40,610 nucleotides of DNA from a virus, in the IMG/VR virus record IMGVR_UViG_3300032053_000180, positions 1-40,610 of that record. One strand, given 5' to 3'. Below are positions 1 through 40,610 of this stretch, in pieces; positions within the stretch are counted from its first letter, which is position 1, and each line of letters begins with the position of its first letter. Made by a program: the position numbers and the translations under genes. The notes under the pieces are model-generated. The model worked only from the letters and a program-made list of their open reading frames with translations. It was not told where the DNA came from and searched no databases.

Positions 1-169
1 GTTTCCTCCGAAGCCACTGGCCGACGCAGAGATGGATCGCGACGCTATCGAGTGGCCTGGATGCTTCGCGCAACCAACGGTGCGCGGTGGCGACTGGTGT
101 GGAGAGTTCAAAGCACGTACACCGAACAAGGCATTCACCCGACCTTGTGAGAAAGGCGGCGATGCTTGA
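1..169 (+). CDS. Cassette 8 zinc-ribbon protein, C-terminal part (continues from 40525-40610)
   Basis: This is the rest of the reading frame that begins at 40525; joining base 40610 to base 1 gives one uninterrupted 84-residue protein ending at the TGA at 167-169. The joined product has a CQFC pair near residue 18, then a Cys and a DWCGEF motif near residues 56-61. That spacing (CxxC, later C, then WCGEF) is one I know from small phage zinc-ribbon proteins of unknown role. The frame crossing the contig ends is strong evidence for a circular map. The stop overlaps the TTG start of the next gene at 166. Confidence 0.8.
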   Translation, partial: FPPKPLADAEMDRDAIEWPGCFAQPTVRGGDWCGEFKARTPNKAFTRPCEKGGDA

Positions 170-170
170 A
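121..170 (+). other. attC-like site 8 (terminal, 3' half degenerate)
   Basis: ACCGAAC at 121-127 is the exact complement of GTTCGGT at 40570-40576, the start of cassette 8 on the far side of the contig junction; the match extends to 8 bases. Downstream, ATGCTT near 162-167 can pair with AAGGCAT near 127-133 leaving one base extrahelical. The 3' half resembles site 3 (AAGGCGGCG followed by CTTGAA) but no GTT core follows. The right half of the site therefore looks lost or replaced, and I place the array boundary here. Confidence 0.6.
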
Positions 171-408
171 CTGGCGGAAGTGGCACGAGGGCAAGCAGAA
201 GCGGAGCGAGCGGGCGCAGAAAGCGGCGCTGACGCGATGGGAACGCGTGCACCAGACTGCTGCCGGCGAGCCGGTGCGAAGGGATTGGGAGCCGCGGATT
301 GTGCAAGTGGTTGTCCGGCCGCTGGGTGAGCCGCAGATTTGCCTGGTGCTGGTGCAGAGCGAGAAGCGGCGGAACCGATGGCGCGTGACGGAGCAGGGGC
401 AGGCGTGA
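166..408 (+). CDS. Small basic hypothetical protein
   Basis: An 80-residue protein from a TTG start that overlaps the preceding TGA (TTGA). The N-terminus is rich in Lys and Arg with a KRSERAQKAALTRWERVH stretch, like small phage proteins with an AA-RW pattern that may bind nucleic acid. The second half looks like a short beta domain (QVVVRPLG, ICLVLVQ). It is the first gene after the cassette array and starts the operon leading to packaging. Function unknown. Confidence 0.6.
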   Translation: MNWRKWHEGKQKRSERAQKAALTRWERVHQTAAGEPVRRDWEPRIVQVVVRPLGEPQICLVLVQSEKRRNRWRVTEQGQA

Positions 409-463
409 GACCACGAGATCGGGGCGTGGGAGTTCGGGCGGGCGGTGGGGCGGATGCTGGGAA

Positions 464-490
464 TGCGGATTGCGGAATGCGGATTGCGGA
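464..490 (+). repeat. Short tandem word repeat (AATGCGGATTGCGG type)
   Basis: Two copies of the 14-base word AATGCGGATTGCGG lie head to tail just before the nucleotidyltransferase start. The same word family recurs as a 21-bp tandem pair at 11718-11759. Such words are dispersed in PVC-group genomes as I remember them. Confidence 0.6.
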
Positions 491-503
491 AGGAAGGCGG
501 CCG

Positions 504-1040
504 ATGAGGCTGGAACGGGCACGAGAGATTGCGGAGCTGGCGATGCAGGAGCTGGCGCCGTGGTGCGAACGGATCGAGATCGCGGGAAGCATCCGCCGGC
601 GGAAGGCGGAGGTGGGGGACGTGGAACTCGTGTGCATTCCGAAGCAGGTGAGAGCGCTGGACTTGTTCGAGGGGAGCCGAGAGGAACGGCATCCGAGCTT
701 TGTGAAGACGGTGGAGGAGTGGAGACGAGTGAAGGGCTGGCCGCGGGGACGGTACACGCAGCGGATGCTGCCGGAAGGGATCGCCCTGGACCTGTTTATG
801 GCGCGGCCGCAGAACTGGGGGCTGATCTTCGCGGTGCGGACCGGGAGCGCGGCGTTCAGCCATTCGGTGCTGGCGATGGGCTGGTGCCGGAAGGGATGGG
901 AAAGCTGCGAGGGGATGCTGTGGAACCAGAGAAGCGGAGGACCCGCGACTGCAGAAAGGAGGCCGATCGAGGTGCGGGAAGAGAAGGAACTGTTTGAACT
1001 GATCGGAGTGGACTGGGTGGAGCCGGAGAAGAGGGGATGA
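504..1040 (+). CDS. DNA polymerase beta-superfamily (PolX-like) nucleotidyltransferase
   Basis: A 178-residue protein. The motif AGSIRRRKAEVGDVELV (residues 27-43) is the PolX palm signature: GS at 28-29, then catalytic carboxylates D39 and E41. A third acidic residue, D96, lies in GIALDLFMA. RTGSAAFSHSV (112-122) resembles the conserved TGS segment of bacterial PolX. It lacks the 8-kDa, thumb and PHP exonuclease domains of full PolX (about 570 residues), so it is a stand-alone palm. I chose ATG 504 because GGAAGG precedes it and conservation begins there, although the frame is open upstream to 339. It overlaps the next gene by ATGA. A repair, end-processing or nucleotide-transfer role is inferred. 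Confidence 0.75.
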   Translation: MRLERAREIAELAMQELAPWCERIEIAGSIRRRKAEVGDVELVCIPKQVRALDLFEGSREERHPSFVKTVEEWRRVKGWPRGRYTQRMLPEGIALDLFMARPQNWGLIFAVRTGSAAFSHSVLAMGWCRKGWESCEGMLWNQRSGGPATAERRPIEVREEKELFELIGVDWVEPEKRG

Positions 1041-1285
1041 AGATGAAGACGCTTGAGGAGTTTCTGGACGAGGCCTTGCGGGCGACGCGGAAGGACCTGG
1101 ACCGGGCGATGAACCTGCGAATGCGGAGGTTCAAGAATGGAGAAGTGCGGTGGTATGACCGGACCGATGGGCACCTGGTGGCCGCCGGATGCGAGAACAT
1201 GATGGGAGCTTGGAGGAGACAACAGGAGCGGCTTGCTGCGCTTGGCAGCCGGCGCTTCGCGGCGCCGGGGAAAGGAAGACGATGA
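1037..1285 (+). CDS. Hypothetical protein with a repeat-derived tail
   Basis: An 82-residue protein translationally coupled to the upstream gene (ATGA overlap) and to the downstream one. The N-terminal half is charged and helical (TLEEFLDEALRATRKDLDRA). The C-terminus from about residue 65 is encoded by a copy of dispersed element C (1231-1270), so that tail is probably not ancestral. No family recognised. Confidence 0.6.
   Translation: MKMKTLEEFLDEALRATRKDLDRAMNLRMRRFKNGEVRWYDRTDGHLVAAGCENMMGAWRRQQERLAALGSRRFAAPGKGRR
1231..1270 (+). repeat. Dispersed element C, copy 1
   Basis: Begins GCTTGCTGCGCT and ends GCGGCGCCGGGG; the internal GGCGCTTCGCGGCGCC can form a hairpin. Further copies lie at 15853-15892 and 38424-38464. 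This copy is read as the C-terminus of the 1037-1285 gene. Confidence 0.65.
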
Positions 1286-1497
1286 AAATTGAACACACGC
1301 GGATCGTGATTGAAGTGGAGGGGGAAGAGGAGCGGCGCTTGCTGGGTTGCATGGGGGCGCTGGCGGAGGAAATGGCGGAGCGGGCGAAGCGAAGCGGAAG
1401 CGGGCTGCCCGAACTGACGCGGGCCGGACTGGATCCGGTGAACGCGAGGGACTGGGAGGAGTTCAGGAGAATGGGGACGCGGTTGGCTGGAATCTGA
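1282..1497 (+). CDS. Small hypothetical acidic protein
   Basis: A 71-residue protein from ATG 1282, overlapping the previous stop (ATGA) with AAAGGAAG upstream. The first strand (KIEHTRIVIEVEGEEE) is beta-like, followed by a charged helix (GALAEEMAERAKRSG) and a C-terminal segment ending in FRRMGTRLAGI. No family recognised; it is part of the pre-terminase operon. Confidence 0.6.
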   Translation: MKIEHTRIVIEVEGEEERRLLGCMGALAEEMAERAKRSGSGLPELTRAGLDPVNARDWEEFRRMGTRLAGI

Positions 1498-1504
1498 GGG
1501 GCCT

Positions 1505-1723
1505 ATGAAATTTGACCGGGCGATCGCGCTGCTGGGGTTTGTGGGGGCCGTGGTGCACGAGGGGAATGCGCGCCAGGTCCGCATGACCGGGGACGCGAAG
1601 GCGGCCGCGGAACACGAGGCGGTGGCGGAGGAGTTCCGGGCGGCGATCGAGGCGCTCAAGACGATTGGGGAGTTCGAGGAGACGACGCAGAAGATGAAGG
1701 AAGAGGAGAAGAAGACGAGATGA
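1505..1723 (+). CDS. Small helical hypothetical protein
   Basis: A 72-residue, almost entirely helical protein (MKFDRAIALLGFVGAVVHEG, then EHEAVAEEFRAAIEALKTIG) ending in a Lys/Glu-rich tail. ATG 1505 is 8 bp after the previous stop, and the gene overlaps the terminase start by ATGA. Its position directly before the large terminase is where a small terminase could sit, but there is no helix-turn-helix, so I do not assign that role. Confidence 0.6.
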   Translation: MKFDRAIALLGFVGAVVHEGNARQVRMTGDAKAAAEHEAVAEEFRAAIEALKTIGEFEETTQKMKEEEKKTR

Positions 1724-3828
1724 GCGGATTTGTGCCCACAGCGCATCCGGTGTTGAGGACCCCCACGGCGGCCCAGGCGGCGGCGTGGGGGGAGAAGCGG
1801 TGGATCAAGGAACTGGACCGGCGGGAGGCGCTGATCGAGAACGAGAAGAAGGATCCGCTGCGGTTTGGGTGGGAGCCGCCGGTGTGGGCGCTGGCGGATG
1901 CGCTGCGGGGGAAGCCCTGGGTGGACGCGGAGTATGCCGCCCGGATCCGGAAGGCCCTGGGATTTTCGCGGGCGGTGCCGGTGCTGGCGATCCTGGGAGG
2001 GAACCGGGCGAGCAAGACGGAGTATGCGGCGAAGCGGCAGATGATGCTGATCCAGGACAAACGCGAGGCGATCGCGTGGGCGTGCCACCAGACGGGGGAG
2101 GATTCGATCGCGGTGCACCATAAGCTCTTCTGGAAGTTCATGCCGCCGGAACTCCGGCGGACCGTGAAGGGGGTGAAGGAGTATATCGCGTACAAGCAGA
2201 AGACAGGTTTCTCGGAACACAAATTCGTGCTGCCCAACGGGAGCGAGGAAACGTTCAAGCAGTACGCGATGGACCGGGAGAACGCGGTGCAGTCGGCCAG
2301 CATTGACGACTGGTGGGCGGACGAGCTGGTGCCGCCGGACTGGATCGACGATCTGCTGGTGCGGATCGCGGACCGCAACGGGAGCGGGCTGATCACGTTT
2401 ACGCCGATCCACGGGTATAGCCCGACGGTGCGGATGCTGCAGGACGGGGCGGAGGTGGTGATGAGTCAGACGGCGTTTCTCCTGCCGAAGGACGGGGGGG
2501 AGCCGGATGTGGCGCGGGCGCTGGGGTTTGGCCCATCCTCCGCTGCCGGCGGCGGAGCCGCCGGAGCTACGGAGGGCGATTCCGCCGATGCGGCGGAATC
2601 GGAAATGCGGGCGGCGCACAAGGAGGGGCGGTGGAGCGTGCCGACAAGGTTCGAACTGCGCGGGCCCGCCGGCGGCGGCAAGGGATTGCCGCCCTCCAAG
2701 GGCGACCAGGCGGAGCGGCTGGTGGCGATCGAGCCGGCGGTGCCGAAGGGGCGGGCGTTCGAGACGATGCCGCGGGTGATGCGGTGCGTGGACGATAACT
2801 TCGGGATTCTCTTCTTCTGGACGCTGGACAATCCGTTTGGAAACCCGCCGGCGGTGATCAGCCTGACGGCGGGGAAGTCGGCGGACTTCAAGAAGGAGCG
2901 GTTCTACGGGTTCGCGAGCCGGACGATGAGCGCGCGGTTTCCGAGGTTCTCGAGGAAGGTGCACGCGGTGCCGGCGAGCGCGATCCCGGAGGAGGGGACG
3001 AACTATTTCTTCAACGATCCGGCGAGCGGGAGGAATTTCTGCATGCACTGGTACCGGGTGACGAAGGAGGCGAGCTTTCTGGTGCAGGAGTGGCCGGGGA
3101 ACTACGACATTCCGGGCGTGGGCGTGCCGGGGCCGTGGGCGATCCCGGACGGGAAGAAGCTGGACGGGCGGCCGGGGCCGGCGCAGAAGAGTTTCGGGTT
3201 TGGGTTGCTGCGGATGAAGCAGGAGATCGCGCGGATCGAGGGGTGGGAGGATGCGAAGCGGGGGAAGGCGAAGGAGAAGGCGGAAGGCGGAAGGCGGAAG
3301 GCGGAAGAGAAGAGCAACCGCGAATCACGCGAAGAAAACGCGAAGGAAGAGCAGCGGGATCGGTTTGGATTGGGGGGGAGCAAGCGGACGCTGGTGGAGC
3401 GGGAGGTGGAGCGGTGGGACGAGCGGAACGGGGCGGATTGGCGGATCTTCGAGCGGTACCTGGACAGCCGGGCGGCGAGCACGCCGCGGGTGGAGAAGGA
3501 CCGGCCGCGGACGCTGCAGACGGATTTCGAGGACATCGGGCTGGACTTCCTCTTGACGCCAGGGGACGAGATCGAGGAGGGGGTGAACCTGATCAATGAC
3601 GCGCTGGACTATGACCCGGAGGAGCCGCTGGGGTTCTTCAACAAGCCGAAGTTCTACGTGTGCGAGGACTGCAAGAACGCGATCTATAGCCTGGAGACGT
3701 GGACGGGGGCGGACGGGCAGAAGGGGGCGTGCAAGGATCCGGTGGATTTGATGCGGTACTTCTTCTTGAGCGAGTGCCGGTATGTGGCGGACGATTTCTG
3801 GAAGACGGAGGGAGGGGGGCATTATTGA
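1720..3828 (+). CDS. Terminase large subunit
   Basis: A 702-residue DNA-packaging motor. The Walker A-like motif GGNRASKT is at about residues 93-100, Walker B WWADELVP at 198-206 (D201, E202), and the coupling motif ITFTPIHG follows. The C-terminal nuclease is suggested by RYLDSRAASTP (around 580) and DFEDIGLDF with later acidic residues (INDALDYD, KDPVDLMRYF). About 55 residues between the two domains come from dispersed elements: element A at 271-295 (PSSAAGGGAAGATEG reading) and a second palindrome around 318-326. A basic run at about 515-545 is coded by RKAEGG- and NRESRE-type words. The ATGA overlap fixes the start. Confidence 0.93.
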   Translation: MSGFVPTAHPVLRTPTAAQAAAWGEKRWIKELDRREALIENEKKDPLRFGWEPPVWALADALRGKPWVDAEYAARIRKALGFSRAVPVLAILGGNRASKTEYAAKRQMMLIQDKREAIAWACHQTGEDSIAVHHKLFWKFMPPELRRTVKGVKEYIAYKQKTGFSEHKFVLPNGSEETFKQYAMDRENAVQSASIDDWWADELVPPDWIDDLLVRIADRNGSGLITFTPIHGYSPTVRMLQDGAEVVMSQTAFLLPKDGGEPDVARALGFGPSSAAGGGAAGATEGDSADAAESEMRAAHKEGRWSVPTRFELRGPAGGGKGLPPSKGDQAERLVAIEPAVPKGRAFETMPRVMRCVDDNFGILFFWTLDNPFGNPPAVISLTAGKSADFKKERFYGFASRTMSARFPRFSRKVHAVPASAIPEEGTNYFFNDPASGRNFCMHWYRVTKEASFLVQEWPGNYDIPGVGVPGPWAIPDGKKLDGRPGPAQKSFGFGLLRMKQEIARIEGWEDAKRGKAKEKAEGGRRKAEEKSNRESREENAKEEQRDRFGLGGSKRTLVEREVERWDERNGADWRIFERYLDSRAASTPRVEKDRPRTLQTDFEDIGLDFLLTPGDEIEEGVNLINDALDYDPEEPLGFFNKPKFYVCEDCKNAIYSLETWTGADGQKGACKDPVDLMRYFFLSECRYVADDFWKTEGGGHY
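2533..2600 (+). repeat. Palindromic element A, copy 1 (in frame in terminase)
   Basis: Outer arms CCATCCTCCGCTGC and GAGCTACGGAGGGC flank the inner stem CGGCGGC/GCCGCCG (loop GGA). A second perfect 10-bp hairpin follows at 2578-2600 (GATTCCGCCG, loop ATG, CGGCGGAATC). It is read as PSSAAGGGAAGATEG. Confidence 0.85.
2674..2693 (+). repeat. Small perfect hairpin in terminase
   Basis: GGCGGCAA and TTGCCGCC form a perfect 8-bp stem with a four-base loop. It codes for part of GPAGGGKGLPPSKGD, which does not resemble terminase sequence, so it is probably another inserted element. Confidence 0.5.
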
Positions 3829-3889
3829 CCCTCCTTCGCTGCAGCCGGCTTCGCCGGCTGAGCTACGGAGGGCGAGCCCTCGAGGGCTC
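3829..3889 (+). repeat. Palindromic element A, copy 2 (directly after terminase stop)
   Basis: Starts at the base after the terminase TGA. The inner stem is AGCCGGC/GCCGGCT with loop TTC, different from copy 1 but equally paired. The second hairpin GAGCCCT/AGGGCTC lies at 3874-3889. Here it could act as a transcript 3' structure. Confidence 0.85.
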
Positions 3890-3920
3890 GGATGGGAAGG
3901 CTGAAGGCGGAAGAGCCTGG

Positions 3921-3975
3921 CTTCGCTGGCGCTCGCCGCGTAAAGGCGCCGGGCTTCTACGCGGCGAGCCGGCGG
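3921..3975 (+). repeat. Palindromic element B, copy 1
   Basis: Perfect 12-bp inverted arms GCTCGCCGCGTA and TACGCGGCGAGC surround a partly self-complementary centre. CTTCGCTGGC precedes it and CGGCGG follows. It is almost identical to copy 2 at 7791-7846. It lies just upstream of the 3988 gene. Confidence 0.85.
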
Positions 3976-3987
3976 AAGGAGAAGACG

Positions 3988-4500
3988 ATGGGCCTCTTGA
4001 TGAGACGGGCGGAGGTGCTGGAACTGCTCGGGGTGAGCCGTGAGGTGCTCGCGAAAATGACCGGGGCGGGCACCCTGGTGCCGCGATATGCTTGCGGAGG
4101 AACAAGGGCGCACTATTGGCGGGCGGAGGTGGAGGGGCTGGTGGAGAAGATGAAGCGGGGAACGGAGAAGAACGCGAATGAAGCAGAAGGAGAAGCGGAT
4201 GAACAAGGAAGAGATTCGGGAAGCGTTTGCGGGAGCGGGAAACGACGAGTTGTTTCAGGCGGTGCTGGAGCTCTTGGCGGAGTTTCGGGAGGAGTGCGTG
4301 CAGACGGCGAAGGACTTGACGCTGCCGGACAAGGTGTGCTGGGCAAGCGTGGGCGCCGTGGCGGCGTGCGACGACTTCAAGGCGGAATTGGAGGCGCAGG
4401 TGAAGAAGGCGGAAGAGGAAGAGTGAAGACTGGCCCTCCTTCGCTGCCGGCGGCGGAGCCGCCGGAGCTACGGAGGGCGCCCCCGCGGCGGGGGCGATGA
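3988..4500 (+). CDS. Winged-helix/MerR-like DNA-binding protein, probably frameshifted near 4155
   Basis: From ATG 3988 (AAGGAGAAG upstream) the first 65 residues form a small wHTH domain: MRRAEVLELLGVSREVLAKMTGAGTLVPR, then YWRAEVEGLVEKM, an excisionase/AlpA-like pattern. The frame stays open to 4500, but from about residue 66 it is low-complexity, covers the 4199-4426 gene in another frame and runs through element A copy 3, so it is probably not coding. A TGA at 4179-4181 in the neighbouring frame, overlapping an ATG, looks like the ancestral stop; a one-base indel in the purine-rich run near 4151-4162 would restore it. A regulatory role is inferred. Confidence 0.55.
   Translation: MGLLMRRAEVLELLGVSREVLAKMTGAGTLVPRYACGGTRAHYWRAEVEGLVEKMKRGTEKNANEAEGEADEQGRDSGSVCGSGKRRVVSGGAGALGGVSGGVRADGEGLDAAGQGVLGKRGRRGGVRRLQGGIGGAGEEGGRGRVKTGPPSLPAAEPPELRRAPPRRGR
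4199..4426 (+). CDS. Small helical hypothetical protein
   Basis: A 75-residue acidic, helical protein (NKEEIREAFAGAGNDELFQAVLELLAEFREEC). I prefer ATG 4199 to ATG 4178 because AAGGAG sits 7 bases upstream of it. The C-terminus VKKAEEEE is strongly charged. It lies between terminase and scaffold; no family recognised. Confidence 0.6.
   Translation: MNKEEIREAFAGAGNDELFQAVLELLAEFREECVQTAKDLTLPDKVCWASVGAVAACDDFKAELEAQVKKAEEEE
4433..4495 (+). repeat. Palindromic element A, copy 3 (intergenic)
   Basis: GCCCTCC and GGAGGGC outer arms, inner stem CGGCGGC/GCCGCCG, then a second hairpin at 4479-4495 (GCCCCCG with CGGGGGC). It lies just after the stop of the 4199 gene. Confidence 0.85.
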
Positions 4501-4510
4501 GGCGGGTTCA

Positions 4511-4550
4511 TTTGACCGCAGATGACCGCACTTGACCGCAGATGACCGCA
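4511..4550 (+). promoter_or_regulatory. Four 10-bp direct repeats (NNTGACCGCA), operator-like
   Basis: Four consecutive 10-bp units each end TGACCGCA, so the repeated face recurs about once per helical turn. They sit in the only sizeable gap of the head module, 48 bp before a terminator-like hairpin and about 200 bp before the scaffold gene. This arrangement suits cooperative binding of one protein on one face of DNA. I find no convincing -10 box. They could also be a dispersed word like others in this genome. Confidence 0.5.
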
Positions 4551-4597
4551 TTACGGAAACAGGTATTGGCGCGATAAGGGGTTTGGGGTGGATGATA

Positions 4598-4632
4598 GGG
4601 CCGTTCGAGAGAAGTCTCTCGAGCGGCCCTTT
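4598..4632 (+). terminator. Rho-independent terminator-like hairpin
   Basis: A 15-bp inverted repeat (GGGCCGTTCGAGAGA with TCTCTCGAGCGGCCC, one G-T wobble) around two central bases, followed by TTTGCTTT. It separates the terminase operon from the scaffold and capsid genes. Confidence 0.65.
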
Positions 4633-4754
4633 GCTTTGGCGGGGGCCCGCGAGAAGAGCGGCGAAACCGCGAATCACGCGAAAGGACGCGAAGCCGGAAC
4701 GACCGGACGCAACCACGCCAATGGTGAAACCTCGACTTGGCGGAGGATGCAGCC

Positions 4755-5807
4755 ATGCCACAACCGAAGGCGGAAGCCGGAAGTCGGAACGCGGAAGCAG
4801 GGAAGGCCGGAGCGGCAGGCAAGGAAGCAGGAGCCGCGGGGAAGCCGGACGAGCGCACGCCGGATGAGAAGGATTTTGCGCGGGCGATGATGGAAGAGCA
4901 GGGGTTTGCTGAGGCGCCCCCGGCGGAAGAGAAGCCGCCGGAGCCCTCCTCCGCGGCCGTCGGCGAAGCCGACGGAGCTACGGAGGGCGCCCCCGAGGCG
5001 GGGGCGGAGGAGCCGCCGAAGGAGCCGGACGAGGGCAAGGAGAAGGACGGCGACGCGGACAAGGGCGGATTGCCGCCCGAGTTGCAGGAGAAGATCGACA
5101 AGCGGATCGGCAAGGAAGTTCACCGGCGGAAGGAAACCGAGGAACTCCTGGAGGCCGAGCGGACCCTGACGAAGGAGCTCACCGCGAGGGTGAGCGAGCT
5201 GGAAGAGCAGGGACGCGCGGCGCCGGCCGGCGGCGGGGCGATCAATCCGCTCCTCATGGCGGAGACGGACGCGGAACTGAACAAGCGGGAGGACTACCTG
5301 TGGCAGGTGGAAGAATTCTGCGAGGAGCACATCGACGGGTACGAGGCGGAGAAGCCGGGGGAGCAATCCTACACGGCCGCCGAGATCCGGCGGAGACTCC
5401 TGGAAGTCCGCAGGGAACGGGAGCGGGATTTGCCGCGGGCCCGGGAGACACTGAAGCGGCGGACCGCCTACGAGGCGGTGACCCGCGAGGCGTATCCCGA
5501 GCTGGCGGATCCGCGGAGCGAACTCTCCGTGGAAGCCGCCCGGTGGGCGGCGCGGATCCCGGGCGTGAAGGCGCTCCCGGAGTACAAGCTGGTGCTGGGG
5601 GATCTCCTGGCGGGCCGGAAGGCGCGCGAGGGGAAAGCCAAGGGCCAGCCGAAGCCGGCCGCCAGGCCGGCGCCGCCGGTGCCCGGAGCACCGGTGCCGC
5701 CCCGCAGCGGCGTTCAGCAGCCAGGCAAACCCAAGGGAAGGTCAACGATGGAAACGTTCGCCGAAGGCGGGTTTAGCGATGACGCGCTCGCCAAGGCGTT
5801 GGATTGA
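4755..5807 (+). CDS. Capsid scaffolding protein (putative)
   Basis: A 350-residue hydrophilic protein immediately before the capsid gene. The N-terminal 110 residues are low-complexity Ala/Gly/Glu/Lys, including KAEAGSRNAEAG words and element A copy 4 (residues 63-84). Residues about 115-155 form a heptad-rich coiled coil (KETEELLEAERTLTKELTARVSELEE). A helical C-terminal part follows, then a Pro-rich linker and a short conserved-looking tail (METFAEGGFSDDALAKAL). Charged coiled-coil composition and position are typical of scaffolds. ATG 4755 has GGAGG 8 bases upstream. Confidence 0.7.
   Translation: MPQPKAEAGSRNAEAGKAGAAGKEAGAAGKPDERTPDEKDFARAMMEEQGFAEAPPAEEKPPEPSSAAVGEADGATEGAPEAGAEEPPKEPDEGKEKDGDADKGGLPPELQEKIDKRIGKEVHRRKETEELLEAERTLTKELTARVSELEEQGRAAPAGGGAINPLLMAETDAELNKREDYLWQVEEFCEEHIDGYEAEKPGEQSYTAAEIRRRLLEVRRERERDLPRARETLKRRTAYEAVTREAYPELADPRSELSVEAARWAARIPGVKALPEYKLVLGDLLAGRKAREGKAKGQPKPAARPAPPVPGAPVPPRSGVQQPGKPKGRSTMETFAEGGFSDDALAKALD
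4943..5005 (+). repeat. Palindromic element A, copy 4 (in frame in scaffold)
   Basis: The inner stem is CGTCGGC/GCCGACG with loop GAA, differing from other copies on both arms. The second hairpin GCCCCCG/CGGGGGC (loop AGG) is at 4989-5005. It is read as PSSAAVGEADGATEG, the same frame as copies 1, 5 and 7. Confidence 0.85.
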
Positions 5808-5864
5808 CGCAACGGTCTGATGCGCCGGCGGGACAAGCCCACCGGGGCCAGACGGAGGATCAGT

Positions 5865-6866
5865 ATGCCTGGATCGTATGAAGTGGACCAAAAGGGTCAG
5901 CGGCAGGAAATCGCTGACGAGGTGTTCAACGTCAGGGCGGATGAGACGCCCTTCACGAGCCTGGTGCCGAAGGACCCCAAGCCCGCGCAGAAGCTGAGCA
6001 CGTGGCAGACGGAAACCTACGACGACGTGGACGTTGACGGCGTTCCGGACGGCGAGGACGTGGCCGCGTTTTCGAGCCAGGGCCGGGAGGAGCTGACCGG
6101 CGTGGCGCAGAAGTTCCGCAAGCCCTGGAGCGTGAGCGACTTCGCGGACGTGACGGAGGTGGCGGGCCTGCCCTCGGGCGAGAAAGGGCGCCAGAAGGCG
6201 GTGAGCGCGAAGAAGCTGAAGTTTGCCCTCGAGGGGCGCTTCCTCTCCGCGCACGAGTGCGCGAAGCAGCCGGCGGCCGCGAAGAACGTGACGCGCGGGG
6301 CGTACAAGTGGCTGGATGTGGCGGCCCAGAGCCTCTACCCGGTGCCGGATGCGTTCCGGCCGGCGAGCGCGTGCGTGTATAGCTCGACCCTGGCGGCGTT
6401 CACGGAAGCGGCCTTCGAGGCCCTCGTGATCGCGGCCTACCAGGCGAAGCGGGGGAAGGTGGACATCGACGCCTTTGCCGGGGTGCTGCTGCAGCAGGTG
6501 ATCGACAACTTCACCTGCCGGGATGCGCTGGGCACGACGAGCCTGATGCCGATCCGGAGTTTCGTGCAGGACGGGACGAAGAAGGCGATGGTGAAGAGCG
6601 TGACGGTGCTGTCGCTCAGCTACGGGACCGTGCGGATGCACCCGAGCACGTTCATGCGGCTGGACCTGGCAGGCGCCGCGAGCGCGGGGACGCACCGCTC
6701 GATGATCGGCCTGGATCTCTCGATGTGGAAAGCGGCGTTCATGCGGAAGCCGCGGCTGGTGGAGCTGCCGGACCTGGGCGGCGGGCCGCGGGGCTTCTCG
6801 GACTGCATCGCGATCCTCAAGAGCCTGAACCCGCTGGGGCAGTTCAAGGCGGAGATCGACAGCTAA
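5865..6866 (+). CDS. Major capsid protein, SU10/DUF5309-like
   Basis: A 333-residue protein. The N-terminal GQRQEIADEVFNVRADETPFTSLV (TPF at residues 28-30) followed by STWQTETYDD matches the pattern I know from the SU10-type (DUF5309) HK97-fold capsid family. The C-terminal half has the expected capsid segments (SLSYGTVRMHPSTFMRLDLAG, DCIAILKSLNPLGQF). The length fits the family (about 300-350). ATG 5865 has GGAGG 6 bases upstream. A double-hairpin region follows the stop, as is common after highly expressed capsid genes. Confidence 0.82.
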   Translation: MPGSYEVDQKGQRQEIADEVFNVRADETPFTSLVPKDPKPAQKLSTWQTETYDDVDVDGVPDGEDVAAFSSQGREELTGVAQKFRKPWSVSDFADVTEVAGLPSGEKGRQKAVSAKKLKFALEGRFLSAHECAKQPAAAKNVTRGAYKWLDVAAQSLYPVPDAFRPASACVYSSTLAAFTEAAFEALVIAAYQAKRGKVDIDAFAGVLLQQVIDNFTCRDALGTTSLMPIRSFVQDGTKKAMVKSVTVLSLSYGTVRMHPSTFMRLDLAGAASAGTHRSMIGLDLSMWKAAFMRKPRLVELPDLGGGPRGFSDCIAILKSLNPLGQFKAEIDS

Positions 6867-7129
6867 GCACCCACCCCGGCCTTCGGCCACCCCTCCAAGG
6901 AGGGGATTGGCGCCGGGAAACGGAAGAGAAGGAGAACAAGAGAAAGAACTTTCTGAGCCCGCGCAAGGCGGGCACTCCCACAACCCGGCCACGGGGGGGC
7001 ACCTGGGGCGACCAGGCCCCCCCAACCGGGGGAGGGATTGGGACTGAAGAGGCGGAAGGCGGCCTGCTTCGCCACGGAGGCTACGCAGGCCAAGGAAGAC
7101 GGACGAGCAAGCGCAAGGGGAAAACGGAC
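6867..7129. repeat. Hairpin-rich spacer after the capsid gene
   Basis: No gene here. Hairpins: GGCC/GGCC at 6878-6888; CCCCTCC/GGAGGGG with loop AA at 6890-6905; CCCGC/GCGGG near 6960; and a longer imperfect stem around 6993-7022. The first two form a double-hairpin element with the same architecture as element A. It may attenuate transcription after the capsid gene. GAGGCTACGCAGGC near 7077 resembles a piece of element A. Confidence 0.6.
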
Positions 7130-7735
7130 ATGAAGAAGCAGATGTTGATGGTGACGGTGTTCATGGGACTGGTGGCGGTTGGAGCGTACGCCGGCGGCGG
7201 CCTGTACGTGCTGCCGCTGAACGATCAAGGGCCGAAGGGTGCGACGCACGTGGTGAAGATCACGCAGGCGGACCTGACGGAGGCGGTGAGCAACACGGCG
7301 CAGACGATCACCACCCTGTTTCCGGTGGCGGCGAAGCAGGGCGTGGAGTGCATCGCGGCGGTGCTGAAGACGCCGTTTGTGGACTCGACCGAGGCGGCCC
7401 TGGCAAGCGTGACGCTGACCGTGGGGGACGGGACGGATGCGGACCTGTTCCTGACGAGCATGGAGCTGGACAGCTACGGGACCGAGGTGTTCCTGAAGTA
7501 CGGGCGCACCCAGGCGGGCGTGGCGACCACGATCTATGCGGCTCCGGTTACGACCGGGACGTGCACCAATGCGTACAGCGTGATGGTGGACGGGAGCTAC
7601 GGGAAGAAGCTCTACACCACGGCGGACACGGTTGACTTCGTGTTTACGCCGGCGGGCGGCGTGCATGGCCTGGTGGACCTGACAGCGGGAGAAGTGTGGA
7701 TCTACTTCCGCGTGTGGGACGGGAGCCGGGACTAA
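7130..7735 (+). CDS. Virion decoration-like protein with an N-terminal signal peptide
   Basis: A 201-residue protein. Residues 1-21 (KKQMLMVTVFMGLVAVGAYA) form a textbook Sec signal peptide with an AYA cleavage site. The rest (VKITQADLTEAVSNTAQTITTLFPV, TLTVGDGTDADLFLTS, TAGEVWIYFRV) follows a beta-rich pattern I recall from small head-associated proteins encoded beside phage capsid genes, which normally have no signal peptide. Position right after the capsid supports a virion role. AAGGGG precedes ATG 7130; a strong hairpin follows the stop. Confidence 0.65.
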   Translation: MKKQMLMVTVFMGLVAVGAYAGGGLYVLPLNDQGPKGATHVVKITQADLTEAVSNTAQTITTLFPVAAKQGVECIAAVLKTPFVDSTEAALASVTLTVGDGTDADLFLTSMELDSYGTEVFLKYGRTQAGVATTIYAAPVTTGTCTNAYSVMVDGSYGKKLYTTADTVDFVFTPAGGVHGLVDLTAGEVWIYFRVWDGSRD

Positions 7736-7749
7736 GCGGGGAAACGAGC

Positions 7750-7785
7750 GGGGGCGGCGGGTGTGTACACCTGCCGCCCCCGTTG
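7750..7785 (+). terminator. Terminator-like hairpin
   Basis: A 15-bp inverted repeat with one wobble (GGGGGCGGCGGGTGT with ACACCTGCCGCCCCC) around GT, 14 bp after the stop of the 7130 gene. The tail GTTGCCTTT is only weakly T-rich. Confidence 0.55.
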
Positions 7786-7790
7786 CCTTT

Positions 7791-7846
7791 GCTTCGCTGG
7801 CGCTCGCCGCGTAAAGGCGCCGAGCTTCTACGCGGCGAGCCGGCGG
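7791..7846 (+). repeat. Palindromic element B, copy 2
   Basis: Same 12-bp arms and flanks as copy 1 at 3921-3975, with few base differences. It lies directly upstream of the 7866 gene; both copies therefore sit just before a start region. Confidence 0.85.
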
Positions 7847-7865
7847 GGCGGATCGGAGGCCCGGG

Positions 7866-8219
7866 ATGTATACGGCGGCGGAGATCCAGAAGGCGGCGCG
7901 GCGGCAGGCGGTGATCCAGGCGACGAAGGGGGAGGGGCGCTTTCTGAGGGACGGGGAGGCGGTGGCGCGGATCGACCCGGTGCTTTACCACAACGCGGTG
8001 CAGAGCAACCGGCGGGTTTACGGGGTGCGGGACTGCTGGGCGGAGCCGGAATTTCTGAACGATCAGTTGCGGAGACATCCGGAGCTGCGGGTGAGGAATG
8101 TGGGGCGGAGCGTGCGGGTTCAGGGTTCGGGGTTCAGGGTTCAGGGGGAAGGCGGGACGGGGAGGCTGACCAGGTTTGGAAGAGTGAATTTCCACAAGAG
8201 CTATCAGCAAGCGGGGTGA
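7866..8219 (+). CDS. Hypothetical protein upstream of portal
   Basis: A 117-residue protein, GGAGG 6 bases before ATG 7866. The first 80 residues look like a real domain (MYTAAEIQKAARRQAVIQATKG, DPVLYHNAVQSNRRVYG). At 8116-8147 a GTTCAGG-type word repeat codes for VQGSGFRVQGEGG, which is probably an insertion before the last 20 residues (NFHKSYQQAG). No family recognised. Confidence 0.6.
   Translation: MYTAAEIQKAARRQAVIQATKGEGRFLRDGEAVARIDPVLYHNAVQSNRRVYGVRDCWAEPEFLNDQLRRHPELRVRNVGRSVRVQGSGFRVQGEGGTGRLTRFGRVNFHKSYQQAG
8116..8147 (+). repeat. GGGTTCAGGGTTCGG word repeat
   Basis: A direct repeat of GGTTCAGGGTTC(A/G)GG, the same class of dispersed word as those at 464 and 11718, translated in frame within the 7866 gene. 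Confidence 0.6.
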
Positions 8220-8223
8220 CGCG

Positions 8224-10482
8224 ATGCCGGGAGAAAGCCAGGTTGACGAGGCGAAGGGCGACGGCGGGAGCGCGCCGGCGACGAGCGAGGAGCTGACGTG
8301 GTTCAAGAGCGAGATCGACCAGCTCAATGCGGACGCGGAGAGCGGCTTGTGGGAGCGGCGGAAGACGAACGACGACACGCGGTTTTGCCGGTGGGACGGC
8401 CAGGACCCGGACGGCCGGAAGCACCAGGAGAACCTCTCCGGGAAGAAGCCGCATCCGTTTGAGGGGGGATGCGATGGCCGGATCCGGATGGCGGACTTCG
8501 TGACGAACGTGAAGAGCGCCATTCTGGTGGCGGCGGGGATCCGGGCGCACCGCAAGGTGATCGGCATGGAGATCACCGACGAGCCGAAGGCGGGGAAGAT
8601 CCGGACGCTGCTTTCGTGGATCACGAGCAATCAGCTGGGGCGGGACTGGTGGCGGGAGCTGAACAAGCTGGCGCAGTACACGGTGGGGGATACGCCGGCG
8701 GTGGGGATTTTGGGGATCTGGTGGGACCAGAACCCGGGGCTGCGGGCGAAGCAAGTGGCGCCCGAGGACCTGGTGAACTGGCTGGTGGAGGCCTACGGCG
8801 ACCAGGTGACCCCGGAACTGGCGGCCGAGGTGCTGGAGATGGTTTTGAACCCGGCGGCGGAGGACCAGACGGCGGAGTTTCTGGTGGGCCTGGTGCCGAC
8901 AATGGAGCTCTCGAGGGCGAAGACGATCCTGCGGGCGTGGCGGGAGGGGGCGGCGGCGGAATTCCCGGAGCCGTACATCCGGACGAACCGACCGAAGGTG
9001 CAGGCGCTGCGCCTGCTCTATGACATCTTCATTCCGACCAACACGGGCGCGCTGCGGGAGGCGCGGGTGATTTTCCATCGGGAATGGATCGGCAAAGTGG
9101 AGGCGCGGCGGCGGATGCTGCCGCCCTACCGGTACAGCAAGGCCTTTGTGGATGCGCTGGTGGGCGATGGGGCGAAGGCGACGGGGGCGGAGGGCAAGAC
9201 GGGTTTTCCGCAGGCGATGACGGTGCGGAAAGTGGACGGGACCACGGAGAAGGTGGAGCTGCTGCAGGAGACGGAATACAAGGGGCTCTATGAAGTGGCG
9301 ACGGGGTACTGGCAGGCGGTGCGGGAGGACGGGATCCCGGGGATCTACCGGATGGCGTTCAGCAAATTCGTGAAGAAGCCGGCCTACGACAAGACGCTGC
9401 AGGAGTACGACCACGGGGAATATCCGTACATCGAATTTGCGCGGGAGATCGTTTCGGGCCGGCTGATGGACAGCCGCGGGGCGCCGGAACTGCTGGTGAC
9501 CGACCAGAGCTTCACGAAGCTCCTGGACGACACGTTTGGCGACCACGCGCAAATGACCTTCCCGAGCATCTTCGTGCCGGAGCGGCGGCCGGACTCGAAG
9601 CTCGAGGTAGGGCCGATGGCGCAGATCAAGCGGCGGCGGCCGGGAGACTACGAGTGGATGAAACTGCCGGACTACCCGGCGACGACCGAGAAGCAGCGGG
9701 AGGAGATCCGGCGAAGGGTGCACGAGTATTGGGGGATCCCGCACGAGGCGGTGAGCCCGGTGATCGCGGACCTGTTGAACCAGCAGGCGGTGGACGGCTT
9801 CTTGTGGGGGCTGGCGGATGCGTTCCAGATGATGATCCAGCTCTGCCAGCAGTACATGACGGACGGGCAGATTGCGCGGATCGTGGGCGGGAAGGGCGTG
9901 GCGCTGGGGCGGGGGTTGGCGGAGATCCAGGGGAAATTCGACCTGACGCTGGCTTTCGACGTGCGGACGCTGGACCCGGATTACGTGATCAAGCTGGCGG
10001 AGGCGCTCTCGAAGTACATCCTGGTTTGGGACACGAGCCAAACGATCATGCGGGACCGGCTGACGGCGATCGTGATGGGGGCGATCAATCCGAACCTGGC
10101 GGAGGAGACGATCCGGCCGGTGGAAGAGGCGGACCAGGCGGAGGTGGACGAGGAAGAGACGAACTTTGCCAAGATCGCGGCCGGGATCGAACCACCGATG
10201 CAGGAGCAGGGCCAGAACTGGGGCGTGCGGCTGCAGACCCTGGAAATGATCGGGCAGCGAAACCCGGAGGCGGTGCAGAAGCTGACGCCGATGAGCCTGG
10301 AGATCCTGAAGAAGCGGATGGAGCATTTCGAGTTCCAGATCCAGCAGCAGGAGAATGCGCTGATCGGGAAGGTGGGGGCGCGGCCGGCGCTGGACGAAGC
10401 CGCGCCCTCCTTCGCTGCCGGCGGCGGAGCCGCCGGAGCTACGGAGGGCGAACCCGGGGCGGGTTCGGAGGCAATACGATGA
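8224..10482 (+). CDS. Portal protein
   Basis: A 752-residue protein consistent with a long podovirus-type portal. Recognisable segments include HPFEGGCDGRIRMADFVTNVKSAILVAAG (around 80-105), KAFVDALVGDG, and EKQREEIRRRVHEYWGIPHEAVSPVIADLLNQQAVDGFLWGLADAF with following long helices, typical of portal stem and clip regions. The C-terminus from about residue 727 is element A copy 5. The gene comes after the capsid rather than before it, which is less usual. It overlaps the next gene by ATGA. Confidence 0.78.
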   Translation: MPGESQVDEAKGDGGSAPATSEELTWFKSEIDQLNADAESGLWERRKTNDDTRFCRWDGQDPDGRKHQENLSGKKPHPFEGGCDGRIRMADFVTNVKSAILVAAGIRAHRKVIGMEITDEPKAGKIRTLLSWITSNQLGRDWWRELNKLAQYTVGDTPAVGILGIWWDQNPGLRAKQVAPEDLVNWLVEAYGDQVTPELAAEVLEMVLNPAAEDQTAEFLVGLVPTMELSRAKTILRAWREGAAAEFPEPYIRTNRPKVQALRLLYDIFIPTNTGALREARVIFHREWIGKVEARRRMLPPYRYSKAFVDALVGDGAKATGAEGKTGFPQAMTVRKVDGTTEKVELLQETEYKGLYEVATGYWQAVREDGIPGIYRMAFSKFVKKPAYDKTLQEYDHGEYPYIEFAREIVSGRLMDSRGAPELLVTDQSFTKLLDDTFGDHAQMTFPSIFVPERRPDSKLEVGPMAQIKRRRPGDYEWMKLPDYPATTEKQREEIRRRVHEYWGIPHEAVSPVIADLLNQQAVDGFLWGLADAFQMMIQLCQQYMTDGQIARIVGGKGVALGRGLAEIQGKFDLTLAFDVRTLDPDYVIKLAEALSKYILVWDTSQTIMRDRLTAIVMGAINPNLAEETIRPVEEADQAEVDEEETNFAKIAAGIEPPMQEQGQNWGVRLQTLEMIGQRNPEAVQKLTPMSLEILKKRMEHFEFQIQQQENALIGKVGARPALDEAAPSFAAGGGAAGATEGEPGAGSEAIR
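10404..10466 (+). repeat. Palindromic element A, copy 5 (in frame at portal C-terminus)
   Basis: Inner stem CGGCGGC/GCCGCCG; second hairpin GAACCCG/CGGGTTC (loop GGG) at 10450-10466. It ends one base before the GGAGG that serves as ribosome site for the next gene. Read as PSFAAGGGAAGATEG. Confidence 0.85.
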
Positions 10483-11339
10483 CGACCGTGACGTTGAAGA
10501 GCGTGATCGAGGCGATGAGCCGGCGGCTGGGGCGGCATCCGGACGCGACGGACGCGATCGAGCCGGAGCAGCGGAAGGAGCTGATCGGGTATCTCGGGGT
10601 GCGGCTGGCGGAAGTGTGGGGCTGGGCCTGGTGGCCGGACCTGATGAAGTGCGAGGAGCGGCTGGTGCTGACCGACGCGACGAGCGGGGAGCCGCGGATC
10701 GACTTTGAGACGGCGGAGTGGAGCGCGCTGACCACGTACGCGGTGGGGGACGTGCGGCAGCGGTACGGGAAGCGCTATGAGGCGCTCCTGGCGGGGTTGA
10801 ACCAGGACCCGGCGACGGCGACCACCTACTGGAGCGAGGTGACGCGCACGCCGATCGGGGCGGTGAAGATGGTGACGACGAACAACCCGCTGGCGAGCGA
10901 TTACCCGGAGGAGTGGCCCTTCCAGCCCAAGGGGGCGGGGATCGTGGTGACGGATACGAGCGTGGGGACGAGCGTGTGGGTGCTCTGCCGGACGAAGTGC
11001 CCGGAGCTGACCGGAGAGGCGTGGGAGAGCGGCGTGGCGTATGTGGCGGGGGATGTGAGGTATCACGAGGAGGCCGGCGACTGTTACCGGTGCCGCCGGG
11101 GGACGGCGAGCGAGGATCCGGAGACATCGACGGATTACTGGGAGAAGCTGGAGATCCCGGCGATTTTGCGGGCGGCGCTGGTGGAACTGTCGCTGGCGGA
11201 TGCGTTCTATTCGGACGACCGGGAGGGGGAGGCGGAGAAGCTGGAGGACCGGGGCTATGAGAAGCTGGAGATCGCGGGAGCTATCGCGCTGAAGCAGCAG
11301 CGGGTGACGGAGACGGCGGGCGTGGTGAATTTGGGATAA
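10479..11339 (+). CDS. Head-tail connector/adaptor with two carbohydrate-binding-like modules (putative)
   Basis: A 286-residue protein; ATG 10479 overlaps the portal stop and has GGAGG 7 bases upstream. The N-terminal helices (VIEAMSRRLGRH, ELIGYLGVRLAEVWGWAWWPDL) and C-terminal ALVELSLADAFYSDDREGEAEKLEDRGYEKLE resemble adaptor proteins. Between them are two copies of a Y-x-x-G-D-V...Y...DP-x-T-x-Y-W pattern (residues about 81-119 and 181-221) resembling chitin-binding type-3/CBM5-12 modules. The position after portal supports a connector role; the modules could reach the host surface. Confidence 0.6.
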   Translation: MTTVTLKSVIEAMSRRLGRHPDATDAIEPEQRKELIGYLGVRLAEVWGWAWWPDLMKCEERLVLTDATSGEPRIDFETAEWSALTTYAVGDVRQRYGKRYEALLAGLNQDPATATTYWSEVTRTPIGAVKMVTTNNPLASDYPEEWPFQPKGAGIVVTDTSVGTSVWVLCRTKCPELTGEAWESGVAYVAGDVRYHEEAGDCYRCRRGTASEDPETSTDYWEKLEIPAILRAALVELSLADAFYSDDREGEAEKLEDRGYEKLEIAGAIALKQQRVTETAGVVNLG

Positions 11340-11363
11340 GTGACGGATGAAGAGAAGAGGGGA

Positions 11364-11390
11364 ACCACGGATGCCACGGATGGCACGGAT
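11364..11390 (+). repeat. CACGGATGG tandem word
   Basis: Three tandem copies of a nine-base word (CACGGATGS), ending just before the AGGAG of the next gene. The same word recurs at 17079-17108. Confidence 0.6.
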
Positions 11391-11402
11391 AGGAGAAGAA
11401 GA

Positions 11403-11705
11403 ATGAACGTGAAGAATCGGAGCAGTTTGGCGGAGTTGCGGCCGGCAGGGACGATGCAGGAGCTGACCGTGGCGCACAGCCCGGTGAGCTTTGCGGCCCT
11501 CCCGGAGACCTCGCGGTATGTGTGGATCACAGTGGCCACGCAGAGCGTGAGCGTGAGCGTGGACGGGGTGACGGCGCCGGATACGGCGGTGGGGATCGGG
11601 CTGGCGGTGAACTATGAGGGACTCTGGAGCAAGGAGACGGCGGCGGCGGCGAGTTTCCACCAGCGGGGCGGCGCGGCGGTGGTGTACGGGCAGCCGATGG
11701 CGTAG
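11403..11705 (+). CDS. Small virion-associated hypothetical protein
   Basis: A 100-residue protein; AGGAG lies 7 bases before ATG 11403. It is beta-rich (YVWITVATQSVSVSVDGVTAPDTAVGIGLAVNYEGLWS...FHQRGGAAVVYGQP), a pattern seen in small head or tail accessory proteins. It is placed between the connector and the fibre genes. No confident family. Confidence 0.6.
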   Translation: MNVKNRSSLAELRPAGTMQELTVAHSPVSFAALPETSRYVWITVATQSVSVSVDGVTAPDTAVGIGLAVNYEGLWSKETAAAASFHQRGGAAVVYGQPMA

Positions 11706-11717
11706 CCGCGAGGCGGC

Positions 11718-11759
11718 ATTGCGGATTGCGGATTTCAGATTGCGGATTGCGGATTTCAG
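11718..11759 (+). repeat. Perfect 21-bp tandem duplication
   Basis: Two identical 21-bp units starting ATTGCGGATTGCGG, 12 bp before the fibre start codon. Related to the word at 464-490. Confidence 0.7.
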
Positions 11760-11771
11760 ATGGAGATCCCC

Positions 11772-12956
11772 ATGAAGAAAGTGGCGGCCCTGATGGCGGC
11801 AGTGGTGGGAGTGGCGGGCGGGGCCCTGGCGGATCCGCCGAGCGAGAGCTTTACGGTGGATTACCGGGTGAGGGATCCGCAGTTTGCGATCCAGGCGAAG
11901 CGGGCGACGACGCCGCGGTGGGTGTTTAACCTCTATGATGGGACGAATGCCTGGACGGCGACGGGGTGGACGTGCCTGCTGCGGTATTACAAGAGCCTGG
12001 ATTCGGCGGCGATGTGCACGGTGACGGGGACGGTGAGCGGGGCGACGGTGACCTTTGACGCGACGACGAACGTGCTCGGGGAGACGATCAAGGGGGGGTA
12101 TGCGGCGCTGACGGCCAGCAGCAACACCTACCTGGTGACGTTTGCGATCGGTGGGATCGACGTGGAGAAGAGCCCGGAGGTGGGGGCGCAGAACGCGCTG
12201 CGGGCGACAGTGGCGATCAATGGGGCGGACTATGGCCCGTTCATCGGGGACTTCAGCGGCTGGCCGTTTCTGCTTTCGGCCGGGACCAACAGCGCGAACT
12301 ATGCCACGTGGGCGGGGAATGCGACGAACGCGAACAATGCGGCGCTGCTGGGCGGTCGGAGCGAGGTGACCATTTCAAATGCGTTTGATGTGGCGTGGAC
12401 CGCGAAGGACACGAGTTTGAGCAATGCGGTGTGGGGTACGTTCTGGACCCTGGCGCAGCAGACGACTTTTAGTAACTGGACGGCAGCGACCTATCTTCCG
12501 CTGCACGGGACGGCGGACAACTCCGCTGCTCTCGGCGGCCTGACGGTTGCGGGAGTCAGCAATGCGATCATCGCGGCTGGCGACGTTCGATACGACGTGG
12601 CAGGGGCGGCAGTCAACGCGAGCAACGGCGTGCTGGCCCATGTGTTCGCGGGCGTCGGCACAACCGGGACCGTCACGGCTGCCGCCGGGACCGCCACGGA
12701 TTATCTGGCGCGGAATGGATCGTGGACCGCCCTGCCCTCCAGCGCGGGCTTCGTGGTGACCAACCTGGACACCACGAGTGGCAACGTCACGTTCACCCTG
12801 CCCGCCCCCGGCACATCGTTCTATGTGCTCTCGAAAACCAACTCCGCGAACTGGCTCTATGTGGTGTACGGGACAACGACGAGTTCCGTCGCCGGGACCG
12901 CCTCCGTGAAGGCGTACCCCGATGTGATCCTGAGTCTCTGGAGGGTGGAGTACTAA
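11772..12956 (+). CDS. Fibre or appendage protein with signal peptide
   Basis: A 394-residue protein. Residues 1-21 (KKVAALMAAVVGVAGGALA) form a Sec signal peptide ending ALA. The body is Ala/Thr/Asn/Gly-rich and beta-like, with motifs common in phage fibres (NATNANNAALLGGRSEV, LPLHGTADNSAALGGLTVAG, TVTAAAGTATDYLARNGSWTALP). ATG 11772 has GGAG 6 bases upstream and is preferred over 11760. It is followed one base later by the spike gene, which also has a signal peptide. Receptor binding is inferred. Confidence 0.65.
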   Translation: MKKVAALMAAVVGVAGGALADPPSESFTVDYRVRDPQFAIQAKRATTPRWVFNLYDGTNAWTATGWTCLLRYYKSLDSAAMCTVTGTVSGATVTFDATTNVLGETIKGGYAALTASSNTYLVTFAIGGIDVEKSPEVGAQNALRATVAINGADYGPFIGDFSGWPFLLSAGTNSANYATWAGNATNANNAALLGGRSEVTISNAFDVAWTAKDTSLSNAVWGTFWTLAQQTTFSNWTAATYLPLHGTADNSAALGGLTVAGVSNAIIAAGDVRYDVAGAAVNASNGVLAHVFAGVGTTGTVTAAAGTATDYLARNGSWTALPSSAGFVVTNLDTTSGNVTFTLPAPGTSFYVLSKTNSANWLYVVYGTTTSSVAGTASVKAYPDVILSLWRVEY

Positions 12957-12957
12957 C

Positions 12958-15111
12958 ATGAAGAAACTACTTTTTCTTTTCTGTCTCTTGCCCTCTTTGG
13001 CTTTCGGAATCACCAACTACGTCAGCGTCAGCTCGGGCGCGTTCTCAGACACGAACATCTGGGGCGTAGTCACCTACCCGATAGCCAGCAACGACACGTT
13101 CACAATCACGGCGGGGCACACTGTCGATTACGACGTGGACAACTGGAGCACGGCAGGCGCGGGCTACGGCGCGAGCGTCATCAATGGAACACTCAGCATC
13201 ACCAACCAAACGAAAGTGGTCGGAATGCGGATGCTCGGCAACCTCTCGGGCACCGGCACGTTTTTCATCGGCACATCGGCGCTGCCGATATTGGATCGAA
13301 CAAATGACCAGACGACGGTGACAATCTGTTTCACGACGGCGGGCGCAATCACAATGACGAAAACCAACGCGATAGCCTGGTACGGCGAGCGCACGAATGC
13401 CGTGGGAAAATCGTGGACGCCACTTGCCGAGACGGCGGCCAACGGGACCAACGTGCTCGTGCTCACCGACGATCTCGACCTGCGGACGAATGACATCATT
13501 TGCTGCACGCATCCGACCGCCGGAGCGAACGCAACCTATCACTGCGTGGTCGGCTATGTCGCTGGCACCAAGACGGTCACCATCGGGGCGGCCTATGCGG
13601 GACTGACCACCGACGTTTGGCCGATGACGATTGCGGCAACCATCGTGACGGCTCGGCCACTCGGCACGTGCGGGGTGAGTGTGCTCAAGAAGTCCATTCT
13701 TTGCTACCAGTCCACGGCGATTGCCAACACGAGCATTTTCACGGCATCGCACTCGGGGATTTTGCAGGGCGTGCGAGTTCAGAAAGTGGGGAGGGGGGCG
13801 ATCTACACGCTGACGGGCTGGACCGTCTCGCATTGTGTTGCGAACAATTGCAGCAGCGGCAGCGGTGGGCTGGCTTACTCCGGGAGCGGCTTCACGTTCA
13901 CCTCCTGCAGCGCAAACAATTGCAGCAGCGGTGGGCTGGCTTACTCCGGGAGCGGCTTCGTCTTCACATCCTGCACGGTAAACAATTGCAGCGGCAACGG
14001 TGGGATGGCTTACTCCGGGAGCGGCTTCACGTTCACCTCCTGCAGCGCAAACAATTGCAGCGGCGGTGGGCTGGCTTACTCCGGGAGCGGCTTCACGTTC
14101 ACCTCCTGCAGCGCAAACAATTGCAGCAGCGGTGGGATGGCTTACTACGGGAGCGGCTTCACGTTCACCTCCTGCAGCGCAAACAATTGCAGCAGCGGTG
14201 GGCTGGCTTGCTACGGGGTCAGCTTCACGTTCACATCCTGCAGCGCAAACAATTGCGGCAGCGGTGGGCTGGCTTACGGCGGGAGCGGCTTCGTCTTCAC
14301 ATCCTGCAGCGCGAACAATTGCAGCGGCAGCGGGGGGCTGGCTTGCACCGGGAGCGGCTTCGTCTTCACATCCTGCAGCGCAAACAATTGCAGCAGCAGC
14401 GGTGGGCTGGCTTGCTACGGGACCGGCTTCACGTTCACATCCTGCAGCGCAAACAATTGCAGCGGCAGCGGTGGGCTGGCTTACGCCGGGAGTGGAGACT
14501 TTTACTCGTGCTCGTACTCCAACCTGACTGCCGGAAAAGCAGCGTTTGAATACTGCGCGCAGACCACCTCCAGCAAAATGACTCGCTATGGGACTGGCGT
14601 GGATGTCCTGAATTACTCGTACCTCTGTCAGCAACCGACCTCGGCAATTGTCGTCTACAACTCCCCCACGACCCAAGTCTGGTATGAGGCGGGCGGCATC
14701 GCGTCCAACGCCGTGACGGTTCTCGCCTACACGACCGCGCCGACCGCGTGGAAACACGGCGTGATCGAAGCATATCCCGTTCGCTATTACGAGCGATGCA
14801 ACGTGAGGCCGTACCAGACGGTTCGCTGGAACACATGGCTCCGCTCGGAGACAACCGGCCTGGCCATGACCGCGCAACTGACTGACGCCGCAGACGATCC
14901 GCTGTGCGGCGGCACCCTCTTGGCCGCTGTGACCAACGCCGCCGCGACAAATGTATGGAGCGCGGCTGAACTCACCTGGACAAATCCCAACGCCTACCCG
15001 CTCGACTGCAAACTCTGGGTGACGGCCAACGGCGACAACGCGCAGACGACCGCCACCGGCTACTCATGGTGCGAGCGGGGAACCGACATCCAAATGAGCA
15101 ATCTGAAATGA
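12958..15111 (+). CDS. Signal-peptide beta-helix spike with Pmp-like tandem repeats
   Basis: A 717-residue protein. Residues 1-17 (KKLLFLFCLLPSLAFG) form a signal peptide. The N-terminal third is beta-rich (TAGHTVDYDVDNWSTAG). Residues about 295-515 hold ten tandem units of 22-24 residues of the form NNCSSGGLAYSGSGFTFTSC, resembling the GGA(I/L)...F-x-x-N repeats of chlamydial polymorphic membrane proteins and right-handed beta-helices. Units differ at the Tyr/Cys and following residues and in Ser/Gly loop length. The C-terminal 200 residues look like a beta-sandwich (VRYYERCNVRPYQTVRWNTW). Base and codon use are less GC-extreme than the neighbours, suggesting transfer. Adhesion is inferred. 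Confidence 0.7.
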   Translation: MKKLLFLFCLLPSLAFGITNYVSVSSGAFSDTNIWGVVTYPIASNDTFTITAGHTVDYDVDNWSTAGAGYGASVINGTLSITNQTKVVGMRMLGNLSGTGTFFIGTSALPILDRTNDQTTVTICFTTAGAITMTKTNAIAWYGERTNAVGKSWTPLAETAANGTNVLVLTDDLDLRTNDIICCTHPTAGANATYHCVVGYVAGTKTVTIGAAYAGLTTDVWPMTIAATIVTARPLGTCGVSVLKKSILCYQSTAIANTSIFTASHSGILQGVRVQKVGRGAIYTLTGWTVSHCVANNCSSGSGGLAYSGSGFTFTSCSANNCSSGGLAYSGSGFVFTSCTVNNCSGNGGMAYSGSGFTFTSCSANNCSGGGLAYSGSGFTFTSCSANNCSSGGMAYYGSGFTFTSCSANNCSSGGLACYGVSFTFTSCSANNCGSGGLAYGGSGFVFTSCSANNCSGSGGLACTGSGFVFTSCSANNCSSSGGLACYGTGFTFTSCSANNCSGSGGLAYAGSGDFYSCSYSNLTAGKAAFEYCAQTTSSKMTRYGTGVDVLNYSYLCQQPTSAIVVYNSPTTQVWYEAGGIASNAVTVLAYTTAPTAWKHGVIEAYPVRYYERCNVRPYQTVRWNTWLRSETTGLAMTAQLTDAADDPLCGGTLLAAVTNAAATNVWSAAELTWTNPNAYPLDCKLWVTANGDNAQTTATGYSWCERGTDIQMSNLK
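13840..14500 (+). repeat. Ten-unit coding tandem repeat (about 66-72 bp units)
   Basis: Units share near-identical DNA such as ACATCCTGCAGCGCAAACAA and GGTGGGCTGGCTTACTCCGG. Differences concentrate in a few codons and in three-base length steps in the Ser/Gly segment. The high DNA identity suggests recent expansion or recombination between units. Confidence 0.85.
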
Positions 15112-15614
15112 CCTTCCGCCACCTACAACTCCTCCTCGCCGCCGCGATGCTGGCCATCGGCATTGCGATTCTCTGCTGCGGCTGCGGGACAACCCAGTGG
15201 AGTCACCGGCCCGTGCTTCCGTTTTGTACGCCCGGCTGCGCGTTGTGGGCTGTGGCCGATGCTGCCGAATTGCAGTACGGCCAACGCATCCCGAACGAGG
15301 CGCGGTTGCGCGTGTGGGAGAAAATCCGGTATCGAACGATTCGCGGCATCACCCTGGATCAGGCGTTCGCGGAAGCGGAAGAAGCCGGTTGGGTGCCCGG
15401 CGACTCCTACCTGCACCTCGTCGCGCTGGACACCATCGGAGAGGGGCCGCTGATTTGCACGTTGTCGAGCGAGCGACACGCCATCGTAGTTCTCAGCACG
15501 CGAGACAATGAGCGAGTGACCTACTTCGACCCCCGCCGACACGAGCCGCAAACGATGTCTGTCAAACGGCTGATGCAAGAGACGGAAGGATTTTTCTGGA
15601 GGATCGCCCGATGA
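15108..15614 (+). CDS. Lipoprotein-like papain/C39-type cysteine peptidase (putative)
   Basis: A 168-residue protein. The hydrophobic N-terminus (LLLAAAMLAIGIAILCCGCG) carries a lipobox-like LCCGC, so it is probably exported and lipid-anchored. A Cys...His...Asp order fits papain-like or C39-like folds: C44 in FCTPGCALWAVADAAE, H124 in SERHAIVVL and D141 in YFDP. ATG 15108 overlaps the spike stop (ATGA), and the gene overlaps the next one. Possible roles are spike maturation, peptidoglycan or bacteriocin-type cleavage, or superinfection exclusion. The family call is by pattern only. Confidence 0.55.
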   Translation: MTFRHLQLLLAAAMLAIGIAILCCGCGTTQWSHRPVLPFCTPGCALWAVADAAELQYGQRIPNEARLRVWEKIRYRTIRGITLDQAFAEAEEAGWVPGDSYLHLVALDTIGEGPLICTLSSERHAIVVLSTRDNERVTYFDPRRHEPQTMSVKRLMQETEGFFWRIAR

Positions 15615-15850
15615 CCCGCCCCCGCCTCATCGCCGTCCTGCTCGCCTGCCTCGCCGGGGCCTACGCCGTGGCGGGCAGCCTCATGGTCAGCGGCGGCAAG
15701 GTGCAGGTGGGAGGCAAACGGATCTACTGGGACAACTCGTGGAAATGCCCGCGCTCCCGAGAGGACCTCGGAACAATCCACGGCGAAACCATTGGCCCGA
15801 GCAAAGGAGCGTTCGACCTGTGTCCGATGCCGGGAGGCCCCGCGAAATGA
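15611..15850 (+). CDS. Small exported hypothetical protein
   Basis: A 79-residue protein coupled by ATGA to the peptidase-like gene. Residues 1-23 (RPRLIAVLLACLAGAYAVAG) are signal-peptide-like. The rest has a short beta motif (VSGGKVQVGGKRIYWDN) and a C-terminal CPRSREDLGTIHGETIGPSKG. No family recognised. It shares the exported character of its two upstream neighbours. Confidence 0.5.
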   Translation: MTRPRLIAVLLACLAGAYAVAGSLMVSGGKVQVGGKRIYWDNSWKCPRSREDLGTIHGETIGPSKGAFDLCPMPGGPAK

Positions 15851-15852
15851 AC

Positions 15853-15892
15853 GCTTGCTGCGCTCGGAGGCCCGCGCTCCGCGGCGCCAGGG
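15853..15892 (+). repeat. Dispersed element C, copy 2
   Basis: GCTTGCTGCGCTCGGAGGCC through GCGGCGCCAGGG fills most of the 51-bp gap between two genes. Compare 1231-1270 and 38424-38464. Confidence 0.7.
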
Positions 15893-15901
15893 AGACGGGA
15901 T

Positions 15902-16123
15902 ATGACCACGGCGGAACGAGCCGAGGAGCGGATCCAGACGGATGCGCTGAGGGGCAGGATCCTGGAGATCCAGATGGAGCTGAGGAAGATGCCGCAATGG
16001 GGGATCCGGCGGGCGCTGGAGCATGAGCGGGCGTGTATCTGCGCGGAGTTGAGCAAGCGGCAAGAGAAGAGTGATGGCCACGGACCCACACAGACGGACA
16101 CGGACGGGGAGAAGACCGCATGA
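15902..16123 (+). CDS. Small coiled-coil hypothetical protein
   Basis: A 73-residue helical protein (ERAEERIQTDALRGRILEIQMELRKMPQ). Its last 15 residues come from a word repeat at 16079-16109 (GPTQTDTDGEK). It overlaps the holin-like gene by ATGA. Its position suggests a lysis-region accessory protein, but no family is recognised. Confidence 0.5.
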   Translation: MTTAERAEERIQTDALRGRILEIQMELRKMPQWGIRRALEHERACICAELSKRQEKSDGHGPTQTDTDGEKTA

Positions 16124-16413
16124 CGGGGTTTGAGAAGGAAGTGATCGACCGGCTGGCGCGGATCGAAACGACCGGCCAGGATACGCGGACGGACCTGCAG
16201 ACGCTGCGGCGGGATGGGTGCATGAAGGGCGAAAACGACCGGGCGCGGCTGGAGATCCTGGAGAAGGGCGTGCTGCCGGAAGTGTGGAAGAAGCTGAACG
16301 CCTTGACGAATGGGAAGCGCAAGAAGCTGGCGATGGCCGGGGGCGGGATCGTGCTGGGGGCGGGGGCGATCACGGCGATCGTCGAGGGGCTGAAGGCGTT
16401 ATTCGGGAAGTGA
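16120..16413 (+). CDS. Holin-like / XhlA-like membrane protein
   Basis: A 97-residue protein. An amphipathic helical N-terminus (FEKEVIDRLARIETTGQDTRTDLQTL) precedes one C-terminal transmembrane segment (KKLAMAGGGIVLGAGAITAIVEGLKALFGK, residues about 68-97). This layout matches XhlA-type holin-associated proteins. It lies next to a hydrolase gene in a likely lysis cassette. Function by architecture only. Confidence 0.6.
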   Translation: MTGFEKEVIDRLARIETTGQDTRTDLQTLRRDGCMKGENDRARLEILEKGVLPEVWKKLNALTNGKRKKLAMAGGGIVLGAGAITAIVEGLKALFGK

Positions 16414-16415
16414 GC

Positions 16416-17150
16416 ATGAAACTTTACGCATTCTTCAGCGCGGATTTGAGCACCCTGGGGAGCAATGCGATCATCCTAGGGACCGGCGGCCTGGTGGATT
16501 GGTGGCGGGTGCGGACCGGCCGGCTGGCGGGATTCAGCCATTGCGGCCCGGTGTTTTGGGGATGGGGGGCCCCTCCTTCGCTGCCATCGGCGGAGCCGCT
16601 GGAGCTACGGAGGGCGGGCGGCGCGTTCTACTATGAGAGCATTTGGAGCGTGGATTCCCAAACGCATAAGACAGGCGTGCGCGGACCGAAGCCGCTCGCG
16701 GATCTGCTGGCGTGGCGGGATGAGGATCCGAAGAACCACAAGGTGGAGCTGGTGGAGATTCCAGGAGTGACGGAGATGGAGATTTCGCTGGCGCAGAGCC
16801 GGTGCGAGTGGGCGAAGCAAAATATCAAGTACGCGAAGGGTCAGATTTTCCAGAACGCGATGGGGTTTTTGTTCAAGCGGGGGATCGGGCTGGATCAGAG
16901 AAGTCCGCTGGCCTGGACGTGCTGCGAGCTGTTTCTGCGGGTGCTGCCGTCGAGGCTGCTGGTGGATGCGTTCCGGCTGGGGGATTACCTGTTTGACGAG
17001 TATTGCCCGTGGGGCGATCGGGGGCCCGGGGTGTACCGGATGCTGAGGAAGCACGAGGAAGCGATGAAAGCCAGGGAAACCACGGATGGCACGGATGGCA
17101 CGGATGCCGCGAAGCGCGGAAGAATGAAGAGCAGGCAAAATGGCGATTGA
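16416..17150 (+). CDS. Permuted NlpC/P60 (YiiX-like) hydrolase, interrupted by element A
   Basis: A 244-residue protein. H42 in GFSHCGPVFWG and C169/C170 in AWTCCELFLRVLP give the His-first, Cys-later order of circularly permuted papain-fold enzymes (YaeF/YiiX, LRAT-like). Element A copy 6 codes residues 52-67, between the two strands VFWGWG and FYYESIW. The C-terminus (TTDGTDGTDAAK) is from a CACGGATGG word. Next to the holin-like gene, an endolysin or cell-wall role is plausible; amidase, peptidase or lipid acyl hydrolysis all occur in this superfamily. Confidence 0.6.
   Translation: MKLYAFFSADLSTLGSNAIILGTGGLVDWWRVRTGRLAGFSHCGPVFWGWGAPPSLPSAEPLELRRAGGAFYYESIWSVDSQTHKTGVRGPKPLADLLAWRDEDPKNHKVELVEIPGVTEMEISLAQSRCEWAKQNIKYAKGQIFQNAMGFLFKRGIGLDQRSPLAWTCCELFLRVLPSRLLVDAFRLGDYLFDEYCPWGDRGPGVYRMLRKHEEAMKARETTDGTDGTDAAKRGRMKSRQNGD
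16569..16615 (+). repeat. Palindromic element A, copy 6 (in frame in hydrolase)
   Basis: Outer arms CCCTCCTTCGCTGC and GAGCTACGGAGGGC; inner stem CATCGGC/GCCGCTG with one mismatch, loop GGA. No second hairpin follows. It is the only genic copy read in a different frame (PPSLPSAEPLELRRA). Confidence 0.85.
17079..17108 (+). repeat. CACGGATGG tandem word
   Basis: Three tandem CACGGATGS units inside the 3' end of the hydrolase gene, matching 11364-11390. Confidence 0.6.
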
Positions 17151-18984
17151 TCAATTAGCGACGGAGCAGCCGCTGGCGCGGTGCCGGGCAGTGCTGGCGG
17201 AGAACAAGGCGAAGGCCGTGAACCTGGAGCGGTTCGACGGGGATTCGGTGCATTCGTGGGCGAATGGGTTTGCAGAGGAGTGGCGGATGTGGGAGCTGCC
17301 CACAACCGACGACGCGAGCCTCTACCTGGATTTCCTGACGACCTACACGAGCGCGGCGAACGCGAAGGCGTCACAATTTGTGACGGATCCCCGGATCGCG
17401 GGCGAGAAGCTGGACGGGGTGTGGCGACAAGTGGCGGCGCGGAAGATGCGCCGCGGCGGCAAGGTGTACCTGGTGCAAGGCCTCCGCCGGGTGTATACAC
17501 CGGCGAGCGTGGCGGAGCTGGCGGCGCTGCCGTACCGGCGGACGCGGAAGCACGAGATCCTGGCGCCGTTCTCCCTGGGCGCCGGCGAGGGGGATGAAGT
17601 GGGGTTTGTGTGGGAGGACCTGAACCCGTCGAACGAGACGGCGTTTCGGGCGCTGACGGCCGCGGCCCTGGTGAAGGACCTGCCCGGGGCGGGCTGGACG
17701 TACGTGGACCGGGCCTTTACGCACCAGGGGAGCAACGTGGCGCAGGGGGTTGTGGTTTTCCGGAAAGTGGCGTGGAGCGCGTTCGATTACTCGAAGCCGG
17801 ACCTCACGGAATATCAGAATTACGGGACAGAACACCAGGAGATCGACGAGAGCTATTTTGGAATCAACAACACGGACGCGCTGGCGAACCTCTACACCGC
17901 GGCGGCGAAGTACAACGTGATGCGCGTGAAGATCACGGAGCGCGGGGACGGGGCGCTCAATATCACGCGGACGAGCATTCACGAGGTCTATGGGAGCGCG
18001 GGCCCGGGGGCGGTGCAGGCGCTGAGCCAGGAAACGATGAACGTGCACGGCCTGGTGGCGGGGACGCTGGACGGGGTGCTGGTGATCAACGAGAACCTCA
18101 AGGCCCTCACGAGCGCGTACACGGCGCTCCCGGGCGGCTATACGCTGGCGTGGATGAAGGAGCAGCTGCAGGGCAGCGGGCTGTGGAACAAGTACTATTT
18201 CTACAGCAAAGCGACCTGGACGAACACGACGCCGACCTACACGCAGAACGGGCGCGGGGACGTGGGCGGGTGGGGCGAGAGCAAGCACGAGATCGCGAAC
18301 GGGGTGCCGATCGCGGACGCGGCCACGAAGGTGGCGGCGAAGGCGGCAGACACGGGCTTTGTGATCGGGAACGTGAGCTTCCAGGAGGGCTTGCCGGGCG
18401 AGGCGAGGATCGGCTGCGAGCAGCGGAAAACTTTTGACTATGGGAGCGGCGCCGCCGTGGACGCGCCGGTGAAGGTGCGGATTCTGCCGGTGTGGGGCAA
18501 GCAACGGGGCGGGGTTGAGTTCTGGTGGCCGCGGGTGACGCCGGCGCGGATCGATACGGTGGTGGGCAAGGCGGAGCTGCTGGCGAGTTATAATACGTGG
18601 TTCACGGATGCCTATCCGAGCGCGAGCGGGTGGGCGGTGCAGCAGGTGGAGATCCGGCGGGAGCCGGATGGGGCGGCGACGGTGGTGGGGACGCTGGGGA
18701 TCCCGACGGAGACGGCGGACAGCACGTTCGAGAGCTGGTATGCCGCGACGGACGTCTGGTACTCGAAGGGGTATGTGCGGGACTCGGATGGGGAGATCAT
18801 TAAGACGATCACGTATGGGAACCAGCGGGCGCACCGGATTACGCAGGGCGACGCGGAGGATTGGCTGACGGCCAAGAATGCCGCGATCAGCCCGAAGACC
18901 CTGTTGAAAGGGGATTCGGGGATCACGCGGCCGGGGCCGAACCGGTACGTGGCGGATGCGTGCTGGATAGAGAGTGAGGCTTAG
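17140..18984 (+). CDS. Large structural (tail or baseplate) protein, unassigned
   Basis: A 614-residue protein starting 11 bp inside the previous gene. There are no transmembrane or signal segments. The central part is beta-rich with many aromatic residues (YQNYGTEHQEIDESYFGINNTDAL, AWMKEQLQGSGLWNKYYFYSK), and the C-terminal part includes STFESWYAATDVWYSKGYVRDSDG. It resembles no family I can name. Size and position between lysis and internal-protein genes suggest a virion component. Confidence 0.6.
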   Translation: MAIDQLATEQPLARCRAVLAENKAKAVNLERFDGDSVHSWANGFAEEWRMWELPTTDDASLYLDFLTTYTSAANAKASQFVTDPRIAGEKLDGVWRQVAARKMRRGGKVYLVQGLRRVYTPASVAELAALPYRRTRKHEILAPFSLGAGEGDEVGFVWEDLNPSNETAFRALTAAALVKDLPGAGWTYVDRAFTHQGSNVAQGVVVFRKVAWSAFDYSKPDLTEYQNYGTEHQEIDESYFGINNTDALANLYTAAAKYNVMRVKITERGDGALNITRTSIHEVYGSAGPGAVQALSQETMNVHGLVAGTLDGVLVINENLKALTSAYTALPGGYTLAWMKEQLQGSGLWNKYYFYSKATWTNTTPTYTQNGRGDVGGWGESKHEIANGVPIADAATKVAAKAADTGFVIGNVSFQEGLPGEARIGCEQRKTFDYGSGAAVDAPVKVRILPVWGKQRGGVEFWWPRVTPARIDTVVGKAELLASYNTWFTDAYPSASGWAVQQVEIRREPDGAATVVGTLGIPTETADSTFESWYAATDVWYSKGYVRDSDGEIIKTITYGNQRAHRITQGDAEDWLTAKNAAISPKTLLKGDSGITRPGPNRYVADACWIESEA

Positions 18985-18989
18985 GAAGA

Positions 18990-19020
18990 AACGCGGAAGG
19001 CGGAACGCGGAACGCGGAAG
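18990..19020 (+). repeat. CGGAAGGCGGAACG word repeat
   Basis: Tandem GCGGAA(C/G/A)G words fill most of the 46-bp gap before the 19031 gene. Related runs lie at 3281-3310 and 4771-4802. Confidence 0.55.
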
Positions 19021-19030
19021 TGAAGCGCAG

Positions 19031-19972
19031 ATGATTGATCTGAAACAGTATGTGCGGCCGGGCGACTCGCCGGAGATCCAGAAGGTGCTGGAGACGGCGC
19101 GGATCCGCAGCCCCGTGGAGGAGAAACCGGCGGCGCTGCCGGACCTCTCCCGGATCCTGGGCGAGCTGGCAACGCAGAAGAGCAGGCTGGACCGGCTGGC
19201 GCGGGACGTGGATCTGCAGGCGGAGCCGGACCAGGCGGAGATGCACCGGCTGTCGGCGGGGGAAATGATCGTGAGCGGGAGCGGACGGAAGGGGCTCTTT
19301 GACCTCTTCGGCGTGACCGCGACGAGCTTCAAGATCCGGGGCACGAGCCAGGTGGGGAGCGCGGCGTGGATCGCGGGGGTGAAGAAGTCGATCGGGGTGT
19401 CAGGCGTGACGTGGAGCACGGACCACTGGGCGAGCGGGACGGTGAGCGCGAGCGAGTATGTGTATCTGCTGCTGGACGACTCCGCGGGCACGGCGACGAT
19501 CACGATGGCCACGACGCTCCCGGCCGGAACGAGCACCACGCGGGTGTTTCCGCTGTGGTATGTGCCCTTTGCGGCGAGCGCGATCACGCGGGCCGGGATC
19601 GTGGACATGCGGCCGGCGGTGCAGCTCGAAGATTTTGCGCCGGCGCAGAACGATCACTCATGGAAGTTTGTGCAATCGAGCACGACGGGCGGGACCGTGA
19701 CGCTGGGGCAGGTGTTCCTGGGCGGGACCGCGAAGACGGTGGGGAGCTGGCCGACTAACGGGATTCTTTCCGGGGTGACGACGACGACGAAGTATTGGGT
19801 GGCGATCGACCGGAGCGCGGCGACGGCGACCTGGGGCAGCGGGGCGAGCGTACCGGCGAATACGGACACGGTGGAATACTGGGAAGTGCTGGAACTGACG
19901 TGCGCGGGATCGGTGATTACGGGGGTGAAGCAGCGATGTTGCAGCGATATCAGAGTGACCTTGTTTGCGTGA
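19031..19972 (+). CDS. Structural protein, tail or fibre-like, unassigned
   Basis: A 313-residue protein from ATG 19031, after the word repeat. The N-terminal 80 residues are helical (PEIQKVLETARIRSPVEEKPAAL, ELATQKSRLDRLARDVDLQAE), suggesting trimeric attachment. The rest is beta-rich (SEYVYLLLDDSAGTATITMATTLPAGTSTTRVFPLWYVPF), like fibre or baseplate proteins. Its end overlaps the next gene. No named family. Confidence 0.6.
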   Translation: MIDLKQYVRPGDSPEIQKVLETARIRSPVEEKPAALPDLSRILGELATQKSRLDRLARDVDLQAEPDQAEMHRLSAGEMIVSGSGRKGLFDLFGVTATSFKIRGTSQVGSAAWIAGVKKSIGVSGVTWSTDHWASGTVSASEYVYLLLDDSAGTATITMATTLPAGTSTTRVFPLWYVPFAASAITRAGIVDMRPAVQLEDFAPAQNDHSWKFVQSSTTGGTVTLGQVFLGGTAKTVGSWPTNGILSGVTTTTKYWVAIDRSAATATWGSGASVPANTDTVEYWEVLELTCAGSVITGVKQRCCSDIRVTLFA

Positions 19973-21090
19973 TGCTGGCCTGGCTGGCGCTTGCGGCGCC
20001 GGCGTGCCTGGGGCAGGGCTGGAGTACGAACTGGCCGGCGTGGGAGCACCAGCGGGAACTGACCGACCAGGTGGCGCAGACCTATTCCGGCACCCTGGAG
20101 CGGTGCACGGTGACGGGAGTGGCGGCGCCGAGCGCGCCGACCTGGTACCGGAGCAACCGGGGCGACATCGTGAATCTGAAGACTAAAGTGAAGGCGCTGA
20201 TCCCGTACTTCGCGGACACGAACCGATCCGATAACGGGACGGACTTTGAACAGTACTTCCTGGACAACGCCGGCTCGTGGGCGGTGAACATTCCGAAGTA
20301 TTCCGTGACGGGCCTGTGCGCGATGGTAGGGGTGCCGATCAACTATTTTGAGTACACCCCTTACCGGGGATTGTCCGGGGCGGGCGGAAGCACGGAGGAC
20401 GCGACGGTGGGGCACCCGCACGGCTGGACGAACAGCACGACCCTCGCCGGCGGCACCTACTATCCGGGCGGGCGGACGAACTGGTACACGACCGATTACG
20501 GGGTGGACGGGTTGCGGGCTGTGCTGGACGCGCTGCGGTGGACGACCATCGCGCGCGGCAGCGCGAACGAAACGAGCATTACCAACGCCATAGGCTATAC
20601 GCGCAACTGGACGAGCTGGGCGGCCGCGAAAGCCGGGGCTGAGGCGAGTTATCCGGGGGCGAGCAGCAGCGGGTATTACCTGATCGGCAACTATGCGGCA
20701 CGAATGGTCAGCGCAAAGGACTGGACGGCCTATATTTTGATGCGGACGTGGAGGATGAAGGTGACGGGCCTGGCCACGAACTACGCACACGAGGTGCAAT
20801 TTTACTGTTACTCCGAACTCGAGTACACCTATTCTCCACCCGTGTACACGAATTGGGGGATCAATTTGTTGCAGGACACCTTCACGCTCTTGGATGCGGT
20901 TGGCCCCGTGTATGACGGATCGGTTACGGGGGCGGTGGTGGGGTCGGTGACGTTGCCGGGAACGTGGTGTAATGAACCGGCTGCGCCTGACTCCTATGCT
21001 AAGTACAGCTCATTGGGTGTTTCTCGAACGCGAGAAGCGGATCAGGCCCTGGTGAAATGGGACGGCGCGAACGGGTTTCAATACAAATGA
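19936..21090 (+). CDS. Exported structural-region protein, unassigned
   Basis: A 384-residue protein. The start could be ATG 19936 (GGTG upstream, an Arg in the n-region) or ATG 19972, which overlaps the previous stop as TGATG. Either gives a signal peptide around MLAWLALAAPACLGQG. The mature part is Tyr/Trp/Asn-rich (NYFEYTPYRGLSGAGG, GGTYYPGGRTNWYTTDYG, EVQFYCYSELEYTYSPP). No family recognised. It is another member of the signal-peptide group in this region. Confidence 0.6.
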   Translation: MLQRYQSDLVCVMLAWLALAAPACLGQGWSTNWPAWEHQRELTDQVAQTYSGTLERCTVTGVAAPSAPTWYRSNRGDIVNLKTKVKALIPYFADTNRSDNGTDFEQYFLDNAGSWAVNIPKYSVTGLCAMVGVPINYFEYTPYRGLSGAGGSTEDATVGHPHGWTNSTTLAGGTYYPGGRTNWYTTDYGVDGLRAVLDALRWTTIARGSANETSITNAIGYTRNWTSWAAAKAGAEASYPGASSSGYYLIGNYAARMVSAKDWTAYILMRTWRMKVTGLATNYAHEVQFYCYSELEYTYSPPVYTNWGINLLQDTFTLLDAVGPVYDGSVTGAVVGSVTLPGTWCNEPAAPDSYAKYSSLGVSRTREADQALVKWDGANGFQYK

Positions 21091-21100
21091 GGAGACAACT

Positions 21101-22165
21101 ATGCCCTGGACGACATTGAGCGATGAGCTGATGGGAGAGTTTCGGAAGGCGACGCTGCCGGGTGGAGCGAAGGCGGGCGAACGATACGCCGGCTTCATTA
21201 TGGGGGAGGCCGGCGCTCCCAAGCCGGTCTATTCGACGGTGCGGGAAGAGAACCGGGGGAGGACCCCGGGGGCGGGGTTTTATATGAGACGGCCCTCCTT
21301 CGCTGCGGCCGGTGACACCGGCCGAGCTACGGAGGGCGATCCCGCTGGAGCAGCGGAATCGGGCGTGACGGCCTCGGAAGTGATGTACGGGGCGCGGGCG
21401 GCCAATCCGCGGCGGGATGTGGGGCGGGCGGGCAGCGACACGCGGAGCTATCAGAAGTACCTGAGCGGCCGGCTGGAGCAGGAGAACCCGCCGGGGGAGC
21501 CGCCCTTGAACAGCATGGACCGGGCGCGGCTGGACATGGGCTTCGGCGGCGGGATGAGCGTGCGCGGGCGCCAGGCCTTTGCGGCCTGGGACGCGGCGAC
21601 ACGGGAGGCGAGCCGGCGAAGCGGGGCGCTGTCGGCCCGGGCGGCGATGAAGGATGCGGAGTACCAGGGGAGGGTGGCGAGCACGGATGCGACGCGGGCG
21701 CGGCTGGCGATGGAGACGGATGAGTTCGGGTGGAAACGGGAGCAGCGTCCGCAGGAGATGATGAAGGGGAGCCTGGAGATTGCAGGGAAACAGGTGGGGC
21801 TGGCGGGCCAGATCCAGGAGGCGGAACTCCGGCAGGCGCAGGAGGGGCGGGCGGCGGAGGGGAACGAGTACGAGAAGAAGAATCGCTGGCTGAAGGAGAA
21901 TGAGACGCTGCAGCAGATGGAGATCCGGCACGCAAACGAGTTGCGGGAGCACGAGAAGTGGCAGGCGGAGAAGCAAGACCGGGTGAAGGGAATGCCGGTG
22001 CCGGAGACGCCGGAGCCCGGAGCCGCGCCAGGCGTCGCCCAAGGGGCTACGCCGGGCACGGCGGCGCAACCGCTTCCGCCGATCATGGTGCCGGCAGATG
22101 CGCGGAAACTGCCGAAGGGAAGCCGATTCCGAACGCCGGACGGGCGTGAAATGGTGGTTCGCTGA
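21101..22165 (+). CDS. Coiled-coil virion-associated protein (putative internal protein)
   Basis: A 354-residue protein; GAGGAG precedes ATG 21101. Residues 64-87 are element A copy 7. Residues about 165-300 are long charged helices (QEAELRQAQEGRAAEGNEYEKKNRWLKENETLQQMEIRHANELREHEKWQ). An Ala/Pro/Gly linker follows, then a short domain ending LPKGSRFRTPDGREMVVR, like the C-terminal tails of phage injection proteins. It lies directly before the giant polyvalent gene, so an ejection or internal core role is inferred. Confidence 0.6.
   Translation: MPWTTLSDELMGEFRKATLPGGAKAGERYAGFIMGEAGAPKPVYSTVREENRGRTPGAGFYMRRPSFAAAGDTGRATEGDPAGAAESGVTASEVMYGARAANPRRDVGRAGSDTRSYQKYLSGRLEQENPPGEPPLNSMDRARLDMGFGGGMSVRGRQAFAAWDAATREASRRSGALSARAAMKDAEYQGRVASTDATRARLAMETDEFGWKREQRPQEMMKGSLEIAGKQVGLAGQIQEAELRQAQEGRAAEGNEYEKKNRWLKENETLQQMEIRHANELREHEKWQAEKQDRVKGMPVPETPEPGAAPGVAQGATPGTAAQPLPPIMVPADARKLPKGSRFRTPDGREMVVR
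21292..21360 (+). repeat. Palindromic element A, copy 7 (in frame)
   Basis: Inner stem GGCCGGT/ACCGGCC (loop GAC), unlike every other copy yet fully paired. Second hairpin GATCCCGCTG/CAGCGGAATC (one mismatch) at 21338-21360. Read as PSFAAAGDTGRATEG. Confidence 0.85.
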
Positions 22166-22177
22166 GGGGAGCTACGA

Positions 22178-25100
22178 GTGCCAGAACAGGACGTCTATGC
22201 TGAGTTTGCCGATCCGGTAGGGCCGAGCGCGACAGCGGTTGCAGATCCGCCGGATCCGTATGCCGAGTTCGCGGACCCGGTGGCCCCGGCGGCGCCGGCG
22301 GGCGCGACCGAGGCGGATCCCTATGCCGCGTTCGCGGACCCTGTGACTCCGAGCGCGACGCCCCGGGGGCAACCTGATCCCTATGCTGAGTTCGCCGATC
22401 CGGTGCAGCCGGAGAAGCCCTACAGCCTGGGCGCGGACGTGTCGGCGGCGCCTGGGGAGGCGGGGCGAGGGTTTGCGCGAGGCGGGGCGAGCGTGAGTGC
22501 GGGGCTGGGCGGCCTTCTCGAGGCCGCGGGCCGGGCGGGTTCGCGGTTCGAGTCGAATGTGGCGAGGGAACTGCAAATGCGGTGGTTCTATCCGGGCGGG
22601 AAGTGGAACCCCGTTCTCTCGGCGTTCGGGATGAAGGAGCCGGAGCCGGGGGCGGAAGGGGATACGCTGCGCCAGGGCGGGACGGCGGTGACGCGGGGAT
22701 ACAAGGCGGTCGGGGAGGCGGGGCAGAAGTGGGCGGAGAAGATGGAGACGATCCAGGCGGGCCCGGAGCTGGCGCCGCGGCCGGAGGGGCCTTACTCGAA
22801 AGTGGCAGGGATCGTGTGGCAGGCGGCGCCGATCGTGACGGGCCTGATCGCGACGCGAAACCCGACCCTGGGCGCGAGCCTGTATGCGGCGGTGGTGGGC
22901 GGCGAGGGGTTTCACAGGGCGAAGGCGGCGGGGCTGGACGATACGGAGGCGCTGGGGGCGGGTATCTTGCACGGGGCCGGGGCGTACGCCGGCGGACGGG
23001 TGAACCTGGAGAACATCTTCCTGAAGGATACGGCGGTCCGGGATGCGGTGGCGCGGTTTGGGTTCAACAAGGTGGCGGGCTGGGGGGTGCAGTACGCGAA
23101 GGCGGCCGGGGCGAACGTGGCGGTGAACGAGGCGCAGCAGGTGTACGATAACGCGGTCCGCATGGGCTACGACGGGAATGCGAAGGCGTTCGATGGGTTG
23201 ATGGATGCGGCGATCATGGGGCTGCTGTTCTCGGCGCAGCACGCGCCCGGGAGCGCGGCGCGGGCGTTCCGTGAGGCGAACGTGAAGACGGTCCGGGCGA
23301 ACCTGGAGAAGGCGTTCGGGGCGGAGAACGTGAAGCCGTATGGGGAGACGGGCTTTGAGGTGGCGAATGGGGAGCGGCGAACGATCGTTGAGTTTGTGAA
23401 GCATGAGGCGGAACTGGGTCCGCGGGACGTGGAGGGGTTGGCGACAAGCGCGAGGGAGAAGTACCCGAAGCTGTGGGAGAAGAGTCTGGCGGAATCGGGC
23501 GGGGACGAGGCGGCGGCGAAGGTGAAGGTGGCGGATTTGATGACCCCGCCGGCGCAGACGCGGGCGAATGTGACGATCCGGGATCCGGCAACCGGGGCGC
23601 TGGTGGATGTGGATGGACTGATTCAACTGGTGGCCGGGCGGGCAACCGTGGGGCAGACGCGCCATGAGCTGCTGCATGACTTGGCGAGGTTGTCCGGGGC
23701 GAGGAAGGAAGGGGATCTGCTGGTGGACCCGGTGTCGGGTGAATCGCTCAGGGAGGAGGCGCTGGCGGAGGCGCTGGAGAAGGGGATCGATCATCCGATC
23801 ACTCGGCGGGTGAAGGATGCGGCGCTGGGGATCGTGAATTTGTTCCGGACGGAGAAGCAGGAGAGCCCGTTCCAGACTGCGCGGCGGCTGATGCGGGGGA
23901 TGCAGGAGGAGGCGAAGCTGTCGGGGGAGGCGGCGGAGCCGAAGGCGCTGAGCGCGGAGGAGTCGGCGGAGACGGCCGCGGCCGCGGAGGCGGCTGCTAA
24001 GGCGTTCGATGCGCGGGCGGTGGAGCCAGGGGGCGGGCCGGGCGGGATCCCGCTGCTAGAAGGACCGCCGAAGCGGGTGACGGGGCTGGTGGACCAGTTT
24101 GGGCGGACGATCGCAGGGACGGAGAACCTGCCTGTGCGGGCGGCGGTGGAGCCACGGAATGCCCCGGCACAGGGCCAGGGCGCTAGCCAGGCCGAGAAGC
24201 CGATTACTGCCGTGTCAGCACAAAGGCCCCCCCCCTCGATCGCGCGTCCTGGGGCATCCTGGGCGGCCGAGACGCCAGGGAAGGAGGCGAAAGTCGGTGG
24301 ATCGTGGAAAGTGGTGGAGGCGGCAAGCCTTCTGACGAGCGATAAAGCGGGCTATGATAAGGCGTTGCAGCCGCGGAACCGCTCCACCGTCGCGAGCCAG
24401 GAGCAGGTGGCGAGTATCGCGAGCGAGCCGGATCCGGGCCGGCTGGCGGATTCGCCTACCACGGACACGGGGGCACCCCTGGTGGACCAGAACGGCCAGG
24501 TTGTCAGCGGGAACGGGCGGGTGATGGGGTTGCGGCAGGCGTACGCGGGCGGCCGGGCCGGGCGGTACCAGGCGGCGGTGCTGGCCAGGGCGAAGGAGCT
24601 GGGACTGCCGGAAGCGGGCTTGATGAAGGAGCCGGTGCTGGTGCGGGAGCTGTCGGATTCGGGCGGGAAGACGGTGACGGACATCGCAGAGTTGTCGAAC
24701 CGGAGCCAGGTGATGGCGCGGTCGGCGGCGGAGCAGGCTGAGGCGGATGGGAAGATGCTGGTGGAGTCGGGCGCGATTGACCTGTTCAAGCCGGACGCGG
24801 TGGGGACGATCCGGACGTCGAGCAACACGGAATTCCTTCGGGCGTTCGTGCAGGGGACGGGCGACGCGGGGTTGCGGGGGGCGAAGGGCGGGTTCGCGCC
24901 GGACATCGACGGGCGGGTGCGCCGGGCGGTGCTGGCGGCGATCCTGGGGGAGCACGAGCAGGGGCGGCAGATCGTGCAGGATGCGATCGAGCGGGCGGAC
25001 GAACTGGGGATCCGCCGGCAACTGGATGGCGTGATGGCGGCCGGTCCGGAACTGGTGAAACTGGCGAAGGGGAAGCCGGCCTACGATCTGAGGCCGGCGC

Positions 25101-28100
25101 TGGCGCAGGCGGTCCGGGACCTGGTGGAATTCAAGAAGCAGGTGGCGTCCGGCAAGATGAAGACGCTGGAGGACTACCTGGGCCAGGGTGAGATGTTCGA
25201 CACGGGCCGGACGCCGGCGAGCGAGGCGATCCTGCGGGCGCTGGACGAGAGCGGGACGATCAAGGGGACTCGGGAATGGCTGGACCGGTACACGGCGCTG
25301 GCGGCGAAGATCGACGTGACGACCGGGGATATGTTCGGGACCCGGGCGGCGACGCGGGAGGAGTTGCTGGGGAAGGCGCTGAAGACGAAGATTGAAACGC
25401 AGAAACCCTTTATGCCTCTGCCTTCGGGCGAGGCTCAAGCCCCGGCAGCCGCCCGTAAGACGGCGGCACCTACCCCCGAGGGGGCGGAGGCCCACAAGGC
25501 ACCGATCACCAAAGCCGGGGCTGTCTTTGCAGACTGGCCGAAGGACTTTGGCGGAGCCAACCCCAGCGATGACGCGATGAGATTCGGAATCGAACACCAA
25601 GCGCCGGAGCACCTGGCCGAGATGGAGCGACGGTACCAGGCCAGCCTGGCACGGGGCGATCCGCTGATCGCAGAGGCGGAGGCGGCGCTGGCACGAGGGG
25701 ACCGCGCAGAAGCCACGCGCATTACGGAGGCGATGGAGCGTGTGCCCCAGCTGGCGCAGTTCTGGCGCGAAGCACGATGGGCGGCCAATCAGGCCTTGAC
25801 AGGGAAAACGGAATCCGATATTCTCAGTCTCAGAACAGGAGAGCAATATGCTGACCGAACAGGAAATCCGCCAGAAGATCGCCCGGGTGCGGCAACAACT
25901 CGCGGAAGGCCGGGCCTGGCTGGAACAGTGCCAGAGGGAACGGCCGGACCTGGCCGCCCTGTACCGGCGCAAGTACCCGGACAAGGCGGAAAGCCTCTCC
26001 CCCGCGAACCCCTGGGCGCTCCACTCCACAAAGGCCTGACGCCACCCCCGGCGACCGTGCGAGAAGCCGCGGCGGCTATGTCTCTGCCGGCAGAAGAACC
26101 GCGCCCGGGACAACCGATAACCGAAGCTGCCCCGCCTCTCTCTCTCCACCAGCGCGAGGCGCGCTCCGCCAAGGATATCCGCCGGACCTACTTCATTGAA
26201 TCCGTACTGAACCCGGACGGGCAGCGGGAATACTTTGCCGGGGACGCGGAGGGAAACGAGACTCCCCGCTTCTTCTCCGCGGAGAAGGCGGCCGCCTACT
26301 ACGAACGCGAGCAGCGGCTGAAGCAGATCGAGTTTCTGCGCGGGCAACTCTCCCGGACTTGGTTTCAGCGATCCCGCCTGCCGGTTGATGAAATCTTCCC
26401 CGAGTATGACCCCGCGATCATCCGGGAAGCGGCGCGGGAGAATGCCGCGAACGAGCCGATCCGCTATGCGGTGGAGGCGAAAGGCCCGGAAGAAGGCGAT
26501 ATTCTCTCAGAGTCCGAGTACCGGGCCACGCTTCGGGCTAACTATGTCGATAAGGAAGGCAAGGTCCTGGCGAGCAGCCGCGAGGCGCCAGCGATCCCGA
26601 TGGGGCTGCGCTTGGGGATGTGGCGCCGGGACGATATGCCCCTGAATCACGGCCGGGAGCTGGCGCAGCTCCGGCTGGTGGATCCCAACACCTTGAACCT
26701 GGCGGAGGACCTGGTGGAGACGAACCAGCAGGGCCGAGGATGGGACGCGGATAGATATGCGCAATGGTTTCGAGAGGGCAAGGCCCCGCCGCCCGTGGAG
26801 ATCGTGGAAACCGACAAGGGCACCCTGAAGGTTACCGATGGGCACCGACGCGTGGCCGCCGCGAAACGCAACGGCCAGCCCGTCCTGGCTTGGGTTTCTC
26901 CCGCAATGGATCACCCGGATCCGAACTATGCGGGCGTCAAGACGGGACTGACGTACGAAGCCTGGAAGAACGGAACGGCGAAGAGGACGGGCCCCCTGAC
27001 GGGCGGTTTCTCCGATACGTCCATGCAGTATCCGGAAGGTTTCCCCCGCTACGCGGTGGAAGCGAAGGCCGGGGAGGAAGAGCGGTTTTCGTTCCAACGG
27101 GCCGGACCCCGCAACTTTGGCAAGTGGACGATCCCCTACGTGGACATGGGAACAAAGGCGGAAATGGCGACGCTGGCCGATCGCTTGAACCGCTCCGGAT
27201 TGTCGGAGCGTGAAGTCTATGACGCGGCCCGGGCGGGACGCTCCACCCTTGAGTCCTTGCTGAGTGAGCGCACGCGCTACGCCGTGGAGAAGAAGGCGGG
27301 AGAGGAAGAAGCTGGCGCGGCGAAGCCGCGCTTCGCGAATCCGATGGTGACGACCGAGGCGCGGAGGTGGGCCGCCGCGCAGCGGACGGCCCGGGAAGCG
27401 GCGGGGTTGCCGCCGCACACGACGGATGCGGAGATCCGGGCGAAGGCGGACGCAATCCTGGCCGATAAGCCGGGAACATGGTCGGCGTTGCGGCGGGGCG
27501 AGTTGAATATGGTGGATGACGCGGCGAAGATGCAGGCGGCCAAGCGGCTCCTGGACGAGAAGGTGTCCGCGGCGATCCAGGCCGGCGATGCGTCCGGGCT
27601 GGCGGAGGCGGTCGAGGCGTATGGGCGGTACGAGGAGGCCGGCAGCCGGATGGGCGCCGCCTTCCGCGAGCGGCGGGACTGGACTCTGACCCCGGAAGAC
27701 CATAACCGCCAAGCGTTGACGGATGCGCTGCTGAAGCCGCCGGAGGCCGTGAAGACGGAACTGGCGAAGGCGAAGACGCCGGCGGAGCGGACCGCTATCT
27801 CCGAGCGGGAGGCGGTCCGGATCGCGGGGACGGCCAGGGCCGTCGAGCAGCGGACCGGACTTAACCCGGCGCGGCTGAGCAAGGCGACGCTTCGGGACTC
27901 GGCGACCGTGGCGGAACTGATCCGGGAGATCAATGCGCGGTCCGCACGGGGCGGAGATAAGGCCTTCGAGTACTGGCGGAGCGCGATCCTGTCCGGGCCG
28001 GGGACGCAGGTAGGTAATATCACGGGCAACACGGCGGCCTTTGTGTGGGATCGGACGATCCAGAAGACGGGCGAGGCGTTGCTGAATCTGGTACTGCGCA

Positions 28101-29716
28101 AGCCGGAGGCGACACAGTTGGGCGAGCTGGGGCCGATGTGGCGGGCGACGTTCGGATCGATGGGCAAGGCGGGGCGCCAGGCGTTGCTGGCGTTTTCGAC
28201 GGAGCTGCCGGTGATGGAAGGGATGAAGGTTGAGGAGAGCGGGCCGGCGATCGTGGGGACGAAGGGGCGAGTGATCCGGCTGCCCCAGCGGCTCCTGCTG
28301 GCGGCGGATGAGTACTCGAAGACGGTGATCTATGACGGAACAATCGCCGCGCTAGCCTACCGAACCGCCAAGGCCGAGGGGCTGCGGGGCGAGGACCTGG
28401 GGGCCCGCCAGGAGGAACTCCGGACCAATCCGACCGATGAGATGATGACCGCGGCCATGGCTGAGGCCAAGCGCCTGACGTTCCAGGAGAAACTCGGCGC
28501 GATCGCTGGGGGCATCCTGCAGATGCGGAAGAATGTGCCGGGCCTGCGCTATGTGGCGCCGTTTGTCACAACGCCGGCTAACATCGTGAAGATCGGCATC
28601 AAGAAGACGCCCCTGGGGACCGCGGCCCTGCTCTGGAAGGCGGCGCGGGGCGAGTACCGCGGCGAAGGGGCGGCACTGACCCGGGACGTGGCGGAGCAGA
28701 TCATCGCCTGGGCGGCGTTCGCCGGCGTCGGGGCCATGATCGACGATGAAGACGGAGAACCGCGAGTCACCGGGAACCGGCCGCCCTCGAATCTGCCGGC
28801 GGGGCAACGTGCCCTGCAGCAGAAACACTATCCCCCGCAGTCGATCCGGCTCGGTGGGCGCTGGTTCAGTTACGCGCGGATAGAGCCGCTGGCCACGAGC
28901 CTGTCCCTCATGGTGGATTCCTGGGATCTGATCCGGAACCCGGGTGGCCGGAGCGTGGAGGAACAACTCTGGAAGGCGTGGAATAGTGTAGCCGGCCAAG
29001 TGCGAGACAAGACTTTCCTGCAGGGCCTTGGGGACATCCTTCACGCGATCGAGGACTCCGGCCGGGAGGGTGCGGTCCGCAACTGGCTCACCAATTTCGC
29101 GGCATCCTGGGTGCCCAACATTGGCCGGACGACCATGCGGGCGACGGATACGGAGATCCGGGATATGCGCCTGCGGAAGCAGGACCAGGAAACGCTGGGC
29201 AGCAAACTGGGCCAGGTGGGGCGGCAAGCCCTGCAGAAAGCCCTGCCGCTGCCCGCCCTGGCACCGTCGCCGCGCCGAGACTGGCTGGGCCAACCAATTC
29301 AGAAAACGGAACGCCTGGGCCCGGCGACGGACGTGGTTTGGCGCATACTGAGCGGCATGAAGATCCAGGAAGTCCCCGACCCGGAGGCATTGACAACGGC
29401 CCTGGACCGTTTCGTCTGGAACTACAACCAGAAGGCCGAGAAGAACGGCTGGACCGATCAATGGTGGCCCGGGGCGGCGCGTAACGAAATGACCCTGCCG
29501 GGCTATCCCGGGACGGACCGCAAGCGGTACATGACTGACGACGAGTTCGAGCGTTTCCAGATCCTCCGGGGCGAGTTGTTTCTGGCGGCCGCTGGCCGTT
29601 ACCACTGGGACCCGGTAGATCCCAAGCAGACCCACATGCGGCACCTGAAGCACCTCTACGAGCTCGCCACTGATCGGGCCCGCCGCGAGGCGATCGAGGC
29701 CCGGACCCGCCGCTGA
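22178..29716 (+). CDS. Giant polyvalent virion protein (ddrB-ParB-like domain, HExxH motif, ParB-like domain)
   Basis: A 2,512-residue protein from GTG 22178 (GGGGAG upstream). Four YA(E/A)FADPV motifs at residues 7-76 with 20-21 residue spacing. Hydrophobic segments near 205-245. HELLH at 496-500, a zinc-peptidase signature. A ddrB-type ParB-superfamily domain at about 710-1060 (LQPRNRSTVASQEQVASIA, SGNGRVMGLRQAY). A second ParB-like segment at about 1486-1575 (TDGHRRVAAAKRNGQ). Three RYAVE(A/K)K linkers near 1429, 1624 and 1700. A C-terminal 600-residue region (GTQVGNITGN, YVAPFVTTPANIVKIGIKKTPLG) like large phage ejection proteins. Co-injected multi-domain effector or core protein is inferred. 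Confidence 0.78.
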   Translation: MPEQDVYAEFADPVGPSATAVADPPDPYAEFADPVAPAAPAGATEADPYAAFADPVTPSATPRGQPDPYAEFADPVQPEKPYSLGADVSAAPGEAGRGFARGGASVSAGLGGLLEAAGRAGSRFESNVARELQMRWFYPGGKWNPVLSAFGMKEPEPGAEGDTLRQGGTAVTRGYKAVGEAGQKWAEKMETIQAGPELAPRPEGPYSKVAGIVWQAAPIVTGLIATRNPTLGASLYAAVVGGEGFHRAKAAGLDDTEALGAGILHGAGAYAGGRVNLENIFLKDTAVRDAVARFGFNKVAGWGVQYAKAAGANVAVNEAQQVYDNAVRMGYDGNAKAFDGLMDAAIMGLLFSAQHAPGSAARAFREANVKTVRANLEKAFGAENVKPYGETGFEVANGERRTIVEFVKHEAELGPRDVEGLATSAREKYPKLWEKSLAESGGDEAAAKVKVADLMTPPAQTRANVTIRDPATGALVDVDGLIQLVAGRATVGQTRHELLHDLARLSGARKEGDLLVDPVSGESLREEALAEALEKGIDHPITRRVKDAALGIVNLFRTEKQESPFQTARRLMRGMQEEAKLSGEAAEPKALSAEESAETAAAAEAAAKAFDARAVEPGGGPGGIPLLEGPPKRVTGLVDQFGRTIAGTENLPVRAAVEPRNAPAQGQGASQAEKPITAVSAQRPPPSIARPGASWAAETPGKEAKVGGSWKVVEAASLLTSDKAGYDKALQPRNRSTVASQEQVASIASEPDPGRLADSPTTDTGAPLVDQNGQVVSGNGRVMGLRQAYAGGRAGRYQAAVLARAKELGLPEAGLMKEPVLVRELSDSGGKTVTDIAELSNRSQVMARSAAEQAEADGKMLVESGAIDLFKPDAVGTIRTSSNTEFLRAFVQGTGDAGLRGAKGGFAPDIDGRVRRAVLAAILGEHEQGRQIVQDAIERADELGIRRQLDGVMAAGPELVKLAKGKPAYDLRPALAQAVRDLVEFKKQVASGKMKTLEDYLGQGEMFDTGRTPASEAILRALDESGTIKGTREWLDRYTALAAKIDVTTGDMFGTRAATREELLGKALKTKIETQKPFMPLPSGEAQAPAAARKTAAPTPEGAEAHKAPITKAGAVFADWPKDFGGANPSDDAMRFGIEHQAPEHLAEMERRYQASLARGDPLIAEAEAALARGDRAEATRITEAMERVPQLAQFWREARWAANQALTGKTESDILSLRTGEQYADRTGNPPEDRPGAATTRGRPGLAGTVPEGTAGPGRPVPAQVPGQGGKPLPREPLGAPLHKGLTPPPATVREAAAAMSLPAEEPRPGQPITEAAPPLSLHQREARSAKDIRRTYFIESVLNPDGQREYFAGDAEGNETPRFFSAEKAAAYYEREQRLKQIEFLRGQLSRTWFQRSRLPVDEIFPEYDPAIIREAARENAANEPIRYAVEAKGPEEGDILSESEYRATLRANYVDKEGKVLASSREAPAIPMGLRLGMWRRDDMPLNHGRELAQLRLVDPNTLNLAEDLVETNQQGRGWDADRYAQWFREGKAPPPVEIVETDKGTLKVTDGHRRVAAAKRNGQPVLAWVSPAMDHPDPNYAGVKTGLTYEAWKNGTAKRTGPLTGGFSDTSMQYPEGFPRYAVEAKAGEEERFSFQRAGPRNFGKWTIPYVDMGTKAEMATLADRLNRSGLSEREVYDAARAGRSTLESLLSERTRYAVEKKAGEEEAGAAKPRFANPMVTTEARRWAAAQRTAREAAGLPPHTTDAEIRAKADAILADKPGTWSALRRGELNMVDDAAKMQAAKRLLDEKVSAAIQAGDASGLAEAVEAYGRYEEAGSRMGAAFRERRDWTLTPEDHNRQALTDALLKPPEAVKTELAKAKTPAERTAISEREAVRIAGTARAVEQRTGLNPARLSKATLRDSATVAELIREINARSARGGDKAFEYWRSAILSGPGTQVGNITGNTAAFVWDRTIQKTGEALLNLVLRKPEATQLGELGPMWRATFGSMGKAGRQALLAFSTELPVMEGMKVEESGPAIVGTKGRVIRLPQRLLLAADEYSKTVIYDGTIAALAYRTAKAEGLRGEDLGARQEELRTNPTDEMMTAAMAEAKRLTFQEKLGAIAGGILQMRKNVPGLRYVAPFVTTPANIVKIGIKKTPLGTAALLWKAARGEYRGEGAALTRDVAEQIIAWAAFAGVGAMIDDEDGEPRVTGNRPPSNLPAGQRALQQKHYPPQSIRLGGRWFSYARIEPLATSLSLMVDSWDLIRNPGGRSVEEQLWKAWNSVAGQVRDKTFLQGLGDILHAIEDSGREGAVRNWLTNFAASWVPNIGRTTMRATDTEIRDMRLRKQDQETLGSKLGQVGRQALQKALPLPALAPSPRRDWLGQPIQKTERLGPATDVVWRILSGMKIQEVPDPEALTTALDRFVWNYNQKAEKNGWTDQWWPGAARNEMTLPGYPGTDRKRYMTDDEFERFQILRGELFLAAAGRYHWDPVDPKQTHMRHLKHLYELATDRARREAIEARTRR
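24238..24261 (+). repeat. Repeat D, copy 1 (identical 24-mer, in frame in giant gene)
   Basis: These 24 bases, containing GCGTCCTGGGGCATCCTG, are identical to 31664-31687 near attP, and similarity continues a few bases beyond. Here they are read as the SIARPGASW part of a linker just before the ddrB-like domain. Confidence 0.75.
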
Positions 29717-29723
29717 CCCGCCT

Positions 29724-29924
29724 TCACGCCCACGACCGCCCGGCCAGGACATCGCAGATCGTCTGCCGGGTCACCCCGAACCGGCGGGCGAGCCGGCTCT
29801 GCAATCCCCACTGCCGCCCCTCGCGCTCGGCAATCCGGGCGCGGAGACGGATGTTGTACACGTCCGCCCGGGTGAGGACCGCGCGCGGGTTGTGCGCCCC
29901 AGATTTGGATTTGCTGCGATTCAC
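29724..29924 (-). CDS. Small helix-turn-helix DNA-binding protein
   Basis: A 66-residue basic protein on the minus strand. LTRADVYNIRLRARIAEREGRQWGLQSRLARRFGVTRQTICDVLAGRSW contains a clear C-terminal HTH (QSRLARRFGVTRQTICDVL), a pattern shared with domains that accompany phage HNH proteins and regulators. Its start overlaps the stop of the upstream 29921-30253 gene (ATGA), so both are one operon. It is only 8 bp from the convergent giant gene. Confidence 0.7.
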   Translation of the reverse strand: MNRSKSKSGAHNPRAVLTRADVYNIRLRARIAEREGRQWGLQSRLARRFGVTRQTICDVLAGRSWA

Positions 29925-30253
29925 TCGGACACCCCTTTCTCGAATTCGACCCAGGAGTTCCAGATCCCGAACGATTCGCCCCGGACTCCGGTGAGCTGGA
30001 CGCGGGCGCCGCCGGCGATCGCGGCGGCGATGTCGTCCACGTCGGCGACGCAGAAATGGTCGGCGTCGGGGGTATCCTTGAGATACCAGCGGTTTGCGGA
30101 GTGCTGCTGGACGAACCAGTAGCCGGATCCGGTGGGCTGGTAGATGCGGAGCGTGGTGTACCGCCGGTCGTGCTCGCGGGGCCGACGGTCTTCGGGTTGT
30201 TTATCGAGCCAGGCGAGGGCCTGGCCCATGACGAGTGAGGGGTTGAGGTTCAT
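29921..30253 (-). CDS. Hypothetical protein in minus-strand operon
   Basis: A 110-residue protein with GGAG upstream of the start. Beta-rich middle (YTTLRIYQPTGSGYWFVQQHSANRWYLKDTPDADHFCVADVDDIAAAIAGG) ending FGIWNSWVEFEKG. No family recognised. Its leader contains a GC hairpin (GCCCGGC and GCCGGGC arms) similar to one in front of the 30308-31405 gene. Confidence 0.65.
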   Translation of the reverse strand: MNLNPSLVMGQALAWLDKQPEDRRPREHDRRYTTLRIYQPTGSGYWFVQQHSANRWYLKDTPDADHFCVADVDDIAAAIAGGARVQLTGVRGESFGIWNSWVEFEKGVSE

Positions 30254-30307
30254 CGTTGTTTCTCCTGCCCGGCGTTGCCCGGCCGGGCGGCGGGGGTTGT
30301 AGTGCGG

Positions 30308-31405
30308 TTAGGCCACGGCGTGCTCGGCGAGCACGCAGAAACCGGTTTCGTTTTCGCGCGCGGTCCGCGCGATGGCCGCACGGATGGCGAGACGGACGCG
30401 GGCGTAGTCTCCGTTGCCGGCCCGGAGCAATTCCACGGCTCCGTAGTGCCGGGAGAGATTGAGGTTATGTTTCCGCGCCCAGTCCTCCGACGCCGGACGG
30501 CAATTGCCGGCGGCGAGGGAGTCCGCGAGGCAAACCAGGATGCCCTGGGCCTCTGCCTCGTCCGCGAGCCGCTCGGCCGCGAGTTTCCGCCGCGTTTCCG
30601 CGTTCGCGCGGAGGGCGGTGACGATGCGCCCCGCTCCGCCCGGCCCCAGGTCCGTCGCGGAGACGTGATAGTCGTCCGGCCCGGAAATCGCGCGGAGGCC
30701 GTGGGTATCCTTGCCCCAGCGGAATCCGGGGGGGAGCATCGTCTGACCGCGGACACCGTTGATTTGCCAGGCGCACGTCCGGCCGACGAAAACGCCCACC
30801 GACTGCATGCGGGTCTCATGGTCGCCCGGCGTCCAATACTGGGAGGCTGACGGACAGTATCCTCCCTCACGGTCGGAGTCGGAGAAATACCAGGATCCGG
30901 CGCTGTCGATGTCCTCCGTGGGGAGGTGCGAGACGGACCAGTCCGCCGCGACGCCGCCACGGCCGCGGGGGGATTTCCAGCCGTACTCCCGGGCCTCTCC
31001 GGGAGAGCACGGGATCAGGGCCGCGCGGGAGTAGAGCGCGGCGAACGTGTATTTTTCAGCCGGCCGGCCGAGGGCCCGCGCGCGGCGGGCGATGGTCGCG
31101 GGCTCGTCGCCCAGGGCGAGGGCCTGGGCGAGCGTGCGGACCGCGCTCGCGCGGAGGTGGACCTGCGCGCGGAAGCGGGCGTCCGCGCGGGCGCGACGGA
31201 GGTCGCGCTCGGCTTGGCTGAGTACGTTCCTGACGGTCCACGGATCCCCCGTGGACGGAATCCGCGCCGCCGGCGGCAGCAGACTGACGCGATTCGCGCG
31301 GACGAATTTGAGGATTCCGCGCGTGGTGAGCGCGGTGGAGCCGGCCGCGCGGGCGGCGGCGAGATAGCGGGCGATCGGGGTTTCGGCGGTGGACTGCGTG
31401 GTCAT
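30308..31405 (-). CDS. Hypothetical protein, first gene of the minus-strand operon
   Basis: A 365-residue protein from ATG at 31405 with GGAGGT 5 bases upstream; the frame is open to 31483 but conservation-like sequence and the ribosome site favour 31405. The N-terminal half is Arg/Ala-rich and helical (IARYLAAARAAGSTALTTRGILKFVRANR, QAERDLRRARADARFRAQVHLRASAVRTLAQALALG). The middle is beta-like (DSAGSWYFSDSDREGGYCPSASQYW) and the C-terminus helical. No family recognised. Opposite orientation and proximity to attP suggest expression in the lysogen. Confidence 0.65.
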   Translation of the reverse strand: MTTQSTAETPIARYLAAARAAGSTALTTRGILKFVRANRVSLLPPAARIPSTGDPWTVRNVLSQAERDLRRARADARFRAQVHLRASAVRTLAQALALGDEPATIARRARALGRPAEKYTFAALYSRAALIPCSPGEAREYGWKSPRGRGGVAADWSVSHLPTEDIDSAGSWYFSDSDREGGYCPSASQYWTPGDHETRMQSVGVFVGRTCAWQINGVRGQTMLPPGFRWGKDTHGLRAISGPDDYHVSATDLGPGGAGRIVTALRANAETRRKLAAERLADEAEAQGILVCLADSLAAGNCRPASEDWARKHNLNLSRHYGAVELLRAGNGDYARVRLAIRAAIARTARENETGFCVLAEHAVA

Positions 31406-31512
31406 GGTGACCTCCTGCGGCGATCGTCGCCGCTCGTTGCCCGGGTCGGTCGGGCGCCGGCCGGCGCGGAAGAGCGCCGGCACTTGTAATCAAGCAGGCT
31501 CTATGCCAAGGC

Positions 31513-31562
31513 TTATGATCGTACATTAAGCCCGGACTCCATGAGGATATGTACGATCATAA
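31513..31562. promoter_or_regulatory. 14-bp perfect inverted repeat (operator or recombinase arm sites)
   Basis: TTATGATCGTACAT at 31513-31526 and ATGTACGATCATAA at 31549-31562 are perfect inverted copies 36 bp apart start to start. A third copy, GTACGATCATAA, lies at 31640-31651. The 12-base word is itself part-palindromic (GTACGATCATAA). The arrangement fits repressor operators between divergent promoters or integrase/excisionase arm-type sites. Confidence 0.65.
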
Positions 31563-31639
31563 TCCCGAGTCTGAGAAAATCCCCTCTCCAAATTGAGAAC
31601 GAGAATTCCGCCGGAGGTCCCTGAAGCCGAAAATCCTGG

Positions 31640-31651
31640 GTACGATCATAA
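31640..31651. promoter_or_regulatory. Third GTACGATCATAA copy
   Basis: Same 12-mer and orientation as the copy at 31551-31562, 89 bp further right, towards attP. Confidence 0.6.
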
Positions 31652-31663
31652 GCGGCGACGAGA

Positions 31664-31687
31664 GATCGCGCGTCCTGGGGCATCCTG
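31664..31687 (+). repeat. Repeat D, copy 2
   Basis: 24 bp identical to 24238-24261. Here it is non-coding and lies about 105 bp from the attP block. Confidence 0.75.
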
Positions 31688-31792
31688 AGCGGTCGGATTT
31701 CGCCCGCTGCCTCACATCACCCGGCACATCACGCGCACGGGACTAGTCATAACACATTGCGGCTCAATTCTCTGCCCGCAAATGACTTCTTT

Positions 31793-31831
31793 TCCGTAGT
31801 CAGATGCTCTGTCCAATTGAGCTACAGGTAC
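31793..31831 (-). other. attP candidate: 5' half of a tRNA-Arg(ACG)-like sequence
   Basis: Read on the minus strand this gives acceptor-like GTACCTG, TA, D-arm TAGCTCAATTGG, AGAGC, the anticodon stem start TCTGA and the full anticodon loop CTACGGA (anticodon ACG). This matches bacterial tRNA-Arg(ACG) through the anticodon loop, after which the sequence stops resembling a tRNA (no matching 3' anticodon strand, T-arm or CCA end). Half a tRNA gene ending in the anticodon loop, 135 bp before an integrase, is typical of an attP core. No complete tRNA gene is present. Confidence 0.75.
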
Positions 31832-31927
31832 GCAGTCTTGCGCGCCAAGGGCTTAGCGAAAATCGCCCGCTGTTTGATGGGTGGCCACACCCCTTTGAGC
31901 CCGCCCACTGATATCCACAGATCACCA

Positions 31928-31956
31928 TTGACACCCGGCTCCCGTTACATCATACT
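31928..31956 (+). promoter_or_regulatory. Sigma70-type promoter of the integrase gene
   Basis: A consensus -35 TTGACA (31928-31933), 17-bp spacer and CATACT (31951-31956, 4 of 6 matches). Transcription would begin around 31963, only a few bases before ATG 31966, and no ribosome site is visible, so the integrase message may be leaderless. Confidence 0.55.
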
Positions 31957-31965
31957 TACATCACT

Positions 31966-33291
31966 ATGAGATCGGTCGCCCCGAAAACTCAGGTACCCGA
32001 AACGCCGGCAGCGCCGGCTCCGACCTCTCCCCTGCAGCACGACGAGTCCGGATACTACGTCAGCACGCAGGTGTCCGGCAAGGAGATTTTCCGCCGGCTC
32101 AAGGCGACGGAGGAAGGCGCGGCGCGGTGGGAGGCGGAGAAGCTCCTCGCGGATCTGCGCCGGCGGATGCGAAACCTATGGCTGCGCGGCGGCGTGTGGT
32201 ACGTGGTCGCCAAGATCCACGGGCGGCGGATCTCTCGGTCGCTCGAGGCTCCCGAGGCCGAGCGCGACCTGGCGCGCACCAAGGCGCGGGCCGTGATCGC
32301 GGCAGCACGGGAGCGGAGATGGGAAGCCCTGGATGACACGAAGCTCCGCAAAGGCTACGCTACCCTGGGCGAGCTGGTCCGTGTGTTCAAGGCGGAGGCG
32401 GCCCGCCACGATCTCCGGCCGTTGACGGTCACCAACTATGTGAGCTGCCTGGGTTTGGTCCTCGACAAGACAAGCGTGGCAGAGGTGAGCACGGAGCTGT
32501 TGAGTGAGAAGACAGTGGATGCCTACGTGGCGCGGAAGCTGGCGGAGGAAACTCCGGCGAACCGGGCGAGACTCAGGCGATCCATCAACTCAACCGTGAA
32601 CCAGGCGCGGGGCCTGTTTGGAGAAGACTGGGCAATGGGCGCTTACAAGAAGGCGGGGCTGCGGCTGCCGGCGAGCATCGAGGACTTCCGGGATGCCTTT
32701 GTGGTCGAGGCGCCGCTCAAGCGCTATGTGATGACCGAGGAAAGGAAGCGGCTCCTGGCCAAGACCCACCAGGCGGCGGCCGCGTTCCGCGGGGAGAATT
32801 CGGACTTGTGGCCCGTCTATCTGTTGTGTTACTACTTGGCCATGCGTGCGGGGGAAGCGGCCGCGGCGCGGTGGGCGTGGATCGTGGCGGATCCGGATGG
32901 GAGATCCTGGATGCAGGTGATCAATCGGCCGGGCGAGTTTCGGGCGAAGGGGAGCGAGGGGAAGATCCCGATACCCAAGCAGGTGGTGACGTGGCTTGAG
33001 GAGCTGCGCCGGCGCCGCGGTGGCGATTTCATTCTTCCGGGCCCGCACAAGACGGCACGCCGGGCCCTGGTGGTGAAGACCTTTGCGGCCTGGATGCGGA
33101 CGATCGGATGGGACGCGGCGCGCTACCCGAAGGCGGCCCACGAACTGAGGGCAGCACGCGGATCCGAATGGTATACGCTCCGCGGCCTGGAGGCTGCAGC
33201 AAAGTGGCTTCGCCATAAGGATCCCGCCACAACCGTCCGTTTTTATGCGGACTTCACGTCGCAACCGCCAACCCTCGAGGTGGGTGAATGA
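31966..33291 (+). CDS. int: Tyrosine recombinase, phage integrase
   Basis: A 441-residue protein. The C-terminal catalytic domain has the full set: R294 (LAMRAGEAAAARW), K328/K333 (AKGSEGKIPIP), H392 and R395 (HELRAAR), H417 (LRHKDPATT) and nucleophile Y427 (VRFYAD). Residues about 120-220 look like the core-binding SAM-like domain (LGELVRVFKAEAARHDLRPLTVTNYVSCLGLVL), and an arm-binding domain with strands (GVWYVVAKIHGRRISRSLEAP) precedes it. I see no extra insertion between motifs like that of integron integrases. It probably acts at the half-tRNA attP 135 bp upstream. Confidence 0.88.
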   Translation: MRSVAPKTQVPETPAAPAPTSPLQHDESGYYVSTQVSGKEIFRRLKATEEGAARWEAEKLLADLRRRMRNLWLRGGVWYVVAKIHGRRISRSLEAPEAERDLARTKARAVIAAARERRWEALDDTKLRKGYATLGELVRVFKAEAARHDLRPLTVTNYVSCLGLVLDKTSVAEVSTELLSEKTVDAYVARKLAEETPANRARLRRSINSTVNQARGLFGEDWAMGAYKKAGLRLPASIEDFRDAFVVEAPLKRYVMTEERKRLLAKTHQAAAAFRGENSDLWPVYLLCYYLAMRAGEAAAARWAWIVADPDGRSWMQVINRPGEFRAKGSEGKIPIPKQVVTWLEELRRRRGGDFILPGPHKTARRALVVKTFAAWMRTIGWDAARYPKAAHELRAARGSEWYTLRGLEAAAKWLRHKDPATTVRFYADFTSQPPTLEVGE

Positions 33292-33351
33292 CAACTCGAG
33301 AACGAAGCGGGCGATGCGCTGGCGGATCGCTGCCGGCGCTGCCGGGCGTTG

Positions 33352-33474
33352 ATGGAGTGGAGTGACCGGGTAGGCGAGCGGACGAAGGAGCTAATTCGTG
33401 AGCTGGAGCGAGTATCAGCAGAGGCGCGACCCAATCGTGGCCAGGCTGGAGTGGCTGGACATTCGGCCGGGTGA
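33352..33474 (+). CDS. Possible small ORF downstream of integrase
   Basis: A 40-residue charged helical ORF (EWSDRVGERTKELIRELERVSAEARP). The same frame upstream, back to the integrase stop, contains a CRRC pair but no start codon. It overlaps the better-supported 33398 gene by 77 bp. It may be the remnant of a frameshifted gene. Confidence 0.25.
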   Translation: MEWSDRVGERTKELIRELERVSAEARPNRGQAGVAGHSAG

Positions 33475-33604
33475 CGTCTTGAGGCCGACTGGCCCTCTTT
33501 TTGCGACCCGAGACGGCCGGGCAGTCCCCGCTTGGGTTGTCCGGCTCCACTGGGGCAGCGGTTTCTTTGTGTGTGCCGCGGGACAACGGGAGCTTCCGAT
33601 ATGA
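33398..33604 (+). CDS. Small hypothetical protein
   Basis: A 68-residue protein from GTG 33398, with AAGGAG spaced well upstream. SWSEYQQRRDPIVARLEWLDIRPGDVLRPTGPLFATRDG then AWVVRLHWGSGFFVCA looks like a small beta domain. It overlaps the excisionase-like gene (ATGA). Function unknown; its place in the int-xis operon may mean a lysogeny role. Confidence 0.55.
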   Translation: MSWSEYQQRRDPIVARLEWLDIRPGDVLRPTGPLFATRDGRAVPAWVVRLHWGSGFFVCAAGQRELPI

Positions 33605-33792
33605 CGACCAACCGGCGCGTTGAGGAGCACTACGACTTCAAGCGGGTGGGTGAGCTTCTTTCCGTCTCTGTCTCCACGGTCCGGCGGCTCGTCCGTACCG
33701 GGCGAATCTCCCCCGTCAGAGTGATCAGCCGCCAGGTGGTCCGAGTGCCTGAAAGCGCGGTAAACCGATTCATGGAGGCCCGGACAGTCTGA
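33601..33792 (+). CDS. Excisionase-like DNA-binding protein
   Basis: A 63-residue wHTH protein: DFKRVGELLSVSVSTVRRLVRTGRISPVRVISRQVVRVPESAVNRFMEAR is the classic excisionase/AlpA pattern (HTH, then a recognition wing with the R-V-P-x-x-A-V/L-x-x-F ending). ATG 33601 overlaps the previous stop. Close to the integrase, it probably sets recombination direction, and like AlpA could also regulate transcription. Confidence 0.75.
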   Translation: MTTNRRVEEHYDFKRVGELLSVSVSTVRRLVRTGRISPVRVISRQVVRVPESAVNRFMEARTV

Positions 33793-34481
33793 TGACGGCC
33801 TTCCTCACCACAACGCAAGGGGATCTTTTTCGCCCCGAGGATCTGCCGGAATGCGACGAGTACCTCGCCCGATCCGTGGCGATGGGTGAGTACACGGGGG
33901 AACTTCTTTTTCGTCAGAATCCCCGGCTCTACAAAGCCACCGCGGCGATGCTCGCGGCTGGCATGGGCATCCGCCAGGTGAGCCGGCTAACTGGGCTGTG
34001 CTGCCGGTCGGTGAGCGCCGTCCTGGAGCACGAGGGGCAGGCCATAGCGACGATTAAACAAAGACTCGCCTCCACTCTCCTGCATCTCGGGATGCTGGGT
34101 GCCGAGGCCGTCCTGGAGTCTCTGCAGTCCGGCGAGCCGATCAGCCCGAAGGAGCGGCGCGACCTCATGATCGCGGTGGGCATCGCGGTCGACAAGGGGC
34201 TGCTGCTGGCGGGTGAGGCGACATGGCGCGGCGAGGTGCTCCACCGGCCTGCGCCTGGGCATGACGACTACAACCGGATGCTGGAAGTGGAAGGCGTGGA
34301 GGTAACCGGTAGTCGCGGGGAAACGCCGGCCCAAAAGAGCGCGGCGCCCGGGGCCAGCGAGGGGCCCCTGGGCCCGGATCCGGAGCCCGGCGCGACGCCG
34401 CAGCCGGTGATCGGGCCCGAGCGGCAGCTGCCGGCCGGCGACCCGGTGAACGACCAGGAAGGGGTGAAGACTGATGTGTAA
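33792..34481 (+). CDS. HTH protein, possibly terminase small subunit-like
   Basis: A 229-residue protein; start overlaps the previous stop as TGATG. Residues about 45-85 hold an HTH (ATAAMLAAGMGIRQVSRLTGLCCRSVSAVLEHEG) followed by helices with a conserved-looking IVAVGIAVDK-type segment (DLMIAVGIAVDKGLLLAGEAT). The last 70 residues are Pro/Gly/Ala-rich. The HTH-plus-helices plan resembles small terminases or phage-encoded regulators; no other small terminase candidate is visible. Confidence 0.55.
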   Translation: MTAFLTTTQGDLFRPEDLPECDEYLARSVAMGEYTGELLFRQNPRLYKATAAMLAAGMGIRQVSRLTGLCCRSVSAVLEHEGQAIATIKQRLASTLLHLGMLGAEAVLESLQSGEPISPKERRDLMIAVGIAVDKGLLLAGEATWRGEVLHRPAPGHDDYNRMLEVEGVEVTGSRGETPAQKSAAPGASEGPLGPDPEPGATPQPVIGPERQLPAGDPVNDQEGVKTDV

Positions 34482-34656
34482 TCAGATGATTCGGACTGTA
34501 AGTGGTTGCGGGCCAACGATGCAGCGGAAGGTGATGGGCCTACTGATGCGACAGAGGATCCTGGGCGCGTGGTTCGGGATCCGGATGCAGGGCGATGCCC
34601 GGGATGGGAACCTGGGCAAGATGCTCGTGCGGTCGGGTGTGGTGCGGAGGATGTGA
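34474..34656 (+). CDS. Possible small basic protein
   Basis: A 60-residue ORF overlapping the previous stop by 8 bp. It is basic and Met/Gly-rich (QRKVMGLLMRQRILGAWFGIRMQG). No ribosome site is obvious. Coding status uncertain. Confidence 0.35.
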   Translation: MCNQMIRTVSGCGPTMQRKVMGLLMRQRILGAWFGIRMQGDARDGNLGKMLVRSGVVRRM

Positions 34657-34772
34657 GGCGCGACAGGTAGGGGGAGGGGGGGGTGCGGGCGATCGCCCGG
34701 GGGCCGGGCGCGCATACGCATCCGCGCATGGGATTTTATGGGTAAAGGGCGACTTCAAAAGGAGGCGAACGG
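34657..34772. promoter_or_regulatory. Gap before the replication operon with a perfect palindrome
   Basis: A G-run, a perfect 14-bp palindrome CGGGCGATCGCCCG at 34686-34699, then relatively AT-rich sequence (GGGATTTTATGGGTAAAG) before the strong AAAAGGAGG of the next gene. It may hold a promoter or operator; no clear -35/-10 pair. Confidence 0.35.
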
Positions 34773-35240
34773 ATGGACACGGAACTGACCACGAAAGAGG
34801 CGGCGGAGATCCTGGGGGTCACGGCCAAAAGACTGCGCGAGCTGCGGTCGACCCTCCACGAGGAGGACTTCGAGCTGCAGACAGACGGTCGCACGCGGTA
34901 CACGGAGACGGGGTGGAAGGCCCTCCTGGCAGCGGCCAACGGCACGGCGAAAGAGGGCGGGCCACCGCCACCCCCGCCCCCGACGATCCCGCCACCCGGG
35001 CCCGTGGAGGGCGCGCCGCTGATGGCGCGGGTGATCGGGCGGCCCAACCCGCGGCTCCTGGTGGGCCAGCTCGAGGACGGACGGAGGATCACGATCCGGG
35101 TGCAGCACAGCGGCCGCTTCCAGCTCTGGAAGGCGGCCGAGGCAGAGACGAAGCCGACGATGCTGGTTCCGGTGCGCTACGTGCGCGGGGAACTGTACGA
35201 GCTTGCCCGGCGGGGGCCGCGGTGGTTCGGAAGATGGTGA
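34773..35240 (+). CDS. HTH protein with proline-rich linker
   Basis: A 155-residue protein with a near-perfect AAAAGGAGG before ATG 34773. Residues 1-50 form an HTH/MerR-like domain (LTTKEAAEILGVTAKRLRELRSTL...YTETGWKALLAA). A poly-Pro linker (about 66-77) leads to a C-terminal small beta domain (ARVIGRPNPRLLVGQLEDGRRITIRV). It heads the replication genes. A regulator or origin-binding role is inferred. Confidence 0.6.
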   Translation: MDTELTTKEAAEILGVTAKRLRELRSTLHEEDFELQTDGRTRYTETGWKALLAAANGTAKEGGPPPPPPPTIPPPGPVEGAPLMARVIGRPNPRLLVGQLEDGRRITIRVQHSGRFQLWKAAEAETKPTMLVPVRYVRGELYELARRGPRWFGRW

Positions 35241-35248
35241 GGTGACCG

Positions 35249-36058
35249 ATGGACGATCCCTGCGGGAATGGGTACGTGATGCTGCCGCGAGCCTTGAGCC
35301 TCCGGCTGATCGGCATGGGCCCGATCACCCTGGAGATCTATCTGTACTTCTACGCGAAGGCCCACTGGAAACGGAACAACGGGAAGCCGGTCGGGGAGCT
35401 GGAAATCTCATGGCCCCAGGCCCGGCCGGAGCTCGTGAAGATGGTGGGATACCGCAAAGAAGAGCCAATCACGGAGGAAGCCTGGCACGCTACAACGAAG
35501 GCATTACGGACCGCCAAACTGATTACCACAACGAAGACCAAACGCGGGATGAGGGTAAGTATCTGCCATTACGAGCGTTATACCGACCCGAAGGCCTACG
35601 AAATCCACAGCGAAAGCAACAACGAAGGCAACACGAAGCCCGACACTGAAAGCAAAACTCCTTCCTATAGAGAAGAATTAAAGAAGGAAGACTCTCAGAG
35701 CGGGGGCGGGGAAGCACCCGGGGCAGCTCCGGAGAAGAAAGAGAACATCGGGAGCAATCGGGCATGGGAGAAGTGGTACCGGGACTTCAGGGCGTGCCCG
35801 GGGTGCGTGGACGTGAACCGGATGGCGTTCGAGAACACGATCAAGGGGGCGCTCTACGCGGATCCGGGGCTGGATGTGGGCGAGGTGATCGCGGAGTTCG
35901 GGCGGAAGTGGAGCGGGGGGCGGCCGGCAAAGCCGATCGCCGCGCTCGAGGCCGAGCTGGCGAGGCATTTGCCGGAAAAAGAAACAGGGGAGCCGCCGGC
36001 GCCGCCGGCGTGGACGCCGAGCTTTGGATTCAAGAGCAAAAAGGGGGAGGGGATATGA
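35249..36058 (+). CDS. Replication initiator / replisome organiser-like protein
   Basis: A 269-residue protein directly before the helicase, overlapping it by ATGA. The N-terminal 100 residues read as a winged helix of the phage replication-protein type (YVMLPRALSLRLIGMGPITLEIYLYFYAKAHWK, ARPELVKMVGYRKEEPITEEAWHATTKALRTAKLITTTKTKRG). A charged linker follows, then a C-terminal region (WYRDFRACPGCVDVNRMAFENTIKGAL) that may contact the helicase. GAGGTG precedes ATG 35249. By analogy with O/DnaD-like loaders it would bring DnaB to the origin. Confidence 0.62.
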   Translation: MDDPCGNGYVMLPRALSLRLIGMGPITLEIYLYFYAKAHWKRNNGKPVGELEISWPQARPELVKMVGYRKEEPITEEAWHATTKALRTAKLITTTKTKRGMRVSICHYERYTDPKAYEIHSESNNEGNTKPDTESKTPSYREELKKEDSQSGGGEAPGAAPEKKENIGSNRAWEKWYRDFRACPGCVDVNRMAFENTIKGALYADPGLDVGEVIAEFGRKWSGGRPAKPIAALEAELARHLPEKETGEPPAPPAWTPSFGFKSKKGEGI

Positions 36059-37557
36059 GCGAGAGGATTCCACCGTACAGCGAAGAAGCGGAGCGGGGCG
36101 TGCTGGGCGCGGCGCTCCTGGACGGATCGCGGGTGACCAGCTCGGCCTTCTCGGCCGGGCTGACCGCGGACGCGTTTTACGTGCCGGCGCACCGGACGGT
36201 GTGGGAGGCGGTGACGGCCCGGGCGCAGGTGGGGAACGGGAGCGTGGATATCCTGCTGGTGACGGAGGCGCTGAGGAACAAGAACCGGCTGGAGGAGGTG
36301 GGCGGGCAGGGCTTCCTGGACCGGCTGGTGGACGGGACGCCGACCGCGGCGCACGCGGAGTATTACATCGACATCGTGCGGCAGAAGTGGATTGCGCGGA
36401 TGGCGATCCAGCACGCGCTGGAGATCGCGGATGCGGGGTACCACGCGGAGAGCGGGGATGGCTTGATCCAGGATGCGGTGAGCCGATTCACGGGGCTGGT
36501 GGGGCAGCAGGATGTGCGGCGCCTCACGACCGCGGAGCGGCTGGCCCGGCTGATGCAGAAATGGCAGGACGCGCACGATGGGAAGGGCGCGGCGATCGGG
36601 CTGGAGACGCCGTGGGATGCGCTGACGGAAATGCTCTGCGGGGTGGAGGTGGGGGTGACGCTCTTGGCGGCGCGGCCGAGCATGGGGAAGACGACGATGG
36701 AGGACCAGATTGCGAACCACGTGGCGAGCCTGGGGATCCCGGTGGGGCGGATCACGCTGGACTCGACCACGGACGAGCTGCTGGCGCGGACGTGCGCCCG
36801 GAGCGCGGGGGTGTCTCTGCCGAAGCTCAAATTCGGGTATGCGGGCGAGACGAACCTGGCGCGGGTGCGGGACGCGCAGGCGACGATCCAGGGGCTGCCG
36901 ATTTTCTTTGACGACGAGAGCCGGGATATCCGGGCGATCTGCGCGAAGGCGCGGGCGTGGAAGATCCAGCACGACATCGGGCTGCTGACGCTGGACTACG
37001 TGCAGCTGGTGCAGGCGGGGGAGCTCTGGAGCGGGACGAGCGACAACAGCAAGGTGGCGTATGTGAGCGCGCAGCTGAAGGCGCTGGCGCTGGGGCTGCG
37101 GCTGCCGTTGCTGGAGCTGAGCCAGCTGAGCCGGCCGCCCAAAGAAAAGGGCAAAGTGCTGAAGCGGCGGCCGAGCCTGGAGGATTTGCGGGACTCAGGC
37201 GCCCTGGAACAGGACGCGCACAAGGTGATCATGCTCTACCAGGATCACGAGTGGTGCATGGAGGCGGAGAAGAATCACCCGGGCGCGACGCGCCACAAGC
37301 GGGCGCAGTGGGCGGACGTGCTCAAGCACAAGGACGGGGAGACGGGCCGGATCCCGATGTGGCTTTATCCGCACTATTTCAGGTTCGAGGAGGCGAACGA
37401 GGAATTCACGGGAGGGATGAGCTTTGACCGGGCGGGCGATCCGGTTGCGGAGGCGGAGCAGCCGCCGGACGAACCGGAGGCCGCGCCGGAGGCGGTGGCG
37501 ATTGAACCGGAGCCGGAACTGGACCTCCGGCCCCCAGGAGAGGAGCAAGACACATGA
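36055..37557 (+). CDS. dnaB: Replicative DNA helicase, DnaB-like
   Basis: A 500-residue protein. The N-terminal domain (PPYSEEAERGVLGAALLDGS, FYVPAHRTVWEAVTA, EVGGQGFLDRLVDGTPTAAHAEYYIDIVR) is typical DnaB. Walker A ARPSMGKT at about 206-213, Walker B with D314 in LLTLDYVQLV, and the later ELSQLSRPP and SLEDLRDSGALEQDAHKVIMLYQ segments complete the RecA-like motor. The last 60 residues are an acidic Pro/Glu tail. ATG 36055 overlaps the previous stop. Confidence 0.92.
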   Translation: MSERIPPYSEEAERGVLGAALLDGSRVTSSAFSAGLTADAFYVPAHRTVWEAVTARAQVGNGSVDILLVTEALRNKNRLEEVGGQGFLDRLVDGTPTAAHAEYYIDIVRQKWIARMAIQHALEIADAGYHAESGDGLIQDAVSRFTGLVGQQDVRRLTTAERLARLMQKWQDAHDGKGAAIGLETPWDALTEMLCGVEVGVTLLAARPSMGKTTMEDQIANHVASLGIPVGRITLDSTTDELLARTCARSAGVSLPKLKFGYAGETNLARVRDAQATIQGLPIFFDDESRDIRAICAKARAWKIQHDIGLLTLDYVQLVQAGELWSGTSDNSKVAYVSAQLKALALGLRLPLLELSQLSRPPKEKGKVLKRRPSLEDLRDSGALEQDAHKVIMLYQDHEWCMEAEKNHPGATRHKRAQWADVLKHKDGETGRIPMWLYPHYFRFEEANEEFTGGMSFDRAGDPVAEAEQPPDEPEAAPEAVAIEPEPELDLRPPGEEQDT

Positions 37558-37919
37558 ACGGGATGCCCGATTTACGGCCGGCGTGGAGCCGGACCTGGTG
37601 CGTGTGCTGGAAGAGCGGGAGCGGGTTCGGCCTGTTCACGCTGGGGGACGTGGAGAAGCTGAACGCGACCCTGGTGGCCCGCGGGGAGGTGGGCTACCAG
37701 GTGGTGGCGCTGTGCCCGGACCTGGCGGCGGCGCAGGAGAAGGGGCGGGAGTGGAAGCGGCGAAAGAAAGAACAGGCGGCGACGGGAACAAACAACCCCG
37801 GACCGGCCGGATTGGCGAAGGCCGAGGCCAGGCCGAGCCTAACGGCCGGGATCCGGGGCGATGAGTTGAGCGAGGGCATCGCGAGCGATAAGCGAGCGCT
37901 CGTGGAAGGAGAAGGATGA
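37554..37919 (+). CDS. Hypothetical protein between helicase and ASCH genes
   Basis: A 121-residue protein coupled by ATGA on both sides. The first 65 residues contain WSRTWCVCWKSGSGFGLFTLGDVEKLNATLVARGEVGYQVVALCPD, a compact domain with paired Cys; then a basic helix (KGREWKRRKKEQ) and a low-complexity tail. No family recognised. Confidence 0.55.
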   Translation: MNGMPDLRPAWSRTWCVCWKSGSGFGLFTLGDVEKLNATLVARGEVGYQVVALCPDLAAAQEKGREWKRRKKEQAATGTNNPGPAGLAKAEARPSLTAGIRGDELSEGIASDKRALVEGEG

Positions 37920-38506
37920 AAGCATTGAGTATTAGACAGCCGTGGGCGTGGCTGATCGTTCGGCCGGACATCACGGACCCGATCATGCGCGCCACGGCCC
38001 ACGTGTTGAAGGACTTTGAAAATCGGGACTGGGGGAACTTCGCGGCGGGGCGCGCCTTCCGGGGCCCGGTTTTGGTCCACGCGTCGAGCGGAATGACTCG
38101 CGACGAATACGCGGCGTGCGAACTCTTCATTGCCGGGTTCTCCGACATCCTTCTGCCGCCGGCCCGGGCCTTACTGCGCGGCGGGATCGTCGGGCGAGCG
38201 GTGATTGATGACTGCGTTACACAGGCCCCTTCGCCATGGTTCACCGGAGAGTACGGCTTGCATCTGCGCGATGCCGAGCCGCTGCCGTTCCGGGCGTTCA
38301 AGGGAGCGCTGGGATTCTTTGAGGTGCCGGCCGAGCAGCCCGCCGTGCCGGACCGCTGCCGGGATTGCCCGCACCTGCAGCTGCCAGACAGCCAGCGGCC
38401 GTGCATCGGGTGCAAGAGGGGGGGCTTGCTGCGCTCGGAGGCCATCGCTCTCGCGGCGCCGGGGAACGCCCCCGCTCATGGTGGCGACGGGAGGAGCCTA
38501 CCATGA
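37916..38506 (+). CDS. ASCH-domain protein
   Basis: A 196-residue protein. SIRQPWAWLIV at residues 4-14 with KDFENRDW (around 32-39) and GPVLVHAS is the ASCH/PUA-like signature, an RNA- or modified-base-binding fold common in phages. CRDCPHLQLPDSQRPCIGC (around 145-165) adds four Cys, a probable zinc knuckle. The C-terminus is coded by element C copy 3 and by attC-like site 0; the stop (38504-38506) overlaps the start of cassette 1. It could be the cargo of an older cassette or the last fixed phage gene before the array. Confidence 0.75.
   Translation: MKALSIRQPWAWLIVRPDITDPIMRATAHVLKDFENRDWGNFAAGRAFRGPVLVHASSGMTRDEYAACELFIAGFSDILLPPARALLRGGIVGRAVIDDCVTQAPSPWFTGEYGLHLRDAEPLPFRAFKGALGFFEVPAEQPAVPDRCRDCPHLQLPDSQRPCIGCKRGGLLRSEAIALAAPGNAPAHGGDGRSLP
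38424..38464 (+). repeat. Dispersed element C, copy 3
   Basis: GCTTGCTGCGCTCGGAGGCC through GCGGCGCCGGGG, in frame at the ASCH C-terminus. Its last bases form the left part of GGGGAAC, the opening motif of attC-like site 0, so the insertion may have replaced the original motif. Confidence 0.7.
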
Positions 38507-38521
38507 AGCGGATTGTTCGAC
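38461..38521 (+). other. attC-like site 0 (first of the array)
   Basis: GGGGAAC at 38461-38467 and GTTCGAC at 38515-38521 bracket an imperfect hairpin: CCGCT pairs with AGCGG, CATGGT with ACCATG, GGC with GCC, with an extrahelical A and T. The plan is the same as sites 3 and 4. No cassette start complementary to GGGGAAC is found upstream. It carries the stop of ASCH and the ATG of cassette 1. Confidence 0.6.
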
Positions 38522-38634
38522 GATTGATTGCATGGCCGATCTTGGCCTTGTTTGACGTTGCTCTCTGTCTGTTGGGATGGAACTGGAGAAAACTGCGAGC
38601 CGAGTCGAACGTGAAAGCTGAGGGTTTGCGATGA
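38503..38634 (+). CDS. Cassette 1: small membrane protein
   Basis: A 43-residue protein. The ATG at 38503 and GAGGAG upstream lie inside attC-like site 0; the crossover falls within the Val-5 codon. One transmembrane segment (LIAWPILALFDVALCLLGW) follows a basic MKRIVRR, and the tail is basic. The stop overlaps the start of cassette 2's gene. Function unknown; small membrane proteins in phage cargo often affect exclusion or lysis timing. Confidence 0.55.
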   Translation: MKRIVRRLIAWPILALFDVALCLLGWNWRKLRAESNVKAEGLR

Positions 38635-38673
38635 GCGCAGCGAAGAGCAATACCCTCCGGCGCTTGGTTGGGG
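38604..38673 (+). other. attC-like site 1
   Basis: GTCGAAC (38604-38610) is complementary to the cassette 1 start GTTCGAC (38515-38521). The site ends GTTGGGG. Stems: AAGC with GCTT, GGGT with ACCC, TGC with GCA, leaving unpaired bases and a loop. It contains the stop of cassette 1 and the ribosome site and ATG of cassette 2. Confidence 0.75.
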
Positions 38674-38810
38674 CTGCTATGGCCCGAATTGCCAGCCGGA
38701 GACCAGGGAACTCCAGACTCGTTTACGACCGTGCGACGAGGACGATACGGATACGAGGTCAGCGCGGAGAAGACAAGGGTGACACAGGATTGCACACACA
38801 TGACTGGTAG
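38631..38810 (+). CDS. Cassette 2: small basic protein
   Basis: A 59-residue protein from ATG 38631, with GAGGG 6 bases upstream, both inside site 1; the crossover falls in the Val-13 codon. The sequence is Arg-rich (SAAKSNTLRRLVGAAMARIASRRPGNSR, then RATRTIRIRGQRGEDKGDTGLHTHDW). Its TAG ends just before the opening motif of site 2, so the ORF fills the cassette exactly. No family recognised. Confidence 0.5.
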   Translation: MSAAKSNTLRRLVGAAMARIASRRPGNSRLVYDRATRTIRIRGQRGEDKGDTGLHTHDW

Positions 38811-38878
38811 CCCCAACACCGGCCTTCACCGGACCGAACCCGCCGCGGGTTCGGGTACGGTGCGAGGCTTGGTTGGCA
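38811..38878 (+). other. attC-like site 2
   Basis: AGCCCCAAC (38809-38817) pairs over 9 bases with the cassette 2 start GTTGGGGCT at 38667. Internal stems: GCC with GGC, CACCG with CGGTG, and a perfect 9-bp CCGAACCCG with CGGGTTCGG. The site ends GTTGGCA. It is the only site with no start codon for the next cassette. Confidence 0.78.
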
Positions 38879-38916
38879 ATTCTGAATCATCGAAAGGGAA
38901 ATGACATGGAGGACGT

Positions 38917-39165
38917 ATGAAACAGGAAATGATATGGGCAACGCAAGCTGGAATCTCGCTGCACGTCGAGATGCTGGAGAAGTCGGCGCGGTTCAGGATC
39001 GAACGTGGCCCCGAGACGCTTGCAGTGGCAGAGATTGAGGACTGGAAGTTCTGCCGCGTCATACAGATTCTCGGCGGGATCGCGCCACAGATACGCAAGG
39101 AAGGCAAGACGCCTCTGCGTGCCAACGCGGCGCTCAAGAGCGCCGACGAAGGCGGCGTATCTTGA
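38917..39165 (+). CDS. Cassette 3: hypothetical protein
   Basis: An 82-residue protein from ATG 38917 with GGAGG 4 bases upstream, the only cassette gene whose start lies inside its own cassette. It looks like a small alpha/beta domain (ISLHVEMLEKSARFRIERGPETLAVAEIEDWKFCRVIQILGG). The last 14 residues (ANAALKSADEGGVS) are encoded by site 3. No family recognised. Confidence 0.55.
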   Translation: MKQEMIWATQAGISLHVEMLEKSARFRIERGPETLAVAEIEDWKFCRVIQILGGIAPQIRKEGKTPLRANAALKSADEGGVS

Positions 39166-39180
39166 AGCGCATTGTTCGGC
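39120..39180 (+). other. attC-like site 3
   Basis: TGCCAAC complements the cassette 3 start GTTGGCA (38872-38878); the site ends GTTCGGC. Stems: GCGCT with AGCGC, CAAGA with TCTTG (an extrahelical A between them), CGCC with GGCG. It carries the cassette 3 stop and the TTG start of cassette 4, overlapping as TTGA. Confidence 0.8.
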
Positions 39181-39365
39181 CTGATGGCGTCACGCGACGG
39201 GCGCAAGAAGCGTGCGCCCACTGGCTCGCTGAGTGTATTCGCCTCGGCTGGTCAAAGGCGCAACTCGATGACCTCGAAACGATGTGGTGGCAGCACCACG
39301 ATAAGCGTGGCGAGCTGACGCCGAACAAAGGCGCCACCTTCGGCGCCGGAGGCGACGTAAGGTGA
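39162..39365 (+). CDS. Cassette 4: small helical protein
   Basis: A 67-residue protein from TTG 39162 inside site 3; its first residues MKRIVR match those of cassette 1 because both come from similar site arms. The pattern AQEACAHWLAECIRLGWSKAQLDDLETMWWQHHDKRGEL resembles small phage proteins of unknown function as I recall them. The tail (NKGATFGAGGDVR) is encoded by site 4. Confidence 0.55.
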   Translation: MKRIVRPDGVTRRAQEACAHWLAECIRLGWSKAQLDDLETMWWQHHDKRGELTPNKGATFGAGGDVR

Positions 39366-39380
39366 GCGCACTGGTTCGCA
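39320..39380 (+). other. attC-like site 4
   Basis: GCCGAAC complements the cassette 4 start GTTCGGC (39174-39180); ends GTTCGCA. Stems: GCGC with GCGC, CACCTT with AAGGTG, one extrahelical A between them. The previous stop and the next GTG start overlap as GTGA within the right arm. Confidence 0.8.
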
Positions 39381-39652
39381 ATTCCATCATTCGCCGGGAC
39401 GTGTTCAACCCGCGCAACTCGACTTGCGGCTCGGCACCGATTGCCGACTTGTCCTCGCACTGGTGGTGGACTGACAACAGCGATCCGGCCAGCCTCTACA
39501 TTCACGCCTGCCGCTGGTCGGACAGGACCTATCATCGGGTGTGGCCGCGTCCGATACCGGGCTACACCTGCAAGCGAATCGAGATGAAGAACCGAATGCA
39601 CGGGGCCAAGCTGTTATGGCTCTACGATGCGAACGCCGGAGGTGTGCGTTGA
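39362..39652 (+). CDS. Cassette 5: hypothetical protein
   Basis: A 96-residue protein from GTG 39362 in site 4; the crossover falls in the Val-5 codon. It is rich in Trp, Arg and His (SSHWWWTDNSDPASLYIHACRWSDRTYHRVWPRP) with three scattered Cys. The tail DANAGGVR comes from site 5. No family recognised. Confidence 0.5.
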   Translation: MSALVRNSIIRRDVFNPRNSTCGSAPIADLSSHWWWTDNSDPASLYIHACRWSDRTYHRVWPRPIPGYTCKRIEMKNRMHGAKLLWLYDANAGGVR

Positions 39653-39686
39653 GCGATAGCGAATACGCACCACCTCCTTGTTCGCC
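39628..39686 (+). other. attC-like site 5
   Basis: TGCGAAC complements the cassette 5 start GTTCGCA (39374-39380); ends GTTCGCC. Stems: GGAGGTG with CACCTCC and TGCGT with ACGCA, separated by one extrahelical C on the right arm. It contains the overlapping stop/start TTGA. Confidence 0.8.
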
Positions 39687-40272
39687 GTTTCCGATACGGT
39701 GGGCATGGGGGTGGCCGTCGGCAGACACGTTCGACTGTCCGCCGATTGGGGAATGGGTTCGGAAGTGGATGGATGGCCGAGCCGTGAGCGTTGACCCGTT
39801 TGCACGGAACCGCCGATGGGCAACGCACACCAACGACTTGAACCCGGAAACGAAAGCCGAGCACCACATGGACGCGGAGGACTTTTGCCGAATGTTGACC
39901 GAGAAGGGCGTTGCCGCCGACGTTGTGCTCTTCGATCCGCCGTACAGCCCGACGCAAATGAAGGCGGTTTACGATAGCATCGGGATCAAGCACGATGACG
40001 GCGGAAGCAACGCCAAGCTCTACGCCCGCGTGCGGCGGGCGTTTGAGCCGATGGTGAAGGTCGGCGGCGTGGTTCTTACGTTTGGATGGAACACGCACGG
40101 CATGATGACGAGCAGAGCCTACGCCCGCGAGGCACTGCTTGTCGTGTGCCACGGGCAAGCGCACAACGACACGCTTTGCCTTTGTGAGCGCAAGGTGCAA
40201 GGCGGGTTGTTTGATACGGCGAACGCCCGAAATCAGGGGCTTGCGCCCCAGGAGAAGACCGATGACAAATGA
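39649..40272 (+). CDS. Cassette 6: DPPY-type DNA methyltransferase (putative)
   Basis: A 207-residue protein from TTG 39649 in site 5. VVLFDPPYSPTQ (D96-P97-P98-Y99) is motif IV of amino-group DNA methyltransferases, typical of adenine-N6 enzymes. SVDPFARN (around 50) followed by HTNDLNPETKAEHHMDA may provide the SAM-binding strand and acidic loop, though the glycines of a classical motif I are missing. VGGVVLTFGWNTHGM lies after the catalytic motif. Likely role is protection of phage DNA from host restriction; activity is uncertain because of the weak motif I. Confidence 0.7.
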   Translation: MSDSEYAPPPCSPFPIRWAWGWPSADTFDCPPIGEWVRKWMDGRAVSVDPFARNRRWATHTNDLNPETKAEHHMDAEDFCRMLTEKGVAADVVLFDPPYSPTQMKAVYDSIGIKHDDGGSNAKLYARVRRAFEPMVKVGGVVLTFGWNTHGMMTSRAYAREALLVVCHGQAHNDTLCLCERKVQGGLFDTANARNQGLAPQEKTDDK

Positions 40273-40318
40273 GCAGAACGCGAGCGGGGCGCAAGTACCC
40301 TGCATTTCGTTGTTGGCG
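40218..40318 (+). other. attC-like site 6
   Basis: Nine bases ending GGCGAAC (40216-40224) complement the cassette 6 start GTTCGCCGT at 39680. Long stem: CGAAAT with ATTTCG, CAGGG with CCCTG (extrahelical C), CTTGCGCCCC with GGGGCGCAAG. Ends GTTGGCG. At 101 bp it is as long as large chromosomal-integron sites. Confidence 0.85.
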
Positions 40319-40528
40319 TGCCCGTTCTGCGGGGGACCGGCCAAGATCGACAGCATGAAGTTGTTGTGGTGGTCACGCCGCGAATACCTTGCGCGATGCA
40401 CACTCTGCTCGTGTCTCGGACCCGCGCCGGACTGGTCAAAGACGCCAGAGGAAACTGCGGGCGCGTGGAACACCCGTCACGCCAACGTTCCGGGTGAGTC
40501 TGCCTTGCCCGGAGAAAGGAAAGCATGA
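40262..40528 (+). CDS. Cassette 7: Lar-like (restriction alleviation) zinc protein
   Basis: An 88-residue protein from ATG 40262 in the loop of site 6, overlapping the methyltransferase stop by 11 bp. CPFCGG (around 25-30), CTLC (around 50) and a closing AGAWNTR are the Lar-family pattern (two CxxC pairs, then WN-x-R). Lar proteins reduce type I restriction or boost modification, which fits the neighbouring methyltransferase cassette. Many relatives are annotated by motif only, so the function is inferred. Confidence 0.65.
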   Translation: MTNEQNASGAQVPCISLLACPFCGGPAKIDSMKLLWWSRREYLARCTLCSCLGPAPDWSKTPEETAGAWNTRHANVPGESALPGERKA

Positions 40529-40576
40529 ACAAGAAAGCGACGCGGGGCAAGGCTAGACTCGACCCGATTGTTCGGT
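40480..40576 (+). other. attC-like site 7
   Basis: CACGCCAAC (40478-40486) complements the cassette 7 start GTTGGCGTG over 9 bases. Stems: CGGGT with ACCCG, GAGTCT with AGACTC, GCCTTGCCC with GGGCAAGGC, with extrahelical G and T on the right arm. Ends GTTCGGT. It carries the cassette 7 stop and the next ATG (ATGA). Confidence 0.85.
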
Positions 40577-40610
40577 GCCAGTTCTGCGCGTTTGCGGATG
40601 ACGAATGGCG
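40525..40610 (+). CDS. Cassette 8: zinc-ribbon protein, N-terminal part (continues at 1-169)
   Basis: From ATG 40525 in site 7, with GGAG and AAAGG upstream. The 28 codons here give KKATRGKARLDPIVRCQFC, crossing the recombination point in the Val-16 codon. The frame is still open at the window end and continues at base 1, giving an 84-residue protein with CxxC and DWCGEF motifs. Confidence 0.75.
   Translation, partial: MNKKATRGKARLDPIVRCQFCAFADDEW

Follow-up and report, generated by a model that had tools for sequence, protein, structure and literature searches.

In integron cassettes, the gene usually, although not obligatorily, runs along the top strand of its attC site, and the R box of that site typically, although not strictly, follows the consensus GTTRRRY. 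Genes of the class 1 cassettes aadB, aadA2 and aadA1 lie on the attC top strand, read away from attI and are driven by the Pc promoter. Clusters of attC sites without an integrase have been described in phages, some with DNA methylase cassettes, for example in Tetrasphaera phage TJE1; the cases described have few sites per phage (Qi et al. 2023, PMC9892861). In our analysis, the genes of TJE1 are in ordinary orientation to attC. In Treponema integrons, intI is reversed and transcribed towards attI, and the cassette genes read away from attI (PMC3607928). A study of fused cassettes concerns translation signals relative to attC and polycistronic reading (PMC4670013).

Here, we analyse a 40,610-nucleotide stretch of viral DNA (IMG/VR record IMGVR_UViG_3300032053_000180; hereafter the window), which very probably carries a phage-borne array of eight integron cassettes without an integron integrase of its own (CALIN) and with reversed geometry. 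The initial annotation was aware of no account of this kind of array as a phage module; given the phage attC clusters published in 2023, that statement was too strong (PMC9892861). The window resembles those phage CALINs in its integrase-less attC cluster, methylase cassette and extrahelical bases, but has eight sites, and its genes are reversed relative to those of TJE1. With the class 1 cassettes it shares the attC box order, bulge geometry and GTT core; in contrast to them, it carries its genes on the bottom strand of attC, and these point towards the attI position.

All eight of the complementary heptamer pairs proposed earlier are exact reverse complements (38515/38604, 38667/38811, 38872/39120, 39174/39320, 39374/39628, 39680/40218, 40312/40480 and 40570/121), and the extension to 8–9 bases holds for the four pairs opening at 38667, 39680, 40312 and 40570. 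When heptamer pairs are linked by hairpin-sized gaps, they form a chain of 8, whereas 2,000 second-order Markov shuffles of the same region gave chains of 4 at most. Chains of three are common in unrelated loci, at chance level, and were left out as evidence. The chain scanner performs poorly on class 1 plasmid arrays because their R boxes are not exact complements, and those arrays served as covariance-model controls only. The R boxes of the window read GTT[CG]NNN and do not follow the classical GTTRRRY. In the earlier layout the pairs were right, but an additional, uncounted hairpin (38461–38521) starts the array further left. The left boundary lies at 38461–38467 (GGGGAA|C), where the flanks of the window and of a sister phage (L004) are identical to the left of the junction and differ to its right. 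A 44-base dispersed repeat (38423–38466) adjoins this boundary. The two ends of the record join, as an open reading frame (40525 to 169) stays open across 40610/1; in L004, 42 bases separate the two sides, and these 42 bases are missing from the window record. Searched against Rfam at gathering thresholds, the window gave no match.

The hairpins show the architecture of attC sites: inverted repeats of R and L boxes, an unpaired spacer and extrahelical bases on one arm. They fold better than controls with shuffled interiors (mean −20.2 versus −12.5 kcal/mol, z = −15), in agreement with the attC-like fold suggested initially. A covariance model (CM R1) was built from eight short sites of the window and L004, among them hairpins 3 (38811–38878), 4 (39120–39180), 5 (39320–39380) and 6 (39628–39686), all of which also fold. 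Among the other sites, CM R1 recovers the held-out hairpins 1 (38461–38521; E = 1.3e-7), which has 3′-arm bulges in its fold, and 7 (40218–40318; E = 1.8e-7), and matches hairpin 2 weakly (38604–38673; E = 0.014); hairpin 8 (40480–40576) folds with three 3′-arm bulges and has no CM R1 match. The model also recovers the known attC sites of aadB and aadA2 (9e-5 to 6e-4) and a site of phage TJE1 (5e-4), and over 0.79 Mb of other loci it returned nothing below E = 0.8. A narrow, home-made model (R2), built from eight class 1 and TJE1 attC sequences, found no window site in a genome-wide search and, when the array was searched unfiltered, reached only E = 0.2–0.4 for window sites, although it does find sites in another contig, L087 (2e-5). 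Bulges fall on the 3′ arm rather than the other arm by 13:0 in the window and 15:1 in L004, and lie on the opposite arm in TJE1. The position of the extrahelical bases agrees with a crossover at AA|C on the + strand. Judged by the structure and sequence that they share with known attC sites, the hairpins are attC sites; eight of them lie within 2.3 kb, all on the + strand, and thus form a cluster of the CALIN type.

On the + strand, a unit begins with the C of an NNNNAAC box, continues with the attC hairpin, GTTNNNN and the gene body, and closes with the next NNNNAA. Sister phage L004 carries 11 such cassettes between flanks that are 94% (left) and 99.9% (right) identical to those of the window, in a different order: the two arrays have six units in common, none with the same neighbour (0/6). 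Three of the six are 100% identical, namely units 2 (38610–38816; L004 unit 10, 207 bases), 3 (38817–39125; L004 unit 2, 309 bases) and 7 (40224–40485; L004 unit 7, 262 bases), whereas just outside them 6–13 of 30 bases match, as expected by chance. Unit 5 (39326–39633) is 92% identical to L004 unit 1, and unit 4 (39126–39325) is 73% identical to L004 unit 5, with differences mainly at third codon positions. Unit 8 (40486–40610 plus 1–126) is homologous to L004 unit 3, the two proteins being the same except for a 14-amino-acid gap exactly at 40610/1. Unit 1 (38467–38609), bounded by AA|C, was not found in L004, and unit 6 (39634–40223) carries a DNA methyltransferase gene. Breakpoints fall exactly at AA|C on the + strand (G|TT on the − strand) in all six shared units. 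A third, otherwise unrelated phage contig (L142) starts with the last 127 bases of unit 3, identical and ending at the same AA|C, followed by a new attC site and a methyltransferase-like gene; in the 6.1 kb compared, BLAST found no further similarity to the window or L004. These comparisons, all between metagenomic contigs, show at the level of sequence that cassettes behave as whole units when they are gained or lost, change order or pass from one phage to another, breaking at AA|C. They uphold the initial claim of integron-type cassette segments in a phage. The proposal that relatives would differ by whole cassettes was likewise right, except that the boundaries are AA|C and not the G|TT points listed at the time.

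The shared units also establish the orientation of the array. The left hairpin is the one that travels with the gene: its identity between the window and L004 is 1.00, 1.00, 0.54, 0.78, 1.00 and 1.00 in the six shared cassettes, compared with 0.41–0.53 for the right hairpin (not measurable for unit 8). The crossover therefore lies at AA|C on the + strand rather than at the G|TT points named earlier; the genes are therefore antisense to their own attC sites, contrary to the earlier reading of the orientation. In its predicted fold, the + strand resembles the bottom strand of known attC sites, the recombinogenic one, and it is also the strand that carries the genes, the reverse of the arrangement in ordinary cassettes. 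CM R1 matches lie on the strand opposite to the genes in aadB, aadA2 and TJE1, but on the gene strand in the window, L004, a further contig (L088) and a distant family member (G010). Coding on the + strand is supported by the distribution of differences over the three codon positions (10/6/33).

Most genes start within their own hairpin, the start codons lying in or next to the hairpins. Most also continue across the exit crossover in a single frame and end inside the hairpin of the neighbouring unit, at a TGA that overlaps a start codon. The start codon of the unit 1 gene (38503–38634, +; 43 amino acids) overlaps the stop codon of the phage gene before it (37916–38506, +; phrog_3193), the 3′ end of which lies inside unit 1. 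A relative of this flanking gene is annotated as an ASCH-domain protein in a Pseudomonas phage. The genes of units 4 (39162–39365, +; 67 amino acids) and 6 (39649–40272, +; 207 amino acids) start with TTG in the hairpin, and that of unit 5 (39362–39652, +; 96 amino acids) with GTG. Hairpin 6 contains an internal Shine–Dalgarno-like GGAGGT and a TTG start, and hairpins 7 and 8 each have a sequence resembling a ribosome-binding site and an ATG in the loop. The stop of the unit 8 gene (40525–40610 to 169, +), which encodes a small Cys-containing protein, is overlapped by the TTG start of the right flanking phage gene (166–408, +). All 21 frame-0 junctions end at an xTGA that overlaps a start codon. 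In the ordinary genes of this phage, 55% of AAC occurrences are in frame, so that a shared frame is by itself weak support; the stop/start overlap is stronger evidence. The rule is not universal, since the unit 2 gene (38631–38810, +; 59 amino acids) stops before the AAC box and the unit 3 gene (38917–39165, +; 82 amino acids), which does read through AAC in frame, starts within the body. As the crossover is read through in one fixed frame, shuffling exchanges C-terminal tails as well. In the study of fused cassettes mentioned above (PMC4670013), the arrangement is a rare fusion following attC loss, whereas here the stop/start overlap is found at most intact attC sites.

Unit 6 encodes a DNA methyltransferase (phrog_11619, 6e-39), homologues of which occur in the arrays of other phages, and unit 7 a Lar-like restriction alleviation protein (40262–40528, +; 88 amino acids; PF14354, 2e-9; phrog_599, 3e-8). 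Together, the window and L004 carry three kinds of methyltransferase and the Lar-like protein. None of the cassette proteins was found in 84,980 bacterial and archaeal genomes; the methyltransferase profile has one bacterial or archaeal match, in Geminisphaera colitermitum TAV2. A DNA search of a phage collection with the window returned a single short match, covering the ASCH gene only.

The 40.6-kb record has no TIGR02249 match to an integron integrase and is thus not a complete integron with intI in cis; IntI is likewise absent from L004 and from the record of L142. Because the window encodes no integron integrase, we class the array as a CALIN. In the window, we identified a single tyrosine recombinase, a phage integrase (31966–33291, +; phrog_1, 1e-23), whose counterpart in L004 is 51% identical. 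We rejected it as an IntI, as it has neither a TIGR02249 match nor, beyond chance level, detectable similarity to the IntIs next to related reversed arrays. In the related, terminase-bearing phage G012, IntI is encoded directly behind a similarly reversed array, at its downstream end. The junction between array and intI in G012 reads AACAAGG-N11-CCTGTT. At the right boundary of the window array, a site conserved in L004 (121–149, CGAA|CAAGG-N11-CCTTGT) has the same spacing and has AACAAGG-N11-CCT in common with that junction; it may occupy the attI position. A Pc promoter at that position could not drive the cassettes, because the genes point towards it. Treponema integrons (PMC3607928) resemble G012 in that intI is co-directional with the cassette genes, but the genes of G012 read towards attI and its intI is downstream of the array. 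The distant family member G010 has an array at the same genome position as the window.

These observations bear on four other explanations. Heptamer complementarity is symmetric and fits either orientation, and the cassettes of phage TJE1 are arranged in the usual one; nevertheless, ordinary cassettes that recombine at the G|TT points first proposed, each gene moving together with its right hairpin, are highly improbable, as the travelling of the left but not the right hairpin already refutes this for the window and L004, and both the extrahelical bases, which on the gene strand fall in the 3′ arm, and the strand of the covariance-model matches argue against it. Misjoining of metagenomic contigs at repeated sites is equally improbable: although both sequences are such contigs and the window record lacks 42 bases at its ends relative to L004, the hairpins nearly all differ from one another and thus offer no shared repeat for misjoining, each phage has units of its own between intact flanking frames, and the pattern recurs in a third contig and in the distant family member.

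That the hairpins are RNA elements for translational coupling only, with the order changing by homologous or illegitimate recombination, would account for the overlapping stops and starts within them, and the operon mRNA would contain the same hairpins. This, too, is very unlikely, because the junctions have no homology beyond the AAC box, the breakpoints are exact in 6/6 shared units, the heptamer complementarity within units is not needed for coupling and a unit is found in an otherwise unrelated phage. Somewhat less remote, although still unlikely, is reordering by another recombinase adapted to the hairpins, such as the phage tyrosine integrase (31966–33291), which is the only one identified in the window, has its counterpart in L004 and is not accompanied by an IntI in the window, L004 or the record of L142. 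However, the structure and sequence of the sites agree with those of known IntI substrates, a genuine IntI adjoins related reversed arrays, and the phage integrase resembles those IntIs only in a 15-residue match at chance level.

Under the preferred reading, that of a reversed phage CALIN, an IntI-type integrase would be supplied in trans by a host integron or a co-resident phage of the G012 type, and would recombine the folded + strand when this is single-stranded during phage replication or entry. Transcription would come from the upstream phage operon instead of an integron Pc promoter, and translation would be handed from gene to gene by termination–reinitiation, which, with one shared frame, would keep any cassette order expressible. 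The cargo of methyltransferases and the Lar-like protein may be swapped in response to host restriction.

We consider it probable, with less confidence than the array itself, that these loci form a phage-specific branch of integrons: a conserved family locus, with its own downstream integrase in some relatives, genes set against attC, starts and stops in the hairpins and a shared frame, in which anti-restriction genes and C-terminal tails are freely reshuffled yet expressed. The published account of phage CALINs does not include natural reshuffling between sister phages, a crossover-spanning frame or a family-conserved locus (PMC9892861), and we found no description in the literature of reversed, phase-locked arrays or of natural cassette shuffling between phages. 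The arrays described here provide natural evidence that integron-type shuffling acts within phage genomes and between phages, beyond the mere carriage of attC sites. An inverted mode of reading the cassettes, with expression starting in the phage operon and crossing the attC hairpins in a shared frame, would relieve the dependence on a Pc promoter. The methyltransferase and Lar-like cargo points to a rapidly evolving anti-restriction locus, which, if true, would link integrons to the arms race between phages and their hosts from the side of the phage.

The eight heptamer pairs proposed in the initial annotation are all present and exact, and a scan of the circularised window for GTTNNNN...NNNNAAC pairs chained through hairpin-sized gaps returned a chain of eight (roughly 38461-40610 plus 1-126), against a maximum of four both in 2,000 second-order Markov shuffles of the array region and in 60 whole-window shuffles. 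The contig ends join, with ORF 40525->169 open across 40610/1, and the same two sides are adjacent in the sister phage L004 save for 42 extra bases. These 42 bases (14 codons, in frame) are missing from the window exactly at the join while the rest of the spanning gene is nearly identical in both phages, a probable sign that the record was trimmed or wrongly closed at this point. A dispersed repeat of 42-52 bases, GGCTTGCTGCGCTCGGAGGCC...CGCGGCGCCGGGGA, occurs at 38423-38466, 15853-15893 and 1220-1272; the left boundary of the array coincides with the end of the first of these copies, perhaps a former secondary site of integration.

L004 (IMGVR_UViG_3300031772_000097), a single close relative found through its replicative helicase, is 94% identical to the window left of the array and 99.9% identical right of it, with 11 units between these flanks compared with eight in the window (units 1-8, left to right). 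Six units are common to both: units 2, 3 and 7 match L004 units 10, 2 and 7 at 100% over 207, 309 and 262 bases, respectively, and units 4, 5 and 8 match their counterparts at 73, 92 and 86%. None of the six keeps the same neighbours. Only 6-13 of the 30 bases immediately beyond each common unit match, leaving no homology to drive ordinary recombination. The tyrosine integrase at 31966-33291 shares just 51% identity with its L004 counterpart, compared with 94-99.9% in the flanks, and thus seems to be another swapped module.

The predicted exchange of whole units between related phages is therefore borne out, but not at G|TT on the + strand. The left hairpin moves with the body in all six common cassettes (identity 1.00, 1.00, 0.54, 0.78, 1.00 and 1.00), whereas the right hairpin stays behind (0.41-0.53, five measured), which places the boundary at AA|C and indicates a + strand unit of the form C-hairpin-GTTNNNN-body-NNNNAA. 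The heptamers fit both orientations because they pair within the unit; the comparison with L004 decides between them. Read on the minus strand, the unit is a classical cassette, TTNNNN...NNNNAAC-hairpin-G, with crossover at G|TT. Bulge placement provides a second, independent line of evidence for this orientation. In known attC sites, with aadA1 as the control, it is the 3' arm of the folded bottom strand that carries the extrahelical bases; likewise, all 13 one- or two-base bulges in the + strand hairpins of the window are on the 3' arm, as are 15 of 16 in L004. In the published array of Tetrasphaera phage TJE1, by contrast, with genes on the + strand, the bulges are on the 5' arm.

The cassette genes are truly on the + strand, given that units 6 and 7 encode a DNA methyltransferase (phrog_11619, 6e-39) and a Lar-like protein (PF14354, 2e-9) and that nucleotide differences in the diverged pairs 4, 5 and 8 fall 10/6/33 at codon positions 1/2/3. 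L004 additionally encodes two methylases, of the C5 (PF00145, 1e-25) and Dam (PF05869, 1e-6) types. Elsewhere in the window, 22178-29716 encodes a 2512-aa protein with a ddrB-like ParB domain (PF18763, 3e-31).

Covariance modelling suggests that the hairpins are divergent attC sites. Model R1, built from eight short hairpins of the window and L004, recognized window sites outside its training set (38461-38521, E 1.3e-7; 40218-40318, E 1.8e-7) and, in an independent set, the class 1 integron attCs aadB and aadA2 (E 9e-5 to 6e-4) and one TJE1 site (E 5e-4), all on the strand opposite the gene; across 0.79 Mb of other phage loci, it had no match with E below 0.8. The reverse test was weaker: R2, a narrow model from eight class 1 and TJE1 sequences, recognized sites on another array contig, L087 (E 2e-5), but none in a genome-wide search of the window, and an unfiltered search of the array ranked 39121-39180 and 39628-39686 (both +) top at only E 0.2-0.4. 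Hairpin 40480-40576 folds well yet is absent among the listed R1 matches, and site 38604-38673 is weak in all tests.

All 21 junctions of the window and L004 share one layout: reading AAC as a codon gives a frame with no stop over at least 60 upstream codons and, downstream, a terminating TGA that overlaps ATG, GTG or TTG, inside or just past the hairpin; in the other two frames, such overlap occurs in 7 of 18 cases at the window junctions. Of 19 units, 12 have a gene that begins at the overlapping start and is still in this frame on leaving the unit. Units that depart from the pattern are unit 2 (gene stop before the AAC box), unit 3 (own start within the body), unit 7 (11-base overlap) and L004 unit 4. 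The pattern extends to the phage genes on either side: the left one (37916) terminates within unit 1, and the start of the right one (166) overlaps the stop of the final cassette gene. Because most genes are read across the crossover in one frame, cassette shuffling swaps their C-terminal tails; ANVPGESALPGERKA ends unit 7 in the window and unit 3 in L004. The frame by itself is weak evidence, as AAC is in frame in 55% of cases in the ordinary genes of this phage. By our tally over all arrays examined, about 29 of 31 of the longest read-through genes are in the AAC frame; on contigs L087 and L088, genes mostly terminate at or before the box instead.

Similar arrays occur in other phages. At its start, the 47-kb IMGVR_UViG_3300037011_000898 (loci L142/L148) matches the final 127 bases of unit 3 at 100% identity up to TGCCAA|C; beyond this point come a new attC (R1 E 6e-9) and what we read, from a DPPH-type motif, as a probable further methyltransferase gene. 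BLAST gave no other match to the window or L004 over the first 6.1 kb of this record. Among an 80-member set of methyltransferase relatives oriented by that gene, R1 matches lie on the gene's strand in 21 of 21 cases. By protein identity to the window (45% for the helicase, 41% for the 1720-3828 protein and 31% for the major capsid protein), IMGVR_UViG_3300020171_000059 is a member of the same broad group of phages; it has at least 13 attC matches at the corresponding position, flanked by the helicase and structural genes, so that the locus is conserved and its content variable. Two contigs of metagenome 3300037882 also bear long arrays (L119, 7742-11030, and L131); that of L119, with five GTTCGCT boxes in succession, looks young or host-type.

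No integron integrase (IntI) was found in the records of the window, L004, L087-L089 or L142. In IMGVR_UViG_3300010400_000043, a phage with terminase and portal genes, an IntI gene (TIGR02249, 268 bits; cut-off 265) immediately follows a reversed array, on the strand of the cassette genes, and the gene after it shares 31% identity with window 339-1040. In the classical platform, intI is divergent from the array and the attC top strand points away from intI. The phage arrangement, when flipped, is this platform, except that the genes alone are reversed, towards attI. Similarity between AACAAGG-N11-CCTTGT, at the right end of the array in the window, and AACAAGG-N11-CCTGTT, at the array/intI junction of that phage, makes the former a candidate attI. 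In Geminisphaera colitermitum TAV2 (L237 contig, 8254-10202), a Verrucomicrobiota genome, an IntI gene (274 bits) likewise comes immediately after a C5 methyltransferase in phage-like surroundings, which may be a clue to the group of hosts that these phages infect.

The initial annotation knew of no such array as a phage module, but integrase-less attC clusters (CALINs) and functional attC sites are already known in phages (PMC9892861). In Treponema, intI is reversed, but the geometry differs from that of the phage arrays (PMC3607928). Searches of freely accessible published papers turned up neither arrays in which every gene is antisense to attC, nor a reading frame shared across the attC crossover, nor natural reshuffling between sister phages. 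The sequence evidence shows unit exchange at AA|C, genes on the + strand, + strand hairpins with bottom-strand geometry and stop/start overlap of neighbouring genes. We propose that IntI acts in trans on the folded + strand, that transcription would come from the phage operon and that translation would be coupled by termination-reinitiation, which, together with the fixed exit frame, would make any cassette order expressible. The benefit to the phage would be a changeable set of anti-restriction functions.
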